A stretch of DNA of 64,000 bases. It comes from Flavobacteriaceae bacterium F08102. Its GTDB lineage: Bacteria; Bacteroidota; Bacteroidia; Flavobacteriales; Flavobacteriaceae. Numbering within the stretch: position 1 is the stretch's first letter; every line of letters begins with the position of its first letter. Location of the stretch: positions 1 through 64,000 of the forward strand of contig JALKAY010000002.1 in assembly GCA_023015935.1 (NCBI GenBank), given 5' to 3'. Below the pieces are notes generated by a model, which saw nothing but the letters and a program-made list of their open reading frames with translations, did no database searches and was not told where the DNA came from. Made by a program: the position numbers and the translations under genes. Shown piece by piece: positions 1 through 64,000 of this stretch.

Positions 1-2
1 CC

Positions 3-125
3 TTTGATAATGTGTCCCACGCGAAAAGAGCTGCAAAAAATGCAATTAATTTATACAACGAAATAAGATTACACTTATCTTTAAACTATAAAACACCGAA
101 TATGGTATATAAATTATCAGCTTAA
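3..125 (+). CDS. IS3-family transposase OrfB, C-terminal fragment (5' truncated by window)
   Basis: The frame is open from the window edge to a TAA at 123-125. The translation contains YNEIRLHLSLNYKTPNMVY followed by KLSA, the typical end of the rve/DDE integrase domain of IS3-family OrfB, where the segment after the catalytic Glu reads YN-x-R-x-H-x-x-L-x-x-x-TP. The catalytic residues lie upstream of the window. Whether the copy is intact cannot be judged. Confidence 0.8.
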   Translation, partial: FDNVSHAKRAAKNAINLYNEIRLHLSLNYKTPNMVYKLSA

Positions 126-138
126 ATTAATTATTAAC

Positions 139-164
139 CTGTGGCCATATTTCAGGACTAGACA
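139..164. repeat. probable right terminal inverted repeat of the IS3-family element
   Basis: It lies 14 bp past the transposase stop and ends in ...GGACTAGACA. Only one end is visible, so this rests on position and on the TG...CA end rule. Confidence 0.4.
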
Positions 165-190
165 TTTGAGGAAAATGACAGAAAATAAAA

Positions 191-216
191 AACCTCCCAA
201 AATAAATCGAGAGGTT
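191..216 (+). terminator. weak terminator-like hairpin downstream of the IS
   Basis: AACCTC (191-196) pairs with GAGGTT (211-216) across a 14-base loop and is preceded by an A-tract. There is no good U-tract on the plus strand. It may be read in the minus direction, where the A-tract becomes a U-tract. Confidence 0.3.
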
Positions 217-291
217 CTGTATATCTTTCACTTAATTACGTTTCTATAAAGAAAGAGGCTTGATTAAGCATTACGGTACAAAATAAGTGAA

Positions 292-299
292 TATATTTG
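292..299 (+). promoter_or_regulatory. -7 promoter element (TATATTTG) of the Abi-like gene
   Basis: It matches the Bacteroidota primary sigma factor consensus TANNTTTG and lies 27 bp before the TTG start at 327. No clear -33 TTG is seen at the usual distance. Confidence 0.45.
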
Positions 300-326
300 T
301 AATAGACAAATAAAAACAGGAAAATA

Positions 327-1007
327 TTGGAATATCAAAAATTGGAATACTACCTATCGCAACCAAGATTAGACAGATTTTTAATAGCGATTGGCAATTC
401 AAAATCTAAAGCTCAAAAATTATACAGAATTAATTTAAGAACTGCGCAAGCCTTCTATCCTGTCCTAAACTTATTTGAAATATTCTTTAGAAATATTGTA
501 AATTATCAAGTGTCGTCACATTTTGCTAATCCGAATTGGATAATCGCAGAAAGAAATGGATTTATGAATGACCCTTCGCTAAATTCATCCAGATTCTTTT
601 TGAAAAACTCAATTACCAAAGCAGAAAAAGCTATTCGCAGAAAAGGTGGAATTGTAACATCAGGAAAAGTAATAGCGGAACAGTCCTTTGGATTTTGGAC
701 AAGTCTATTTGATACTCACCATTACAGATTAATTGGAGGAGTTGTTATTCATTGTTTCCCAAACAAACCAAATCACGTTAACCGAAATATTTTAAATCAG
801 AAACTCAACAGTATTAGAGAGTTTAGAAACCGAGTTTATCACAACGAACCGATTTGCTTTAATGGAAATGTCATTGATTTTACGGAAGCGACAAATATAA
901 AAAATGAGATTTATGAATTATTGGAATGGATAGATGTTGACTTAACCGATTATGTGGATTATTTCAACGGAATAGACACGAAAATAAATATGGTAAACAA
1001 CCTATAA
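327..1007 (+). CDS. Abi-like / HEPN-fold protein, possible abortive-infection or toxin-type RNase
   Basis: This is a 226-residue protein with no signal peptide and no membrane segments. Near the C-terminus it has FRNRVYHNEPI, containing R167-x4-H172. That is the Rx4-6H signature of HEPN ribonuclease folds, and together with the aromatic N-terminal half (YPVLNLFEIFFRN) it resembles the Abi-like (Abi_2) family known from phage-defence loci. The start is TTG at 327, with an ACAGGA stretch about 8 bases before it; no in-frame ATG gives a similar length. It stands alone next to an IS end, with no visible antitoxin partner, and an attC-like motif follows its stop codon. Defence activity is inferred from the family, not shown. 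It could also be a housekeeping HEPN protein of unknown role. Confidence 0.6.
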   Translation: MEYQKLEYYLSQPRLDRFLIAIGNSKSKAQKLYRINLRTAQAFYPVLNLFEIFFRNIVNYQVSSHFANPNWIIAERNGFMNDPSLNSSRFFLKNSITKAEKAIRRKGGIVTSGKVIAEQSFGFWTSLFDTHHYRLIGGVVIHCFPNKPNHVNRNILNQKLNSIREFRNRVYHNEPICFNGNVIDFTEATNIKNEIYELLEWIDVDLTDYVDYFNGIDTKINMVNNL

Positions 1008-1469
1008 AAACTATGCCCAACACCGGTAATCGTTGCACAACTCCCAAAAGCAACTAATTATTGACTTGTTTTTTGGTGGTTTTAAGCATGGCTATAAAGT
1101 TTTCTGTGGACCATCTGTAAATTTTTAGTGGATCAAATCACAGTTCTTTATCGTATTAGGTTAGGTCTACGCTGGCACTAAATTCAATACATTCATTTAT
1201 CCGTAACGCGGACAGTCATTGTATTTCAAGTCATTATTTCAAAAATAAACCGTAACTTCGTGTCTCACCCCGATCGCAAAAAATACTTTATTGGAAGTAT
1301 CTACTACCTGAGTCATATTCACTTGGGGAGAGTGAAGTGTGCTTGGTGGGGAGAAATTGAAGTGAGAAAATTAATATGAAATAGTATAGGGGCTGATATT
1401 TATACGTTGTATTTATTGTGAATGACTAACAGTAAAAATTAATAATTTACTTCTGAATTTAATTACCAT
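1008..1469. other. 462-bp gene-free stretch with an attC-like motif near its start
   Basis: No convincing reading frame is seen. At 1014-1026 the sequence TGCCCAACACCGG contains GCCCAAC, which fits RYYYAAC, one half of the core site of integron attC recombination sites. No matching GTTRRRY partner was found, so this is at most a decayed half-site. The remainder is AT-rich and looks like decayed sequence. Confidence 0.35.
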
Positions 1470-1955
1470 ATGAAAACAACCAAGCTTTTAGGAATTTCAA
1501 TTTTAAGTGCTCTAGTGTTTAGTTGTGCACCACTTAAACCAGCAACAATCATTAAAAATAGTTCGGTGAAAAATTATAAATATATCTACATTTCACCGAC
1601 AAATAGTTTGACTTCAAGTACTGGCGCAACTTACGGAGGACAATACTATTCATCAAGTAAGACTGTTAATCCGACGGATGTAATAACTGGAATACTTTCA
1701 AAAGAAGGATTTATTAGGGTGCCCGAATTAAAAAACGAATTGACAAATGAAACCCTAATAGTGAACTTTGGTGAAAGTGGCATAAGAAATAGAGGTTTAG
1801 GATATACAATTGAAGTAACGATACAGTTTGTCTCTGCGAAATCAAATGAACTTATTTGTTCTTGTTCAGCAGAGGGACAAGGAGAAACAGAAGCGGATGA
1901 TATTAGACAAGCGATTACTCGCTGTTTATCAGCATTACTTTCAAAAGAAAATTAA
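1470..1955 (+). CDS. small predicted lipoprotein of unknown function
   Basis: The 161-residue product has a type II signal peptide with lipobox VFSC, placing the lipidated Cys at residue 19. The mature part has the rhythm of a small alpha/beta domain: YKYIYISPTNSL, then a Ser/Gly/Tyr-rich segment, VNFGESGI, and a C-terminal helix with DDIRQAITRCLSALL. Two further Cys (ICSCSAEG) are present. I do not recognise a named family; small envelope lipoproteins of this look are common in Flavobacteriaceae. It has an ATG start, no close partner and no visible operon. A real gene is likely because codon use is typical for the window and the signal peptide is well formed. Confidence 0.65.
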   Translation: MKTTKLLGISILSALVFSCAPLKPATIIKNSSVKNYKYIYISPTNSLTSSTGATYGGQYYSSSKTVNPTDVITGILSKEGFIRVPELKNELTNETLIVNFGESGIRNRGLGYTIEVTIQFVSAKSNELICSCSAEGQGETEADDIRQAITRCLSALLSKEN

Positions 1956-2035
1956 GTGAAAAAAAATATGAATTGAAAATTGAAAATGGAAAAATACGAA
2001 AGTACAACAAAAGAACTATGAAAAAAACCAAGTTA

Positions 2036-2145
2036 AATTCCATTCATTTATCAGTACCTTCGTCTGTATTTATGATGATTAACAATACACAGTATAGCCA
2101 TCACACCTTTCCTTTCAATCGTCAATAAAAATTCACTTTTTACTA
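2036..2145. repeat. diverged direct repeat, copy A (upstream of the DinB-like gene)
   Basis: Blocks shared with copy B (2735-2845) are ATTCCATTCA near the left end and, near the right end, CCATCAnAC followed by CAATCGTCnATAAAAATnCAC. The middle is poorly conserved. The two copies bracket the DinB-like gene in the same orientation. The origin is unknown. Confidence 0.45.
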
Positions 2146-2221
2146 TCTTAGTGCTTACAAAAACGAACAGCCACAACCACATGGCCAGCAATGTAAAACC
2201 ACACATCCCAACACAACAAAA

Positions 2222-2689
2222 ATGACCCAATCTGAACTCATCCTATTAAATTTAACAGAAATACGGAGAAGAAGTATACTCCTTTGGAATGGACTCCCTG
2301 AAACCCATTATCATTGGAAACCCGACGAAAAAGCAATGAGTGCGTCTGCGGTGATAAGACACGTTTTACAAGCTGATTATGGTTGGAATATCATTATTAA
2401 TCAAGGAGATATGACAAAGTATCAATCGCCTTGGGAACATCGACCATTCATAAGCCTCCAAGAGGAACTTGAATTTGCTGAACCTTATAGAAAAACATTG
2501 TTAGAAAGTATTCGTCAATTTTCAGATAAGGAATTAAGCACTACCCAAATCATCCATCCAGGAAATGGTGCCAAGAAAATCCTTGGAAACTATGTGTTGC
2601 GGACTGGATATCACGAAGCTGTTCACGCTGGTCAATTCCTGTCCTATCTACGAGCTATGAATATCGACAGACCAAATATTTGGGATTGA
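2222..2689 (+). CDS. DinB-like (YfiT/DinB superfamily) metal-binding four-helix protein
   Basis: The 155-residue protein has the His triad of the DinB/YfiT fold: H47 in IRHVLQADYGW, and H131 and H135 in YHEAVHAGQFLSYLR. The length is typical. Members bind a divalent metal in a four-helix bundle and include thiol-dependent transferases (bacillithiol- or mycothiol-linked), but many have no known substrate. No signal peptide is seen, so it should be cytoplasmic. It has an ATG start and lies between the two copies of a diverged repeat. Just after its stop, GCCAACAACATACAGTGC resembles the short motifs that follow cassette-like genes in this phylum. The family call is sound; the reaction is unknown. 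Confidence 0.8.
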   Translation: MTQSELILLNLTEIRRRSILLWNGLPETHYHWKPDEKAMSASAVIRHVLQADYGWNIIINQGDMTKYQSPWEHRPFISLQEELEFAEPYRKTLLESIRQFSDKELSTTQIIHPGNGAKKILGNYVLRTGYHEAVHAGQFLSYLRAMNIDRPNIWD

Positions 2690-3227
2690 CAAAGACATAT
2701 CAGCCAACAACATACAGTGCCTAAAATCAAGAACTATTCCATTCACTCTCTACGAACCTATCACCGGATGGCTCATCCGTAACGATACTCGGTACGACCA
2801 TCATACGCCCTCAACTGCAATCGTCCATAAAAATCCACGGTTTAAGGTGCATTACGCATCCTGCATGGAAATTATACCTGCGCTACCAGAGGCTAATCTG
2901 CCGTCTAAAAGCAAAAGGTGGTCCGCGTTAGCAGTACGGATCCGAAGTTGTTTCGGTGAGTGGTGTATATAAATACCCCGTTTTTTAGTATTTTTAATGC
3001 GTGAACGAATTATTGTATAAACATTGCGTTCTCCCAAGAAAAAGGAACTATAGAAGTTGCGGTTCCGTAAGTATAGCGAGTAGATTGAACGATGAAACCA
3101 ACCAATTCAAAGGCATGTAACCATACCATTATAAAACAATAGAAATGCTGCATAGACCATGGGCAAGTGGTGCTTCTGAACAAAAATCGCGTCCCGTAGT
3201 CACAAGCAGCACATATACAAATCAATT
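2690..3227. other. 538-bp gene-free stretch
   Basis: It holds copy B of the diverged repeat. Short open frames on the minus strand (2852-3037 and 3010-3225) do not look like real proteins: they have odd composition, no family signature and no promoter. The rest looks like decayed DNA. Confidence 0.4.
2735..2845. repeat. diverged direct repeat, copy B (downstream of the DinB-like gene)
   Basis: Partner of 2036-2145, in the same orientation. The best preserved part is CAATCGTCCATAAAAATCC near 2818-2836. Confidence 0.45.
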
Positions 3228-3641
3228 ATGAACACCGCAGGTTATTCAGGAACACCATTAGCCAAAAAACTGGGCATCAAAGAAGGATTTACCATCAAAC
3301 TCGTGAATGCTCCCGAGCATTATTTATCACTCTTTGCTGATTTCCCATCGAATACAGAAACAGTAATCGATCCACACCGGAAGAAAAATTTTATCCATTA
3401 TTTTACGAAGTCCATAAAAGAACTGAAAGCGGATATCGATCAATTACGTCAAGAATTAGAGCAAAACGGAATCCTTTGGGTTTCCTGGCCTAAAAAAGCT
3501 TCAAAAGTGGAAACAGACCTTGATGGAAATATAGTGCGTGAATTAGGATTGAACAATGGATTAGTAGATATAAAAGTCTGTGCAGTGGATGAGGTCTGGT
3601 CTGGATTGAAATTTGTCATCCCTGTAAAGGATAGAAAATAA
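3228..3641 (+). CDS. DUF3052 family protein
   Basis: The 137-residue cytoplasmic protein starts MNTAGYSGTPLAKKLGIKEG, the typical opening of DUF3052, and continues with the conserved block ILWVSWPKKASKV and the C-terminal block GLVDIKVCAVDEVWSGLKFV. It is close to full family length. The ATG at 3228 begins directly at the conserved N-terminus, so the start is well supported. The family has no established function. It stands alone, with a short remnant open frame overlapping its 3' end. Confidence 0.85.
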   Translation: MNTAGYSGTPLAKKLGIKEGFTIKLVNAPEHYLSLFADFPSNTETVIDPHRKKNFIHYFTKSIKELKADIDQLRQELEQNGILWVSWPKKASKVETDLDGNIVRELGLNNGLVDIKVCAVDEVWSGLKFVIPVKDRK

Positions 3642-3648
3642 GGCTAAT

Positions 3649-3795
3649 TTTGTAGACGTCAATTCCAATAAATATCCTTGGTTGATGCCATTGCGTTCCT
3701 TACAAAAACAAGATCTCACCCTGGGAACGAATTCAATCATGGGGCAAGAATTCCTAGCGCATTGCTATAAGATGAAAGTCACTTTGAAAAAATAA
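3649..3795 (+). pseudogene. short remnant open frame, possible C-terminal gene fragment
   Basis: A frame different from the DUF3052 gene stays open for about 48 codons and ends with TAA at 3793-3795. It reads protein-like text such as NKYPWLMPLRSLQKQDLTLG and GQEFLAHCYKMKVTLKK, with normal codon use and no good start codon. It may be the tail of a gene whose 5' part was lost. I do not recognise the parent family. Confidence 0.3.
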
Positions 3796-3965
3796 GGAAA
3801 TACGAAAAAGTAGATCGATAATCGTAAATTTGAGCGTGCAAAATAGGTGAAAAAGAAGTAATCATAAATTACGTTGGATAAATAGGGTATTACATCAGCA
3901 GAATTGAAAAACATAGAGTTCCTACATTAGCCTCCCCAGTTCGCATTCAAGAATATGGTACGGGA

Positions 3966-4784
3966 TTGTTTATGGGCGCGCGAACCAAATCGGCCCTTAA
4001 AAAAGCCCTTAAGAAAAAATACATTACGGTAAATGATGTAATTGCCACTACGGCAACTTTTCTCTATGGAGGAGAGTGTATTTGTTTAACCATTCCGAAA
4101 GAAAACAAGCAGTATAAGAAGGTACAACTCGAGCTAACCGTGTTGTTTGAAGATGACTATCTAGCCATAATTCACAAACCTGCAGGGATATTAGTCAGTG
4201 GGAATAGTTTTAAAACCATAGCCAATGGACTAAGTCAAAACCTACAACAGAGTAGCCTTCCGGATGTGACCATACCACAACCTGTACATCGATTAGATTT
4301 CCCAACTACTGGGGCATTAATGGTAGGCAAAACAAGCGGGAGTATTCGCGCGTTAAATAATCTGTTCGCAACGAATCACATTGAGAAGACCTATTATGCA
4401 GTAACCATTGGTGATATGGAGGCACATGGAGAAATCATTTCGGAAATTGATGGAAAAAAAGCACAGGTGACGTATTGGCGAATTGAATCTATTTCTTCAA
4501 AGCGCTTTGGTCAACTCAACCTCGTTAAGTTGATGCCGAAAACAGGGAGACGGCATCAGTTGAGAATCCAGCTTTCTGAGATAGGGAATCCCATTCTCGG
4601 AGATAAGACTTATGGAAAGGAAAAATTAGTGTTAATGGGTAAAGGCCTGTATTTACACGCCTATTCCTTAAGATTCACACACCCGTTTACACATGAACTA
4701 TGCGATGTGAAAGATCCGTTTCCGTTGCGATTTGAAAAGCTTTTTCCAGAAAGAGTATCAGCAATTTTGGCTGCTGAGGATTAA
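3966..4784 (+). CDS. RluA-family pseudouridine synthase
   Basis: The protein isomerises uridine to pseudouridine in rRNA or tRNA. The catalytic Asp is in HRLDFPTTGALMVGK at about residues 108-122, and the later family blocks are present: EKTYYAV, the KTGRRHQLRIQ block and the PILGDKTYG block. The N-terminal stretch TKSALKKALKKKYITVN is S4-like. The start is a problem. Only TTG (3966) and ATG (3972) are available, yet the same frame stays open upstream to a stop at 3879-3881. It encodes EKHRVPTLASPVRIQEYGTG, which reads like the conserved N-terminus of flavobacterial relatives. An ATT start (3903) or a lost start codon is possible. The exact target uridine cannot be told from sequence. Confidence 0.85.
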   Translation: MFMGARTKSALKKALKKKYITVNDVIATTATFLYGGECICLTIPKENKQYKKVQLELTVLFEDDYLAIIHKPAGILVSGNSFKTIANGLSQNLQQSSLPDVTIPQPVHRLDFPTTGALMVGKTSGSIRALNNLFATNHIEKTYYAVTIGDMEAHGEIISEIDGKKAQVTYWRIESISSKRFGQLNLVKLMPKTGRRHQLRIQLSEIGNPILGDKTYGKEKLVLMGKGLYLHAYSLRFTHPFTHELCDVKDPFPLRFEKLFPERVSAILAAED

Positions 4785-4994
4785 ATGATACTCCGTTTAG
4801 GAAGAGGCAATTTTTGTCCATTTCACTTATTGACGTGGTAGTTTTTTATACATTTATGACGAATTAACAGCAGCTATTTTTTAGCACCGCTAATTTTTTT
4901 ATCGGATTCCAAATAGAATGTTTATAGGAAAGGAGCCCTTTACCCTCTAGAATTGGTCAGTTGATTGAGAATCAAACGAAAGTTATGGGCGTAT

Positions 4995-5702
4995 ATGAAT
5001 AAAGTAATTGCACATAGAGGCGCGTGGAAAACACAGGGGTTTCCTGAAAATTCAATGGCCTCGTTAAAAGAAGCCATCCGTCTTGGATGCTACGGTTCTG
5101 AGTTTGATGTCCATCTTACAAAAGACGAAATCGTCGTTGTGAACCACGATGCAGATTTTCTAGGGATGGATATTGAATCTTCTACCTATGAAGAATTAAC
5201 GACTTTGAGATTGCCGAATAATGAAACAATCCCAACCTTAGAAGCCTTTTTGAAGGAAGGCTTACAGCATAAAACCAAATTAATACTCGAAATTAAAACC
5301 GCTTCTTCTGGACTCAATCGCACGTTAAAGTTAACAGAATTAGTTGTGACGATGGTGCAACGACTCGAAGCGCAATCATTGGTAGAATATATTTGTTTTA
5401 GTTATGAGGTTGGGCAATGGGTTAAAAAATTGGATCCCAAAGCGTTGGTTGCGTATCTCAATGGCGATGTTGATCCGTTGGAGGCGAAAGAAGCAGGATA
5501 TACGGGGATAGATTATAACTACACAGTCTATCAACAACACCCTGAATGGATTCGAAAGGCACATGTCGCGGGGATGTCGGTTAATGTATGGACGGTCAAT
5601 ACAAAAGAGGCAATGCGTAAATTTCTATCGTTGGGTGTCGATTTGGTAACAACCAATGAACCAGAAAAACTTTTTGAAGTTTTAAGTGCAAATAAATCGT
5701 AG
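4995..5702 (+). CDS. glycerophosphodiester phosphodiesterase family protein
   Basis: This GDPD-domain protein would hydrolyse glycerophosphodiesters to glycerol 3-phosphate and an alcohol. Counting from the ATG at 4995 (235 residues), the family residues are present: H7-R8 in IAHRGAW, E18-N19 in PENS, the metal-binding pair E36 and D38 in SEFDVH, H51 in VNHD, and a later acidic LILEIK strand. The C-terminal SVNVWTVN and GVDLVTTNEPE blocks complete the TIM barrel. An upstream TTG (4965) would add ten residues that do not belong to the family, so the ATG is preferred. There is no signal peptide, so it is a cytoplasmic form. It is monocistronic. The substrate is inferred from the family only. 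Confidence 0.88.
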   Translation: MNKVIAHRGAWKTQGFPENSMASLKEAIRLGCYGSEFDVHLTKDEIVVVNHDADFLGMDIESSTYEELTTLRLPNNETIPTLEAFLKEGLQHKTKLILEIKTASSGLNRTLKLTELVVTMVQRLEAQSLVEYICFSYEVGQWVKKLDPKALVAYLNGDVDPLEAKEAGYTGIDYNYTVYQQHPEWIRKAHVAGMSVNVWTVNTKEAMRKFLSLGVDLVTTNEPEKLFEVLSANKS

Positions 5703-6015
5703 AAGGGAAATTGACCAAATTCCATAGTGTTAAAGTTAGATTACTACACCCTATCACCATCGCATTAATCAAGTTGAAGCTTTTGCATAGAGATTTAAAT
5801 TCGAGGATAGGCGATGTAAAGAAAGGTAAAGAAAGGTAAAGAAATAGGGTGTAACGTTTTTTTTAAAAAATATTGTGTAGATGTTCAAAAAAAGTACCAA
5901 AATGTTGGTAATTTACTATAAAATTTGTATTATTACCTTGAAAAAGAAGCGTTAACCGCGAATATAGTCCCCTAAAGCCTATATTAAAAAAATTGCTAAT
6001 TTAAATTAACCCATT
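5703..6015. other. 313-bp spacer with an inverted repeat and a small tandem repeat
   Basis: No gene is seen. TACACCCTAT (5745-5754) is exactly complementary to ATAGGGTGTA (5844-5853), and three 10-bp tandem units lie just inside the right arm. The remainder is very AT-rich and probably carries the promoter of the following peptidase gene. Confidence 0.5.
5816..5845 (+). repeat. three tandem copies of the 10-mer GTAAAGAAAG
   Basis: The first two units are identical and the third differs in its last base. The array abuts the right arm of the inverted repeat at 5844-5853. Confidence 0.8.
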
Positions 6016-6762
6016 TTGATTGAACTTGTAAGCCTATTGTTAGGGTCAGCAAATCTGTCCCGTTTCGTGTTGTTTCCTTACGACATGTATGGAGCCCAAA
6101 AGGCAATCATAAGGAAGAACTTTGCCTTTTACAACAATCTTTCAGAATCAGATAAACGAATTTTTGAGCATCGCGTAATTCGATTTATTGAGGCGCATAA
6201 TTTTTCCGGAAGGGAAGGCGTGGTGATTACGAAGAAAATGGAGATTTTAATTGCTTCTACGGCCGTTATGCTCACGTTTGGTATGAGACGATATTTGTTC
6301 CCCAAATTTAAAAATATCATTGTTTATCCTAAGAATTATGTGTCAAAAGTGACAAAACGTAGACATAAAGGAGAAACAAATCCACGCGCGGGTACCATTG
6401 TATTTTCATGGGATAACTTTTTAAGTGGAGTTGAGGTTGAAGATGATAATTTAAATTTAGGATTACATGAATTGACCCATGCATTGCACTTTAATTTTTT
6501 AATGGATGGTAGCTTTACTGCGGCGGTATTTTTAGATAAATTCAAAGCGCTTTTAGAACGCATGAAGGATAAGAAATTACAGCGTAAAATTGTGAAAAGT
6601 GGATATTTACGCGAGTATGCCTTTACCAATAAATATGAGTTTTTATCTGTCTTGGTAGAGCATTTCTTTGAAACACCGCATGAATTTCAAAAAAAACTTC
6701 CCGAGGTATATGAGATGGTAAAAGATATGTTGAATATCGATCTGTTAAAAATGTCGGCCTAA
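6016..6762 (+). CDS. MtfA-like zinc metallopeptidase (M90 family)
   Basis: The 248-residue protein carries HELTHALHF, giving the zinc motif H151-E-x-x-H155, with a downstream EFLSVLVEHFFETP helix that can supply the third ligand as in the MtfA (M90) family. In E. coli, MtfA acts on the glucose-PTS regulator Mlc, but relatives in other phyla have unknown substrates. The N-terminus is hydrophobic (LVSLLLGSANLSRFVLF), which could be a short membrane anchor. The start is unusual: an in-frame TAA lies at 6007-6009, leaving TTG 6016 (or ATT 6013) as the only way to include the conserved N-terminus. It is monocistronic. Confidence 0.78.
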   Translation: MIELVSLLLGSANLSRFVLFPYDMYGAQKAIIRKNFAFYNNLSESDKRIFEHRVIRFIEAHNFSGREGVVITKKMEILIASTAVMLTFGMRRYLFPKFKNIIVYPKNYVSKVTKRRHKGETNPRAGTIVFSWDNFLSGVEVEDDNLNLGLHELTHALHFNFLMDGSFTAAVFLDKFKALLERMKDKKLQRKIVKSGYLREYAFTNKYEFLSVLVEHFFETPHEFQKKLPEVYEMVKDMLNIDLLKMSA

Positions 6763-6914
6763 GCAGTTGAGTATAAAAAACAGAGGCAACAGATACCCCA
6801 ACTGATTTCCGTTAAACCTTCATATAGCCTAATTTCCCATCCTTAGATGGCTCGAATTTGTTAGATTGGGTCTATAAGTTCTTATTAGACCACAGAGTTT
6901 GGGGAAAAAAGGGA

Positions 6915-6936
6915 ACCTGTCAGGTACCTGACAGGT
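6915..6936. repeat. perfect 22-bp palindrome
   Basis: ACCTGTCAGGT is followed directly by its own reverse complement with no spacer. It lies between the convergent MtfA-like gene and the 2-hydroxyacid dehydrogenase gene, just past the 3' end of the latter. It may act as a hairpin terminator or be a REP-like element. Confidence 0.75.
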
Positions 6937-6943
6937 GTAGAAA

Positions 6944-7879
6944 TTATGGCAGTTTAGCAATTTTGTCCACTATTGTTTGGGCTAATTTCTCATTGCTCTC
7001 AATGGTCCATCCCGCAATATGGGGACTTAAGAGCACGTTTTCTGCGTGAATTAGGTAGTTAAAGGCAGGAGGGATGGTATCGTCTGTAAATAATTGTTCA
7101 AAGGATGATTTTTCGTAGGATAAAACATCTAAGCCAGCGCCAAGTATTTTCCCACGTTTAAGGGCAGCTACTAAATCTTCTGTAACTACACTTTTTCCCC
7201 GTGCTGTATTGATGAACCAAAACGGTTTGCGAAATTGCTCAATGAATGTACGATTGATCATTCCAATGGTTTGTGGGGTTTGTGGAGTATGAAGGCTTAA
7301 TACATCCGCTTGAGATTGTAATTCAGCTAAAGACACTTGCTTGGCATTTTTGTCGCCCACCTTGGGTTTTAAATCATAACAAAGTACTTCCGCATTGAAT
7401 CCGCTTAATTTTTGAGCAAAAGCTTTCCCCATATTGCCATAGCCAATTAATCCTATGGTTTTACCGTCGACTTCGATTCCGCGATTTTCTTCACGGAGCC
7501 ATTTCCCTTGTCTTATTTCTCGATCAGCTTTGTTTAGCTTGTTAAAAAGTGATAGGAGCATCCCTAAGGCATGTTCGCCCACGGCATTGCGGTTTCCTTC
7601 TGGGGCCGCTATTAGGGCTATATTTTTTTGCGCTGCGTAGGTTGTGTCAATATTTTCTAGACCAGCACCAACACGCGCAATAAATTGTAAGGAGGTGGCC
7701 TTGTCAATAAAAGCTTTGTCAATCGAAAATCGGCTGCGAATTACAATACCGTCATATGATTCGATTTGTTTTTCAATGGCCGATTTTGATTCGGTATAGG
7801 CTTCAATACATTCATGACCAAGCTTGGTGAGTTCAGTAATTAAAAGTGGATGATTGCTATCGACGATAAGGATTTTCAT
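6944..7879 (-). CDS. D-isomer-specific 2-hydroxyacid dehydrogenase (phosphoglycerate dehydrogenase-like)
   Basis: The 311-residue NAD-dependent dehydrogenase has a full family layout. An N-terminal substrate-binding half (RSRFSIDKAFIDKA, FIARVGAGLENID) is followed by a Rossmann fold with GLIGYGNMGKAFA. The catalytic Arg lies in INTARG, and the His in LLSPHIAGWT. It is short for SerA because the ACT regulatory domain is missing, as in many Bacteroidota SerA-like enzymes. The likely reaction is oxidation of 3-phosphoglycerate in serine synthesis or of a related 2-hydroxyacid. It lies upstream of nothing co-oriented except beyond a terminator, and the strong atp terminator stands just before it, so it has its own transcript. 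Confidence 0.82.
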   Translation of the reverse strand: MKILIVDSNHPLLITELTKLGHECIEAYTESKSAIEKQIESYDGIVIRSRFSIDKAFIDKATSLQFIARVGAGLENIDTTYAAQKNIALIAAPEGNRNAVGEHALGMLLSLFNKLNKADREIRQGKWLREENRGIEVDGKTIGLIGYGNMGKAFAQKLSGFNAEVLCYDLKPKVGDKNAKQVSLAELQSQADVLSLHTPQTPQTIGMINRTFIEQFRKPFWFINTARGKSVVTEDLVAALKRGKILGAGLDVLSYEKSSFEQLFTDDTIPPAFNYLIHAENVLLSPHIAGWTIESNEKLAQTIVDKIAKLP

Positions 7880-7916
7880 AGTAAATATTTTTGTGGAACG
7901 ATCTCAAAATTGGATA

Positions 7917-7946
7917 CAAAAAAACCCAAAGTTAAAACTTTGGGTT
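7917..7946 (-). terminator. intrinsic terminator of the atp operon
   Basis: On the minus strand AACCCAAAGT pairs perfectly with ACTTTGGGTT (plus-strand arms 7923-7932 and 7937-7946) around a four-base loop, followed by a run of U. It lies 38 bp after the atpG stop. Confidence 0.85.
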
Positions 7947-7983
7947 GTATTCTTACGATAAAAAATCGATAAGCTGTATTGTT

Positions 7984-8838
7984 TTATCCGTTAAGCGCTT
8001 CAGCTCCTCCAACAATTTCTAAAATTTCATTGGTAATGGCAGCTTGTCTGGCTTTGTTATACGTTAATTTTAGTTCATCTCTTAATTCCGTTGCGTTATC
8101 TGTTGCTTTATGCATAGCTGTCATACGAGCACCGTGTTCTGCAGCAAACGAATCTCTAAGCGATTTGTACAATTGTGTTTTTAGCATTTTAGGAATTAAT
8201 CCTTGTACGATCTCAATTTTTGATGGTTCAAAAATATAGTCTTGACTTCCTGATTGATCACCTTCCAAAGGAACAATAGGTAAGAATTGTTCGTGCATAA
8301 CAATTTGCGTTGCCGCATTTTTAAATTTATTATACACAATGTCAATTTTGTCATAAGTACCATCTGCAAATAGTGCCATCAATTCTTCAGCTATTGCTGC
8401 TGTAGCGTCAAATGTTAAATCGTCAAAAATGCTACTCTTATTTTCAATAACATGCTGTTTATTTACGAAATAATCATTCGCTTTTTTACCAATAGCGTAA
8501 ATATCGGTTGGTGTGGTATCTTTACTAAGTAGTTGAACCGTTTCCTTGAGTACATTCGCATTAAATGCCCCACAAAGTCCACGATTAGAAGTAACTACCA
8601 CTACTAATTTTTTCTGTACTTCGCGTTGTTTTGCGTATACACCTCCAGCATTTTCATCTAGGCTTGCACTTAAGTTTTGCAATAATTCAGTTAATTTATT
8701 AGCATACGGGCGCATTGCGGTAATTGCATCTTGAGCCTTTTTTAACTTTGCTGCCGATACCATTTTCATGGCACTGGTAATCTGCATCGTTGAACCGATT
8801 GAAGCAATCCTATTCCGTATTTCCTTTAAATTGGCCAT
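7984..8838 (-). CDS. atpG: F1Fo ATP synthase gamma subunit
   Basis: This is the central-stalk rotor of F1 (284 residues). The N-terminal helix MANLKEIRNRIASIGSTMQI and the C-terminal helix with ARQAAITNEILEIVGGAEAL are the paired rotor helices. Between them the Rossmann-like part carries VVVTSNRGLCGAFN. It is the last gene of the operon, followed by a strong terminator. A 104-bp spacer with a 16-bp perfect hairpin separates it from atpA, while most other gene junctions in the operon are tight. Its ATG start matches the conserved N-terminus. Confidence 0.97.
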   Translation of the reverse strand: MANLKEIRNRIASIGSTMQITSAMKMVSAAKLKKAQDAITAMRPYANKLTELLQNLSASLDENAGGVYAKQREVQKKLVVVVTSNRGLCGAFNANVLKETVQLLSKDTTPTDIYAIGKKANDYFVNKQHVIENKSSIFDDLTFDATAAIAEELMALFADGTYDKIDIVYNKFKNAATQIVMHEQFLPIVPLEGDQSGSQDYIFEPSKIEIVQGLIPKMLKTQLYKSLRDSFAAEHGARMTAMHKATDNATELRDELKLTYNKARQAAITNEILEIVGGAEALNG

Positions 8839-8882
8839 TCTTTTTAGTTATGAATTCAGAGTAATGAGTCTGCGTTTTAAGG

Positions 8883-8932
8883 TTTTAAGTGTCCCATATA
8901 TGGTATTTTTACTCGGTATGGGACACTTAAAA
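8883..8932 (-). repeat. 16-bp perfect hairpin between atpA and atpG
   Basis: TTTTAAGTGTCCCATA (8883-8898) is exactly complementary to 8917-8932, with an 18-base loop. There is no long U-tract on the minus strand, so it is more likely a processing or stabilising hairpin, or a mobile REP-like repeat, than a full terminator. Confidence 0.85.
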
Positions 8933-8942
8933 TTTAGCTCTT

Positions 8943-10520
8943 CTATCTATATTTCGCTGAAATTTCAGAAGCTGCGTTTTCTAAAACAGCAATTGCTTCA
9001 TCCGTTAATTTACCAGATTTCAACGTATCTAAAGTGTCTCTATGTTTGGTATTTAAATAAGACAAATAGTCTTTTTCAAATTCTTTTACCTTTTCAACAG
9101 GTACATCCTTTAACAAGTTTTTAGTTCCTGCATAAATAATAGCAATTTGGTCTTCAACGGTAAATGGATTGTTTTGAGATTGTTTTAAGATCTCCACGTT
9201 TCGTTTACCTTTTTCAATCACATTCATTGTAGCTGCATCTAAATCTGAACCAAATTTAGCAAAGGCTTCTAATTCACGATATTGTGCTTGGTCAAGTTTT
9301 AATGTACCAGCCACTTTTTTCATCGATTTAATCTGTGCATTACCTCCTACACGAGATACAGAAATACCTACGTTAATGGCCGGACGCACCCCAGAGTTGA
9401 ATAAATCAGACTCTAAGAATATTTGTCCGTCAGTAATCGAAATTACGTTTGTTGGAATATATGCAGATACGTCACCCGCTTGTGTTTCAATAATTGGTAA
9501 TGCGGTTAAAGATCCACCCCCTTTAATCATGTGTTTGATAGAAGCGGGTATATCATTCATTTGTGAAGCGATGGTGTCATCGTTAATTATCTTTGCAGAG
9601 CGCTCTAATAATCTTGAGTGTAAATAGAATACATCTCCAGGATAAGCTTCACGTCCCGGAGGTCTTCTCAATAATAAAGATACCTCACGGTAAGCTACGG
9701 CTTGCTTAGATAAATCATCATAGATAATTAATGCTGGACGACCCGTATCTCTGAAATATTCTCCAATAGCAGCACCCGCAAAAGGAGCATATACTTGCAT
9801 TGGAGCAGGGTCAGATGCATTTGCCGCTACAATCGTTGTATAAGCCATAGCCCCTTGTTCTTCTAAGGTGTTTGCAATTGCCGCTACAGTTGAAGCTTTT
9901 TGACCTATGGCAACATAGATACAATATACAGGATTACCTGCATCATAAAATTCTTTTTGATTTAAGATCGTATCGATAGCAACGGTTGATTTACCTGTTT
10001 GACGGTCACCAATAATAAGCTCACGTTGACCTCTACCTACAGGGATCATTGCGTCAACCGCTTTTATTCCTGTTTGTAGTGGCTCAGTAACCGGTTCACG
10101 ATAAATTACCCCAGGTGCTTTACGCTCTAATGGCATTTCATACGTTTCACCTTGAATCGGTCCTTTACCATCAATGGGTTGTCCTAATGTGTCTACAACT
10201 CTTCCAGTAATTCCTTCACCAACCTTTAAAGAGGCAATTCGTTCAGTACGTTTAACGGTAGCACCTTCTTTAATCTCGCTCGATAAACCTAAAAGTACAA
10301 CCCCAACGTTATCCTCTTCTAAGTTTAAAACCATTCCTTCGAGTCCGTTATCAAATTGAACCAATTCTCCGTATTGTGCATTGGCTAATCCATATACACG
10401 TGCGATACCATCACCAACTTGTAAAACAGTTCCTACTTCATTTAAAGAAGCCTTACCATCAAATCCTGCGAGTTGTTCTTTTAAAATTGCTGATACTTCA
10501 GCGGGTTTAATTGTTGCCAT
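8943..10520 (-). CDS. atpA: F1Fo ATP synthase alpha subunit
   Basis: The non-catalytic nucleotide-binding subunit of F1, 525 residues. The Walker A motif GDRQTGKS is at 171-178. The arginine finger lies in the GISVSRVGG block near residue 385, and the conserved [20 protein letters not shown] block is present. Three copies are needed per F1, alternating with beta. The beta and epsilon genes (atpD, atpC) are not in this window, in line with the split arrangement known in Bacteroidota. It starts at ATG 21 bp after atpH, so the two are translated from one message. Confidence 0.98.
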
Positions 10521-10541
10521 TTTATTAATTTATGCTAATTA

Positions 10542-11096
10542 TTAGTTTGAAACCGCTGCTTGGCTGTCAAACGCTCTTCTTAAATTATTCATTTTACCAG
10601 TAATACTGGCATCATATTGTTGATCTCCAATACGTAGGATAAAGCCACCAATAATCGACGGATCAATGGTGTTTTCTATAGAAACTTCTTTTCCTACAAG
10701 GTCTTTAAGTTTGGCTAAAATTTTATCTTTTAGTTCATCGCTTAAAGGAATAGCAGAAGTTACTTGTGCTATTTGTGTTCCTCTATGTCTGTCGTAAATA
10801 AACGTATATTCCTTCGCAACATCATCGAGCATTTTTAATCGCTTATTTTCAATTAATAAACTGATTAAACTCAAAGATGTAGGCTCAATTTTATCCTTAA
10901 ATATACTGGTTAATACTTCTTTCTTAACCGAGTTTTTAATCACCGGATTATGAATCATCCACTGTAAATCTTGATTTTCATCAATCGTTTTAGTGATTAA
11001 CTTCATATCGTCATTAACTTCACGTCCCTTGTTTAAATCTATTGCTAGATTTAAAGCGGCCTTGGCATAGCGTATAGCAGTCTTTGATTCCTTCAT
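10542..11096 (-). CDS. atpH: F1Fo ATP synthase delta subunit
   Basis: The 184-residue OSCP/delta subunit joins the top of F1 to the b-subunit stator. The N-terminal helical domain begins with AIRYAKAALNLA, and the C-terminal domain ends with ENTIDPSIIGGFILRIGDQQYDASI, the signature block of the family. Its start lies only 2 bp after the atpF stop, suggesting translational coupling. Confidence 0.95.
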   Translation of the reverse strand: MKESKTAIRYAKAALNLAIDLNKGREVNDDMKLITKTIDENQDLQWMIHNPVIKNSVKKEVLTSIFKDKIEPTSLSLISLLIENKRLKMLDDVAKEYTFIYDRHRGTQIAQVTSAIPLSDELKDKILAKLKDLVGKEVSIENTIDPSIIGGFILRIGDQQYDASITGKMNNLRRAFDSQAAVSN

Positions 11097-11098
11097 TC

Positions 11099-11599
11099 TT
11101 AATTAAGCTTAACGTCTGCTAAAAGATTATCAATTAATTGAAGTTGCTTATCTTTATCTGAGAGTTGTTCTTTAACTACTTTTTCTGCAATGTTTATTGA
11201 TAATTCTGCCACTTGACTTTTTAACTCAGTCATGGCAGCAAGTTTCTCACTTTGAATAGCCACCTTGGCTTGTTCAATCATTTTGTTTGCTTGAATTTTA
11301 GCCTCTTCTTTCGCTTCAGAAATTACATTTTCCTTAATTTCTCTTGCTTCTTTTAACATAGCATCTCTTTCAGCTCTAGCTTCTTTTAATACTTTTTCGT
11401 TGTCAGCAGTAATATTTTGCATTTCTTGACGAGCTCGATCTGCTTCTGCAAGGGCATTTTTTATTCCTTCTTCACGTGAATTAACTGCATTCAAAATTGG
11501 TTTCCAAGCAAATTTTCTCAACAAAAGCAAAAGCAATACGAAAAGTACAGATTGCCAAAAGAACAAACCAATAGAGAATTCATTAATGAGTTTTTCCAT
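11099..11599 (-). CDS. atpF: F1Fo ATP synthase b subunit
   Basis: The 166-residue stator subunit has one N-terminal membrane helix (about residues 8-27, FFWQSVLFVLLLLLL) followed by a long charged helix rich in A, E, K and Q, which forms the dimeric peripheral stalk. The length is typical. It is preceded by a 137-bp spacer that contains an 18-bp perfect hairpin, separating it from atpE. Confidence 0.95.
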   Translation of the reverse strand: MEKLINEFSIGLFFWQSVLFVLLLLLLRKFAWKPILNAVNSREEGIKNALAEADRARQEMQNITADNEKVLKEARAERDAMLKEAREIKENVISEAKEEAKIQANKMIEQAKVAIQSEKLAAMTELKSQVAELSINIAEKVVKEQLSDKDKQLQLIDNLLADVKLN

Positions 11600-11686
11600 G
11601 TTATATGTTTAAATAATTTTTAATTGAACTGTGTATGCTTGCTGCCTTTTTGACATCAAGAATAGGTTAAATCAGCTTTTTGTTTA

Positions 11687-11727
11687 AAAACACTATTTAA
11701 TAACCAACCGTTATTAAATAGTGTTTT
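11687..11727 (-). repeat. 18-bp perfect hairpin between atpE and atpF
   Basis: AAAACACTATTTAATAAC (11687-11704) is exactly complementary to 11710-11727 around a CAACC loop. On the minus strand it starts 9 bp after the atpE stop and ends in UUUU, so it may be a partial terminator or a 3' stabiliser of the atpE message. Confidence 0.85.
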
Positions 11728-11736
11728 AGATTTAAG

Positions 11737-11928
11737 TTATACTGCAAATAAGGCAGCAAAACCAATTCCTTCAATAAGCGCTGCTGCAATCAACATCGCT
11801 GTTTGAATTTTTCCGTAAGCTTCAGGTTGACGAGCAATTGCTTCCATAGCTGTTCCGCCAATTCTACCGATACCGAGACCGACACCAATAACTACTAAAC
11901 CTGCACCTACCATTAAAGGGATTTCCAT
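11737..11928 (-). CDS. atpE: F1Fo ATP synthase c subunit
   Basis: The 63-residue double-helix hairpin of the proton ring. Helix 1 has the glycine motif GVGLGIGRIGG (15-25), the polar loop is RQPE (33-36), and helix 2 carries the ion-binding E53 in AALIEGIGF. The residue after the Glu is Gly, not Ser/Thr, and no helix-1 Gln stands at the usual sodium site, so proton coupling is expected. Many copies per complex are needed, and the hairpin just downstream may raise its expression over the next genes. Confidence 0.96.
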   Translation of the reverse strand: MEIPLMVGAGLVVIGVGLGIGRIGGTAMEAIARQPEAYGKIQTAMLIAAALIEGIGFAALFAV

Positions 11929-11972
11929 AATATATATATTAAAAATTAAACATTCATTCTAAATTGCACTAC

Positions 11973-13106
11973 TTAATGTGTAGCCGCTTCTTCGTGATGA
12001 TCGTGCTCTTCTGCAGCAAAACCAAAATACAAAGCAGATAACATTGTAAAAATATACGCCTGTAATAAGGCAACTAATAATTCAATCCCTGAAATGGCAA
12101 AGGCCAACATAAATGACATGGGACTTCCCAACCAGCTCTTGAACAAAAACATTAATCCAATTAAACTCATTAAAACGATGTGACCTGCTTGCATATTCGC
12201 ATATAAACGAATTAACAATGAGAATGGCTTAATAAAAACACCTAAAATTTCGATTGGAACTAAGATGATATAAATTGGAGCCTTTCCATACCAAGGCATA
12301 GAATCACCTAATGGATCAAAGATATGTCTCCAATAATCTTTGGTTCCAGTGAAATTTGTAATTAAGAAAGTTAAGAGCGCTAAAGCTACGGTTACGGCAA
12401 TATTTCCAGTAACATTAACTCCCAGTGGCGTCAAGCCAAATAAGTTTAAAAACCACACGAAAAAGAATACCGTTAATAAATACGGCATGTATTTCATGTA
12501 TTTCTTTTCTCCAATATTAGGAATGGCAATATTATCTCTAATATATACGATGATAGGCTCAAAAAATCGCCCAGCTCCTTTTGCTATACTACCGTTCTTA
12601 GCATACGATTTTGCTAGACTGGTGAATAAAAAATACATTAAGATACACGTCAATAAAATCATAAATACCCCCTTGGTAAATGAAAAGTCTAAAGGCTTTG
12701 CATTGGTTGGGTGATGATTTTCATCATAGGTGATTGTACCCTCTGCATCGGTTTTGTAAATTTTATTGTGGTAAAGCTTGTAGTAATTTCCGTTGTTTTC
12801 TGCTACGGTTTCTCCGTGATTGAATTTTGATGAAGAAAAAACTTGCAATCCATTATCCCATAATATGATAGGTAAATGAAAACCAACATGCTTCTTAGTT
12901 CCATCTTCTTGTGTGTATGAAAATAAGGTGAAGTCATACGAATCTAGAAGGTGATGTCTAATGTATTCTTTGCGTTCTAATTTTTCAGCTTCTTTTGTGC
13001 TTAGCTCAGTAGATGCATCATCATGTTCTGTATGTTGAGCATAAGAAGGAGTCGCTGAAATGATAAATAATAAAACTACTAACTTAAGTAAAAATTTTTC
13101 TCGCAT
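11973..13106 (-). CDS. atpB: F1Fo ATP synthase a subunit, with long N-terminal extension
   Basis: The 377-residue protein is about a hundred residues longer than the E. coli subunit. It begins with a signal peptide (LLKLVVLLFIISATPSYA) and a periplasmic His/Asp/Glu-rich region, as is usual in Bacteroidota. The C-terminal part has the membrane helices of the proton channel, with the essential Arg (about R300) in SLLIRLYANMQAGH. A His/Glu-rich tail ends the protein. The ATG at 13106 is chosen over an upstream TTG (13115) because it leads directly into the signal peptide. A matching promoter element lies 35 bp upstream, so transcription of the core operon can begin here as well as further upstream. 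Confidence 0.95.
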   Translation of the reverse strand: MREKFLLKLVVLLFIISATPSYAQHTEHDDASTELSTKEAEKLERKEYIRHHLLDSYDFTLFSYTQEDGTKKHVGFHLPIILWDNGLQVFSSSKFNHGETVAENNGNYYKLYHNKIYKTDAEGTITYDENHHPTNAKPLDFSFTKGVFMILLTCILMYFLFTSLAKSYAKNGSIAKGAGRFFEPIIVYIRDNIAIPNIGEKKYMKYMPYLLTVFFFVWFLNLFGLTPLGVNVTGNIAVTVALALLTFLITNFTGTKDYWRHIFDPLGDSMPWYGKAPIYIILVPIEILGVFIKPFSLLIRLYANMQAGHIVLMSLIGLMFLFKSWLGSPMSFMLAFAISGIELLVALLQAYIFTMLSALYFGFAAEEHDHHEEAATH

Positions 13107-13141
13107 ATTGCACAAATAAAACGGTGTCTTAAAAATCGGTG

Positions 13142-13149
13142 CAAATGTA
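13142..13149 (-). promoter_or_regulatory. -7 promoter element (TACATTTG) upstream of atpB
   Basis: Exact match to TANNTTTG on the minus strand, 35 bp before the atpB ATG, in an 96-bp gap after the DUF6168-like gene. Confidence 0.6.
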
Positions 13150-13202
13150 GTGTTTTATATTAAAAAACAGAAGGAAAATAAAATGTTTATTACGCTTCTT
13201 TT

Positions 13203-13589
13203 TTAGCTTAATTTATTTAACAGTTTTGATAAGCTAAGTACCTCAATGGCAAGGCATAGAGAATAAGGAATGAAAAACGTAGCAAACTCCAAGCGATCCA
13301 TTTGTCCATCGGCCTTATAACTAGTGTAAAAAACGATGAAAAACAGAAAGAATTTAAAAAAACTGAAGCCAATAAAAATAAAACCCAGTTGATTTTTAAG
13401 CGTCGTTCGATACCTATATAATACCCAAAATGTCAAGAGGGCTAAAAGGTAGTTTAACCCATAAGCCAAATGAATTTTGTTCGCAAACAAGGGGTAATCT
13501 AATTGGTGTAATATAAATAGGTGTATACTAAAAGCCAAAATAAGGCTAGTTGTCAATAGGGAAATAAAGTTAATTAAGGGTTTACTCAT
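13203..13589 (-). CDS. four-helix membrane protein, DUF6168-like, linked to the atp operon
   Basis: The 128-residue protein has about four membrane helices (residues ~7-28, ~43-60, ~68-90, ~103-120) with few polar residues inside them. Proteins of this look sit between atpZ/atpI and atpB in Flavobacteriaceae and are labelled DUF6168. A role like AtpI in c-ring assembly or ion supply is possible but unproven. Its ATG overlaps the stop of the AtpZ-like gene as TGATG, which indicates translational coupling. An extra TTG codon just before the ATG is not needed. Confidence 0.7.
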   Translation of the reverse strand: MSKPLINFISLLTTSLILAFSIHLFILHQLDYPLFANKIHLAYGLNYLLALLTFWVLYRYRTTLKNQLGFIFIGFSFFKFFLFFIVFYTSYKADGQMDRLEFATFFIPYSLCLAIEVLSLSKLLNKLS

Positions 13590-13816
13590 CAATCCTTTTT
13601 ATTCATTTTTTTAAGCTGACGCAGGATGCTCCAAATAGAAAAGCCCATGGCAATCAGAATAAATATAAGGGTAAATACATTTTTTTTATGTCCGTAATGT
13701 GCATCTAATTTATTTCCAAAATAAGAAGCAACAAAAATGGCAGCTCCCATTTGGAAAGCGATGCCTGTGAACTGTGCAGCGAGTCTAAGCTGTTTTTTCT
13801 GGTTTTCTTTGTCCAT
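13589..13816 (-). CDS. AtpZ/AtpI-family membrane protein
   Basis: The 75-residue protein has two membrane helices. The first begins after LRLAAQFTGIAFQMGAAIF, the AtpZ/AtpI signature, and the second is VFTLIFILIAMGFSIWSIL. A short loop with GNKLDAHYG lies between them. In other bacteria AtpI/AtpZ help assemble the c-ring or transport divalent cations. The gene overlaps the end of the bactofilin gene by 32 bp in another frame and is coupled to the next gene by TGATG. Expression together with the atp genes is likely. Confidence 0.82.
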   Translation of the reverse strand: MDKENQKKQLRLAAQFTGIAFQMGAAIFVASYFGNKLDAHYGHKKNVFTLIFILIAMGFSIWSILRQLKKMNKKD

Positions 13817-14204
13817 GTGAAGTCCCTGGTGTTTCGTTTTTTAAGGACTTTACAGATCCTTTCATGTTGCATGACGCATTGAAATTTGCACCTGGCTCAA
13901 CGGATAATTTGCCTAAAACAACTTCGCCAGTTATGGAAGCCGTAGCTTTCAATGAAAGTAAATCATCGACGTGGAGTTTGCCATTAAATGTGCCTTCAAT
14001 ATCAGCATGGGTACATTCAATGGTTCCATCTACTTTTCCTTCGCGACCAATAATAACTCTTCCTCTGGTTTTGATATTCCCTTCAACTTTCCCGTCTATT
14101 CTAAAATCACCTTCAGATTTTATATCACCTACCAATGCGGTGTTCTTACCAATGATGTTGCGTTCTAGGACTTGGGAAGGGTTTGATTTTTTTTCAGAAA
14201 ACAT
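13785..14204 (-). CDS. bactofilin (polymer-forming cytoskeletal protein)
   Basis: The 139-residue protein has the bactofilin beta-helix core (about residues 18-120), seen as repeated short strands: GDIKSEGDFRIDGKVEGNI, GRVIIGREGKVDGTIE and GTFNGKLHVDDLLSLKA. Disordered, charged tails lie at both ends. Bactofilins form filaments without nucleotide and act in cell shape, stalk formation or placing envelope machines. It is the gene next upstream of the atp cluster and overlaps atpZ by 32 bp, with its Pro/Lys-rich tail encoded in the overlap. The function here is not known. Confidence 0.9.
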   Translation of the reverse strand: MFSEKKSNPSQVLERNIIGKNTALVGDIKSEGDFRIDGKVEGNIKTRGRVIIGREGKVDGTIECTHADIEGTFNGKLHVDDLLSLKATASITGEVVLGKLSVEPGANFNASCNMKGSVKSLKNETPGTSHGQRKPEKTA

Positions 14205-14281
14205 AGTTCGTTTGTTTAGTGTTTAATACTCCATTTATTCTTTTTTTGGGGAGATACAAATTTAATCCTTTTCGCAACAAT

Positions 14282-16510
14282 TTAATTTTCATTTAATCTC
14301 GATGAGGCTGCATCTACATTGTCCAATAAAGCAACAGCATGTTTACCTTCATCGGTATTTGGGTAGCTAATAGCGATATTACTCAACGCATCTTTAAATG
14401 CCTCAATCCCCATCGTTTTAAGAATTACGTAAGCTTTGAGTAATTCGAACTTTGGGATCATTTTTTGATCTTCAAATTGCGTTAGCGCCTTTTCAATTTT
14501 ATCCAATGCGCGTTCGTAATGTTGAAAATCATAATCACAGTAAATATCGTTATAAACAGATTCAGCTGAATCTGTATCTACCTCATTATCTAAAATATTT
14601 TCCGGATGGGTGATGATCGTTGCATACCTAGAATCCGGATATTCTTTAATAATTTGGGTTTTATATTTAATGCTCTCCTCCTCATCAAAATTAGCATAAA
14701 TTTTGTATAAATTATATTTTGTAGGAAGAATTAATTTTTCCTCTGGATTAAAGGTGAGTAATTTTTCAAGTTTTTCGGCAGCTAGACGATATTCTTTGAA
14801 CTGCTCTTTATAAATTAATCCCAAGTTGTAGTAGGCATTATTTCGATCAATTAGGATACTGTCTAATTCGCTACCGGTAGGAATTCGACTGAGGTAATAC
14901 GTTATGTCAAATTTTTTATCGTCGTTAAAATTTGTAGTGCCAAGCAACGATGCAACATTGGCTTCTGTACGATTGATTTTCTTGTCAGAAAGGCGCCAAT
15001 TGTCTTCTAAAGGCCTATTTCCCCAAATCCTTTTAAAGTCCTTTTTTCCAAATCCTGCCACTTGTGGATTGTAAAAATAGAAGGTTCCTGCCGCAGAATT
15101 AGGGTTTTTATTATTGATATTATTCGCATTTCCTGTAGTAATCTTTTCATTCTCCTGGCGAATTCTCGCCAATTCTTCTTCTTTTTTTAACTGATCAATA
15201 TGCGCCTGATAAAAAGCCATTTGCTCATCTTTAGATAGGCTCGCAATGTTGATTATACTATCGTTGATTCGCGCTATGGTTTCAAATTTGATTACCTCTT
15301 CTAGGTTGGCTCTTTTGCGAATGATTCGTCGAATGCGTTTTAAATTCGGGTTTTCAGCAATGGCAATAACACTGTCGTAATAGGCTCCGGCAGTTGCAAA
15401 GGACGTTTTGTCGAAGTATACATTGCCCAATTGTTCAAAGCTGAGTTCTTGTTGTGTTTGGGAACCAATTTTACTGTTTAGGGATTTTTTAAAACTCTTA
15501 ATCGCCAAATCAATACTGTCATTGGCTCTTTCAATCATTCCTTTTTGGTAGTATAATTCAGCTAAAAAGGGTCTGTTATCTCGGTCTTTAATTAACCTTT
15601 TTAAGGTGGCTAATTGCACTTCTGCACTGTCGCCCTCCTTAAAATTCTTTGCGCGTTCAATGCTGGCATGCACCCTGTATCGCAATGGTGCTTTTTTGAA
15701 TGTGGCAAGGATGTCAAAAGCCCGGTTAGAAGCGTCTATTTTCTCTTCTTGTCGGTACAGTTGCCCTTGAATAAATAGGTTTCTTGCCTTCATTTTTGGG
15801 TTGGCAGAAAAAATGACTGCTGAATCTAAGTGACGTATGGTCAAATGAGTGCTGTCCATTGAGCGGTACGCCAATGCCATAGCTGTATGCGCTTGCTCTA
15901 TTTTATCTAATGATAATCTTGGGTTTTTTAATAAATAAGTTAAGGTTTCAATGGCTAATCGTTCATTTTGTAAACGTACTAAGGTCTTGGCTTGCCATAT
16001 TTTAGTTTCTTCTAGTAAATTAGAATCTGGGTAATTTTCTAAGATGTAATTAAAGGCTTCAAGTGCGGGAACAAATCGTTGTGAATAATACCGGGCTTTT
16101 CCGAGCAGTAAATAGGCTTCGTCAATTTGTTTGTTTCGCTCCTTACCAGCAATATCCATCGAGTGTTTTTGAACTGCTTTAATGGCTTTTTCTTCTGCTT
16201 TTTCAAAACCTTGAGCAGTACTCTTTGAGCTGGGTTCTTTTTTTACGTTGAAACTAGGGAGTACAACTCCTTTTTCTTCCTCTATTTTTAAAGGTTCAAT
16301 GGGGAGTATTTCCCAGTAATTATCTGTGTATTCATCATCTAATTGCGCTTTTGCTTGGTCAAAAGCCATCTGTCCATTATAAAGTACATTGTATTTTGTA
16401 CTCATGGAGTGCATGCTTCTGCTCACAAAATTGTTCTTTTTTGTAGAGCAACTCAAAAAACACACGAGTAGGGAAGCAAAAATTAGGCGATTACCGATCC
16501 TTTTATTCAA
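14282..16510 (-). CDS. sprE: SprE/PorW-type TPR lipoprotein of gliding motility and type IX secretion
   Basis: The 742-residue lipoprotein has lipobox FLSC (Cys at residue 21) and then many tetratricopeptide-like helices. Examples are AYLLGKARYYSQRFVPALEAF and NAYYNLGLIYKEQFKEYRLAAEKLEKL. The N-terminal block with SMSTKYNVLYNGQMAFDQAK is characteristic of SprE of Flavobacterium and PorW of Porphyromonas, which work with the type IX secretion motor. This implies surface secretion and probably gliding. The start is TTG at 16510; no nearby ATG gives the signal peptide. A TACATTTG promoter element lies 51 bp upstream. The gene stands 77 bp before the bactofilin gene in the same direction, so the two may be co-transcribed. 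Confidence 0.85.
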   Translation of the reverse strand: MNKRIGNRLIFASLLVCFLSCSTKKNNFVSRSMHSMSTKYNVLYNGQMAFDQAKAQLDDEYTDNYWEILPIEPLKIEEEKGVVLPSFNVKKEPSSKSTAQGFEKAEEKAIKAVQKHSMDIAGKERNKQIDEAYLLLGKARYYSQRFVPALEAFNYILENYPDSNLLEETKIWQAKTLVRLQNERLAIETLTYLLKNPRLSLDKIEQAHTAMALAYRSMDSTHLTIRHLDSAVIFSANPKMKARNLFIQGQLYRQEEKIDASNRAFDILATFKKAPLRYRVHASIERAKNFKEGDSAEVQLATLKRLIKDRDNRPFLAELYYQKGMIERANDSIDLAIKSFKKSLNSKIGSQTQQELSFEQLGNVYFDKTSFATAGAYYDSVIAIAENPNLKRIRRIIRKRANLEEVIKFETIARINDSIINIASLSKDEQMAFYQAHIDQLKKEEELARIRQENEKITTGNANNINNKNPNSAAGTFYFYNPQVAGFGKKDFKRIWGNRPLEDNWRLSDKKINRTEANVASLLGTTNFNDDKKFDITYYLSRIPTGSELDSILIDRNNAYYNLGLIYKEQFKEYRLAAEKLEKLLTFNPEEKLILPTKYNLYKIYANFDEEESIKYKTQIIKEYPDSRYATIITHPENILDNEVDTDSAESVYNDIYCDYDFQHYERALDKIEKALTQFEDQKMIPKFELLKAYVILKTMGIEAFKDALSNIAISYPNTDEGKHAVALLDNVDAASSRLNEN

Positions 16511-16770
16511 AATTAGAATTTGTATATAGTTTTAACTGAAAAGCCTGCTTTTTATTGCAGTCAAATGTACAATTTAATTAAAAAAAATACACACTGATAA
16601 AAAAGGTATTTTTATGATCGTGTACATCGCTTTTACCATACGGTTTTTACACATCTATGCGCGATAAATTTACATTGTAAAGAACCCTAAGTGGAAGGTG
16701 ATTACGTCTTTTAAGGGTCGATAGCTCATGCCATTGAAGGTTGTTTGTCCTGGCTTTTAAGCACAAAAAA
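16511..16770. other. 260-bp spacer upstream of the SprE gene
   Basis: It holds the minus-strand promoter element at 16562-16569. Nothing else is recognised. Confidence 0.4.
16562..16569 (-). promoter_or_regulatory. -7 promoter element (TACATTTG) of the SprE gene
   Basis: Exact TANNTTTG match on the minus strand, 51 bp upstream of the TTG start at 16510. Confidence 0.5.
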
Positions 16771-17658
16771 CTACCTTAATCTATTTTTGAAAAAAGCGAG
16801 ACTTCGATTCCACGCTAAGGTAGCGGCTTCTTTGTTGTACCTCGGGGTGGTGTTGTTGTGAAATCCGTGATTGACTCCGGGATAAAAATGTGCTTGGTAG
16901 TCGATGTTATTGCTTTTGAGTACGTTTTCATACGCTGGCCAACCCGCATTAACGCGTTCATCTAATCCCGCGTAGTGTAATAACAGCGGTGATTTAATGT
17001 TGGCAGCATCTTCTGCATCTGGCTGCCCACCATAAAAAGGTATAGCCCCTTTTAAATTTGGTACTCGTACGGCCATCATATTTGAAATCCATCCTCCAAA
17101 GCAAAAGCCAATGACACCAATTGATTTTGTACATTGTTCATGCTGTTCGAGATATCCAAATGCAGCAATAAAATCTTCTAACATCGCTGCTCGATCCCGT
17201 TTTCGTTGAAGGGTTCTACCTTCATCATCATTACCAGGGTAGCCTCCTAGCGGACTCAAAGCATCTGGTGCAAGGGTGATATATCCCGCTAAGGCCAATA
17301 CCCTCGCGGTATCTTCTATATACGGATTGAGACCGCGGTTTTCATGAACAACAACGACTCCCGGTAAGGGTTTTGTCACTTCCTTTGGGTAAGATAACAA
17401 TCCCTTAATTTGCCCACCCCCTTTCGGCGAATTATAGGTGATGTAATCGGATGTAATCCTAGGGTCATTTGGTGGTACCTGGATGTGGTCTTTGTAATTG
17501 GGCATGATAAAGCTCATTAAGGAAGTTACTGTTAGCCCACCAACAGCATACATAGAAAGGCGATCTATAAATTTTCTGCGATCCATTTTGTTATGCGCAT
17601 AAGCATCATAGAGCTTAAATATTTCTGGATTGAGGTCTTTTTTTTCTATTTTTTTCAT
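16771..17658 (-). CDS. dienelactone hydrolase family protein with Tat-like N-terminus
   Basis: The alpha/beta hydrolase (295 residues) has the catalytic Cys in GFCFGGW (C186), Asp in AGLDERV (D233) and His in GVNHGFHN (H264), the dienelactone hydrolase triad. The segment GVVVVHENRGLNPYIEDTAR supplies the oxyanion region. Before the domain lies DRRKFIDRLSMYAVGGLTVTSL, with a twin Arg and a hydrophobic helix about 34 residues from the N-terminus. This suggests Tat export or membrane anchoring and a periplasmic enzyme. The substrate is unknown; such proteins in Bacteroidota often act on esters unrelated to chlorocatechol. It is monocistronic. Confidence 0.85.
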   Translation of the reverse strand: MKKIEKKDLNPEIFKLYDAYAHNKMDRRKFIDRLSMYAVGGLTVTSLMSFIMPNYKDHIQVPPNDPRITSDYITYNSPKGGGQIKGLLSYPKEVTKPLPGVVVVHENRGLNPYIEDTARVLALAGYITLAPDALSPLGGYPGNDDEGRTLQRKRDRAAMLEDFIAAFGYLEQHEQCTKSIGVIGFCFGGWISNMMAVRVPNLKGAIPFYGGQPDAEDAANIKSPLLLHYAGLDERVNAGWPAYENVLKSNNIDYQAHFYPGVNHGFHNNTTPRYNKEAATLAWNRSLAFFKNRLR

Positions 17659-17980
17659 CGGTGTTCAGTTATAGTTTGTGGTGTGAGTACGATTGATAAT
17701 ACAGCGGAACTCAATGATCTCATTTGTGTGGGGAATCATGAGTTTTACTTTGGGCAACCTGTTTAGAGTATCCAAATCAGTTCATCAGGGGATGAAACTA
17801 CAGGAAGCAAGATAGTGAAAATGAGTGGTTTTCGCAAGGGGGATTTATATTGACCTATGGCAGATCGAGGTTCTTTATAAATTTCTTAAAATCCTCAATT
17901 TTAACTATAGGACATAAAAAACTAAGGTTAAATAATTGAATTTATGCGTGTGGGGCCTAAAATGACTGTCAAGAAGCGGG
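17659..17980. other. 322-bp spacer between divergent genes
   Basis: It lies between the dienelactone hydrolase gene (minus) and era (plus). I see no gene and no strong repeat or hairpin; the era promoter lies just beyond, at 18014-18042. Confidence 0.4.
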
Positions 17981-18013
17981 GTGTACCCAGTCGTAAAATT
18001 AGGAGAGGCTTGG

Positions 18014-18042
18014 TTTGATACCGTATTAATTCTTTATCTTTG
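18014..18042 (+). promoter_or_regulatory. era promoter, TTTG - 17 bp - TATCTTTG
   Basis: Both elements of the Bacteroidota promoter are present: TTTG at 18014-18017 and TATCTTTG at 18035-18042. The ATG follows 4 bp later, implying a very short or leaderless message and ruling out the longer start at 17981. Confidence 0.65.
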
Positions 18043-18046
18043 CCCT

Positions 18047-18940
18047 ATGGATAAAACGCAACATAAAGCGGGATATGTCAATATCATTGGCAATCCGAAT
18101 GTGGGGAAATCGACTTTAATGAATGCCTTTGTCGGAGAGCGTCTTTCGATTATTACTTCAAAGGCACAAACTACAAGACACCGAATTTTGGGGATTGTCA
18201 ATGGCGATGATTTTCAAATTCTATTTTCAGATACACCTGGAATTATCAAACCAGCCTATGAATTACAATCCTCTATGATGGATTTTGTCAAATCGGCTTT
18301 TGAAGATGCTGATATCTTGGTATATATGGTAGAAGTAGGTGAAAAGGAATTAAAAGACGAGCAATTTTTCAATAAAATTAGGCATGCAAAAGTTCCTGTG
18401 TTACTTTTAATTAATAAAATAGATACGTCTACCCAAGAAGAGGTAGATGAAAAAATGAAGTACTGGCAAGCGAAAGTCCCCAATGCGCTAGTATATCCAA
18501 TTTCTGCGTTGGTGGATTTTAACATTCAAAATGTTTTTGAGAAAATCGTAGAATTACTACCAGTTTCACCAGCATTTTATCCGAAAGACCAATTGACCGA
18601 TAAGCCAGAGCGCTTTTTTGTCAATGAAGCCATTCGTGAGAAAATTTTAATTCATTATAAGAAGGAAATACCTTATGCTGTTGAGATTGATACCGAAGAG
18701 TTTATCGAAGAAGAACATATTATCAAGATACGATCGGTGATTATGGTTGAGCGCGAATCCCAAAAAGGAATTATTATTGGGCATAAAGGAACGGCATTAA
18801 AAAGAGTAGGTGCTGAAGCTCGTAAGGATTTAGAAAAATTCTTTGAAAAGAAAATTTATATTGAACTGTATGTAAAAGTCAATAAAGATTGGCGTTCTAA
18901 TAAACAACAATTGAAGCGGTTTGGGTATCAAGGAGAGTAG
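18047..18940 (+). CDS. era: GTPase Era (16S rRNA maturation, small-subunit assembly)
   Basis: The 297-residue Era binds 16S rRNA and GTP. G1 is GNPNVGKST (about residues 15-23), G3 is DTPG, G4 is NKID, and the C-terminal KH domain carries GIIIGHKGTALKRVG. The length matches the family. The ATG at 18047 is set by the promoter, whose -7 element ends at 18042. An open frame reaching further upstream would add 22 residues that would not be transcribed. It is followed by a large palindromic element and the convergent mpl gene. Confidence 0.96.
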   Translation: MDKTQHKAGYVNIIGNPNVGKSTLMNAFVGERLSIITSKAQTTRHRILGIVNGDDFQILFSDTPGIIKPAYELQSSMMDFVKSAFEDADILVYMVEVGEKELKDEQFFNKIRHAKVPVLLLINKIDTSTQEEVDEKMKYWQAKVPNALVYPISALVDFNIQNVFEKIVELLPVSPAFYPKDQLTDKPERFFVNEAIREKILIHYKKEIPYAVEIDTEEFIEEEHIIKIRSVIMVERESQKGIIIGHKGTALKRVGAEARKDLEKFFEKKIYIELYVKVNKDWRSNKQQLKRFGYQGE

Positions 18941-18941
18941 T

Positions 18942-19158
18942 TTAACCACAAAGGCCACTAAGTTTTTTTGAGCAATCGTATGAATATTTCCCACTAAGGC
19001 CACAAAGGCTCTTCTTCGAAGAGCTGATTGTGTTAGATTTGGATAGATATAAACTATTTGAATCTAACATCCAGATTTTTCTCTGAAAGAGAAAACTTTG
19101 TGGCTTTGGTGGATTTGTCCATCCAAATTTATCCTTTCTTAGTGGTCTTTGTGGTTAA
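18942..19158. repeat. about 217-bp nested palindromic element between era and mpl
   Basis: The outer arms are 21 bp and differ at one base: 18942-18962 begins TTAACCACAAAGG, and 19138-19158 is its reverse complement. Inside are a second pair (18991-19007 with 19096-19112, two mismatches) and GTTAGATT/AATCTAAC further in. The same word pattern, CCACAAAGGCCACTAAG-like, recurs in the outer and inner arms. It fits a folded, MITE- or REP-like repeat and ends both convergent genes. Confidence 0.8.
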
Positions 19159-19159
19159 G

Positions 19160-20521
19160 TCAACGCAACATTGCTCGCTCACTAAATTCCTTCAAATCTA
19201 ACCCGCCATAATCACCAGAACTCATTAATACTAAGGCCGTATCTTTAAAATCTTGTTGGCCTAAATAATCCCTAAAATCTTTTGGATCGGTATAAATGAT
19301 TAAGTCATCTCTATCAAAAGCTTCAGAAATTTGATCAGCAGTTACTGCGGCTAATTTTTTAATTTCAACGGCATGAGGTGAGTAAAATACTACGGCTTGG
19401 TCGGCAGCGTCTAAGGCACCTTTGTATTGGCTTAAAAATTCGGCATTTAAACTGCTATAGGTATGTAGCTCTAAACAGGCAATTACCTTTCTGTTGGCAT
19501 ATTGCTCTTTGACCGCCCTAGTACTTGCCATAACTTTACTGGGTGCATGGGCAAAATCTTTAAAAATTACAGTGTGTTTGTTTTCGCCAATTTTTTCTAA
19601 ACGCTTACTGGCTCCTTTAAAACTAGCAATCGCCTCATAAAAATCATCTTCGTTTATACCTATGTGTTGGCAAACCCACTTGGCACCCGCTAAATTTTGA
19701 AGGTTGTGTTTGCCAAAAATCTCCAAAGGCAACATGCCGTCTGATGTGTCTAAAAATGTGATGCCATTTTCAATAGTGTATGCTGGTGTCTGATAGGGGT
19801 ACTTTTTGATGGGATGTGAATTGGCTTCTACGATTTGTTTTACCCAAGGATCTTCTTCGTTGTACACGAATATTCCACCAGGTGTCATTGTATTGATGAA
19901 AATTTTAAATTGCTCGAGGTAGTCTTCAAACGTAGGAAATACATTGATGTGATCCCAAGCAATGCCGCTCAACAATGCAATGTTTGGTTTGTAAAGGTGA
20001 AATTTAGGGCGGCGATCAATGGGAGAACTCAAGTATTCATCCCCTTCTAAGAGTATAAATTCATTATGCTCTGTGAGGTGAACCATATTCTCAAAACCGT
20101 CAAGTTGTGCGCCAACCATATAGTCGACCGATTTATTACAATAGTGAACAACGTGTAAAATCATTGAGGTAATCGTTGTTTTACCATGTGAACCTCCGAT
20201 TACCACGCGTGTTTTATTTTTGCTTTGTTCGTATAAAAATTCGGGATATGAATAAATTTTTAGTCCTTTTTTCTGTGCTTCTATTAGTTCAGGATTATCT
20301 TCTTTTGCATGCATTCCTAAAATAATTGCATCGAGATCATCCGTAATTTTTTCTGGATACCAACCAAAGGCTGAGGGCAATAAACCCTGTGCTGCCAATC
20401 TCGATTTTGACGGTTCGTGAATGGTGTCATCACTTCCGCTAATTTGGTATCCTTTTTGTTGTAAAGCAAGTGCTAAGTTGTGCATGGCCGCACCGCCTAT
20501 CGCAATAAAATGTAGTTTCAT
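19160..20521 (-). CDS. mpl: UDP-N-acetylmuramate:L-Ala-gamma-D-Glu-meso-DAP ligase
   Basis: This Mur-ligase family enzyme (453 residues) reattaches recycled murein tripeptide to UDP-MurNAc. The N-terminal UDP-binding domain has HFIAIGGAAMHNLAL, and the ATP loop is GGSHGKTT (109-116). The substrate domain has DEYLSSPIDRRPKFHLYKPN and the GIAWDHINVFPTF block, where MurC differs. The C-terminal ligase domain has FKDFAHAPSKV and ELHTYSSLN, typical of Mpl. It is cytoplasmic and belongs to cell-wall recycling. The ATG at 20521 starts exactly at the Rossmann strand. Confidence 0.88.
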   Translation of the reverse strand: MKLHFIAIGGAAMHNLALALQQKGYQISGSDDTIHEPSKSRLAAQGLLPSAFGWYPEKITDDLDAIILGMHAKEDNPELIEAQKKGLKIYSYPEFLYEQSKNKTRVVIGGSHGKTTITSMILHVVHYCNKSVDYMVGAQLDGFENMVHLTEHNEFILLEGDEYLSSPIDRRPKFHLYKPNIALLSGIAWDHINVFPTFEDYLEQFKIFINTMTPGGIFVYNEEDPWVKQIVEANSHPIKKYPYQTPAYTIENGITFLDTSDGMLPLEIFGKHNLQNLAGAKWVCQHIGINEDDFYEAIASFKGASKRLEKIGENKHTVIFKDFAHAPSKVMASTRAVKEQYANRKVIACLELHTYSSLNAEFLSQYKGALDAADQAVVFYSPHAVEIKKLAAVTADQISEAFDRDDLIIYTDPKDFRDYLGQQDFKDTALVLMSSGDYGGLDLKEFSERAMLR

Positions 20522-20707
20522 TCAAAAAAATTAAGTTCGTAAAAATACAAATTGCCATCGGAATAAAATGCTATCTTCGATTAGAATTTAAGACCTGTGT
20601 TTACTCAATCAAAAGTGTATTTTACTCCTTGAACGGGAGGGGTCCCTCATGCTTGTTTTTTGGTTTGAAAAATAAGTTGGTGATTTGAGTTAGTCAAAAA
20701 AAAAGTT

Positions 20708-23700
20708 ATGTCAAAGAAAATCCAAATAGTCACAATGTTGATTTTATTTTCAACACAAATAAATGCTCAAAATAATTACGATTTTGATAAACATTGGCGT
20801 GTTGTTGAGCAATTTGAAATTAAAAACTTACCTAAATCGGCATTAGCGGAAGTGAATAAAATTTACCATGCCGCTGTGAAAAATAAGGAAACTGTTCAAC
20901 TGGTGAAAGCCCTCATCTACCAATCTAAGTTTGCGCTAATGGTAACCGAAGATGCTCAGTACCAAGTTATTTTAAACTTAAAAGCAGAAATTGAGAAAGC
21001 ATCCTTTCCCACAACCAACATTCTTGAAAGTATGGTAGCCGATTTGTATTGGCAGTATTATCAACAAAATCGCTGGAAATTTTACAATCGTACTGAAACT
21101 AGCGAAAAGGTCGATTCAGTCGATTTTAGAACGTGGGATTTGCAAACCATCTTTAAAGAAACCCATCGTCATTATCAAAATTCGTTAAGGAATGCCTTGG
21201 AATTACAAGAGACAGACCTCGCACAGTTCTATCTTCTCCTTGATCAGGTAAAAGATTCAAAATTATTTAGACCCACACTGTATGACTTTTTAGCTCATCG
21301 CGCACTCGATTTTTACCGCAATGATGAACAAAATTTAAAAAGACCTTCCTATAAATTTGAAATTGATCAACCTGCTTTGTTAGGTACAACTACTGATTTT
21401 GTACGAACACCCCTCGTGGCTAAAGATAGTTTGTCTCAACGTCTGCATGCCCTTAAATTATATAAAAATTTAAGCTTATTTCATTTGAGAGACAAGCACC
21501 CGCGAGCACTTGTTATGAATGAATTAAACCGTCTTGAATTTGTAAGAACCTATGCTGTTTTTGAAGATAAAGAGGCTATTTATCATAAAACCTTAGTCCA
21601 TTTATCAAAAAAGTACAAGAAAAGTGAAATAGGAACCGAGATTGATTTTGCTTTAGCATCATTTTTATATGATCAAGGAATGGAGTATGAAACGACAAAA
21701 GAGGGTGATAATAAATGGAAATTGGTAGAAGCTATCAATATTTGTGAGGCGGCCATTGAACGTTTTCCTACCACGAGTGGAGCCCAAAAATGCAGACATT
21801 TAATAGCCCAAATTAAGCGACCTTATTTGGAATTAAAGACAGAAAAGTTTAGTCCTGTTCAGCGCTATGCTAAAACCTTAGTGACATATAAGAATGAACA
21901 ACAATTGTATTTTAAAGCACTTGACCTATCGGATAGTGCTTATAAAAAATTTAAGGAACTCCATCACGATTCTGCTCAAGTTGCCTTTATAAAAAAAATG
22001 AAGGTGCTTACATCATGGAGCCAAACACTGCGTGATGATAAAGATTTTCAAAAACATCAAACAGAAATAAGTATTCCACCGTTGCCAAGTGGACGTAAAA
22101 TGATTGTGGTTAGTAATGTGGAGAATTTTGATGAAGACGATACGTTTGCTTATAGTTTTATTCAAATTACAGATTTAGCATTGATTGAAGATGTGGTGGG
22201 TGCGAAATATCGGTATCAAGTAGTAGATCGTATCACAGGGGAACCGCGCTCGAATGCGAAGGTGAGAATTCAGAATTTTAAAACAGGTCGGTACAATGCA
22301 TTTATTGACAAAACATTAATTACAGACAAGCTAGGGTATGTTAATTTTTCAGTGGATAGATGGCATAATTATGTACAAGTAATGGTGAGTTATGGACGAG
22401 ATCGTGCTGTGTTTGGCGATGTGTATTTACAAAAACAACAACAGACAAGAAATCAAGTGACGAAACGCTCTGCAATCTTTTTATTTGCTGATCGGAGTAT
22501 TTATCGTCCTGGACAAAAATTTTATTTTAAAGGAATTGCCGTTAATTCTCGAAATAACCAAGGGAATGCGATTGCCAATAAAGCGGTTCAGGTGAAATTG
22601 CAAGATGTGCATGGTCAAGTTGTAGAGACGTTGGCATTAACTACGAATGAATATGGATCGTTTAGCGGGGAATTTATATTGCCCAATACCGGACTTACTG
22701 GAAACTTCTATTTGGCAGCTACCTTAGGTAAAATCAATGGGTCAATGAGTTTCGCTGTGGAAGAATACAAGCGCCCAAAATTTGAAACGCACTTTAATCC
22801 CGTAGAAGGAGTGTTTAAGTTGAATGATACGGTTACTGTAAAAGGGACGGCTACTGCGTTTGCAGGAAGTATGATTACGGATGCTAAAGTGAGTTATCGC
22901 GTTGTGAGAAATGCACGTTTCCCTGATTGGTATTGGCGTAGTCGATCTTTTCGAGTACCAAGTCAAGGAATGGAAATTACGAAAGGAGAGACGTTGACTG
23001 ATGGAGAAGGCAATTTTGAAATTAACTTTAAAGCCATTCCAGATCCTCATATTTCTGAAGATAGTCAACCTACTTTTAGCTATCAGGTTTTTGCTGATAT
23101 TACTGATCTTAATGGAGAAACTAGAAGTGCCCAAACTACGGTGAATGTTGGCTACCATACGATGAATTTAACTGTCGGTGTTGACGATGAGGTGAATCGC
23201 CTTGAAAAAGACGTTACGTTGACCATTAATACGCGCAATTTGAATGGTCAATTTGTAGGGGCTACGGGAGATCTTCAAATTTATAAACTAAAAACGCCGG
23301 GGAGGGTAGTGCGAAAACGCCCATGGCCAGCACCTGATTTTCAAGAGATGTCTTTGGCTGAGTATATGGCAAAATTCCCGTATGAAGCTTATTTAAATGA
23401 GGATAATTCACACGCTTGGGAACCAGGTGAAATGGTCTATAAAACACAATTTGACACCGATAAATCTACTGAAATTGTACTTTCTTCGATTAAAAAATGG
23501 AAGTTAGGGGCATATCTTATTAAACTTACCTCGAGCGATGCTTGGGGACAAGAAGTGAAATCAGTACGATACATCAACGTTTTTGATCCAAAGGCAATGA
23601 CCGTTGCTGACCATCAATTGTTTGAAATTAAACAAGATAAAACGATCTATAAACCTGGTGAAAAAGTGAAAATCTCATTGGGTACAGCCGCTAGAGAACT

Positions 23701-26700
23701 CTATGTAACAATCCGTGTTGAAAAGGATCATAAAACAGTCAAAACAGAAGTGATTAAGTTGTCAGAGGAAATAAAAACCGTTGAAATTCCAGTTACAACC
23801 GATGACGTAGGTGGTTTTACTGTATATTACCAATGGGTTGGTATCAATGACTATCGCAGCGGATCGTTAAATATTCCCGTGCCGTATCCGCCGCATAATC
23901 TTAAGATGGAAACTACAACGTTTAGAAATAAGTTACTTCCAGGGCAAGATGAAACATGGAGTTTTAAGATTAGCGGTCCGAAGAAGGATAAAGTTGGAGC
24001 CGAACTATTGGCGTCTATGTATGATGCTTCATTAGATCAATTTAGGCCACATAATTGGCGTTTTAATCCGATCTATCAACAGTACTATTACGGCTATAAT
24101 CGAAGTCAAGCGAGTCGCAGCTTTGGAACGGTTAATTTTAATGTTCATGAACGTGACTATACTTATTTTCCCATGCCTTATCAAGGTTATGATAAACTAA
24201 AATGGTTTGGGTTAGATTTTAATAATCCAAGTTGGGTTCAACGGCAGTATGTAGCTAATCTAAAACGTGAGCGAAAAACCTATGATCGAGTAATTTCAGG
24301 TGTGGTACGTGATGAAAGTGGGCCATTGCCAGGCGTGTCGGTTATGATAAAAGGAACTCAATATGGAACGCAAACCGATTTTGATGGGAAATATAGTCTT
24401 AAGGTGAAGGATAATGATCAGCTCGTTTTTAGTTATGTTGGGATGAAATCGGTTGAGGTCACTAGTAGCTCAGGATCAACAATCAACGTTATGCTTGAAG
24501 AGGACGCATCCTCGTTGGATGAGGTTGTTGTGGTAGGGTATGGAAACTCAAGAGACGGTAAATTGCATGCAAAGTCAATGGTTAATGTAGAAGGTGAAGA
24601 ATTGGCTGAAATGGTTGCGGAGGATTCAGCGGGGCGTGCATTGGAAGGAAAAGTTGCAGGAGTTTTAGTGAAAAATGATGGCACACCCAATGATTCGGTT
24701 CAATCGACAGTGACACAAATACCCACAGCCGATCTAAGCGGAATCGTTGCTCGAAAAAATTTGGAGGAAACGGCCTTCTTTTATCCTCATTTACAAACAG
24801 ATAGCAAAGGAAATATTAGCTTTAGCTTTACGGTACCTGAAAGTTTGACAAAGTGGAATCTCAACCTGTTGGCACATACCAAAGACATGGCCGTTGGACA
24901 ATTGAAATTGACTGCCGTTACGCAAAAAGATTTGATGGTAATGCCTAATGCTCCACGATTTTTTAGGGAAGGAGATCGAATAATATTTTCGTCTAAAGTG
25001 GCAAATCTATCGGAAAAAGCGCTTTCAGGATTTATTGAGTTACAATTATATGACGCCTTAACGAATACACCCATTGATGTAAAACTAGGGAATGACACAA
25101 AACAGCAAACATTTCGTGTTGATGCTAAAGGAAATACACAGGTTCATTGGGCGTTGAGCATTCCTGAAGGTATTCAGGCGGTAACCTATCGCGTTGTTGC
25201 CAAAACGGATGATTTTAGCGATGGGGAAGAAAATGCAGTTCCGGTTTTGTCTAATCGGATGTTGGTGACCGAAACTTTACCCATGTGGATACGCTCTAAT
25301 CAAACCAAGACATTTAGCCTTGATAAATTAAAAAATACTACATCAACTACGCTTAAAAATCACAAGTTGACCTTAGAGGTAACGTCAAATCCAGCCTGGT
25401 ACGCTGTTCAAGCCTTACCGTATTTGATGGAGTATCCGTATGAATGCGCCGAACAAACATTTTCTCGTTACTACGCAAACATCTTAGCAAGTCATATTGT
25501 TCATATGAACCCAAGAATTCAGGCAGTATTTGATCAATGGGCGAGTTCGGATGCGCTGTTGAGTAATCTCGAAAAGAATGAAGAATTAAAGTCGCTTCTT
25601 ATTCAAGAAACACCTTGGTTAAGAGATGCTCAGTCAGAGACCGCGCAAAAAAAGCAAATTGCGTTGCTTTTTGACTTAAATAAAATGAAGCGCGAATTAA
25701 ATGTTACCGTCCGGAAGTTAAGCCAAATGCAATTTTCAAATGGAGGATTCCCTTGGTTTAAAGGAGCTAAATATCCGAATCGTTTTATCACTCAGTATAT
25801 TGCGTCTGGATTTGGTCATTTGAACAAATTGGGCATACCAGCGAGTACAGAAGATCAACCAATGATAGAAAAAGCGGTGCGATTTTTAGATGGTGAAATT
25901 GAGCGTGACTATGCAGCTTTACTCAAGGAGGTAGATCGAATAAAAAAGAGCGCAAAAACAAAGGCTGCTGGCGAAAAAGCCGCTAATGTCTATATGGCTT
26001 CCAATCATTTAGGACGCTATCAAATTCAGTATTTATACATGCGTAGTTTTTATCCAGCATTAGCGATTCCGAAATCGACAGAAGCTGCGGTAGCATATTA
26101 TACACAGCAAGCATATATGTTTTGGCAAGATTATAATTTATATACCAAGGGGATGATTGCTTTAGTTGCACATCGTAATAACCATGTATCAGCGAAAGCG
26201 ATTGTGAAATCGTTAAAAGAAAATGCTGTAGAAAATGAAGAATTAGGTATGTATTGGAAAGAAAATCAAGGGGGATGGTACTGGTATGAATCGAAAATTG
26301 AAACTCAAGCGTTGATGATTGAAGTGTTCTCAGAAATAACACAAGATCAAAAAACAGTCGATGAGTTAAAAGTTTGGTTATTGAAAAATAAACAAACCAA
26401 TCGTTGGAGTTCTACAAAAGCAACTTCGGAGGCGGTATATGCCTTGCTTTTACAGGGGACTGATTGGTTAGAGGTGACTGAATTTGTAGGGGTAGAAATT
26501 GGAAATAAAACCATTGATCCATTTGAGGTAGAAGATAGTAAGGTTGAAGCAGGTACAGGGTATTTTAAAACTTCGTGGACGGGTTCTGAAATTAATCCAA
26601 CCATGGCTGAGGTAACCTTAAAGAAGAAGGGAGAAGGCATTGCTTGGGGGGGGCTATACTGGCAGTATTTTGAGGATTTAGATAAGATAACGCCCGCTAA

Positions 26701-27121
26701 AACACCCTTGCATTTAACTAAAAAATTATTCAAAATAGAGAATACAGACCGTGGAGAGGTGCTGACGGCGATTGATAAAGTGAAACTTGCACTTGGCGAT
26801 AAGGTACGTGTTAGAATTGAGTTAAAAGTAGATAGAGACATGGAGTTTATTCACATGAAGGATATGCGAGCGGCGGGATTTGAACCGGTGAATGTACTCT
26901 CTAGGTACAAATGGCAAGATGGGTTGGGCTATTACCAAAGTACCAAAGATGCTGCCACCAATTTCTTTATCGATTATTTACCAAAAGGGATTTATGTGTT
27001 TGAATATGATCTTATTGTAAATAATAAAGGGGATTTTTCTAATGGAATAACCACGATTCAAAATATGTATGCACCTGAATTTAGTAGTCATAGTGAAGGT
27101 GTGCGGGTGAAAATTGATTGA
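20708..27121 (+). CDS. alpha-2-macroglobulin family protein with an inserted SusC-type N-terminal segment
   Basis: This 2137-residue envelope protein has a Sec signal peptide (cut near INAQ, residue ~21) and no lipobox. Residues ~30-480 are helical, followed by MG domains with an MG2-type SIYRPGQKFYFKG motif near 595-607. The A2M block (NLEETAFFYPHL, ~1355) and a thioester domain follow; C1580-A-E-Q keeps the reactive thioester pair, so it can trap proteases covalently. Between MG and A2M parts, residues ~1195-1325 carry a CarboxypepD_reg-like domain (PGVSVMIKGTQYGTQTDFDG), then SLDEVVVVGYG and a plug-like ALEGKVAGVLV, all typical of SusC receptors. It is monocistronic, with its 3' end in a hairpin shared with dnaE. 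A periplasmic protease trap is the family role; the insert may link it to TonB-type partners. Confidence 0.85.
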   Translation: MSKKIQIVTMLILFSTQINAQNNYDFDKHWRVVEQFEIKNLPKSALAEVNKIYHAAVKNKETVQLVKALIYQSKFALMVTEDAQYQVILNLKAEIEKASFPTTNILESMVADLYWQYYQQNRWKFYNRTETSEKVDSVDFRTWDLQTIFKETHRHYQNSLRNALELQETDLAQFYLLLDQVKDSKLFRPTLYDFLAHRALDFYRNDEQNLKRPSYKFEIDQPALLGTTTDFVRTPLVAKDSLSQRLHALKLYKNLSLFHLRDKHPRALVMNELNRLEFVRTYAVFEDKEAIYHKTLVHLSKKYKKSEIGTEIDFALASFLYDQGMEYETTKEGDNKWKLVEAINICEAAIERFPTTSGAQKCRHLIAQIKRPYLELKTEKFSPVQRYAKTLVTYKNEQQLYFKALDLSDSAYKKFKELHHDSAQVAFIKKMKVLTSWSQTLRDDKDFQKHQTEISIPPLPSGRKMIVVSNVENFDEDDTFAYSFIQITDLALIEDVVGAKYRYQVVDRITGEPRSNAKVRIQNFKTGRYNAFIDKTLITDKLGYVNFSVDRWHNYVQVMVSYGRDRAVFGDVYLQKQQQTRNQVTKRSAIFLFADRSIYRPGQKFYFKGIAVNSRNNQGNAIANKAVQVKLQDVHGQVVETLALTTNEYGSFSGEFILPNTGLTGNFYLAATLGKINGSMSFAVEEYKRPKFETHFNPVEGVFKLNDTVTVKGTATAFAGSMITDAKVSYRVVRNARFPDWYWRSRSFRVPSQGMEITKGETLTDGEGNFEINFKAIPDPHISEDSQPTFSYQVFADITDLNGETRSAQTTVNVGYHTMNLTVGVDDEVNRLEKDVTLTINTRNLNGQFVGATGDLQIYKLKTPGRVVRKRPWPAPDFQEMSLAEYMAKFPYEAYLNEDNSHAWEPGEMVYKTQFDTDKSTEIVLSSIKKWKLGAYLIKLTSSDAWGQEVKSVRYINVFDPKAMTVADHQLFEIKQDKTIYKPGEKVKISLGTAARELYVTIRVEKDHKTVKTEVIKLSEEIKTVEIPVTTDDVGGFTVYYQWVGINDYRSGSLNIPVPYPPHNLKMETTTFRNKLLPGQDETWSFKISGPKKDKVGAELLASMYDASLDQFRPHNWRFNPIYQQYYYGYNRSQASRSFGTVNFNVHERDYTYFPMPYQGYDKLKWFGLDFNNPSWVQRQYVANLKRERKTYDRVISGVVRDESGPLPGVSVMIKGTQYGTQTDFDGKYSLKVKDNDQLVFSYVGMKSVEVTSSSGSTINVMLEEDASSLDEVVVVGYGNSRDGKLHAKSMVNVEGEELAEMVAEDSAGRALEGKVAGVLVKNDGTPNDSVQSTVTQIPTADLSGIVARKNLEETAFFYPHLQTDSKGNISFSFTVPESLTKWNLNLLAHTKDMAVGQLKLTAVTQKDLMVMPNAPRFFREGDRIIFSSKVANLSEKALSGFIELQLYDALTNTPIDVKLGNDTKQQTFRVDAKGNTQVHWALSIPEGIQAVTYRVVAKTDDFSDGEENAVPVLSNRMLVTETLPMWIRSNQTKTFSLDKLKNTTSTTLKNHKLTLEVTSNPAWYAVQALPYLMEYPYECAEQTFSRYYANILASHIVHMNPRIQAVFDQWASSDALLSNLEKNEELKSLLIQETPWLRDAQSETAQKKQIALLFDLNKMKRELNVTVRKLSQMQFSNGGFPWFKGAKYPNRFITQYIASGFGHLNKLGIPASTEDQPMIEKAVRFLDGEIERDYAALLKEVDRIKKSAKTKAAGEKAANVYMASNHLGRYQIQYLYMRSFYPALAIPKSTEAAVAYYTQQAYMFWQDYNLYTKGMIALVAHRNNHVSAKAIVKSLKENAVENEELGMYWKENQGGWYWYESKIETQALMIEVFSEITQDQKTVDELKVWLLKNKQTNRWSSTKATSEAVYALLLQGTDWLEVTEFVGVEIGNKTIDPFEVEDSKVEAGTGYFKTSWTGSEINPTMAEVTLKKKGEGIAWGGLYWQYFEDLDKITPAKTPLHLTKKLFKIENTDRGEVLTAIDKVKLALGDKVRVRIELKVDRDMEFIHMKDMRAAGFEPVNVLSRYKWQDGLGYYQSTKDAATNFFIDYLPKGIYVFEYDLIVNNKGDFSNGITTIQNMYAPEFSSHSEGVRVKID

Positions 27122-27129
27122 TTTATGAG

Positions 27130-27177
27130 CTTTGCCATTAGCGCGTCGTTGTATACGTTGATGCGCTAATGGTAAAG
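27130..27177. terminator. hairpin between the convergent macroglobulin and dnaE genes
   Basis: CTTTGCCATTAGCGC (27130-27144) pairs with 27163-27177 with one G-U position and an 18-base loop. There is no U-tract on either strand, so termination may depend on Rho or it may be a REP-like repeat. Confidence 0.55.
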
Positions 27178-27195
27178 TCCCATTATCGAGGTTGC

Positions 27196-30100
27196 TTAAT
27201 TGAGTTTATAGGTCAATTGTTGCTCGTCTAATAAACGCAATAATTCTTGTGAGATTTTCACCTTTGAAGATCGGCTTGGCATGTGTAACTGCGTTTTGTC
27301 TTCTACATCATAGATAACAAAGTTTAAGGCATCTGTTCCGCTGTGCTCTGTGAGTATTTCTTCGAGTTGATTGATGCGGTCAAGGTTGATTTCGGCGATA
27401 TTTAACTGTAAGGTTAATTTATGTGCTAAGTTTTCAAGTACATCTTGGAGTAGTTGAATGGCATTAAATTGAATACGTACATCGCCCTCTCGCCAGCCCG
27501 GCCGAACAGAAATTCGAATATGTAAAAAGGAATTAGGAATCAAGAAGTGTTTAAACTTCAAATAATCTTCCCCAAAGATTCTAAATTCATGCGAATCTGA
27601 ATAATCTTCAATGGTAAAAGCAGCCCATCCTTTTCCATTTTTTGAAACGCGATGTTGCGCATCGGTGACAATACCACCAATTGAAAGGTCTTTGTTGATT
27701 AATTCGGTGGGATTTGCAAAAACTTGTACCGGAGCATTGCAGAAATAACGCATTTCAGTTTTAAAATCATCAAGTGGATGACCAGAAATATAGATACCAA
27801 CAACCTCTTTTTCTTTGGCTAATTTCTCCATGATACTCCATGGTTCACAATAGGGTATTTGTGGTTCTTCAAGTTGAACTTCAGAAGTTTCACCAAAAAG
27901 GGAAACTTGTGAAGAGTTGGCGTTTTCTTGATATTTATTTCCGTATCGAATTGCACGTTCTATAAATGTGGTACCGCGTTCGTCTAATTCAAAATATTGG
28001 GCTCTATTGGTGTCGGTAAACGAATCCATTGCCCCAGCAAGAATGAGCCCGTCAAAGGCTTTTTTATTAGCTGATCTCAAGTCAACACGTTTGGCTAAAT
28101 CGAAAATGGATTTATAAAAGCCGTTTTTCTTGCGTTCCTCAACAATAGCAGCAACGGCATTAGATCCAACTCCTTTGATAGCTCCCATTCCAAAACGTAT
28201 TGCGCCATCCTGATTCACAGAGAATTTATAGAAGGATTCATTGATATCAGGGCTTAATACTTGGAGACCAGCGCGTTTACATTCGTCCATGAAAAATGAA
28301 ACCGATTTAATGTCATTCATGTTGTTCGAAAGTACCGCAGCCATATATTCTGCTGGATAATGAGCTTTTAAATAGGCTGTTTGATAGGCGATATAGGCAT
28401 AGCATGTAGAGTGAGACTTGTTAAAAGCATAGGCCGCAAATGCTTCCCAGTCTTTCCAAATTTTCTCTAAAATCTCTTTTGGGTGTCCGTTTTTCTCTCC
28501 TCCTTCAATAAATTTAGGCTTGAGCTTTTCAAGTAAGGCGAAAATCTTTTTACCCATTGCCTTTCGCAAAACATCGGCTTCACCTTTCGTAAATCCGGCT
28601 AATTTTTGTGATAAAAGCATTACTTGCTCTTGATAAACCGTTACCCCGTACGTTTCTTTGAGGTACTCTTCCATTTCTGGGAGGTCGTATTCAATAGCTT
28701 CAATACCGTGTTTACGTTGGATAAACAATGGGATATATTCCATTGGTCCAGGACGATACAAGGCATTCATGGCAATGAGGTCAGCAAATTCTGTCGGTTT
28801 CAACGACTTCATATGTTTTTGCATACCAGGCGACTCGTACTGAAAGATTCCAACGGTTTCTCCACGTTGAAACAATTCATAGGTTTTTTGATCGTCTAAT
28901 GGAAATTCATCTGGGACGAGCTCTATGCCGTGTAAAGCCTTGATAATTTTAACCGTATCCTTAATTAAGGTTAAGGTTTTTAGCCCCAAGAAGTCCATTT
29001 TTAATAAACCTGCATCTTCAACAACGTAGTTGTCGTATTGGGTTACGTATAAATCGGAATCTTTGGCTGTGGCTACAGGGATGAGGTTGGTGATATCCTC
29101 AGGGGTTATAATCACCCCACAAGCATGAGTTCCAGTATTTCGAACAGATCCTTCAAGTGCTGCTGCTTGTTTAATAGTTTGGGCTTCAAGGTTAGAACCT
29201 TCAGCGAGGTTTCGCAATTCATTTACCTTAGCCATATCATCGGCCCGCAATTCTTTAATTTTAGCGATACTTTTAGGATCATCGCCAAAGATAGTGGCTA
29301 ATTTTATATTGGGTACTAATTTGGCAATTCGGTCGGCATCTTGTAGCGGTAAATCGAGTACTCGTGCGGTATCTCGAATAGACGATTTAGCAGCCATGGT
29401 ACCATAGGTTATGATTTGTGCTACTTGGTTTGCTCCATATTTTTCAATGACAAAGTCAATAACCCGTTGTCTTCCTTCGTCGTCAAAATCAATATCAATA
29501 TCCGGAAGTGAAACACGATCTGGATTTAAAAACCGCTCAAAAAGTAGATCGTATTTAATGGGGTCTATATTGGTAATTTTTAAACAGTAGGCAACGGCCG
29601 AACCAGCAGCAGATCCCCGTCCAGGTCCCACAGAAACATCCATTTTTCGTGCTTCTGCAATAAAATCTTGGACAATTAAAAAGTATCCGGGATATCCCGT
29701 CTTTTCAATGACTTCTAATTCAAAGTCTAATCGCTCTTTGGTCGTTTCATCGATCTCTCCATATCGCATTTTTGCCCCTTCATAGGTGAGATGTCTTAGA
29801 TAAGCATTCTCTCCTCTTTTTCCTCCGTCGATTTCGTCCTCTTTGTGTTGAAATTCTTTAGGAATATCAAATTTAGGAAGTAATACATCACGCGCGAGGG
29901 TATAAATTTCTATCTTGTCTACAATTTCTTGAATATTGATAATCGCTTCAGGAATATCTCGAAACAAGGATTTCATTTCATCTTGCGATTTGAAATAATA
30001 CTCCTCGTTTGGTAGACCATACCGGAATCCGCGCCCTCTTCCTTTCGGTGTAGCAAACTTTTCACCGTCCTTTACACAGAGTAAAATATCATGTGAAGTA

Positions 30101-31503
30101 GCTTCCGATTTGTCTATATAATAGGTGTTGTTGGTAGCAACCATTTTTACCTGATGTACTTCAGAAAATTTGCGAAGTACGCGATTTACGTGTTGTTCAT
30201 TTTCTTGTTGATGATCAGTAAGTTCTAAATAAAAATCATCACCAAACGTTTTCTTCCACCACAATAAGGCTTCTTCTGCTTGGTTTTCACCAACATTGAG
30301 AATTTTACTAGGAATTTCACCATACATGTTTCCACTTAAAACAATGATGTCTTCTTTGTATTGCTCTATTACTTTTTTGTCAATTCGAGGAACGTAGTAA
30401 AACCCTGATATATACGCAATTGATGCCATTTTGGCTAAATTGTGATACCCTTTTTTGTTTTTGGCAAGCATCACAATTTGATACCCATTGTCTTTTTGAG
30501 ATTTGTTTAAATGGTCCTCACAGACATAAAATTCACATCCTACAATAGGTTTAATAGGTGTTTCTGCATTCTTATTGTGCTTTAATATTTCTTGAACAAA
30601 ATTAAAAGCCCCCATCATATTGCCCGTATCTGTCAGGGCTACAGCGGGCATTTTATTTGCTATGGTGGCTTTTACTAAGCGTGAAATGCTCGAAGTAGAT
30701 TGTAAAATAGAGTACTGCGAGTGATTGTGTAAATGACAAAAATCATATTGGCTTAAATCAACCGATGATGATTGAGGAGTTGGGGGAATGGGGCTGTCGT
30801 CCTTTTTTAATCGTGCACTCGCTTTTTTAAGGTTGACATGTTTGAGTCCCACCCCTTGAATTGGCTCAGGATTTTGCGACTTAAATTGTTCGAGATACCC
30901 TGGTTTTTCGTTAAGTTCTTCTTCGGTAAAAACACCTGTACGAATTAACTCTAAAAAACAGCGGGTAGTGGCCTCGACATCCGCCGTGGCGTTATGTGCT
31001 TCGTCGAAAGGCTGATTAAATAAATAGTGATGTAATTCAGTTAAGGTTGGTAGTTTAAATCGACCACCACGACCCCCTGGGATTTTGCATAAATTTGCCG
31101 TTTTTTCAGTACAAGTATCGAGAATGGGTAAGTCGTTTAATTTGCTGTCAACCCCTGATCGATAATATTCACACCCCATGATATTGAGGTCAAATCCAAC
31201 ATTTTGCCCTACCACAAATTCTGTTCTGTCAAGTGCTTTGTTGAATTTATCTAAGACGAAGCTTAAAGGAACTCCTTCTTGTTGAGCTAAGGCGGTTGAA
31301 ATTCCATGAATTTGTTCAGAATCATACGGGATATTAAAACCATCAGGTTGAATGAGGTAATCTGCATGCTCAATTAATTGTCCATGCTTATCGTGTAATT
31401 GCCATGCTATCTGTATACATCTTGGCCAGTTGTCTACATCGCTGATTGGAGCGTTGTAATTTTTAGGTAAACCCGTAGTTTCTGTATCAAATATTAAGTA
31501 CAT
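27196..31503 (-). CDS. dnaE: DNA polymerase III alpha subunit with fused N-terminal proofreading exonuclease
   Basis: The 1435-residue replicative polymerase starts with a DnaQ-type 3'-5' exonuclease (residues ~1-190; DTETTGLP, then VGQNVGFDLNIMG and HNATADVEAT). A linker leads to a PHP domain (FCHLHNHSQYSILQ, ~255). The polymerase core has GPGRGSAAGSAVAYCL and the catalytic PDIDIDFD (D668, D670). The tail holds a helix-hairpin region, then an OB fold (LSIGGIVTDAQHRV). In E. coli exonuclease and polymerase are separate proteins; the fusion puts proofreading in the same chain, as described for Bacteroidota. The ATG at 31503 opens directly into the exonuclease strand. It is transcribed towards the macroglobulin gene. 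Confidence 0.95.
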   Translation of the reverse strand: MYLIFDTETTGLPKNYNAPISDVDNWPRCIQIAWQLHDKHGQLIEHADYLIQPDGFNIPYDSEQIHGISTALAQQEGVPLSFVLDKFNKALDRTEFVVGQNVGFDLNIMGCEYYRSGVDSKLNDLPILDTCTEKTANLCKIPGGRGGRFKLPTLTELHHYLFNQPFDEAHNATADVEATTRCFLELIRTGVFTEEELNEKPGYLEQFKSQNPEPIQGVGLKHVNLKKASARLKKDDSPIPPTPQSSSVDLSQYDFCHLHNHSQYSILQSTSSISRLVKATIANKMPAVALTDTGNMMGAFNFVQEILKHNKNAETPIKPIVGCEFYVCEDHLNKSQKDNGYQIVMLAKNKKGYHNLAKMASIAYISGFYYVPRIDKKVIEQYKEDIIVLSGNMYGEIPSKILNVGENQAEEALLWWKKTFGDDFYLELTDHQQENEQHVNRVLRKFSEVHQVKMVATNNTYYIDKSEATSHDILLCVKDGEKFATPKGRGRGFRYGLPNEEYYFKSQDEMKSLFRDIPEAIINIQEIVDKIEIYTLARDVLLPKFDIPKEFQHKEDEIDGGKRGENAYLRHLTYEGAKMRYGEIDETTKERLDFELEVIEKTGYPGYFLIVQDFIAEARKMDVSVGPGRGSAAGSAVAYCLKITNIDPIKYDLLFERFLNPDRVSLPDIDIDFDDEGRQRVIDFVIEKYGANQVAQIITYGTMAAKSSIRDTARVLDLPLQDADRIAKLVPNIKLATIFGDDPKSIAKIKELRADDMAKVNELRNLAEGSNLEAQTIKQAAALEGSVRNTGTHACGVIITPEDITNLIPVATAKDSDLYVTQYDNYVVEDAGLLKMDFLGLKTLTLIKDTVKIIKALHGIELVPDEFPLDDQKTYELFQRGETVGIFQYESPGMQKHMKSLKPTEFADLIAMNALYRPGPMEYIPLFIQRKHGIEAIEYDLPEMEEYLKETYGVTVYQEQVMLLSQKLAGFTKGEADVLRKAMGKKIFALLEKLKPKFIEGGEKNGHPKEILEKIWKDWEAFAAYAFNKSHSTCYAYIAYQTAYLKAHYPAEYMAAVLSNNMNDIKSVSFFMDECKRAGLQVLSPDINESFYKFSVNQDGAIRFGMGAIKGVGSNAVAAIVEERKKNGFYKSIFDLAKRVDLRSANKKAFDGLILAGAMDSFTDTNRAQYFELDERGTTFIERAIRYGNKYQENANSSQVSLFGETSEVQLEEPQIPYCEPWSIMEKLAKEKEVVGIYISGHPLDDFKTEMRYFCNAPVQVFANPTELINKDLSIGGIVTDAQHRVSKNGKGWAAFTIEDYSDSHEFRIFGEDYLKFKHFLIPNSFLHIRISVRPGWREGDVRIQFNAIQLLQDVLENLAHKLTLQLNIAEINLDRINQLEEILTEHSGTDALNFVIYDVEDKTQLHMPSRSSKVKISQELLRLLDEQQLTYKLN

Positions 31504-31592
31504 GTAGTGAAAATTAATGAAAAAAAGGAATCCTTAAAATTAAGAATTTCAAAATAATCTTGGTGAATTTATGCTGAATGTTATTAACAGGA

Positions 31593-32339
31593 TTACTCGC
31601 CGAGTAAGGCTCTGACCTTCGCTAAATCCTCTGCCGTATCAATCGCAATGGTTGGGTGATTTGTCAGTGCAACTTGAATGCTATTTCCGTTCTCTAACCA
31701 TCTGTTTTGTTCTAAAGATTCTGCTTTTTCTAAACTTGTGGGTGCTAAATTTGCAAAGGCCTTTAAGGCAGATGGTCGGAAACCATACATGCCAACATGC
31801 TTGTAAAATGTATGATGTTTTGTCCAGTGTTCTGGTGCCACATCACGGATAAATGGAATCACAGATCGGCTAAAATAAAGGGCGCGTTTATGGTTGTCTA
31901 AGACTACAAAAACTCCACCGTTGTGAATTTCATCGGTTGGATCTACTGGCATGGCTAAGGTTGCCATAGTAACCGATTTATCGGTAAAGCAGTCCGCTAA
32001 AAGTGCAATTTGTGCCGGGTCTAATAAAGGTTCATCGCCTTGAATATTGATAATCACATCTATAGGTTCTGATTGATTTTTTGTGTAAAGTTCATACGCT
32101 TCTAAGCAGCGATTAGTTCCTGTGGTATGCTGGGGGGAAGTCATGATAACGTTTCCGTTAAACCCTTTAACCGTCCGCTCTATGCGTTCGTCATCGGTTG
32201 CTACAAGGACGTTGGAAAGGGCTTTTTCTGCTTGTTCATAAACACGTTGAATCATGGTTTTACCCTTGAGGTTGAGTAAGGGTTTACCCTCTAATCGGGT
32301 AGAGCCATAACGGGATGGAATAATGCCTAAAATGCGCAT
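31593..32339 (-). CDS. kdsB: 3-deoxy-manno-octulosonate cytidylyltransferase
   Basis: The enzyme activates Kdo with CTP to CMP-Kdo for lipopolysaccharide inner core synthesis (248 residues). Visible motifs are IPSRYGSTRLEGKPL at the N-terminus, QGDEPLLDP in the middle and KHVGMYGFR later, all typical of KdsB. The ATG at 32339 is preferred over a TTG at 32357. A TATCTTTG promoter element ends 15 bp upstream of that ATG, and the TTG would overlap the promoter. It lies 89 bp upstream of dnaE in the same direction, so read-through into dnaE is possible. Confidence 0.95.
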   Translation of the reverse strand: MRILGIIPSRYGSTRLEGKPLLNLKGKTMIQRVYEQAEKALSNVLVATDDERIERTVKGFNGNVIMTSPQHTTGTNRCLEAYELYTKNQSEPIDVIINIQGDEPLLDPAQIALLADCFTDKSVTMATLAMPVDPTDEIHNGGVFVVLDNHKRALYFSRSVIPFIRDVAPEHWTKHHTFYKHVGMYGFRPSALKAFANLAPTSLEKAESLEQNRWLENGNSIQVALTNHPTIAIDTAEDLAKVRALLGE

Positions 32340-32354
32340 GAGTTTAGTTTTTTG

Positions 32355-32362
32355 CAAAGATA
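32355..32362 (-). promoter_or_regulatory. -7 promoter element (TATCTTTG) of kdsB
   Basis: Exact TANNTTTG match followed by C, on the minus strand, 15 bp before the kdsB ATG. It decides the start codon. Confidence 0.6.
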
Positions 32363-32668
32363 GGGAATTGATGCTAGTTTATAGCAGTGTGTAGGTGTTG
32401 GACATGTGGGTGAGAACTGGAATCGTGCTGGTTTAATAAGGATCTTTGCGCGATTTAACTACATGCTAAAGAAATTAATTCAATAGCTTTACTAAAAAGA
32501 TGGTTGCGGTTGTTTAATTGATGTGACCGCGCTTTAGAGACAGTAAACTCGAAAGTTTTTGTGGGTTCTATGTACTTCAAGTGTACATAATTACCATGGA
32601 TATTTGCTCAACACTAAAAAAAGATGATATATTCGTTGAAAATAAGTTAATTAAGTCGAAATTCTTAT

Positions 32669-32676
32669 TATCTTTG
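32669..32676 (+). promoter_or_regulatory. -7 promoter element (TATCTTTG) of rpsP
   Basis: Exact TANNTTTG match followed by C, 48 bp before the rpsP ATG. Confidence 0.55.
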
Positions 32677-32724
32677 CGCCCACTTAATTAATAACCAAGG
32701 TCGAGTACCTTAAAATTTAAACAA

Positions 32725-33300
32725 ATGCCAGTAAAAATTAGATTACAAAGACACGGTAAGAAAGGGAAACCATTCTATTGGATTGTTGCCGCTGATAGCC
32801 GTTCTAAAAGAGATGGTAAGTTATTAGAAAAACTAGGGACTTATAATCCAAATACCAATCCTGCCGAGATCAATATAGATGTTGATGGAGCTGTAAAATG
32901 GTTGCAAAACGGTGCGCAGCCTACGGACACTGCTAGAGCAATATTGTCGTACAAAGGGGTATTATTAAAAAATCATTTAGTTGGTGGGGTTCGTAAAGGA
33001 GCCTTAACTGAAGAACAAGCTGAAGCAAAATTTGCTGCTTGGTTAGAAGAAAAAGCCAATTCGGTAGCTGCTAAAACAGATGATTTAGCAAAAGCGAAGG
33101 CGGATGCAAAAGCGAAAGCTTTGGCTGCTGAGAAAGAAATTAATGAAGCAAGAATTGCTGCAGCAAAACCTGTTGAAGAAGTTGCTGAAGAAACAGAGGC
33201 AGCTGTAGAAGAAGCTGTAGAGGCTAAAGAAGAAGTTGCTGAGGCGCCTGCTGAAGAGACTCCAGCTGCAGATGCAGAATCTTCAAAAGAGGAAGAATAA
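32725..33300 (+). CDS. rpsP: 30S ribosomal protein S16 with long acidic C-terminal extension
   Basis: Residues 1-85 are a standard S16 (MPVKIRLQRHGKKGKPFYWI, RDGKLLEKLGTYNP). The protein then continues to 191 residues. The extension has a helical, Ala/Lys-rich part (about 100-165) and a very acidic Ala/Glu/Val tail ending SSKEEE. E. coli S16 is only about 80 residues, while long forms are usual in Bacteroidota. It is the first gene of an rpsP-rimM-trmN6 run, but a good terminator follows at once, so downstream genes may need read-through. Confidence 0.95.
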   Translation: MPVKIRLQRHGKKGKPFYWIVAADSRSKRDGKLLEKLGTYNPNTNPAEINIDVDGAVKWLQNGAQPTDTARAILSYKGVLLKNHLVGGVRKGALTEEQAEAKFAAWLEEKANSVAAKTDDLAKAKADAKAKALAAEKEINEARIAAAKPVEEVAEETEAAVEEAVEAKEEVAEAPAEETPAADAESSKEEE

Positions 33301-33330
33301 ATTTATAAGAATAAATTTTATTATATCTTT

Positions 33331-33357
33331 AAAACCTGACCTTGGTCGGGTTTTTTT
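33331..33357 (+). terminator. intrinsic terminator after rpsP
   Basis: AAACCTGAC pairs with GTCGGGTTT (one G-U) around the loop CTTG, followed by a T-tract to 33357. Confidence 0.8.
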
Positions 33358-33564
33358 ATGAGTGAAACTCCAATTAGCAAAACGTATTTAATAGAGAGAT
33401 GAACCTCGTAGAGTGGTACGGGTGTGATTAAAGCGTTTTTACAGGAGTTGTTAAAAAAATGATTGAACCTGAACGGCCACTTGCTAGATGGAGCTCATTT
33501 TTTGTGGGTGGAAGACTAAGGTTCAGTGACCTATTGATGTTTCGGATTGATGGGGTAATTACCA

Positions 33565-34098
33565 ATGATTATGGAAAAAAAAGATTGTTTTTATTTAGGG
33601 AAGATTGTACGAAAATACAGTTTTCGAGGACAAGTAGTTATTAAATTGGACACTGATGAACCAGAATTGTATCAAAAGACAAAATTGGTTTTTCTCGATA
33701 TAAAAAATAAGTTGATTCCTTATGAAATAAAAAAGAGTCTGCTGCAAAAAGGAAATCAATTACGCGTTCTTTTTGAAGGGGTAGATACGGAAGAAGGTGC
33801 TGTTGCACTTTTAAAAAGTGATGTCTATTTACCGCTTTCTGAATTGCCCGTACTTACTGGGAATAACTTTTATTTTCATGAAATAATTGGCTTTGAAGTA
33901 ATTGATGTAAACTACGGCTCTGTAGGAGCTGTCACTGGGGTTAATGACTCAACAGCACAAGCATTGTTTGAAATTAAAAATGGGGATCGACAAGTACTGA
34001 TTCCGGTGATTGACGATTTTATCAAAGAGGTAAATCGCGAAGACAAGAAAATTGTGGTGGAAGCTCCCGATGGATTAATTGCCATGTATTTAGAATAG
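33565..34098 (+). CDS. rimM: ribosome maturation factor RimM
   Basis: The 177-residue protein binds S19 and helps mature the 30S head. The N-terminal beta-barrel has YLGKIVRKYSFRGQVVIKLDT, and the PRC-barrel half carries GFEVIDVNYGSVGAVTGV followed by VLIPVIDDFIKEVN. Two start codons are possible, ATG 33565 and ATG 33571, and the second begins MEKKDCF. The stop overlaps the next start (TAGTG), so it is coupled to trmN6. Confidence 0.93.
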   Translation: MIMEKKDCFYLGKIVRKYSFRGQVVIKLDTDEPELYQKTKLVFLDIKNKLIPYEIKKSLLQKGNQLRVLFEGVDTEEGAVALLKSDVYLPLSELPVLTGNNFYFHEIIGFEVIDVNYGSVGAVTGVNDSTAQALFEIKNGDRQVLIPVIDDFIKEVNREDKKIVVEAPDGLIAMYLE

Positions 34099-34808
34099 TG
34101 GCTGATTTTAAGTTTAAACAATTCACGATAAAGCAAGATCAGGCCGCCATGAAGGTGGGTACGGATGGCGTTTTGTTAGGTGGGTGGACCACGCTCGATC
34201 ACGCGCCAAATAGCATATTAGATATAGGGACTGGTACTGGATTAATCGCATTACAACTTGCACAGCGCAGTGAAGCCGAACTTATTGATGCGATAGAGAT
34301 TGATGACAAGGGGTACGAAGAAGCGGTACAAAATTTTGAGAATTCAGATTGGGGAGATCGTCTCTTTTGCTATCATTGTTCATTAGCCGAATTTACCGAA
34401 GAAATGGACGAACAGTATGAGTTAATCGTGACGAATCCACCTTTTTATCAAGAACTGGGCAATCCAGCGGATATCGCGAGAAACAGTGCGAGAAGCACCC
34501 GTTCGTTATCCTTTGAATCTTTGGCTTATAGTGTTTCAAAATTATTGAGTCCTACGGGCCTGTTTTCATTGATTCTGCCAGCCAAAGAATATGATCATTT
34601 TGTGGCGTTAGCGCATAAAAATGGCCTTTTTTTAAATCGGTGCTGTTTTGTTAAAGGACATTCAAAAACGCCCCCAAAACGCGTATTGCTCGAATTTAGT
34701 TTCAGCGAAAGTGAACTGCTGAAATCCATGCTCACCATCGAAATTGAACGACACGTGTATACCCCTGAGTATATCAAGTTGGTTAAAGATTTTTATCTAA
34801 AAATGTAG
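34098..34808 (+). CDS. trmN6: tRNA1(Val) (adenine(37)-N6)-methyltransferase
   Basis: This SAM-dependent N6-adenine methyltransferase (236 residues, YfiC type) has the SAM motif LDIGTGTGLIALQLA (41-55), an acidic IEIDD end of strand 2, and the catalytic NPPF at 113-116. The N-terminal FKFKQFTIKQDQAAMKVGTDG block is typical of TrmN6. It starts with GTG overlapping the rimM stop by one base. It modifies A37 of tRNA-Val in the relatives studied. Confidence 0.88.
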   Translation: MADFKFKQFTIKQDQAAMKVGTDGVLLGGWTTLDHAPNSILDIGTGTGLIALQLAQRSEAELIDAIEIDDKGYEEAVQNFENSDWGDRLFCYHCSLAEFTEEMDEQYELIVTNPPFYQELGNPADIARNSARSTRSLSFESLAYSVSKLLSPTGLFSLILPAKEYDHFVALAHKNGLFLNRCCFVKGHSKTPPKRVLLEFSFSESELLKSMLTIEIERHVYTPEYIKLVKDFYLKM

Positions 34809-34947
34809 CCTTTAAAAAAGGTGTTTTTTAACGGTTTTAAGGCGTCGAAATGAACATAGCTAAAATGATAACAACGCTAGGGGTAATTCCTCTTTGTCAA
34901 AACCATCGTTAACACGTTTTTTATTTGTTTAATAAGTAAAGGTTCAA

Positions 34948-36330
34948 CTAGCCTCTGACATTTTCTGGATTATATCCTAAATAGGCAACTTCCTTTTCGA
35001 CAAAGGAAATGCCGTATTTTTCAAGTTCAGCAAGGATGGGTTCGTAGACTTCTCTGCTGATAGGAATTTGAACGCCAGGGGTGGTGATTTTCTTGTTGAG
35101 AATGGCTAGTGCAGTAATAGCAACAGGCAACCCTACTGTTTTAGCCATAGCGGTATAGGTTTGGTCTTCGCCAATGACAACCATGCTCGAATCAATTTGA
35201 TGTTTTTTTCCTTGTAACTCATATCCAAATTTATGGTGCATGATAATCATATCTTTGTCGTGTTCTTCCAAAGTCCAACTATCCATTAGGATTTTCTGTA
35301 AAATCTGAGCTGGGGTGGCATTTTTTAATCCAACTTTCTTTTCTCCATTAAAAATGTCGAGTTCTACTAATTTATCCCAGACCACATCATCTTGGTCAAT
35401 TTTCAAGTAGGAGCGGAGTTTAAGCTCTACAGAGTCGTTGGGGTTATAAGCTAAAAAAGCGTTGGTAAAGTCGCGGTAGGACATATTTTCTGAACCGTCC
35501 ATAATATAACTGTCATCTGTCATTCCAAGTTGTACAAACATATTCCAGGCTCTAGAAAAACCGACCTTCCGAATAGTTCCTCTATACATGGTGAGAATGT
35601 CATCTAAGCCATAATCTTTAATGTACTTTAAAGAATCTCTATTGGCGTATGCTTCAAATTTACCTAGGCCATCAATATTTAAAAATTCAGTTCTCCGAAA
35701 TAATTTGTGATAAGGAATAAATTTATAGGTACCTTCTTGTAAGAATTTTGCTGCACCTCCTTGTCCCGCAACAACCACATTTCTAGGGTTCCATGTGAAT
35801 TTATAATTCCATAAGTTGGTATCGCTTTCTGGGGCAACTAAACCTCCTGTAAATGATTCAAATAATAACATTTTACCCCCATTATCGCGAATGCGATCAA
35901 TGACTTGCATGGCAGACATGTGATCTACCCCGGGGTCTACGCCAATTTCATTCATAAAGACTAGCCCTTTTTTGCGAACAGCTAAATCTAAAGCTTTCAT
36001 CTCATTAGAAACATAAGAAGCAGTGACCATGTTTTTGTTGTACTGTACGCAATCTTTTGCTACCTCAATATGAAAGCGGGCAGGTAGCATAGAGATCACA
36101 ATATCAGCTTGTTGGATAGCTTCTTTTCTCGATGAAGCATCAAAAACGTCCAAGGCGATTGCCGTTCCATTTGGGTGCTGTCCGATTCTTTCTTGAGCGG
36201 TTTCTTTTGATACGTCTGCCACCGTAAGGTGTAAATTTTCAGGGGTTGATTTGTTTAGTAAATAGTTGATTAAAGAAGAAGATGAACGTCCTGCTCCTAT
36301 AATTAAAATGTTTCTCATAAATTTATTCAT
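34948..36330 (-). CDS. saccharopine dehydrogenase family protein
   Basis: The 460-residue oxidoreductase has an N-terminal Rossmann fold (ILIIGAGRSSSSLINYLL), a strand-2 acidic end (TVADVS), VISMLPARFHIEVAK and NEIGVDPGVDHMSAM, matching saccharopine dehydrogenase/reductase (Lys9-like). In bacteria such enzymes act in lysine degradation or are of unknown role. It has two possible starts, ATG 36330 and ATG 36318; the second lies just before the Rossmann strand. No lysine genes are nearby. A short open frame just upstream (36323-36544) overlaps its start and is judged not real. Confidence 0.82.
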   Translation of the reverse strand: MNKFMRNILIIGAGRSSSSLINYLLNKSTPENLHLTVADVSKETAQERIGQHPNGTAIALDVFDASSRKEAIQQADIVISMLPARFHIEVAKDCVQYNKNMVTASYVSNEMKALDLAVRKKGLVFMNEIGVDPGVDHMSAMQVIDRIRDNGGKMLLFESFTGGLVAPESDTNLWNYKFTWNPRNVVVAGQGGAAKFLQEGTYKFIPYHKLFRRTEFLNIDGLGKFEAYANRDSLKYIKDYGLDDILTMYRGTIRKVGFSRAWNMFVQLGMTDDSYIMDGSENMSYRDFTNAFLAYNPNDSVELKLRSYLKIDQDDVVWDKLVELDIFNGEKKVGLKNATPAQILQKILMDSWTLEEHDKDMIIMHHKFGYELQGKKHQIDSSMVVIGEDQTYTAMAKTVGLPVAITALAILNKKITTPGVQIPISREVYEPILAELEKYGISFVEKEVAYLGYNPENVRG

Positions 36331-36597
36331 TAGTGGGGGTTACGATAACGAATACTCGGTCTAATTTTGAAATGGTAACCAAGCGTTTGATTAGTTCAAC
36401 AAACGAGGTGCCTAGACTGTTCTTGCATTGATCACGGTTGCGAAACGCTTGAATACCGAGTGGTGGTTTTGGGGCGTTGACCAGTGGTCTTTGGTGATCA
36501 AAACAAGAGTTAAAAGCTATTTTTAATGGGTTTTTTTGTGGCATCTATGTGTTGAATTTAAACCTAAATATACATTATTATATAGAAACAAAAAGTT

Positions 36598-36605
36598 TAC
36601 TTTTG
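36598..36605 (+). promoter_or_regulatory. -7 promoter element (TACTTTTG) of the DUF423 gene
   Basis: Exact TANNTTTG match, 14 bp before the ATG at 36620. It excludes the earlier start at 36536. Confidence 0.6.
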
Positions 36606-36619
36606 TAAAAAGTTTTTTT

Positions 36620-36997
36620 ATGAAAAATCACTATCTTTTTACAGGTGTATGTCTTGGTTTTTTGGCCGTACTTCTAGGGGCTTTCGGTGCGCATGCATTA
36701 AAAGAAGTATTGAGCCCAGAGAGGTTGCAAAGTTTTGAAACCGCAGTGAGATACCAAATGTACCATGCCATCGTTATATTATTTGTAAATGGAAGTTCGA
36801 TTTTCAATCCGAAGTCACGCGTTGTCATTAGTCGCCTGTTTCTATTGGGAATTTTATTTTTTTCTGGATCAATTTACGCAATTACCGCAGGAATCGATCC
36901 GAAATTAATTTGGTTTATTACCCCTATGGGAGGTTTGTTGCTCTTGTCGGCGTGGGGAACATTAGGGTGGAAAGTTTTAAAATTAAAGAAATCCTAA
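36620..36997 (+). CDS. DUF423 family membrane protein
   Basis: The 125-residue protein has four predicted membrane helices. The DUF423 signature GAFGAHALKEVLSPERLQSF lies after the first helix, followed by ETAVRYQMYHAIVIL. The family (YgdD) has no proven function. An open frame from 36536 would add 28 residues, but the promoter element at 36598-36605 lies inside that extension, so the ATG at 36620 is used. It is followed closely by pckA, which has its own promoter. Confidence 0.88.
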   Translation: MKNHYLFTGVCLGFLAVLLGAFGAHALKEVLSPERLQSFETAVRYQMYHAIVILFVNGSSIFNPKSRVVISRLFLLGILFFSGSIYAITAGIDPKLIWFITPMGGLLLLSAWGTLGWKVLKLKKS

Positions 36998-37039
36998 AAG
37001 AAAATCGGTAAGTTTTTTTTTACGGTCAAATAATATGAG

Positions 37040-37047
37040 TAGTTTTG
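37040..37047 (+). promoter_or_regulatory. -7 promoter element (TAGTTTTG) of pckA
   Basis: Exact TANNTTTG match, 27 bp before ATG 37075. It overlaps a TTG codon at 37045, which therefore cannot be the start. Confidence 0.5.
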
Positions 37048-37074
37048 CCTACCATTAAAACACAACAACAATCA

Positions 37075-38688
37075 ATGGATAATTTAACGAGAACTATGAA
37101 CACTTCACTCGAAAATTACGGTATTAAAAATGCCACTGCACATTGGAATTTAAGTCCAGAAGAATTAACAAAAATAACCCTCGAAAAAGGTTTAGGAAAA
37201 TTAGCGGATACAGGAGCTTTAGCCGTAAATACAGGTGAGTTCACTGGAAGATCGCCTCTTGATCGATTTATCGTTAAAGATGATGTCACTAAAGACGAAG
37301 TTTGGTGGGGATCTGTGAATATTCCTTTTGATCCTGATAAATTTCAAAAGTTATTTGATAAAGTGACAAGCTTTCTTTCAAATAAAGAAATTTATGTTAG
37401 AGACGCTTATGCTTGTGCAGATGAGCGTTACAAAATGAAACTAAGGATTATTAATGAACTTCCTTGGTCTAACTTATTTGCTTATAATATGTTTCTTCGT
37501 CCTAGCGAGGAAGAACTCAACGGTTTTGAACCAGAATGGACGGTAATTAATGCGCCTTCATTTATGGCAGACGCCGAAGTTGATGGAACTCGCCAACACA
37601 ATTTTGCTATTTTAGATTTTACTAGAAAAATTGTACTTATTGGTGGAACGGGCTATACAGGCGAAATTAAAAAAGGTGTTTTTTCAGCCTTGAACTTTAT
37701 TCTACCTGTTCAAAAAGAAACGTTACCAATGCACTGTTCAGCCAATGTAGGCGAAAACGGTGAGACAGCAATCTTTTTTGGTTTATCTGGTACAGGTAAA
37801 ACAACTTTGTCTGCTGATCCTGCTAGAAAATTAATTGGCGATGATGAGCACGGTTGGACGAAAGATAATACCATCTTTAATTTTGAAGGAGGATGTTATG
37901 CGAAGGTAATTAATCTTTCTGCAGAAAATGAACCAGATATTTACGGAGCGATTAGACCAGGGGCTTTATTAGAAAATGTGGTTTTTAAAAAAGGAAATGA
38001 GGTAGATTTTTCGGATGTTTCTATTACCCAAAATACCCGAGTAAGTTATCCTATTTATCATATTGACAATATTCAAAAACCGTCATTAGCGCATAATCCT
38101 AAAAATATTTTCTTTTTAACAGCGGATGCTTTTGGGGTACTGCCTCCCATCTCACGTTTATTACCTAATCAAGCAGCCTATCACTTTATGTCTGGTTATA
38201 CTGCCAAAGTAGCCGGTACTGAAGCGGGTGTTACAGAGCCAGTACCTTCGTTTTCAGCATGTTTTGGAGCGCCGTTTATGCCTTTACACCCAGCGAGATA
38301 CGCAGAGATGTTAAGTAAAAAAATGAAAGATTCAAATGTGAATGTTTGGCTAGTTAATACTGGATGGACTGGTGGACCATACGGGGTTGGAACGCGAATG
38401 AAATTAAAATACACAAGAGCGATGATTAATGCAGCTTTGAATGGAGATTTAGGTCCGTATTCTTATGAAGATTACCATATCCATTCTGTATTCGGTGTTG
38501 CACAACCAAGAACCTGTCCGGGTGTTCCAACCGAAGTGTTGAGTCCACGTGCAACTTGGAAAGATGACGAAGCTTATTATAAAATGGCCTTTAAATTGGC
38601 GAATGCCTTTAGAAAGAATTTTGAAAAATTTGAAGATGATTCAAATGAGGAGATTCGTCGTGGTGGTCCACAAAGGTTTGACTTTTAA
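37075..38688 (+). CDS. pckA: phosphoenolpyruvate carboxykinase (ATP)
   Basis: The enzyme converts oxaloacetate and ATP to PEP, CO2 and ADP in gluconeogenesis. Counted from ATG 37075 (537 residues), the P-loop GLSGTGKTT is at 236-244. Other family blocks are NTGEFTGRSPLDRFIV, FFGLSG preceding the P-loop, DDEHGW and NTGWTGGPYG. A second ATG at 37096 is also possible. The length equals that of E. coli PckA. It fits the locus: growth on alginate feeds pyruvate and triose phosphate, and hexoses must then be made by gluconeogenesis. It is followed by a strong terminator. Confidence 0.95.
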   Translation: MDNLTRTMNTSLENYGIKNATAHWNLSPEELTKITLEKGLGKLADTGALAVNTGEFTGRSPLDRFIVKDDVTKDEVWWGSVNIPFDPDKFQKLFDKVTSFLSNKEIYVRDAYACADERYKMKLRIINELPWSNLFAYNMFLRPSEEELNGFEPEWTVINAPSFMADAEVDGTRQHNFAILDFTRKIVLIGGTGYTGEIKKGVFSALNFILPVQKETLPMHCSANVGENGETAIFFGLSGTGKTTLSADPARKLIGDDEHGWTKDNTIFNFEGGCYAKVINLSAENEPDIYGAIRPGALLENVVFKKGNEVDFSDVSITQNTRVSYPIYHIDNIQKPSLAHNPKNIFFLTADAFGVLPPISRLLPNQAAYHFMSGYTAKVAGTEAGVTEPVPSFSACFGAPFMPLHPARYAEMLSKKMKDSNVNVWLVNTGWTGGPYGVGTRMKLKYTRAMINAALNGDLGPYSYEDYHIHSVFGVAQPRTCPGVPTEVLSPRATWKDDEAYYKMAFKLANAFRKNFEKFEDDSNEEIRRGGPQRFDF

Positions 38689-38735
38689 AGTGAGATTAGT
38701 CTAAAACTAAATTACGTTTTACATACTAAATACAG

Positions 38736-38772
38736 ATCCCTGCATTCAATTGGATGCAGGGATTGTTTTTTT
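38736..38772 (+). terminator. intrinsic terminator after pckA
   Basis: ATCCCTGCAT (38736-38745) pairs exactly with ATGCAGGGAT (38754-38763), followed by TGTTTTTTT. Confidence 0.85.
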
Positions 38773-38852
38773 AAACGGTAGGCCTACATAAGAGGGCTAT
38801 ATGAAAAATCGTCAACGTTAACACCTTTAGCGATTTGGTTAAATGTTAGCAT

Positions 38853-39266
38853 TTATTCAATCCTAAATGGACCCAGTTTCATGTTGTATTTGCGTTGTGC
38901 AAATTGAAAATACTGATATAATTTATAATTAACTTCCATCCCATAATCTATATTAGGTTGGTAATCAATGATGTTTTCATAAATTCGAGAGTCGTATTGG
39001 CTCGGATTTCTTACGCGATTGTTCCACTCATCAACATAAACTCTATTTCTTGATTCGAGCATGGATTGACTGTAGAAGCTCATCGGTTTTGCTGTGGCCA
39101 AATAGCTTGAAAAACCAACATCAAAGATGATGACTTCATATTCCAAAGTGTCATTGGCAATGCGAACCGGCTTTTCTTCAGTGTCTTTCGCGGCTACTGT
39201 TTTTGTGGCAGAACCACAACTATAAACTAAAAGCCCAAGAATTAAAATGCTAAATAGTGTTTTCAT
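38853..39266 (-). CDS. DUF6146-like lipoprotein
   Basis: The 137-residue lipoprotein has a type II signal peptide with lipobox VYSC. The mature part is well conserved in style, with DTLEYEVIIFDVGFSSYLA, MSFYSQSMLESRNRVYV and ENIIDYQPNIDYG, which I associate with DUF6146 of Flavobacteriaceae. The function is unknown. A TAACTTTG promoter element lies 36 bp upstream on the minus strand. It diverges from the alginate locus and is probably its border gene, not part of it. Confidence 0.75.
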   Translation of the reverse strand: MKTLFSILILGLLVYSCGSATKTVAAKDTEEKPVRIANDTLEYEVIIFDVGFSSYLATAKPMSFYSQSMLESRNRVYVDEWNNRVRNPSQYDSRIYENIIDYQPNIDYGMEVNYKLYQYFQFAQRKYNMKLGPFRIE

Positions 39267-39302
39267 AGACGTATGTTTTTATATGTGCAACAAGAAGTAT
39301 TC

Positions 39303-39310
39303 CAAAGTTA
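39303..39310 (-). promoter_or_regulatory. -7 promoter element (TAACTTTG) of the DUF6146-like gene
   Basis: Exact TANNTTTG match on the minus strand, 36 bp before the ATG. Confidence 0.5.
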
Positions 39311-39533
39311 CACAATATTAAATTAAGTGTAGTGTTGTAGGTTGAGATCTTTTATTGTGCAGCTTTAAGACCTATTTAGCGAAGTGTTTTCAAATAACAG
39401 TGGATGACTTCGGAAGCGTTATTGTCCTTTGAGAAAGAACGCCTATTGCCTTATTGGAGTTGTACGCAGAGGAGGGTAGATACTCATTTATAGAATAAAT
39501 CGATAAAATAATCGGTTTTTACAGAAATAAGTG

Positions 39534-39562
39534 TATATTTGGTAAACCAATCTGGTTAACCA
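39534..39562 (+). promoter_or_regulatory. promoter and double operator of the PL6-PL7-PL7 genes
   Basis: The -7 box TATATTTG (39534-39541) runs directly into the first palindrome TGGTAAACCA (39540-39549). A second palindrome, TGGTTAACCA, follows at 39553-39562, exactly 13 bp on. TGGTNNACCA is the kind of site bound by FadR/UxuR-type GntR regulators, and such a regulator is encoded at 54002. Binding would cover the -7 box, so repression is the natural reading. Confidence 0.7.
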
Positions 39563-39565
39563 GTC

Positions 39566-39593
39566 AGAAATACGTGTTAACACGCTTATTTCT
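39566..39593 (+). promoter_or_regulatory. perfect 12-bp palindrome CGTGTTAACACG in the PL6 leader
   Basis: The core palindrome is at 39573-39584. Outer arms AGAAATA (39566-39572) and TATTTCT (39587-39593) extend it with a 2-base bulge. It lies just past the expected transcription start, so it may be a second operator or an RNA hairpin near the 5' end. Confidence 0.5.
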
Positions 39594-39637
39594 TTTTATA
39601 GAAATTTTCTTAGAAAGAGAAGTATATACCTCATAAA

Positions 39638-41947
39638 ATGAATAAAATTATTCCCGCATTAGTCCTATTTTTTTTACTGTTTTCTTGCAGTGAAAAGGCT
39701 ACGGTAAAGGCGATTAAAGTTGGCACTATGGACGAATTAAACCGTGCTATTTTAGAAGCAAAACCCGGAAATACGATTGTCTTAGCCAATGGTATTTGGA
39801 AAGATGTGCAGATTGCATTTGTAGGTAAAGGCACTGAAGAAAAACCGATTACTATTAAAGCAGAAACTGCAGGAGAGGTTTTTATCGAAGGGGAGTCAAA
39901 CCTGTCTTTTGGTGGTGAGTATTTGGTGGTAAATGGCCTGTATTTTAGAAATGGTTTTTCACCAACGGAAAATGTTATTGCTTTTAGAATGGACGAAAAT
40001 ACGGTAGCAAACCACTGTAGAGTCACTAATTGTGTCATTGTAGATTTTAATAAATCACAACGCGATGACGATGATTTATGGGTTCAGTTTTTTGGAAGAC
40101 ACAATCAATTAGATCACTGTTATATTGCGGGTAAAACAAATGGAGGTCCTACGGTTAGGGTTGATTTAAAAGGTGTTCAAAGCATTAGAAACTATCATAA
40201 AATTAACGACAACCATTTTGGTCCAAGACCTCGAAAAGGAGGCGCTAGAGGTGAAACGATCCAATTAGGGAGTAGTTTTACGTCGATGAGTCCTAGTAAT
40301 ACCAGCATAACACATAACCTATTTGAAGAATGTAATGGGGAGGTTGAGATAATTTCAAGTAAAACAAATTTCAATGAAATCAAAAATAACGTGTTCTACA
40401 AGAGTGAAGGTTCGGTGGTTACGCGTCATGGAAATTACTGTTTGATTGATGGAAATTATTTTATTGGGGATGGTATCAATGAAAATTTTGGAGGAATTAG
40501 AATCATCAATACGGGGCATTGGGTGACCAATAACTACTTCTATAACTTAAAAGGGAAAAGTTTTAGAAGTCCGCTAGCCGTAATGAACGGTATTCCTAAA
40601 TCACCCTTAAATCGATATAACCAAGTAACCGACGTAGTGGTAGCTTATAATACGTATGTAAATTGTAGTTCACCTTGGCAATTTGGGGTGGGTACAAACA
40701 TTGCGCAAGTCGATGTGTTACCAGCATCCGAAATACGTTCTGCAAGAGCGATTAGAACAACTGTGGCAAATAATGTTGTGTATAATGAAAAAGGTCTTGA
40801 AAGCATTGTTGTTGAGAATGATAAGGCCGATGGCGTTACCTTTAAAAGTAATGTTGTAGAGAATCAAGGGGTCCAATTTAAGGACTTTGATGGTGGAATT
40901 ATTCCCGCTTCTTTAAGCTTGAAAAAAGTATCTGATGATATTTTAATTCCAACAGGACTTCCAAGTGAGGTTGAAGTGTATCAAGGATTCGATTTTGACA
41001 CCATCAAAAAGGACTTATTTGGAAACGCTAGAACAGACAACAACAGCATTGGTGCAGTTGTAGGTGTCGATTTTCCTAATCCTAACATATTAGACAAATC
41101 TAACTATGGGGCGACTTGGTATTCTAACGAAATTGAAACGGCAGCTCCGGTTACGCATACGGTAACGAACGTGGAAGAATTACAAACTATAATAGATGCT
41201 GCGAGTAATGGCGATATGATCGCTTTAGCGGAAGGTATTTATGAAATTTCAAAATCGTTGGTAATTAATAAAACGATTACTATTCAATCCGAAGGAAAAG
41301 CACAATTTGTTTTTTCTGGCGAATCTAGTACGCCCTTGTTTTCTTTACAACCTAAAGGAAAATTGACCGTAAATAAGTTGATCTTAAAAGGAAACAACTC
41401 AAATTATGCCTTTGCGAGTTTAAAAGAGAAGATGTCAAATCATTTCGGACTAACCGTTTTAAATACTGAGATAAGTGATTTTAAGTATGTTTTGAAAGTG
41501 TATAAGCAATCTTTTGCTGAGCGTATTACTTTTGAAAACACGTCAATGTCAAATTGTAAAAACGGCATAGAACTGTCAGAAGAAACTAACGACAGAGGTG
41601 ATTATAACACGGAATATTTAACCGTAAACAACTGTGAGTTCAATACTATTCAAGCTAATGTGATTGATTATTACAGGGGTGGATACGATGAATCTACCAT
41701 CGGTGGAAACTTGTTAGTGTCCAACAGCTCCTTTACAAATTGTGGTGCAAAAGAGAAAAACAAAAGACTGTTGAATCACAATGGTATTGTAAATGTAACG
41801 ATTACTAAAAATACATTTAAAAATAATCCCGTTCAATTTGTTTCTATTCTTTGGGGAGCAAAGAATAATATTGAATCAGAAAATACAATAAGCAATTCAG
41901 GACAACTAAAAACGGAAGAAAATTTAGTTATGACACTGATGTATTAA
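39638..41947 (+). CDS. PL6 family alginate lyase, two-domain form, lipoprotein
   Basis: The 769-residue lipoprotein (lipobox FSC, Cys17) is a chondroitinase-B/PL6-type right-handed beta-helix. Residues ~25-380 form the catalytic helix and ~500-769 a second beta-helix, as in the long PL6 enzymes such as AlyGC. E235 and E237 (GEVEIISSK) are the likely calcium ligands, K242 the base and R263 (VTRHGN) the acid. The Lys-Arg spacing of 21 equals that I recall for AlyGC (K220, R241). These lyases cut alginate by beta-elimination, often at guluronate. It is the first gene after the first operator, 20 bp upstream of a PL7 gene. Confidence 0.9.
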   Translation: MNKIIPALVLFFLLFSCSEKATVKAIKVGTMDELNRAILEAKPGNTIVLANGIWKDVQIAFVGKGTEEKPITIKAETAGEVFIEGESNLSFGGEYLVVNGLYFRNGFSPTENVIAFRMDENTVANHCRVTNCVIVDFNKSQRDDDDLWVQFFGRHNQLDHCYIAGKTNGGPTVRVDLKGVQSIRNYHKINDNHFGPRPRKGGARGETIQLGSSFTSMSPSNTSITHNLFEECNGEVEIISSKTNFNEIKNNVFYKSEGSVVTRHGNYCLIDGNYFIGDGINENFGGIRIINTGHWVTNNYFYNLKGKSFRSPLAVMNGIPKSPLNRYNQVTDVVVAYNTYVNCSSPWQFGVGTNIAQVDVLPASEIRSARAIRTTVANNVVYNEKGLESIVVENDKADGVTFKSNVVENQGVQFKDFDGGIIPASLSLKKVSDDILIPTGLPSEVEVYQGFDFDTIKKDLFGNARTDNNSIGAVVGVDFPNPNILDKSNYGATWYSNEIETAAPVTHTVTNVEELQTIIDAASNGDMIALAEGIYEISKSLVINKTITIQSEGKAQFVFSGESSTPLFSLQPKGKLTVNKLILKGNNSNYAFASLKEKMSNHFGLTVLNTEISDFKYVLKVYKQSFAERITFENTSMSNCKNGIELSEETNDRGDYNTEYLTVNNCEFNTIQANVIDYYRGGYDESTIGGNLLVSNSSFTNCGAKEKNKRLLNHNGIVNVTITKNTFKNNPVQFVSILWGAKNNIESENTISNSGQLKTEENLVMTLMY

Positions 41948-41967
41948 TCCAACTGATCCTTAAATAA

Positions 41968-42984
41968 ATGAAGAAATTACTAGGTATAATTTTCACACTG
42001 TTGCTATGCATTGGATGTAAGAATAATACGACATCGAATCCAGAAGAAGAAGTAGCCAAGGAGATAAAATATCCAAGTGATGTGCTTCCATTTATGAAGG
42101 AATGGAAAATCCTTTTAGGTGATGGAACCTACGTTGAAGAATTGGTGAATTATGAAAAGAACGATTTCTTTTATGTTGAAAATGATGGGGGCATAGATTG
42201 GGTGGTATATAAAACGCCTAACGCTGGTATTACCTCACGTACCTCAAGTAATACGAGAGCTGAATTAGGACAAAAGGAACATTGGATTCCTGAAACTGGG
42301 GGTAAATTAACCGGTACGTTAAAAGTTCAACATGTGTCTACCACTGGCGATGCAAGTGTATCATCTTCCTATTCGGTCGTGGTTGGGCAAATTCACAGTG
42401 ATGAAGGGCATGAAAACGAACCGTTAAAGATTTTTTATAAGAAGTTTCCAGGGCATACCAAAGGGTCGGTGTTTTGGAATTATGAAATCAATACTGAAGG
42501 TGATAATGCGGGAAGATGGGATTTCTCAACTGCCGTTTGGGGGCATGATTTCTCTGTGGTTGGAACAACCCCAACAACCTATCCAACTGAACCTGAAGAT
42601 GGCATTGCTTTAGGTGAAGAATTTAGCTACGAAGTAAACGTGTACGAGGGTATTATGTACCTCACTTTTTCAAGCGAAGGTCATAAGACTATTAGATTCA
42701 CAAAAAGCTTGATAAAATCAGATTTTGCTACAAAATCACAAATTCCACAGCAGATTATTGACGTGTATTCATCAAAACGAACTGTAAGTGTAGAAAGAGA
42801 AATTGCCTACGCTGGTGAAATCAATTATTTCAAACAAGGAGCTTATAATCAAGCCAATGGAAAGTCTACGAAGTCAGAAATCTACGATGGTGATATCGCC
42901 AAACAATATGAAAATGGAAGCTATGCTGAGGTTTGGTTTAAAGATGCTACGGTAGGGGCTGCGACAATTCCTGTAGAACGTTAA
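41968..42984 (+). CDS. PL7 family alginate lyase, lipoprotein (first of a tandem pair)
   Basis: The 338-residue lipoprotein (Cys17 in CIGC) has the three PL7 motifs: NTRAELGQ (R97, E99), VVGQIHS (Q141, H143) and YFKQGAYNQ (Y287-Q295). The QIH form is often linked with preference for guluronate-containing alginate. The first motif lacks the second Arg usual in R-x-E-x-R, having Gly instead. It follows the PL6 gene by 20 bp and precedes a close paralogue, so the three are likely one transcript. A surface or outer-membrane endolyase is expected, making oligosaccharides for the SusCD pair. Confidence 0.92.
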   Translation: MKKLLGIIFTLLLCIGCKNNTTSNPEEEVAKEIKYPSDVLPFMKEWKILLGDGTYVEELVNYEKNDFFYVENDGGIDWVVYKTPNAGITSRTSSNTRAELGQKEHWIPETGGKLTGTLKVQHVSTTGDASVSSSYSVVVGQIHSDEGHENEPLKIFYKKFPGHTKGSVFWNYEINTEGDNAGRWDFSTAVWGHDFSVVGTTPTTYPTEPEDGIALGEEFSYEVNVYEGIMYLTFSSEGHKTIRFTKSLIKSDFATKSQIPQQIIDVYSSKRTVSVEREIAYAGEINYFKQGAYNQANGKSTKSEIYDGDIAKQYENGSYAEVWFKDATVGAATIPVER

Positions 42985-43083
42985 TAAATAGGAAATTCTA
43001 ATGAATGGGGTGTAAGCAAATTGCCAATGGAAGAATGCCAATCCATAGAACGTATATTTTCAAGAACTAACATAATATAAACA

Positions 43084-44172
43084 ATGTATAAAGAATTAAC
43101 GGTTTCAGTTTCATGGATTATGGGTCTTAGTGCCTTCGTGCTGTTTAACAGTTGTGTGTTTACTCCTAAAAAGTCGACTAAAAAAGAAGCACAACGCATA
43201 GTGTATGCAAATGAGGTTATCCCTTTTTTTAATGATTGGAATTTAATTTTGGGAGATGGTTCTAATGTAGGGCATGCAAATAATTTTGAACACGAAGATT
43301 TTTTTTATACCACAAATGATGGTCAAAAGAATTGGATCGTTTATAAAACACCTAATGCAGGCGATACACATGGAACATCAAATAATACAAGAACTGAATT
43401 AGCGCAAGTAAAAAAATGGTATCCCGAAACAGCTGATGATAAATTATCAGCTACGCTTAAAGTAATGAATGTTTCATCCACAGGAGATGCTAGGGTGGCA
43501 GCTTCCTATTCGGTAGTGGTCGGTCAAATTCACAGTGCCGACGGACATGAAAATGAACCACTTAAAATTTTTTACAAAAAATTTCCGGGACATACCAAAG
43601 GGTCTGTTTTTTGGCATTATGAAATTAATACTGCCGGGGATGATAATGCTGGAAGATGGGATTATTCTACCGCTGTTTGGGGTAATGACTTTTCTGTAGT
43701 GGGGGATTCAATAAATACCTATCCCGAAGAGTCCAAAGAGGGGATTGCCTTAGGTGAAGAATTTAGCTATGAAATAGCGGTAAAAGAGGGGGTAATGAAC
43801 TTAACTTTTACGAGCAGAGGACATGAAACAAAAACCTTTACAAAAAATTTAATAGCATCGGCGTATTCAACAAGTGAAGAAATGCCAGCACAGACTCGAA
43901 AATTATTTGCGTCCATTGGTCAAGACGGGGTAGAGCGCAAAGAAGCCTATTTGGGTGAAGGTTGTTTTTTTAAACTTGGTGCTTATAATCAAACCAACGG
44001 AAAATCGCCTGAAGTAAATAGAAATTGGTGTTCGGGGGCTGAAACACATGAAGGTGATCTTACAAAGCAATATGCAGATGGTAATTACGCAGAAGTGTGG
44101 TTTAAAGAAGCCCGTATTGACGTGAGTGACGCGGCGGTGTCTAATCAGGGGTATTTCACCAAAAACGACTAA
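43084..44172 (+). CDS. PL7 family alginate lyase, lipoprotein (second of a tandem pair)
   Basis: This 362-residue paralogue of the preceding gene has lipobox NSC (Cys24) and PL7 motifs NTRTELAQ (R103, E105), VVGQIHS (Q148, H150) and FFKLGAYNQTNGKS. Around the QIH motif 39 of 43 residues match the upstream copy, yet codons differ widely, so the duplication is old and both are under selection. It differs by an insert with two Cys (CFF...NWC) near the active-site Tyr, which could form a disulfide, and by a C-terminal tail. It lies 99 bp after the first copy with no clear promoter between. Confidence 0.92.
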   Translation: MYKELTVSVSWIMGLSAFVLFNSCVFTPKKSTKKEAQRIVYANEVIPFFNDWNLILGDGSNVGHANNFEHEDFFYTTNDGQKNWIVYKTPNAGDTHGTSNNTRTELAQVKKWYPETADDKLSATLKVMNVSSTGDARVAASYSVVVGQIHSADGHENEPLKIFYKKFPGHTKGSVFWHYEINTAGDDNAGRWDYSTAVWGNDFSVVGDSINTYPEESKEGIALGEEFSYEIAVKEGVMNLTFTSRGHETKTFTKNLIASAYSTSEEMPAQTRKLFASIGQDGVERKEAYLGEGCFFKLGAYNQTNGKSPEVNRNWCSGAETHEGDLTKQYADGNYAEVWFKEARIDVSDAAVSNQGYFTKND

Positions 44173-44257
44173 CTGAATTAAGTATAGAACAGTATATGCC
44201 ACACGGCCGGATTTACGGATATTCAGCTGTGAATATTGGTATTTAAAAAATTATCAC

Positions 44258-44286
44258 TACATTTGGTAAACCAATCTGGTTAACCA
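44258..44286 (+). promoter_or_regulatory. promoter and double operator of the PL17-kdgF genes
   Basis: The -7 box TACATTTG (44258-44265) overlaps TGGTAAACCA (44264-44273). TGGTTAACCA follows at 44277-44286, again 13 bp on. The PL17 ATG is 15 bp past the operator. The layout is identical to the sites before the PL6 and susC genes. Confidence 0.72.
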
Positions 44287-44301
44287 ATCTGCTTTAGCAC
44301 C

Positions 44302-46563
44302 ATGAAACATTCCAACGTAGTACGATTCTTTATAGGTCTTTTGATCGTAGGATTAGTTTCTTGTAAGAAGGATGTGTCTACTAAGTTGAACTCGGCGATT
44401 TCATCACAACATCCAAGTTTGGTGTTAACACCACAGGGTGTAATCAATATTAGATCTCATGTAGGAAGTATCCCAATATTTGATCAAACACTAGCGAAAG
44501 TTCAAAAGGAAGTAGATGTTGAAATTGACCATGGTTATGCTGTGCCCATACCGAAAGATTACTCTGGAGGATATACGCATGAAACGCATAAAAAGAATTA
44601 TATCCTTATGCAAAAAGCAGGGGTGTTATATCAAATCCTTGAGAAGGAGAAGTATGCAGCGTTTGTGAAGGAGATGTTGTTTGAATATGCAAAAATGTAT
44701 CCAACATTACCTATTCATCCGAAGACAAGATCGTATGCGCGTGGCAAGTTATTTTGGCAATGTTTAAATGATTCTAATTGGCTCGTGTATACGAGTCAGG
44801 CTTATGATTGTATTTATGATTACCTCTCTGAAGATGAGCGGAACACGCTAGAAAAAGAGTTATTTAAGCCCTTTGCAGATTTTATTTCGATGGATAATCC
44901 GCAATTTTTTAATCGCGTACACAACCATAGTACTTGGGGAAATGTAGCTGTAGGAATGATTGCGTTGGTGATGGAAGATGATCAATTATTAGCACGCGCC
45001 TTGTACGGATTAAAGGATTTTGACTTGGATAAGAATTTAAAAGATAACGATGGTGGCTTTATCAATAAAGATGGGAAAATGGGATTTTTTGCCAATCTCG
45101 ATGAACCATTTTCGCCAGATGGGTATTATACCGAAGGACCCTATTATCAACGGTATGCCATGTATCCATTTTTAATTTTTGCCCAAGGGCTACAAAATAA
45201 AAAACCGGAGTTACAGGTGGTAGCCTATAAAGACAGTGTACTGCTTAAAGGAGTTACTGCACTGTTAAATTTAACGGACCAAAAAGGGAATTTCTTTCTG
45301 CTAAATGATTCACAAAAAGGAATGTCTTTTTACAATACGTCCTTAATATCTGCTGTAGATATTGCCTATCATTTTGGAGGCAACAATCCGGAGCTCTTGA
45401 GTATTGCCGAAAAGCAAGGTGAAGTCACTCTCGATGATGCGGGTTTGGCAGTTGCTCTTGGTATAAAAGAAGGGAAGTCGATCCCTTTTGTTAAAAAATC
45501 TGTTGAATTAACCGATGGGGCGAATGGGGATGAAGGAGCGGTAGGTGTGCTGAGAAGTGGTCCTCTTGAATTGGTTTTTAAATATACGGCACATGGCTTG
45601 AGTCACGGGCATTATGACAAATTATCCTATGCACTTTTTGATCAAGGGGATGAAGTAGTACAAGATTATGGCATGGCTCGTTTTGTAAATATTGAACAAA
45701 AAGGAGGTGGGAATTATTTAAAAGAAAACACTACTTGGGCTAAACAAACGATTGCACACAACACCTTGGTCAGCAATGAAATATCACATTTTAACGGAGA
45801 CTATAGCAAAGGAAGTCAACATCATTCAGAAGCCTATATTTTTAGCGTTGAGAATGAAGTAGTTCAAGTGGCAAGTGCCAAAGAGTTTAATGCCTATCCT
45901 GAAACGGTCTTACACAGAACCATGGTGATTATTAATGATGAGGATTTTGATAATCCATATGTGCTTGATATTATGAGGGTAGCTTCTGATACGACAAATC
46001 AATACGATGTACCTTTTTATTATTTAGGTCAAGTACTGCAAACGAATTTTGAATACTCCAAAAGTGAAGTTCCGCAGCTGCTAGGTAACGCAAATGGATA
46101 TCAACACCTCTATAAGGAGGCAAGTGGATTGGCGACTGGAGAGAACATTAAATTGAATTGGATTTTACATAATAGGTTTTACACCTATACTGCCGTTACT
46201 TCTACGAATGATCAAATGATAATGGCGCGAATTGGTGCAACTGATCCTGAATTTAATTTACGACATGAACCTACCCTTATTTTGCGTAAACGAAATGCCA
46301 AGGATGCATTGTTTGTGTCAACGGTAGAATCAACAGGTACTTATAGTCCAGTTTCTGAATTGGCCATTAATACATATAGTAACATTAAACACCTCGAAGT
46401 AGTTTTTAATACTAGAGATTATACCGCGATTAACATAGTGACAACGAATGATAAATCATCGCTATTTGTGATCTCTAATCACGATAACGATAAAGAAGCA
46501 ACACACAAATTAACAATTAACGATAAGAATTATGAGTGGTCAGGTTCTTATTATTTTGAATAA
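44302..46563 (+). CDS. PL17 family oligoalginate lyase, lipoprotein
   Basis: The 753-residue lipoprotein (Cys21 in VSC) has an alpha/alpha toroid followed by a heparinase II/III-type beta-sandwich. The catalytic neighbourhood is seen in RVHNHSTWGN (N208, H209) and YYTEGPYYQRYAMYP (residues ~275-289, with the catalytic Tyr expected here), plus GLSHGHYDKLSYALFDQ in the sheet domain. PL17 enzymes act exolytically on oligoalginate and release unsaturated monouronate, which becomes DEH. It is probably held in the periplasm or outer membrane. It has its own operator and promoter and is followed 18 bp later by the KdgF gene, whose product acts on the released sugar. Confidence 0.93.
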   Translation: MKHSNVVRFFIGLLIVGLVSCKKDVSTKLNSAISSQHPSLVLTPQGVINIRSHVGSIPIFDQTLAKVQKEVDVEIDHGYAVPIPKDYSGGYTHETHKKNYILMQKAGVLYQILEKEKYAAFVKEMLFEYAKMYPTLPIHPKTRSYARGKLFWQCLNDSNWLVYTSQAYDCIYDYLSEDERNTLEKELFKPFADFISMDNPQFFNRVHNHSTWGNVAVGMIALVMEDDQLLARALYGLKDFDLDKNLKDNDGGFINKDGKMGFFANLDEPFSPDGYYTEGPYYQRYAMYPFLIFAQGLQNKKPELQVVAYKDSVLLKGVTALLNLTDQKGNFFLLNDSQKGMSFYNTSLISAVDIAYHFGGNNPELLSIAEKQGEVTLDDAGLAVALGIKEGKSIPFVKKSVELTDGANGDEGAVGVLRSGPLELVFKYTAHGLSHGHYDKLSYALFDQGDEVVQDYGMARFVNIEQKGGGNYLKENTTWAKQTIAHNTLVSNEISHFNGDYSKGSQHHSEAYIFSVENEVVQVASAKEFNAYPETVLHRTMVIINDEDFDNPYVLDIMRVASDTTNQYDVPFYYLGQVLQTNFEYSKSEVPQLLGNANGYQHLYKEASGLATGENIKLNWILHNRFYTYTAVTSTNDQMIMARIGATDPEFNLRHEPTLILRKRNAKDALFVSTVESTGTYSPVSELAINTYSNIKHLEVVFNTRDYTAINIVTTNDKSSLFVISNHDNDKEATHKLTINDKNYEWSGSYYFE

Positions 46564-46581
46564 AAACAAACAAGTTATAGT

Positions 46582-46959
46582 ATGAAACGATTTAGCGAAA
46601 AGTACATTGTCACAAAAGAAATGCAATGGGAAGACCTTGGAGGAGGAGTGTCACGAAAATTTTTGGGTTACGATAACCAAATTATGATGGTTAGAGTAAA
46701 GTTTAAAAAAGGAGCATTAGGTGCACCGCATCAACATTTTCATACGCAAGCTACGTTTTGTGCTTCTGGTAAATTTGAATTTGAAATTGATGGAGAAAAG
46801 CAAATTGTAGAGGCGGGTGATGGTGTGTATATTGAGCCAAATTTAATGCATAGTGCAGTTTGCCTAGAAGAAGGCGAACTTATTGACACATTTAGCCCCG
46901 TAAGGGAAGATTTTTTAAGTGGTGATAGCGTATCTTATTTTGGGGATAAAAAATCTTAA
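46582..46959 (+). CDS. kdgF: KdgF-like cupin, linearises unsaturated monouronate
   Basis: The single-domain cupin (125 residues) has motif 1 APHQHFHTQATFCASG (metal ligands H50, H52, Q56) and motif 2 GDGVYIEPNLMHSAV (H90). This is the KdgF set, in which Gln replaces the usual Glu. KdgF speeds the conversion of the 4,5-unsaturated ring product to open-chain DEH. There is no signal peptide, so it works in the cytoplasm. It is in an operon with PL17, 18 bp apart, which couples the lyase product with its next step. Confidence 0.9.
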   Translation: MKRFSEKYIVTKEMQWEDLGGGVSRKFLGYDNQIMMVRVKFKKGALGAPHQHFHTQATFCASGKFEFEIDGEKQIVEAGDGVYIEPNLMHSAVCLEEGELIDTFSPVREDFLSGDSVSYFGDKKS

Positions 46960-47133
46960 TTAAAAAATCTGCACACCCCATTAGCGAAGATTTTATGGCG
47001 TAATGCTACCATATCATTATAATACTTCACTGATTTATAGTTGCTATTACTTAAATCTACTCGCTTAATCACTTGCATATCAACAGGTTAAAATAAATTT
47101 ATTAAATAGTGGCTACATTTGGAATAAATGTCA

Positions 47134-47162
47134 TATATTTGGTAAACCAGTTTGGTAAACCA
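47134..47162 (+). promoter_or_regulatory. promoter and double operator of the susC operon
   Basis: The -7 box TATATTTG (47134-47141) overlaps TGGTAAACCA (47140-47149). A second, identical TGGTAAACCA is at 47153-47162, 13 bp on. Confidence 0.72.
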
Positions 47163-47197
47163 GTTATTAATCAATTGGTTACTAAGCTGTGAAACGA

Positions 47198-47227
47198 AAA
47201 AAGGACAGGTGCACGCCTATCCTTTTT
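47198..47227 (+). terminator. terminator-like hairpin in the susC leader
   Basis: AAAAAGGA and AGG pair with CCT and TCCTTTTT (one C-A mismatch between them) around the loop TGCACG. It lies 36 bp after the operator and 149 bp before susC, so it may attenuate the operon. Confidence 0.6.
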
Positions 47228-47231
47228 AGAA

Positions 47232-47253
47232 TTACTTCTTTGGAGGGAAGTAA
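47232..47253 (+). promoter_or_regulatory. second hairpin in the susC leader, GGAGG in the loop
   Basis: TTACTTC (47232-47238) pairs with GAAGTAA (47247-47253). The loop TTTGGAGG carries a Shine-Dalgarno-like GGAGG 12 bp before the ATG of the mini-ORF, unusual in this phylum. Confidence 0.45.
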
Positions 47254-47258
47254 AAAAC

Positions 47259-47318
47259 ATGCAAACCTTAGTTCGCATATTCACAACAAAAATAGGAAAA
47301 ATCTTTCAGTGTTTGTGA
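47259..47318 (+). CDS. possible 19-residue leader peptide upstream of susC
   Basis: The ATG at 47259 opens MQTLVRIFTTKIGKIFQCL before TGA at 47316-47318. It is preceded by GGAGGG (47242-47247). It may be a regulatory leader peptide or chance; nothing but position and the ribosome-binding-like motif supports it. Confidence 0.25.
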   Translation: MQTLVRIFTTKIGKIFQCL

Positions 47319-47375
47319 GTGAATTTGTTTTTAAGTTTTGCCTTAATACTAACTCAGTTAATTAAATGAATTATT

Positions 47376-50300
47376 ATGAACTTAAAAACGAAGCTAATTT
47401 TCACATTAGCCTTTTTCACTTGTACGATGCTATTTGCACAAGAAAGTTTTTTGCTCAAAGGTGAGGTAATTTCTAAAACGGATAATTCACCGATACCTGG
47501 AGTAAATATTATTATTAAGGGGACTGCTATTGGAACTTCTACGGATTTTGATGGTAAATTTGAAATCAAGGTAAAAAAAGGAAATGAACTTCAGTTTTCT
47601 TATGTTGGTTACATTGCTCAAACCATTACCGTGAGCGATGATTTATCCTTGAAAGTAACTTTGATTGAAGACGACAATACCTTAGATGAGGTAGTTGTTA
47701 TTGGGTATGGTACTTCCAAAAAATCGCATCTTACCGGATCCATCTCTAAAGTAGTTAATGACGATTTAGATCAGATCGCTGTAGCTCGGGTAGACGATGC
47801 GTTGATTGGTCAAGTATCGGGAGTGAATATTCAAGCAACAGATGGAGAAGCTGGGGCCGCACCGACCATTAATATTAGAGGGGTTGGCTCCATGTCTGGA
47901 GATTCTACACCGTTAATTGTCGTAGACGGTGTGATTGTAAGTGCCGATTTCTTAGGGTCCTTAAACATGAATGATGTAGCCTCTTTTGAGGTGTTAAAGG
48001 ATGCTGCATCGTCAGCGATTTATGGATCTAAGGGGGCCAATGGTATCATAATGATTACGTCAAAAGTGGGGATCGAAGGGGATACAAAATTTAACTATGG
48101 TACATTTACAGGATACAAAGAAGCTAAACACAGTGATGCGTATACCTTTTCTATTGCCGAGACGGCAGCCGCCGAATTAGCAGCGAATGGAACTATTTCA
48201 GATAGAACGCGTTACAAACAGTTGATAGGCATTGATCGTTCGTGGCAGGATGTTATTTTCGATGGAGGGAATATCACCAGCCACTCGTTGAGTGCACGGG
48301 GAGGGAGTAAGAAAACGAAATTCAGTACTGGGTTGAATTACTTGCATGATGAAGGGGTTTTACTTACCGATGATTTTAAAAAATACACCTTTAAGGTTAA
48401 GGTAGATACTAAAATAAATGATAAGTTTTCGTTTGGAGCAAACATGTCTCCATCCTATACCAATAGAAGACGGTTTGATGGCTCAACCCATGATATTTTA
48501 AGACAGACCAATTGGTTGCCTGTGTATCATGACGAAAATACGATTCAGTATGTGGATCGTACAGTTTATCCGGATGTGCAAGTAGGGGATTATGCATTGC
48601 AATACCATTTTGATAATTATGATTTAGATGGAGATGGTCAGTTAATTGATATCAGTACGACCTCGAATACGAATCCAGCAGCCAAAGTGTTAGAAAGAGA
48701 GCGGTATGATAAGAAATTTAAACTTTTTGGAAGCGTGTATGGAAACTACAATATTACAAATTCCCTGAGTTTTAGAACGACCTTATCAGGGTCGTATCAA
48801 GATACAAAACGAACGAGATGGCAAGGAGTTTTATCAAATCGTAATGGCGCTTCTGCCGCATCTATGAATGAAATATCTCAACGAGAAATTTACTTGATTT
48901 CTGATAACTTCTTGTCGTACAATAAATCGTTCGGGGGTCACGATATAAGTGCTATCGCAGGTTTTTCAGGGGAAACTACGAAATCCTTTTTCTCAACCAT
49001 TACGGGTACGGGGTATACTTCAGATGACGTAAAGCAAATTACCAATGCAACGTTGATTTCTAACGCAGATGCCTTTGAATGGAAAAAAACAGGCTTGTCA
49101 TACGTTGCCAGGGTGAATTATGCATTTAATAATAAATATTTGGCTTCCTTTAGTTTTAGACGTGATGGAAGTTCCATTTTTGGTAGTGATTTTAAATATG
49201 GAAATTTCCCAGCAGCCTCCATTGGTTGGAATGTTTCTAAAGAGGACTTTTTAAGTGATGTGAATTGGATTTCTAATTTGAAATTGAGAGCGAGTTATGG
49301 AGTAACAGGGAACGATCGCTTGAACACAGGGAGCGTAGATCCTGATGTGAGTAGTAGTACAAGTACGTTGAGTACGGGTAATATATTAGTAGATTATTAT
49401 CCTTCATTAGCTTTACTGGGGGCTACTACCGCCGTAGTTGACGGAATCCTTGTTGCCGGTTTTAACCCCGCAAATATTGCAAATGCAGAACTGCAATGGG
49501 AGCGATTAGTAGAAGTAAATCCAGGGATTGATTTCGGATTTTTTAATAATAGAATTGCGGGGTCTTTTGACTATTACCAACGAACAAGTGATCAATTGCT
49601 TTTAAATAATCCAGTATCAGTAACTACTGGTTTCGACGCGGCTTTAGTTAACCTCGGGGAAGTTAAAAATGAAGGGGTAGAGTTTGAATTGAGAACTCGA
49701 AATATCGCCAAGGAGAAATTTAATTGGAATACCACGATTATCGCTACAAGAAATAAAAACACCTTAGTAGATTTTGCAGATTCTGATGGGCAAATTACCA
49801 ATGTCGATGATAAGAGAGCCGCAGAATGGATTAATTTGGAAGGAATGCCTATTTCAACATTTTACGGTTGGGTGGTAGATCGGGACATTCCGTTGGAATA
49901 TCTATCTAATGCGTATCATCCGGTGGGTGGTCAAGCGCAAGATGTATATGTAAAGGATTTAAATGGCGATGGAATTATTGACGATGAAGATAAGGCACCT
50001 TTAGGCGATCCGTATCCGGATTTAGTGTGGAGTTTAAGTAATAGTTTTAAACTGGGGAACCTTGACTTTAGCTTTATGTTCCAAGGGTCACATGGGGCAG
50101 AAATTAGAAATATGGGCGATCAGTATATTTTTAATCATTTTAATGGTGGTCAAGATTTTAATCCTTCAACTACTCCTGATCAAGCGTTTATCAAAGAGAA
50201 AATATTTACGAATGATATTATTCAAGATGCCTCGTATGTCGCATTGAGAAATGTCAATATTGGATATAATTTCTCAAAAGAAGTCCTGTCAAAAATTGGT

Positions 50301-50477
50301 GTGTCTGGATTGAGATTATACGTTGCAGGCCAAAATTTAATGTACAAAACGGCATCAGATTATACAGGGTTTAATCCTGAGTCCATTGATAGAACAAGTC
50401 CGACAACCTATGGGTATCAAAGAGCCGGGTCACCTATTTACAGAACCTATTCTTTAGGTTTGAATCTTGATTTTTAA
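47376..50477 (+). CDS. susC: SusC-type TonB-dependent receptor for oligoalginate
   Basis: The 1033-residue outer-membrane receptor has a signal peptide (cut near LFAQ, residue ~22) and a CarboxypepD_reg-like domain (PGVNIIIKGTAIGTSTDFDG, ~40-60). The SusC signature TLDEVVVIGYG follows, then a plug domain (GQVSGVNIQATDGEAG; GSMSGDSTPLIVVDG; VLKDAASSAIYGSKGANG) and a 22-strand barrel ending in YSLGLNLDF with a terminal aromatic. It forms the transport channel closed by the SusD lid. The SusD gene follows 25 bp later. Its position among PL6, PL7 and PL17 genes indicates alginate oligosaccharides as the cargo. It is regulated by the upstream double operator and perhaps by leader hairpins. Confidence 0.95.
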   Translation: MNLKTKLIFTLAFFTCTMLFAQESFLLKGEVISKTDNSPIPGVNIIIKGTAIGTSTDFDGKFEIKVKKGNELQFSYVGYIAQTITVSDDLSLKVTLIEDDNTLDEVVVIGYGTSKKSHLTGSISKVVNDDLDQIAVARVDDALIGQVSGVNIQATDGEAGAAPTINIRGVGSMSGDSTPLIVVDGVIVSADFLGSLNMNDVASFEVLKDAASSAIYGSKGANGIIMITSKVGIEGDTKFNYGTFTGYKEAKHSDAYTFSIAETAAAELAANGTISDRTRYKQLIGIDRSWQDVIFDGGNITSHSLSARGGSKKTKFSTGLNYLHDEGVLLTDDFKKYTFKVKVDTKINDKFSFGANMSPSYTNRRRFDGSTHDILRQTNWLPVYHDENTIQYVDRTVYPDVQVGDYALQYHFDNYDLDGDGQLIDISTTSNTNPAAKVLERERYDKKFKLFGSVYGNYNITNSLSFRTTLSGSYQDTKRTRWQGVLSNRNGASAASMNEISQREIYLISDNFLSYNKSFGGHDISAIAGFSGETTKSFFSTITGTGYTSDDVKQITNATLISNADAFEWKKTGLSYVARVNYAFNNKYLASFSFRRDGSSIFGSDFKYGNFPAASIGWNVSKEDFLSDVNWISNLKLRASYGVTGNDRLNTGSVDPDVSSSTSTLSTGNILVDYYPSLALLGATTAVVDGILVAGFNPANIANAELQWERLVEVNPGIDFGFFNNRIAGSFDYYQRTSDQLLLNNPVSVTTGFDAALVNLGEVKNEGVEFELRTRNIAKEKFNWNTTIIATRNKNTLVDFADSDGQITNVDDKRAAEWINLEGMPISTFYGWVVDRDIPLEYLSNAYHPVGGQAQDVYVKDLNGDGIIDDEDKAPLGDPYPDLVWSLSNSFKLGNLDFSFMFQGSHGAEIRNMGDQYIFNHFNGGQDFNPSTTPDQAFIKEKIFTNDIIQDASYVALRNVNIGYNFSKEVLSKIGVSGLRLYVAGQNLMYKTASDYTGFNPESIDRTSPTTYGYQRAGSPIYRTYSLGLNLDF

Positions 50478-50502
50478 TAGAAAACAGCTAATAATATATA
50501 TT

Positions 50503-51930
50503 ATGAAAAAAATAAAAAATTTAACTGTACTCTTGATAACAGTGTTACTTGCGTCTTGTTCAAGTGACTTTTTGGAACCTGCACCCACATCTGGGGTGAC
50601 CTCATCTACCTATTACAGTACTGTTGATGAAGTAGAGACCGCAGTTATAAATATGTATGACGGTATCCAAGGAGTTAACTCTACGGATAATGATGATAAC
50701 CACGGCGTTATGTATGAATTTTACCTAACTGAAATGCGTTCTGATAATACGAGAACAAAAAGTGGAGAAGGGGAAGCTGCTCAATTTGATAATTTTACAG
50801 TGACTCCAAATAATGGTATTGTAAGTGATTATTATTCAAGTTTTTATAACGTTATTTTTAGAGCAAATATCGTTTTGGATAATCTCGATGTGGTTGAAGA
50901 TGCAAACGTAGCGGCTGCCTTTGAAGGAGAAGCGAAATTCGTAAGAGCCTATGCCTATTTTAATTTAGTACGCTTGTTTGGTGAGATTCCGTTGGTGGAC
51001 CGAGTAATCGCTCCTTCTGAAACGGATGTTCAATTTACGAGAGTTCCAACCGCTTCTGTTTATGCACTTATTGAAAGTGATTTAACTACAGCCATTGCTA
51101 CGTTAAATAATGATCATAAAAACAGAGCATCTAAAGCTGCGGCACAAGCACTGTTAGCAAAAGTATATTTAACGCAAAAGAAGAATTATACCGAAGCACA
51201 AGGGTTGTGTGAAGCGGTAATGGGTAGTGGATTTAGCTTGGAACTTAATTTTAATGATGTGTTTTATAATGAAAATAATAATGAAGTTATTTTTGCTATA
51301 GGCTATGTACCAACCTTGTCAAGTGATAGTCAGAATTTTTCTGCTGAATGGATGAATGCTGTAGGGAGAACTTCTGGAGTGAACTATGTAACTACCGAAG
51401 CCCGGGCCGCGTTAGACGCTTCAGGTGGAGACCGTACACCGTATTCATATCGACAAGATTTAAGTCAACTTTCACAATATCAGGTGGCTAAATATTTGCC
51501 AAATGGTGAGGATGGAGGTGCGAATGGTAAGACCTTTGTTTCTGACGCCACCTTAGCGGGTAACGATTGGATTGTGTTGAGATATGCTGATGTTTTATTA
51601 ATGCATGTGGAAGCTATCATGGGGGATAATACAGAAACGAGTGTAGAAATAGCCTTGAGTTCGTTCCAGAAAGTGAGAGATAGAGCTGGATTTACCACCC
51701 CTGTAACCTCGATTACAAAAGACGAATTATTACTTGAACGTCGCGTGGAATTAGCGTTTGAAAATCACCGTTTGTTTGATTTAATACGCTTTGGTAAGGC
51801 AGAATCTGTTTTATCAGCTTTTTCATCAGCGAATGGATATAGTTATTCGTCTACCGATCTTTTATTACCTATCCCTCAAAATGAGATTAATTTGAGTAAA
51901 GGTGTAATGACTCAAAATGCAGGGTATTAG
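50503..51930 (+). CDS. susD: SusD-type oligosaccharide-binding lipoprotein
   Basis: The 475-residue lipoprotein has lipobox LASC (Cys19) followed by SSDFLEP, whose acidic residues fit an outer-surface export signal. The SusD features are FVRAYAYFNLVRLFGEIPLV, where the TPR-like helices begin, and the C-terminal ERRVELAFENHRLFDLIRFG block followed by LLPIPQNEINLS. It forms the lid over the SusC channel and binds the glycan. The ATG at 50503 is preferred over an in-frame upstream start at 50467, which would overlap susC and hide the signal peptide. Confidence 0.95.
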   Translation: MKKIKNLTVLLITVLLASCSSDFLEPAPTSGVTSSTYYSTVDEVETAVINMYDGIQGVNSTDNDDNHGVMYEFYLTEMRSDNTRTKSGEGEAAQFDNFTVTPNNGIVSDYYSSFYNVIFRANIVLDNLDVVEDANVAAAFEGEAKFVRAYAYFNLVRLFGEIPLVDRVIAPSETDVQFTRVPTASVYALIESDLTTAIATLNNDHKNRASKAAAQALLAKVYLTQKKNYTEAQGLCEAVMGSGFSLELNFNDVFYNENNNEVIFAIGYVPTLSSDSQNFSAEWMNAVGRTSGVNYVTTEARAALDASGGDRTPYSYRQDLSQLSQYQVAKYLPNGEDGGANGKTFVSDATLAGNDWIVLRYADVLLMHVEAIMGDNTETSVEIALSSFQKVRDRAGFTTPVTSITKDELLLERRVELAFENHRLFDLIRFGKAESVLSAFSSANGYSYSSTDLLLPIPQNEINLSKGVMTQNAGY

Positions 51931-51963
51931 ATTAATTGTTTTAAAATAAAATATAAACGAATC

Positions 51964-52830
51964 ATGAAAAATAATAGCAAACATAAAGGACCGTTTAAAG
52001 CATCTGTACTGATGATACTCTGCTTGGTTTTGGTAGTTTTTACTGCATGTGATTATGAGTATGAATTGCCAGAAGCAAATTCTAAAGCTGATGAAACACC
52101 GCCACAGGCTAACTTTTCAGCCACTGTCACCGATGACTTTTTGACCTATACTTTTGGAAATTCGTCTACCAGTGCAACCGATTACCTTTGGGACTATGGA
52201 GATGGTAATACGTCGACTGGTGTGGATGGTATCAATACGTTTCCAGATGAAGGAACCTATACGGTGAGCCTTACGGCTTCTGATAAATTAGGGGTGTCAA
52301 GTACTTATAAGATGGTTATTGAAGTGGTAGAACCGGAAGTGCCAGATGCTATTGTTCCTAAAATATTAAATCCGAGTTTTGATGAACCAGGGGATAATGG
52401 GAAATATACTTCACCATGGGTGGACAGTAATATGGGGAAAACGATTCAAATTTCCTCTAGTTCGAGTTTTGTGGGTGGAAAAGCTGGAAAATTTCCAGAT
52501 GCTGTTACTAATACAAGGGTTGCGTATCAAAAGGATATCGCTGTAACGCCAAATACAGAATATGCTATTACATATAATTATTCCATTGAGACGGGAGCGC
52601 CATCGTCGGTAATTGTAGCTATTTTAGGAGGTACAGTTACAAGTCTTGGGGATGCTGCAGCGGCAACTTTAAAATCACATACTGGTACGATTCAAGCCGG
52701 AAAGACTCCCTTTGAAACGGTAACTATAACGTTTAATTCAGGAGCAAACAACAGTATTTCAATTTTAATTACGAATACAGGTACTGAGACGGGATATGTT
52801 GAAGAATTTAAAGCTGCAGTCAACGAATAA
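51964..52830 (+). CDS. PKD-domain surface lipoprotein, probable alginate-binding protein of the PUL
   Basis: The 288-residue lipoprotein (Cys29 in TAC, then DYEYELPE, an acidic surface-export type signal) has a PKD domain at about 48-122 (YLWDYGDGNTSTG, then EGTYTVSLTASD). A C-terminal beta-sandwich (about 135-288) resembles carbohydrate-binding modules of the CBM4/9-like kind (ILNPSFDEPGDNGKYTSPWV). It takes the place that SusE/SusF-type surface glycan-binding proteins hold in other PULs: directly after SusD and 33 bp from it. Binding of alginate is inferred from context. Confidence 0.8.
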   Translation: MKNNSKHKGPFKASVLMILCLVLVVFTACDYEYELPEANSKADETPPQANFSATVTDDFLTYTFGNSSTSATDYLWDYGDGNTSTGVDGINTFPDEGTYTVSLTASDKLGVSSTYKMVIEVVEPEVPDAIVPKILNPSFDEPGDNGKYTSPWVDSNMGKTIQISSSSSFVGGKAGKFPDAVTNTRVAYQKDIAVTPNTEYAITYNYSIETGAPSSVIVAILGGTVTSLGDAAAATLKSHTGTIQAGKTPFETVTITFNSGANNSISILITNTGTETGYVEEFKAAVNE

Positions 52831-52911
52831 TAAAATTAATTACCTTACGAAATTAGGAGAAATTCAAAATTTATTCCTCGGTTACGTAAGGAAGATGCCT
52901 TAGTATATAAG

Positions 52912-53835
52912 ATGAGAAATTTTAACAGAACGATATGGATATCTATACTTCTCGTATGTATGACGACAAATGTTTCATGTCAAGTGAATAATCGCGGTGT
53001 TAATGAGAAGGCTAAAAATTCGTTATCAGATATAAAAAAGAAAAAGAAGAAACGGAAAAAGGTGAAACTTCCGGATATTGATTTAAGCCATTGGAAAGTG
53101 ACGATTCCTGAAGGAATGGGTAAGGGGAAAACTATCAGTGTGGAACCTCCTGAAATATTAAAGTATGCGAGTAATGAGGTGTTAAAGCCTTATATGTACA
53201 ATGATTCTGTACGAGGAGCACTTGTTTTTTATGCATTTCCAAGCAATTCGACCACTGCCAATACAAAATATTCAAGATCTGAGTTGAGGGAACAGATGGT
53301 GCCAGGAGATGATACGGTTAATTGGACTTTCGCACAAGGAGGAATTATGAAGGGAACCTTGGCAATGGATCAAACCACCAAAGATAAAGAAGGTAAATAT
53401 CATCGAACCATTATTATGCAAATCCATGGGAGATTAACCGATGAACAACGCGATTTAATAGGCCAAAAGGATAATAATGCACCTCCAATTTTAAAAATTT
53501 ATTGGGATAAAGGGAAGGTGCGGGTAAAGACAAAAGTGTTGAAAAATTTGAGCGCTAGCGATGTAGAAATGCTACACGAAGAGGCTTGGGGTGATGATGA
53601 AGGGTTTACTTTTGAACAAGAAGTGGGATTTAGAAAATTTAAACTTGAAGTTCGAGTGACTGAAGGAAAAATGGTGGTGGTACTCAATAATAGTGAATAT
53701 GCCGTATATGAAAATATGCATATAAAAAAGTGGGGTATTTTTGAAAATTATTTTAAAGCAGGAAATTATTTTCAATCGAGAGATCCTGGTTCATTTTCAA
53801 GAGTGAAGTTTTATGACTTATCGATAAGTCATTAG
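52912..53835 (+). CDS. third PL7 family alginate lyase, with a polybasic linker
   Basis: The 307-residue enzyme has the PL7 motifs SRSELREQ (R122, E124, R126), MQIHGR (Q170, H172) and YFKAGNY near the C-terminus, with the full R-x-E-x-R that the tandem pair lacks. The N-terminus is a signal peptide with a weak lipobox (VSC, Cys23). An unusual linker with nine Lys/Arg in a row (about residues 42-50) separates it from the catalytic domain (from ~55). It is more distant from the tandem pair than they are from each other. It is the fourth gene of the susC operon, so lysis and uptake are made together. Confidence 0.9.
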   Translation: MRNFNRTIWISILLVCMTTNVSCQVNNRGVNEKAKNSLSDIKKKKKKRKKVKLPDIDLSHWKVTIPEGMGKGKTISVEPPEILKYASNEVLKPYMYNDSVRGALVFYAFPSNSTTANTKYSRSELREQMVPGDDTVNWTFAQGGIMKGTLAMDQTTKDKEGKYHRTIIMQIHGRLTDEQRDLIGQKDNNAPPILKIYWDKGKVRVKTKVLKNLSASDVEMLHEEAWGDDEGFTFEQEVGFRKFKLEVRVTEGKMVVVLNNSEYAVYENMHIKKWGIFENYFKAGNYFQSRDPGSFSRVKFYDLSISH

Positions 53836-53967
53836 CGAAAAAAATTAGAAATGGTCCCTTCTAAATTTGAATGGAAGTGATATAGATAGTATATGTATGT
53901 TTGATGGTATCAAAGATTCATTATGAAAGAGAGATAAAATTTAATATAAATAAATACACATTTTGTC

Positions 53968-53990
53968 TGGTTAACCAATTTGGACACCTT
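53968..53990 (+). promoter_or_regulatory. half-degenerate double operator before the GntR gene
   Basis: A perfect TGGTTAACCA (53968-53977) is followed exactly 13 bp on by TGGACACCTT (53981-53990), a degraded second copy. The gene ATG is 11 bp further. It suggests autoregulation with lower affinity. No clean -7 box is seen; ACATTTTG at 53958-53965 is the nearest match. Confidence 0.5.
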
Positions 53991-54001
53991 ATATTTATCG
54001 T

Positions 54002-54703
54002 ATGAAAATAGAAGTATTAGTGAAAGATGACAATCGCGAAATTCAAAATTCAATTATTTCTAAAATTCGTGATTTAATTAATTTAAAGAATTTAGAACCT
54101 GGCGAGAAATTACCGTCAGAAAGAATGTTGTCAGAAAAATTTGAAGTCAGTCGAAGTAATATTCGTGAAGCCATTCAGAAATTAGAGTTTTATGGGCTGT
54201 TAAAATCAATTCCGCAAAGTGGAACCTTTGTTGCCAATATTGGTATTATTGCGTTGAATGGAATGATTGAGGATATCTTGAGACTTAAAAGTCCTGATTT
54301 TAAATCGTTGGTAGAAACAAGGATTTTATTAGAATTAAAAACCGTACGATTAGCAGCTTTAAGAAGAACCGAAGAAGACCTAAAGCAAATGAAAGCTACC
54401 TTGGAGGCCTATCGTGAAAAAGTAAGGAATGGTCAAGATGCAGTTCAAGAAGATTTGTTATTCCATTTGGCCATTGCCAAAGCAAGTGGTAATAGCACGA
54501 TGAATACCTTTATGTTGAAAATTACCCCTGAAATCATTACAAATTTTGCAAAATATCATGTTTGTGATAAAAATCAAGCGGTTTTAGGAATTCAAGAGCA
54601 TACGGATATTTACAACGCAATTAGGGCGCAAGACCCTAGTTTGGCGAAGCAAATGATGAAGCAGCATTTTAAAGAATTATACAAGTATTGTTATAGTGTT
54701 TAA
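54002..54703 (+). CDS. GntR family regulator, FadR/FCD subfamily, likely repressor of the alginate genes
   Basis: The 233-residue regulator has a winged helix-turn-helix at ~15-78 (GEKLPSERMLSEKFEVSRSN, then IREAIQKLEFYGLLKSIPQSG). The helical FCD effector domain has metal ligands D151, H155 (DLLFHLAIAKASGN), H200 and H222. FCD regulators of uronate genes (UxuR, ExuR) bind TTGGTATACCAA-type sites. The window has TGGTWAACCA pairs at three promoters of this locus and in front of this gene. The effector is probably DEH or KDG, but this is inference. The gene starts at ATG 54002 and lies between the susC operon and the transporter. Confidence 0.92.
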   Translation: MKIEVLVKDDNREIQNSIISKIRDLINLKNLEPGEKLPSERMLSEKFEVSRSNIREAIQKLEFYGLLKSIPQSGTFVANIGIIALNGMIEDILRLKSPDFKSLVETRILLELKTVRLAALRRTEEDLKQMKATLEAYREKVRNGQDAVQEDLLFHLAIAKASGNSTMNTFMLKITPEIITNFAKYHVCDKNQAVLGIQEHTDIYNAIRAQDPSLAKQMMKQHFKELYKYCYSV

Positions 54704-54796
54704 TGGACTTGGTCTTTTAGAGTTGCACGGCTAAAGACACAGGTTGTTATTGGAGGGAGGTAACCTTTTTTGTAATCTAAATAAACATTTTTATTT

Positions 54797-54819
54797 AGGA
54801 TTTCCACACTGGTTTATCT
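54797..54819 (+). promoter_or_regulatory. very weak candidate operator pair before the transporter gene
   Basis: AGGATTTCCA (54797-54806) and TGGTTTATCT (54810-54819) match the operator at 6 and 7 of 10 positions and keep the 13-bp spacing. This could be chance. Confidence 0.2.
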
Positions 54820-54902
54820 CATATATTTTTTAAGTAATAGAGTATTTCATTGCAGGTATAAATCCATGAATATGGACTGTATTTGTGCTTAATAATAAAT
54901 TT

Positions 54903-56183
54903 ATGAAAATAAAAGGATTGCGTTGGTGGATAATTATCTTGATTTTTATTGCCACAGTGATAAATTATATAGATCGAACCGCCTTTGCACTGTTGTGGCC
55001 AGAGATGGGGAAAGATTTAGGCATGGATAATTCAGACTATGCCATTATGTTAAATGTGTTTATGGCGACTTATGCCGTGGGGAAGTTTGCTTCAGGGAAG
55101 TTGTATGACGTTATTGGAACTCGTTTGGGCTTTGTGGTTTCTATTGTGGTTTGGTCATTGGCATCTATGTTTCACGCTTTTGCACGAGGGATTATCTCCC
55201 TTTCTATTGTTCGCGGATTTTTAGGTATTGGTGAAGCAGGTAATTGGCCGGGTGCGGTTAAAAGTAATGGAGAATGGTTTCCTATAAAAGAGCGTGCTAT
55301 AGCCCAAGGTATCTTTAATGCAGGAGCCTCTATCGGAAATGTTGTTGCCCCCTTTGTTATAGTATTTCTTTATGCTAAGTTTGGCTGGAAAACAACGTAT
55401 ATCGTCCTTGGTCTTTTAGGACTCTTATGGGTAATACCCTGGTTGTTTCTCAATAAATCAACCCCAGAAAAGCATCCGTGGGTAACGGATAAAGAAAGAG
55501 CTTTAATTGTATCGGATCAAATAAAAGAAGAAGTCGTAGAAAGTAGCCAACCTACGTTGTCTGCTAAAAAAGGCTTAGGCCACATACTCAAGTATAGACA
55601 ATCTTGGGGACTTCTAACTTGTCGATTTTTTATAGAACCCATTTGGTGGTTTTTTGTAGGGTGGATGCCAATTTATTTAAATTCAAAATTCGGATTAAGT
55701 ATTGAACAAATTGGAGAAACTATTTGGATTTCCTATTTAGGAGGAGCAGCAGGAAGTATTATAGGTGGATGGTTTAGTGGAAAACTTATGGAAACAAAAT
55801 CTGTCAATAGCGCAAGAAAAATAACCATTACGCTTGGCGCTATGATGATATTTTCAGGCCTGCTAGGTATTATCTTCTTTGTAAATGAAGAAAACTTTAT
55901 GACCTTCATCTACATCGCAACCTTAGTACTTTTTGGGTTTCAATTTGCTATTGGAAACATACAAACCATATCCAGTGATTTATTTAAAGGAAGTTCTGTA
56001 GGTACTTTAGCTGGTTTGGCAGGTACGGTTGCGGCGGTATCGGTAATGGTAATGAACTGGTTTATTGGTCAAATTACCACAAATTCTTATACACCAGCTT
56101 TTGTTGTAATAGCAATCACTATACCCTTATCCTTAATTGCATTATACGTGATGATTAAGGAGATTGGCCCCGTAAAAAAATAA
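54903..56183 (+). CDS. MFS uronate transporter (ExuT/anion:cation symporter type)
   Basis: The 426-residue membrane protein has about 12 helices. The ACS-family block GIGEAGNWPGAVKSNGEWFP (near residue 115) is very close to hexuronate transporters such as ExuT, and the N-terminal NYIDRTAFALLWPEM is also typical. It probably carries unsaturated uronate or DEH from periplasm to cytoplasm with H+ or Na+. The ATG at 54903 is preferred over a GTG at 54885 because it leads directly to the basic start KIKGLRWW of the first helix. The DEH reductase gene follows 26 bp later. Confidence 0.88.
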   Translation: MKIKGLRWWIIILIFIATVINYIDRTAFALLWPEMGKDLGMDNSDYAIMLNVFMATYAVGKFASGKLYDVIGTRLGFVVSIVVWSLASMFHAFARGIISLSIVRGFLGIGEAGNWPGAVKSNGEWFPIKERAIAQGIFNAGASIGNVVAPFVIVFLYAKFGWKTTYIVLGLLGLLWVIPWLFLNKSTPEKHPWVTDKERALIVSDQIKEEVVESSQPTLSAKKGLGHILKYRQSWGLLTCRFFIEPIWWFFVGWMPIYLNSKFGLSIEQIGETIWISYLGGAAGSIIGGWFSGKLMETKSVNSARKITITLGAMMIFSGLLGIIFFVNEENFMTFIYIATLVLFGFQFAIGNIQTISSDLFKGSSVGTLAGLAGTVAAVSVMVMNWFIGQITTNSYTPAFVVIAITIPLSLIALYVMIKEIGPVKK

Positions 56184-56209
56184 ATTAAGAATAAATAAAA
56201 TAGAAAAAT

Positions 56210-56974
56210 ATGAGTAAATCAATAGGAAAAGTAGCAATAATTACTGGAGCCACAGGAGGAATTGGGTTTGAAGTAGCAAAACGTTTAGGAAGGGATGGCT
56301 ATACGGTAATTTTAAACGGGATTGACGATGAAGGTGGAGCCAAAAGAATAAAGGAGCTTGAGGTAGAAGGAATAGCTGCTGATTATTATGGTTTTGATGT
56401 GACGAATGAGGAACAGGTAAATACTAATATTAAAAATATTGGCAAAAAATACGGTAAAATTGATGTGTTAGTAAACAATGCTGGAGGGTTAGGAGGGAGA
56501 TCTAGGTTTGAAGAAATGACAACTGAATTTTACAGATTTGTCATGGCACTTAACCTCGATTCAGTTTTTTTTGCTTCAAGAGCGGCGATCCCTTTCCTAA
56601 AAAAAGGAGAAAATGCAACCATTATTAATTATACGTCAAATGCAGCGTGGAATGCAGGTGGCCCTGGAGCGGGAATTTATGGAACCTCTAAGGCCGGAGT
56701 TCATGCAATAACAAGAGCTTTAGCAAAAGATTTAGCCGAATATGGAATTAGGGTGAATGCCGTTTCACCAGGAACGATTGACACTCCATTTCACGCGCAA
56801 ATTAAATCGACTAAACCCGAAGTGTTTGCTTCCTGGAAGAACAATATAATGCTCGGACGTTTAGGTCGCCCAGAAGAAGTTGCCTCAGTTGTTTCATTTT
56901 TGGCAAGTAAGGATGCTTCGTTTATCACCGCAGAAACGATTCAAGTTGGGGGTGGTCAAGCCTTGGGAATTTAG
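56210..56974 (+). CDS. SDR family DEH reductase (DEH to 2-keto-3-deoxy-gluconate)
   Basis: The 254-residue short-chain dehydrogenase has TGATGGIG (12-19), NNAGG (89-93), and the catalytic S143, Y157 and K161 (YGTSKAG). In alginate loci such enzymes reduce 4-deoxy-L-erythro-5-hexoseulose uronate to KDG with NADH or NADPH. The strand-2 end has NGIDDE with acidic residues, which favours NADH, but this is only a hint. The sequence is also like KduD and 3-oxoacyl reductases; the locus makes the DEH role the most likely. It ends with a terminator 76 bp later. Confidence 0.85.
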   Translation: MSKSIGKVAIITGATGGIGFEVAKRLGRDGYTVILNGIDDEGGAKRIKELEVEGIAADYYGFDVTNEEQVNTNIKNIGKKYGKIDVLVNNAGGLGGRSRFEEMTTEFYRFVMALNLDSVFFASRAAIPFLKKGENATIINYTSNAAWNAGGPGAGIYGTSKAGVHAITRALAKDLAEYGIRVNAVSPGTIDTPFHAQIKSTKPEVFASWKNNIMLGRLGRPEEVASVVSFLASKDASFITAETIQVGGGQALGI

Positions 56975-57049
56975 CATTAAACCATATCCAACATTGGATA
57001 TATAGATTAAGGATAGAATTGAGTCGCTAATGTTGTAGAGAACGATCGG

Positions 57050-57077
57050 AAAGCGTTATGTTACCATAGCGCTTTTT
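57050..57077 (+). terminator. intrinsic terminator between the DEH reductase gene and kdgK
   Basis: AAAGCGTTATG pairs with CATAGCGCTTT (one G-U) around the loop TTAC, followed by a T-tract. It splits transporter-reductase from kdgK-eda. Confidence 0.75.
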
Positions 57078-57118
57078 AACGTAAAAAAAATACGTAGTTT
57101 AGTAATTAATTTCAAGAA

Positions 57119-58141
57119 ATGAATAAAGTAGTAACCTTTGGCGAGATAATGCTCCGCCTTTCAACTGAGCGACATTTGCGTTTTTCACAAGCAAAAACGT
57201 ATACAGCTACCTATGGAGGTGGAGAGTTTAATGTAGCGGTGTCTCTAGCAAATTACGGGGTGCCCGCTGAATTTGTTACAAGAATCCCCGATAATGATAT
57301 CGGACAATGCGCTAGAGGCGAAATGATTAAACGTAAGGTGATGAATGATAATGTAGTGTTAGGAGGGCAACGCTTGGGTATTTATTTTTTGGAAACCGGA
57401 GCTGGAACGCGTGGGAGTAAAGTGGTCTATGATAGAGCAAATAGTTCTATGGCCGAAATTACGGAAGGTATGATAGACTGGGAAAAGGTTTTTGAAGGGG
57501 CTACGCTGTTTCATTGGAGTGGGGTAACTCCGGCAATTTCACAAACTGCGGCCGATGTATGCTTAGAAGGCTTAAAGGTGGCTAAAAGAAAGGGAATTAC
57601 CATTAGCTCTGATCTTAACTATCGTTCTAAATTATGGAATTATGGTAAAACTCCGAGTGAAATTATGCCACAACTTCTAGCGTATAGCGATATTATTTTG
57701 GGCGATTTAGACACAGCGTTTTTTATGCTTGGAAAAGAAAAAATAAAACCAAATTATAACGATTTAACTACATTGCCAAAGCTATATGAACAACTTTTTA
57801 CCCTCGTGCCGAATTTAAAAACGGTAGCCACTACCTTGCGGTACTCTGTGAGCGCTTCCCATCAACAAATAGGTGGAGTATTGTATTCGGACAAACAGTT
57901 GTATACGGCTGAGGTACGAGATGTAACACCAGTGGTTGACCGCGTAGGAAGCGGAGATGCGTTTATGGGAGGGTTACTATATGGTTTGTTAAATGAACAA
58001 TTTGACCTTCAACAATCGCTTAATTTTGCGGTAGCTGCGTGTTGTCTTAAACATACCATATATGGCGATTACAATTTATGTACCGTAGAGGAAGTAGATA
58101 ATATGGCAAAAGGAAACCTCACAGGAAAGGTTTTACGATAA
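57119..58141 (+). CDS. kdgK: 2-keto-3-deoxygluconate kinase (PfkB family)
   Basis: The 340-residue PfkB kinase has the N-terminal substrate block GGGEFNVAVSLANYG (33-47) and the catalytic Asp in RVGSGDAFMGG (D280). It phosphorylates KDG to KDPG with ATP. The next gene (eda) is 13 bp away and works on the product. The starting ATG lies 41 bp after a terminator, so it may have its own promoter, but no TANNTTTG box is evident there. Confidence 0.93.
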   Translation: MNKVVTFGEIMLRLSTERHLRFSQAKTYTATYGGGEFNVAVSLANYGVPAEFVTRIPDNDIGQCARGEMIKRKVMNDNVVLGGQRLGIYFLETGAGTRGSKVVYDRANSSMAEITEGMIDWEKVFEGATLFHWSGVTPAISQTAADVCLEGLKVAKRKGITISSDLNYRSKLWNYGKTPSEIMPQLLAYSDIILGDLDTAFFMLGKEKIKPNYNDLTTLPKLYEQLFTLVPNLKTVATTLRYSVSASHQQIGGVLYSDKQLYTAEVRDVTPVVDRVGSGDAFMGGLLYGLLNEQFDLQQSLNFAVAACCLKHTIYGDYNLCTVEEVDNMAKGNLTGKVLR

Positions 58142-58154
58142 ACAAAACAGCATC

Positions 58155-58826
58155 ATGGCACAATACACAAGAATAGAAGTTTTTACCACAATGAAGGAGA
58201 CTGGAATGGTTCCTTTATTCTACAATGGTGATTTAGCGGTTTGTAAGGAACTTATCACAGCCTGTTATAAAGGAGGCGCTCGTTTAATGGAATTTACCGC
58301 AAGAGGTGATTTTGCCCATGAAATTTTTGGGGCCTTAAATCAATTTGCTCTAAAAGAATTACCTGGCTTAATATTAGGTGTAGGGTCAATTACAGATGCA
58401 GCCGCAGCCTCATTGTATATGCAGATGGGTGCTAATTTTATTGTAACACCTAGTTTAAGAGAAGATATCGCTGTGGTGTGTAATCGAAGAAAAGTACTGT
58501 GGTCACCTGGATGTGGTTCTTTGACTGAAATTAATAAAGCCGAAGAATTAGGGTGTGAATTAGTGAAACTTTTCCCTGGTGCAACCTATGGCGCTGGATT
58601 TGTAAAGGCAATCAAAGGACCGCAACCGTGGACCAATATTATGCCTACGGGCGGAGTGGATTTAAATGAAGATAATTTACGTGCATGGTTCGATGCGGGA
58701 GTTACCTGTGTAGGTTTAGGCTCGAAATTAATTGATAAAACAACTATCACTAATCGCGACTATACTGGTTTAGAGAAAAAGGTACATGATACGATGGCAC
58801 TTATTCGTAAAATAAGAACTGTTTAG
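58155..58826 (+). CDS. eda: KDPG aldolase
   Basis: The 223-residue aldolase splits 2-keto-3-deoxy-6-phosphogluconate into pyruvate and glyceraldehyde 3-phosphate. The Schiff-base Lys is K138 in LVKLFPG, the general acid-base Glu is E46 in MEFTARGD, and the phosphate site is IMPTGGV (162-168). The length is typical. It ends the alginate route begun by the lyases and makes the window's pathway complete. Confidence 0.94.
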   Translation: MAQYTRIEVFTTMKETGMVPLFYNGDLAVCKELITACYKGGARLMEFTARGDFAHEIFGALNQFALKELPGLILGVGSITDAAAASLYMQMGANFIVTPSLREDIAVVCNRRKVLWSPGCGSLTEINKAEELGCELVKLFPGATYGAGFVKAIKGPQPWTNIMPTGGVDLNEDNLRAWFDAGVTCVGLGSKLIDKTTITNRDYTGLEKKVHDTMALIRKIRTV

Positions 58827-58970
58827 CCTTTATATGCTATATGAAAAGCATGAAAAGAGTAAAAGAACAATTGATTTTTATAGACATTAAGGGGCGCTTG
58901 TCCTAAATAGGTTTCTCTCTGAGAATTCGGAAGGATGACTTAGGTCATTTAACAGTGAAAAATTTAATCA

Positions 58971-58978
58971 TAACTTTG
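58971..58978 (+). promoter_or_regulatory. -7 promoter element (TAACTTTG)
   Basis: Exact TANNTTTG match, 22 bp before the ATG at 59001. Confidence 0.5.
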
Positions 58979-59000
58979 GTTAAATTCTCATTGTAATTAT

Positions 59001-59387
59001 ATGGACTATTCAATCTTTTTAGCAGAATTTTGGGGATGGTATCTCCTTATATTTTTTATTATTTTAAGCTTAAACCCAAAACGCATCAAGCAGATTTTTA
59101 ATGATTTAAGAGATGATAAGTTTCTTATTTTGTCCTCTTTTATTGCAATTATTGTTGGTTTGCTCAATATTTTATTCCATAATATTTGGGAACCAAGTTG
59201 GAAACTTATCATTACCGTACTTGGTTGGATTTCTTTACTAATTGGATTGGCCTTATTTATTGTCCCAAAACCAACGGTTGCTTGGTTGCAAGTAGTCAAT
59301 ATAAAATTTGTACAGGTCTTATATACCTTATTACTTTTTATAGGACTTTTCCTGTTAAATGTAGTTTACGGCATAGTTCCATTTTAA
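59001..59387 (+). CDS. small four-helix membrane protein of unknown function
   Basis: The 128-residue protein has about four membrane helices (residues ~8-24, ~42-60, ~68-88, ~100-123) joined by short loops, one with NPKRIKQIFNDLRDDKF. I do not recognise a family. A good promoter element lies 22 bp upstream and the codon use is normal, so it is likely real. It converges with the PPOx-family gene. It sits just outside the alginate genes and shows no sign of belonging to them. Confidence 0.65.
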   Translation: MDYSIFLAEFWGWYLLIFFIILSLNPKRIKQIFNDLRDDKFLILSSFIAIIVGLLNILFHNIWEPSWKLIITVLGWISLLIGLALFIVPKPTVAWLQVVNIKFVQVLYTLLLFIGLFLLNVVYGIVPF

Positions 59388-59688
59388 TTATTAGTTTAAT
59401 TTTTCTAGATTGGAATTTGATGTTTGTTGAAATTTGTTTTTAGTTCACTTAGCACCTTAAAACTTATATTTATAGTTTTAATCAGGTAATTGTTGATGGT
59501 ATAGGTAGTTGTAAAACAATCTTATTTCAAGATTTTAGTGAGGTTAGGAAGGGGGGAAATTAGCATTGCTTATACAAATCCTTTCATATCGAATAAAATA
59601 CAACAATGAGGGCGTGTACAGAGGGCAATTTTTTTCAAAGAAGTTCGTTGAATTTCCTCGTATTCAAATTCAGTTCACCCCTGTTCCA
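59388..59688. other. 301-bp AT-rich spacer between convergent genes
   Basis: I see no gene, repeat or strong hairpin in it. Confidence 0.4.
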
Positions 59689-60138
59689 TTAGGTTTTTTC
59701 ATAGCGCCCGGTTTTTTCTGTAAGCTTAATTCGATACACAACACCTTGCATAGCATCAATGGTTCTTTGTGGAGAATCAAATAAAGAATTACGAATGGTT
59801 GTTTCACCTGTCATAAATGGCATTACTTTGTCCATTAATATTTGCATACCTTCCTCTCGCTGCTCAGGAGTAGTTAATTCTTCAAACTTTCCCCAGGCAA
59901 TTATACTACGCCAATTACTCATATTGTCTATGTCGTCAACTTGAAAACATACGAATGGATTTTTTCGCATCATATCAATTTTCAATCCTTCCATCGTGTG
60001 CCCATAGATGTGTGTACCATCATAAGCATAGGTAATAGGGACTACATAGGTTCTATTATTTGCATGACAACCAATTCGACCAACGATTAAACTCGATAAA
60101 ACATGTTCAATTTGTCTATTATTTAATGCACCTAACAT
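59689..60138 (-). CDS. pyridoxamine 5'-phosphate oxidase family (FMN-binding split barrel) protein
   Basis: The 149-residue protein has the split-barrel pattern of NimA/PPOx-like flavoproteins. It starts with QIEHVLSSLIVGRIGCHANN, then RTYVVPITYAYDGTHIYGHT, and later a NPFVCFQVDDIDNMSNWRSI strand pair followed by AWGKFEEL. Such proteins bind FMN or F420 and some are nitroreductases. The substrate is unknown. The gene is monocistronic, with its ATG at the usual position for the family. Confidence 0.82.
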   Translation of the reverse strand: MLGALNNRQIEHVLSSLIVGRIGCHANNRTYVVPITYAYDGTHIYGHTMEGLKIDMMRKNPFVCFQVDDIDNMSNWRSIIAWGKFEELTTPEQREEGMQILMDKVMPFMTGETTIRNSLFDSPQRTIDAMQGVVYRIKLTEKTGRYEKT

Positions 60139-60249
60139 AGCGATAATGATTTAGTAGCTAAAGTAAAGTTAAAAAATGAACTTCTGAAATGATATAAATC
60201 AGTTTACATTTTATGTGTTATTCTTATGTTTACAAATTAATTTACAAAA

Positions 60250-60975
60250 ATGAAACAGGATCATGAAGAAGCCCAATTTCTTGGAGGTAGAAGGAGTCGG
60301 GTTAAAGAGTTTGTAAGTGTGCTTTCCATCGGGTTTGAATTTATTAAAGGTTTTAGAAAACTTCATTTTACAGACCCGTGTATTACGGTCTTTGGATCTG
60401 CACGATTTGAGGAAGATAATGCATATTATAAAAGCGCAAGGGAATTTTCAACCTTGGCCTCCAAAAAAGGATTTACCATAATGACAGGTGGTGGTCCTGG
60501 TATTATGGAAGCGGCCAATAGAGGCGCGAAGGACGTGGCAGGTAAATCTATTGGTTGCAATATAAAGCTACCGAAAGAACAACAACCCAATCCGTACCTT
60601 GATTTTAACTTAAGTGTGAATCACTTCTACATAAGAAAAGTGTTGTTGTTAAAATATTCATATGCATTTGCTGTGTTTCCTGGTGGCTTTGGTACGATGG
60701 ATGAGTTTTTTGAAACCTTAACCCTGTTGCAAACCAAGAAAATTTCCAATTTTCCCGTCGTTTTATTTGGGAAAGACTATTGGTCTCCATTATTAGATCA
60801 ACTTAACCAAATGGAGAGGGTTGGTACGATTTCGAAAGATGATTTACAATTGTTTTGTGTTACGGATTCTGTGACTGAAGGGATGGAATATATCAATGCT
60901 AAATTAGAAGAAAAGTATGGCGGACCGATTAAATTTAAACCCACCAAAAGAAGATGGTGGTTTGGAGAACGATAG
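60250..60975 (+). CDS. LOG family protein (TIGR00730 type)
   Basis: The 241-residue Rossmann-like protein has the two family motifs: MTGGGPGIMEAANRGA (78-93) and FPGGFGTMDEFFE (143-155, PGGxGTxxE). LOG proteins release free cytokinin bases from nucleotides by phosphoribohydrolase action, and many bacterial members act on AMP-type nucleotides or have unknown targets. It is monocistronic and follows a short AT-rich promoter region. No signal peptide is present. Confidence 0.86.
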   Translation: MKQDHEEAQFLGGRRSRVKEFVSVLSIGFEFIKGFRKLHFTDPCITVFGSARFEEDNAYYKSAREFSTLASKKGFTIMTGGGPGIMEAANRGAKDVAGKSIGCNIKLPKEQQPNPYLDFNLSVNHFYIRKVLLLKYSYAFAVFPGGFGTMDEFFETLTLLQTKKISNFPVVLFGKDYWSPLLDQLNQMERVGTISKDDLQLFCVTDSVTEGMEYINAKLEEKYGGPIKFKPTKRRWWFGER

Positions 60976-61115
60976 GTTTGTGTAATCGTTGTATGCGGAA
61001 ATTTAGGGAACACTTTTGTATTTAAGTTTTATATTTTTTCGGGTTTCCATTTTTTGGAAACAGAATTCACTCACTCTTGCTCGTTGGTTCAGAATATGGG
61101 GAAGCTTGTACAAAA

Positions 61116-61145
61116 AAAAAACCAACAGCTTCGCTGTTGGTTTTT
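61116..61145 (-). terminator. intrinsic terminator of the tRNA-fMet transcript
   Basis: CCAACAGC (61122-61129) pairs exactly with GCTGTTGG (61133-61140) around three bases, extended by A-T pairs. On the minus strand it ends in a long U-run, 5 bp past the tRNA. Confidence 0.85.
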
Positions 61146-61149
61146 CTAG

Positions 61150-61222
<73 letters not shown>

Positions 61223-61377
61223 ATATATTTTATAAACCAAGTTTAATTGGTTTTGATGTTTTTATTTCAAGTTCGGTAGGTACCTTTCTTGAATCATATC
61301 GGATGATTAGCATCCTTCGATATGGACGGCAAAGATACAATTATTTTTAAGTTTGACGCAAGAAATATTTAAAAAAA

Positions 61378-61412
61378 AAAGAGCCCGACGATGTACGCCT
61401 GACTCTCAATTA
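61378..61412 (-). terminator. probable terminator after rho
   Basis: On the minus strand an imperfect GC-rich hairpin formed by AGAGTCAGGC and GTCGGGCTCT leads into a run of about ten U. Its arms have mismatches. Confidence 0.5.
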
Positions 61413-61471
61413 CTTGAATTAGTTATTTTTGAGTAGATGCAACAATTAAAAAAGGGTTGCGTCACTTTTTA

Positions 61472-63115
61472 TTATCCATTCATGGAAATTAAAAATTCTT
61501 CATTGTTATTAGAAAATTTAATTTTTTCTGAGATAAATTCCATGGCTTCTATAGGGTTCATATCTGCCAAATACTTGCGCATTACCCACATGCGTTGAAC
61601 GGTCTTTTCGTCTAAGAGGAGATCGTCTCTACGTGTGCTTGATTTAACTAGATCTACGGCAGGATAAATTCTACGATTTGCAATATTTCTATCTAATTGT
61701 AGTTCCATATTACCCGTACCTTTAAATTCTTCAAAGATTACCTCGTCCATTTTCGATCCTGTATCTGTCAAAGCAGTTGCAATAATCGTTAAAGAACCTC
61801 CATTTTCTATTTTACGGGCAGCACCAAAGAAACGTTTAGGCTTGTGTAGTGCATTCGCATCAATACCTCCCGAAAGAATTTTTCCAGAAGCTGGAGCAAC
61901 CGTATTGTACGCTCTCGCTAAACGCGTAATAGAATCTAGTAAAATGACAACATCATGTCCGCATTCCACGAGTCGTTTAGCCTTGTCTAGTACAATATTT
62001 GCTACCTTCACGTGTTTTTCTGCTGGTTCATCAAAGGTAGAAGCAACTACTTCTCCTCTTACATTGCGTTGCATATCGGTAACTTCCTCAGGACGTTCGT
62101 CGATAAGTAACACGATTTGATAAACTTCCGGATGATTTGCTGCAATTGCATTGGCAATATCTTTAAGCAACATGGTTTTACCTGTCTTTGGTTGAGAAAC
62201 GATCATTCCCCGTTGTCCTTTTCCAATCGGTGAAAATAAATCGATGATACGCGTAGACGTAGAGCTTCCTTTTGCAGCTAGATTGAATTTTTCATTTGGG
62301 AATAATGGTGTTAAATGTTCAAAGGCAACTCGATCTCGAACAATACTCGGGTTGAGTCCATTAATTAGTGATACTCTAATTAAAGGGAAGTATTTTTCTC
62401 CTTCTTTTGGAGGTCGAACATTTCCGCGAACAGTATCTCCTGTTTTTAAACCAAATAGTTTGATTTGCGATTGTGATACATAAATATCATCAGGTGAGGA
62501 TAAGTAATTATAATCTGATGATCGTAGAAACCCATAACCATCTTGCATGATTTCTAAAACACCTTCGCTTTCTATAATTCCATCAAACTCAAAATCTGGA
62601 TCACGGTATTTCCCTTGTTTTCGGTTGCCGTTTTCAACCTTATTTTGATTTTGATTTTTGTTTCGTTGATTGTTCTGATTAGACGAATTATTGTTTGGAT
62701 TGTTGTCCTTGCGTTGATTCGAGTGCTCAGATTTTTGTTGTTTTCTAGGGTGTTCCGCTTTTGCTGTTGACTTTGCAGCTGGTTTTGGAGTTGGTTTTCT
62801 CGGTGTTTCTGAGGTGTTTTCTTCGGCTTTTTTTACAGGCGCCTCTTTTGATTCTTTTTTCTCAGGAGCGGCTGGAGTAGACTCAGGGGCTGGTTTGTTT
62901 TCTCGCCTTGGTCCCTGTGATCTAGGTTTTTCTACGCGCTTGCGGGCCGGTTTTGGTTTTACTTCCTCAGGTGAAGGTTTAGTGGCTTGTACATCGAGTA
63001 TTTGATACACTAAATCTAATTTTTTGAGTTGTTTGTATTTTGGGACGCCGATTTGTTCGGCTATTTCCTGTAATTCAGGTAGCTTTTTTTGCTTTAATGA
63101 TTCAATTTCGAACAT
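61472..63115 (-). CDS. rho: transcription termination factor Rho, with an inserted low-complexity region
   Basis: The 547-residue hexameric RNA helicase ends Rho-dependent transcripts. It starts with the Rho N-domain ([20 protein letters not shown]). Residues ~50-165 are an added region rich in Lys, Pro, Glu and then Asn/Gln, ending near [10 protein letters not shown]. The RNA-binding core ([14 protein letters not shown], then [16 protein letters not shown]) and the ATPase follow, with the P-loop QPKTGKT at ~307-313 and [11 protein letters not shown]. coli Rho has 419 residues; long insertions occur in Bacteroidota and have been tied to phase-separating behaviour in one relative. It has an ATG start and is monocistronic. 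Confidence 0.95.
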
Positions 63116-63283
63116 TATAAAAATGTGATTTAATTAATAGTAAGGAGAGTTCCTTCGATATGTTTAAGATTATATAATATAATATGGGATATTGTAAAAG
63201 AAGAAGATTACAATATGTGTAATAACGATGCAATTATACAAATTAAATTTAATATACAACTTCTATTCTTCAAAAGTTTGATG

Positions 63284-63291
63284 TATTTTTG
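63284..63291 (+). promoter_or_regulatory. -7 promoter element (TATTTTTG) of the DUF4293 gene
   Basis: Exact TANNTTTG match followed by C, 18 bp before ATG 63310. It overlaps and excludes a TTG start at 63289. Confidence 0.55.
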
Positions 63292-63309
63292 CAAAATAAT
63301 CATAAAAAC

Positions 63310-63738
63310 ATGATTCAAAGAGTCCAAACTTTATATCTTATTTTAGCAGCGATATGTTCGCTAGGTCTTACAACAATCCTTACTTTATGGAAAGGAACGG
63401 GAGATGTGTTTGCTATGGATTTGTTAAAGTCATCCGAACTGTTATTGAGATTGATTCCTGTCTTTTTTATCATTTCTGGACTTATGAGCGTATTGACCAT
63501 AGGGCTTTTCAAAAAGCGAAAACGTCAATTCGTATTGAATCGCCTAAATATTTTGATAAACTTTTTTTTATTAGGCATATTGATATATTATCTACTAACG
63601 TTATCTGGAGACGCGGAAGTGTCTGAGAAAGGTATTGGGGTGTTCTTGCCAATTGTGAATATTGTGTTATTGGTTTTGGCCAATAAGGCTATTCAAAAGG
63701 ATGAAAACCTTGTAAAATCTGTAGATAGATTGAGATAG
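63310..63738 (+). CDS. DUF4293 family membrane protein
   Basis: The 142-residue protein opens MIQRVQTLYLILAAICSLGL, the usual start of DUF4293, and has four predicted membrane helices. The family is limited to Bacteroidota and its role is unknown. The gene is divergent from rho, a common arrangement in Flavobacteriaceae. It is followed by a strong terminator. Confidence 0.88.
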   Translation: MIQRVQTLYLILAAICSLGLTTILTLWKGTGDVFAMDLLKSSELLLRLIPVFFIISGLMSVLTIGLFKKRKRQFVLNRLNILINFFLLGILIYYLLTLSGDAEVSEKGIGVFLPIVNIVLLVLANKAIQKDENLVKSVDRLR

Positions 63739-63763
63739 ACCTATGACCTTAGTTATATGTGCG

Positions 63764-63793
63764 AAAAAGTCCGACGATTAAGTCGGACTTTTT
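63764..63793 (+). terminator. intrinsic terminator after the DUF4293 gene
   Basis: AAAAAGTCCGAC (63764-63775) pairs exactly with GTCGGACTTTTT (63782-63793) around a six-base loop. The symmetric A/T tracts allow work in both directions. Confidence 0.88.
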
Positions 63794-63941
63794 GTTTGTA
63801 GAAATAATGGGTACTGATCTTGATCGTTGAGAGTGACTTGTTGTTTTCTATACGATATGAATTACCGTAGTTAAAGTGATGATTGCGGGTTGATTTTGTA
63901 GGTGTGGTAGTAGTAAGTAATGGTTTGGTTTGATTAGGGAA

Positions 63942-63973
63942 CGAAAAAAACAGCTAAGTAAACTTAGCTGTTT
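63942..63973 (-). terminator. intrinsic terminator of a gene beyond the right edge
   Basis: AAACAGCTAAGT (63948-63959) pairs exactly with ACTTAGCTGTTT (63962-63973). On the minus strand a run of seven U follows, so it probably ends a leftward transcript that begins outside the window. Confidence 0.75.
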
Positions 63974-64000
63974 CATAATGGAGTATTGAATTGTTGTCGC

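Follow-up and report, generated by a model that had tools for sequence, protein, structure and literature searches.

A double operator with 13-bp spacing overlapping the -7 box at three alginate promoters of Flavobacteriaceae bacterium F08102, probably the target of an AusR-type GntR repressor

Introduction

AusR of Zobellia galactanivorans is a GntR-family regulator which is encoded inside the alginate utilization locus and represses most alginate genes until it is released by oligosaccharide effectors (PMC8286568; AusR is also treated in PMC8073546). It is reported to bind its operator as single, double or triple copies (PMC7874173, citing Dudek et al.), and an operator of the kind described below has therefore already been published. 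The arrays of the present locus resemble these copies and the regulator gene lies likewise within an alginate locus, although both the species and the locus are different. The preliminary description of this DNA knew of no published double site for a flavobacterial alginate regulator, a claim of novelty that PMC7874173 does not support; what may be new is that different genera share the 13-bp register.

Two further groups of operators are relevant for comparison. NanR of Escherichia coli, an FCD-type GntR regulator like AusR, recognizes a (GGTATA)3 operator on whose close repeats several neighboring dimers are placed at intervals of about half a turn (PMC8012715); the AusR arrays likewise consist of closely spaced repeats, on which several dimers may bind next to each other. 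However, NanR reads direct repeats whereas AusR units are inverted repeats, and the cooperativity of NanR needs a 32-residue N-terminal extension (PMC8012715) which AusR does not have. Operators of the FCD/FadR subfamily consist of TKGT/ACMA boxes with GT and AC 2-3 nt apart, and the motifs of UxuR, GntR, PrpR and other members have 2 nt between GT and AC, like TGGT-N2-ACCA, and A/T-rich surroundings, as here (PMC4494728). The likeness to sites of uronate regulators noted previously agrees with this UxuR-like class, although the motifs as described in PMC4494728 include no fixed 13-bp array tied to a -7 box. The flavobacterial sigma-A box TAnnTTTG (-12 to -5; PMC9723704) is common to the published promoter and the array promoters described here, but in the latter the two letters that end the box also begin an operator, which is not part of the promoter as described in PMC9723704.

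Double sites at three promoters of the alginate locus

The window analyzed comprises the first 64,000 nucleotides of contig JALKAY010000002.1 (assembly GCA_023015935.1). Pattern searches identified double sites on the plus strand at 39540-39562, 44264-44286 and 47140-47162, each consisting of two units 13 bp apart from start to start, in agreement with the positions and spacing given in the preliminary description. The first putative AusR unit is TGGTAAACCA at all three sites (39540..39549, 44264..44273 and 47140..47149), and the second is TGGTTAACCA at 39553..39562 and 44277..44286 and TGGTAAACCA at 47153..47162. The 44277-44286 unit is followed by a third unit with a 6-of-8 match at 44290-44299. 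While TGGTTAACCA, the second unit of sites 1 and 2, is a perfect palindrome, TGGTAAACCA has AA in its centre (reverse complement TGGTTTACCA) and is therefore palindromic in its outer eight letters only; neither unit of the third site (47140-47162) is a perfect palindrome. The earlier wording of two perfect 10-bp palindromes thus applies to TGGTTAACCA and not to TGGTAAACCA, and judged from its sequence the unit is better expressed as TGGT-N2-ACCA.

The overlap of the first unit with the -7 box, also proposed before, is present at each site. The box TATATTTG at 39534..39541 (inferred start about 39546) precedes an operon encoding a PL6-type alginate lyase of the Chondroitinas_B family (39638..41947; PF14592, E 4e-200) and two PL7-type alginate lyases (41968..42984 and 43084..44172; PF08787). 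The box TACATTTG at 44258..44265 (inferred start about 44270) precedes the genes for a PL17-type exo-oligoalginate lyase (44302..46563; PF05426 and PF07940, with PF22686 below the cut-off) and a cupin protein (46582..46959; PF07883). The third box, TATATTTG at 47134..47141 (inferred start about 47146), belongs to a susCD-type operon with open reading frames for a SusC-like TonB-dependent transporter (47376..50477) and a SusD-like lipoprotein (50467..51930), named by sequence and context. An additional PL7-type alginate lyase (PF08787) is encoded at 52912..53835; all these features are on the plus strand. Flavobacterial sigma-A promoters carry a TTG about 19 nt upstream of TAnnTTTG. Among the three array promoters of the window this element was found only at the PL17-cupin promoter, where TTG at 44236-44238 lies 19 nt upstream of the -7 box.

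Genome-wide, the pair TGGTNNACCA-N3-TGGTNNACCA occurs at three places, all in front of alginate genes of this locus and none at unrelated genes, while the reversed control gave none. The same three places and no others were obtained from the whole genome when the gap was left free from 0 to 16 and the first unit was given as TTGGTNNACCA. These searches bear out the view that one operator architecture is used at the alginate promoters. Single TGGTWWACCA units are not enriched in the genome (27 places versus 25 in the reversed control), which is the one observation in favor of chance similarity; a search for TGGTWAACCA limited to the window, one mismatch being allowed, gave 19 matches against a shuffle mean of 10.4, and 2 of 100 shuffles reached 19. 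As single units are close to background and pairs are found three times versus none, the signal is carried by the pair. Over 397 Flavobacteriaceae genomes the pair pattern was found at 255 places and the reversed pattern at none. Chance similarity is hardly credible against these counts and was rejected on the reversed controls and on the co-occurrence of pair and AusR described below: the double sites are genuine and chance is excluded.

The regulator encoded in the locus

The gene at 54002..54703 (plus strand) encodes a GntR/FCD repressor that is a candidate AusR orthologue. As stated in the preliminary description, its protein belongs to the GntR/FCD type: profile searches detected a GntR winged helix-turn-helix domain (PF00392, E 2.5e-18) and an FCD domain (PF07729, E 7.3e-28), both above cut-off, and showed the gene to be surrounded by PL6, PL7 and PL17 type genes. 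The FCD fold has conserved Asp and His residues as metal ligands. Residues D151, H155, H200 and H222, which are invariant in 13 sequences, correspond to this pattern. The predicted structure (pLDDT 81, pTM 0.61) superimposes on the inducer domain of DhdR (9jpk) with an rmsd of 1.7 over 130 columns, and whole-chain TM-scores against FCD regulators are about 0.4-0.5. NanR (6on4) matches in sequence with an E-value of 7e-14, and 6on4 and 6wfq were among the matches of a structure search with the model. The GntR match begins at residue 16, which leaves no long N-terminal extension of the NanR type, and the arrays differ from the GGTATA direct repeats of NanR in that their units are TGGT/ACCA inverted repeats. 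The form TGGT-N2-ACCA agrees in sequence with the operator rule given for the FCD subfamily in PMC4494728. All three copy numbers are represented: in the window three promoters have two units each and a single unit precedes ausR, and triplets occur in relatives.

Spacing and promoter boxes in related loci

The spacing was compared in 41 loci comprising 1.6 Mb around ausR. Exact units were 13 bp apart 69 times and 26 bp apart four times, and no other distance up to 60 was found between them; the control ACCANNTGGT had 40 sites in these loci and formed no pair. Near-exact pairs (15 of 16 letters) were found 125 times at 13 bp, 21 times at 26 bp and once in total at any different step between 10 and 32. 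For loose pairs (14 of 16 letters) the corresponding counts were 136, 43 and 24, other steps thus appearing as well. In total 94 arrays were recognized, distributed over all 41 loci: 58 with two units, 34 with three and two with four.

These counts bear on the possibility that the units are AusR operators occupied by one dimer per promoter at a time, the additional units raising occupancy without contact between dimers. The footprint of FadR is about 17 bp, and two footprints of that size would overlap at a 13-bp step; single units at many ausR promoters also fit this possibility. Independent sites, however, would need no exact step, and between 10 and 32 bp only one near-exact pair departs from 13 or 26 bp. 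Moreover, three dimers of the related NanR are accommodated with about half a turn between them (PMC8012715). We therefore regard occupation by a single dimer as unlikely, while it is the most serious of the alternatives considered here.

TAnnTTTGG was found at an end of 91 of the 94 arrays, three arrays having no box, so that the TG of the end unit is part of the -7 box TAnnTTTG in these 91 cases. As background, TAnn precedes TTTGG in 549 of 6477 instances, and none of the 61 isolated exact units has such a box. Of 61 exact arrays, 35 have a TTG exactly 19 nt before the box. The 91 boxed arrays are followed by genes of the susC-like (44), PL6 (11), PL17 (8) and PL7 (11) types, and for 17 arrays there was no gene match within 450 bp. 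A set of 79 named loci, with no Zobellia record among them, yielded 100 distinct arrays in 74 loci, 94 boxed and six boxless; in L186, which is short, L187 and L224 the loose threshold of 14 of 16 letters likewise gave no pair.

In the window, the regulator gene itself is preceded by a single putative AusR unit, TGGTTAACCA at 53968..53977 (plus strand), whose first letter is 34 bp upstream of the ATG and which was missing from the earlier list of sites. An exact unit was present within 100 bp upstream in 24 of the 42 ausR starts examined. The other 18 had none within this distance, and a two-unit array lies immediately before ausR in L171, L180, L197, L198, L211 and L223, so a single weak unit at ausR is not a rule. 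Some ausR promoters retain AACCA-N3-TGGTTAACCA, the left half of unit 1 being gone. This would suit an arrangement in which one dimer spans half-sites of different units, such as the inner ACCA-N3-TGGT, and the array is one larger site, especially as the 3 nt between inner half-sites are a common distance in the FadR subfamily (PMC4494728). Yet the inner pair is oriented wrongly for the TKGT...ACMA order of the family (PMC4494728), and separate units better explain both the ausR promoters that have a single full unit and the arrays in which three or four are present. Binding across units is accordingly considered improbable.

Distribution among genomes

Relatives of the locus-encoded repressor are present in 103 of 397 Flavobacteriaceae genomes and the pair in 98, 97 of which also have an orthologue of the 54002..54703 gene. 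Both were found in 97 genomes, the pair alone in one (G154), AusR alone in six and neither in 293 (Fisher p 4e-84, kinship ignored). The six AusR-bearing genomes without an exact pair are G207, G213, G019, G132, G225 and G242; the check for degenerate arrays covered the first four of them, all with arrays of degenerate units. In a sample of 395 genomes of the phylum (rows counted by eye), the pair was found in ten, all Flavobacteriaceae, and in none of the 354 genomes outside this family.

Since all but three of the 94 arrays have an end unit that shares bases with a -7 box, the motif might be that of another protein, or a promoter or initially transcribed element unrelated to AusR. Against this, AusR is found in 97 of 98 pair-bearing genomes and is absent from 293 of 299 pairless ones, and of the 61 exact units that stand isolated in the 41 loci, 24 lie directly upstream of ausR. 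A motif of another protein, very improbable on these grounds, was rejected on the co-occurrence of pair and AusR and on the spacing of exact units in the 41 loci.

Proposed mode of repression

At the level of sequence, the units, their step, the overlap with the box, the link to AusR, the triplets and the unit at many ausR promoters are established. We consider it highly probable that the FCD-type GntR repressor of this locus, a protein of the AusR type, has its operators in the double sites, where it would stack dimers downstream from the -7 box and across the start site. Binding by this AusR, repression, cooperativity, differences in strength and the inducer are each inferred. One AusR dimer would bind each TGGT-N2-ACCA unit. 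The first unit, whose TG doubles as the end of TAnnTTTG, would thereby be held in a fixed position on the promoter, and further units would follow downstream at exactly 13 bp. With the box taken as -12 to -5, unit 1 would cover about -6 to +4 and unit 2 +8 to +17; a third unit, in arrays that have one, would span +21 to +30. Dimers on the DNA would block both sigma-A recognition and the start site until released by a product of alginate breakdown. Where only one full unit is present, as is frequent at the ausR promoter, weaker self-repression would be expected.

At 10.5 bp per turn, a 13-bp step would correspond to a rotation of about 86 degrees from one dimer to the next. Adjacent dimers would then form a spiral in which they are close enough for contact, and the constancy of the step suggests that this contact is cooperative. 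A point against cooperativity is that AusR is without the long N-terminal extension of NanR. Degenerate first units were degraded on the outer side in 21 cases and on the inner side in four, and degenerate last units in 13 and 16 cases, respectively. A rule by which degraded units lose only the outer half-site was not borne out by these counts, and since end units are degraded on both sides, contact between neighbors is not proved by them. The one-to-four-unit series, exact and degraded, provides natural material on the cooperation of packed GntR dimers. In AusR-carrying Flavobacteriaceae, one short pattern, TAnnTTTGGTNNACCA with units every 13 bp, allows alginate promoters to be recognized and candidate AusR targets to be listed from a genome sequence.

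A wider version of this proposal holds that the stack is modular and locked in register, that the number and quality of its units set the tightness of each promoter, and that a DonS-like antisense layer is added at susC. DonS-type RNAs lower susC expression in Bacteroides. We put this version forward tentatively, its chances being slightly less than even.

Antisense RNA candidate in the susC leader

A conserved candidate antisense small RNA of about 86 nt is located in the susC leader, on the minus strand from 47282 to 47197. A search of 38000-60000 against Rfam gave no match at the gathering threshold, and a search of 47100-47400 with E up to 5 gave nine weak matches, all far under their cut-offs. 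The nearest in kind was a minus-strand match to the Bacteroides small RNA BTnc231 (20.1 bits versus a cut-off of 80.4). In the inferred susC leader, the candidate would face nt 52-137.

Probable double operators at three alginate promoters

The preliminary description had placed two palindromes, 13 bp apart, over the -7 box of three alginate promoters, and sequence inspection reproduced both the coordinates of the double sites and the overlap of their first TG with the flavobacterial sigma-A -7 box (TAnnTTTG). The site at 39540-39562 (TGGTAAACCA ATC TGGTTAACCA, first TG closing the box TATATTTG) precedes PL6-PL7-PL7 genes, the site at 44264-44286 (TGGTAAACCA ATC TGGTTAACCA, first TG closing TACATTTG) precedes PL17-cupin genes, and the site at 47140-47162 (TGGTAAACCA GTT TGGTAAACCA, first TG closing TATATTTG) precedes a susCD-type gene row with another PL7 at its end; susC and susD were named by sequence and context alone. 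The palindromes had been called perfect, which does not apply to TGGTAAACCA; the unit, probably one operator copy of the alginate repressor AusR known from Zobellia, is better written TGGT-N2-ACCA. A single unit (TGGTTAACCA, 53968-53977) precedes the candidate ausR, a GntR/FCD gene at 54002-54703.

Over the full 3.32 Mb of the genome, in 51 contigs, the pair TGGTNNACCA-N3-TGGTNNACCA occurs at three places, all of them these double sites, and its reversed control at none. No further place appeared when the gap was varied from 0 to 16. Single TGGTWWACCA sites are at background level in the genome (27 vs 25 in the control).

At the PL17 promoter, a third unit matching 6 of 8 letters (TGCTTTAGCA, 44290-44299) keeps the 13-bp register. 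A second -7-like box, TACATTTG at 47114-47121, is followed by GAATAAATG; its start precedes the box of the susC promoter by 20 bp. The Pfam family match of the PL6-type lyase (39638-41947) covers residues 30-454 of 769 only, and the last ~315 residues had no Pfam match at E 0.001.

Distribution of the pair and of AusR

The pair was present in 98 of 397 Flavobacteriaceae genomes (255 places in total; reversed control 0) and AusR-like proteins, defined by E 1e-30 or better, in 103. Both occurred together in 97 genomes, the pair alone in 1, AusR alone in 6 and neither in 293 (Fisher p 4e-84, kinship ignored). The outlier, genome G154, has a pair with spacer AAG (locus L023, 1501-1523) and no AusR at E 1e-30; the surroundings were viewed as an ORF list. 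Among 395 genomes sampled across the phylum, the pair was found in 10, every one Flavobacteriaceae, and in 0 of the 354 genomes outside the family (rows counted by eye); the reversed control occurred once in each of three genomes.

A fixed 13-bp step in register with the promoter

Spacing was compared in 41 loci. For 40 of them, each from another AusR-bearing genome among the 103, roughly 40 kb surrounding ausR was taken (less in two cases), and the window contributed its final 28 kb; four of the six AusR genomes lacking an exact pair were included. Exact units at most 60 bp apart were separated by a step of 13 in 69 cases and of 26 in 4, with no other step, and 40 sites of a control motif gave no pair. 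With 15 of 16 letters matching, 125 pairs lay at 13 and 21 at 26, and the remaining steps between 10 and 32 together gave 1; with 14 of 16 these numbers were 136, 43 and 24. When arrays were defined as units of at least 7 of 8 letters, one or more of them exact, 94 arrays were found, covering all 41 loci (58 with two units, 34 with three, 2 with four). The comparison also took in 79 named loci, none longer than 20.7 kb; several are from the same genomes and thus not independent. An exact pair was present in 52 of them, and the best pair in another 24 matched at least 14 of 16 letters. Once duplicated sequence had been discarded, 74 of the loci together gave 100 arrays, in records including Maribacter, Kordia, Aquimarina, Cellulophaga, Polaribacter and Winogradskyella.

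In the 41 loci, TAnnTTTGG stands at an end of 91 of the 94 arrays (at both ends in 7), against a background in which TAnn precedes 549 of 6477 TTTGG, and none of the 61 exact units that stand isolated has the box. A TTG precedes the box by exactly 19 nt in 35 of 61 exact arrays. Available text on Flavobacterium psychrophilum locates the box at -12 to -5 (PMC9723704), which would put unit 1 at about -6 to +4, unit 2 at +8 to +17 and unit 3 at +21 to +30. The 3 exact triplets, and the 8 exact pairs that have a third unit matching 7 of 8 letters, all carry this third unit on the downstream side, distal to the box.

In the simplest reading, AusR would occupy the -7 box and the start region and thereby repress, in agreement with the available parts of reports on Zobellia AusR (PMC8286568, PMC7874173). 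A step of 13 bp is 1.24 turns, so neighbouring units lie about 86 degrees apart. In NanR, according to the part of the report available, FCD dimers are offset from each other by about half a turn and their cooperation runs through a 32-residue extension (PMC8012715), whereas AusR lacks this extension. Judged from sequence, a step fixed over 94 arrays would be hard to explain without dimer-dimer contact or a shared DNA distortion. The preliminary description knew of no published double site for a flavobacterial alginate regulator, but the accessible Zobellia literature already reports the regulator and multi-copy operators; the 13-bp step, its register with the box and the occurrence of both across the family may or may not be new relative to that work.

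Target genes

Of the 91 boxed arrays, 44 stand before susC-like genes, 11 before PL6, 8 before PL17 and 11 before PL7; some susC-like targets are just 32-40% identical to the susC of the window. For 17 arrays no tblastn match to window proteins was found within 450 bp, and 3 of these lacked a 100-aa ORF over a distance of 900 bp. Family scans of 14 proteins behind unmatched arrays gave a type IX secretion tail in 7, 2 of which match polysaccharide lyases (one below its cut-off); the others were RraA-like (2), a TIM barrel, a shikimate-kinase-like protein, a GntR/FCD regulator and two with no family. None of the 91 was assigned to MFS, SDR, KDG kinase or KDPG aldolase genes. In the window these genes (54703-58826) follow ausR and carry no AusR array; they may be expressed by read-through from ausR or be regulated otherwise.

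AusR and its own promoter

An exact unit lies at most 100 bp upstream of 24 of 42 ausR starts. The ausR promoters of five genomes (G334, G377, G164, G227 and G236), read by eye, have the form TAnnTTTAAC-A-AACCA-N3-TGGTTAACCA, which by its letters is the array layout minus the left half of unit 1. In six named loci ausR is immediately preceded by a two-unit array, which counts against a simple single-unit rule.

A family search assigned GntR and FCD domains to the protein of 54002-54703. An AlphaFold2 model of the AusR-type protein (13 sequences; mean pLDDT 81, pTM 0.61) best matched FCD regulators, including DNA-bound DhdR, NanR, VanR and FadR. Over the whole chain the rmsd was large (about 7-13 A), with TM-scores of about 0.4-0.5; for the inducer domain by itself, the fit to DhdR had an rmsd of 1.7 A over 130 columns. 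The top sequence match among solved structures had E 1.9e-16, indicating that AusR itself has no solved structure.

A candidate antisense RNA in the susC leader

The susC leader contains a hairpin with A- and T-runs (47200-47226). This terminator pattern, with up to 2 mismatches, occurs once each in 62 of 397 family genomes (reversed control 0), and all 62 have AusR. The strand was evaluated on 82 distinct oriented sequences, in which the search pattern fixed the first three stem pairs and four others were scored. Read on the plus strand, these four positions (328 cells) held C-A or A-C in 63 and never G-U; only the minus strand therefore preserves pairing, in the form of G-U. At a distance of 40-130 nt, a TAnnTTTG was present on the minus strand in 69 of the 82 sequences and on the plus strand in 2.

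The putative small RNA would span 47197-47282 on the minus strand, about 86 nt with three hairpins and a terminator, and its -7 box reads CAAAAATA on the plus strand (47287-47294). The 86 nt between the inferred start and the U-run fold at -33.5 kcal/mol (z -8.3) into three hairpins; the plus strand folds more weakly (-24.1, z -3.7). In an alignment of 67 of 76 loci, from which the structure itself was derived, 99.1% of cells pair and 17 cells changed on both sides, vs 4.0 in shuffles. The candidate resembles Bacteroides DonS, which, in the available text, typifies a family of cis-antisense RNAs that are 78-128 nt long and lie opposite susC genes (PMC7366714); the literature matches listed included none on such an RNA in flavobacterial alginate loci. 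In the middle hairpin the stem ACTTC/GAAGT is near-invariant, and the loop is CCTCC or CCTTC in most of the 67 relatives.
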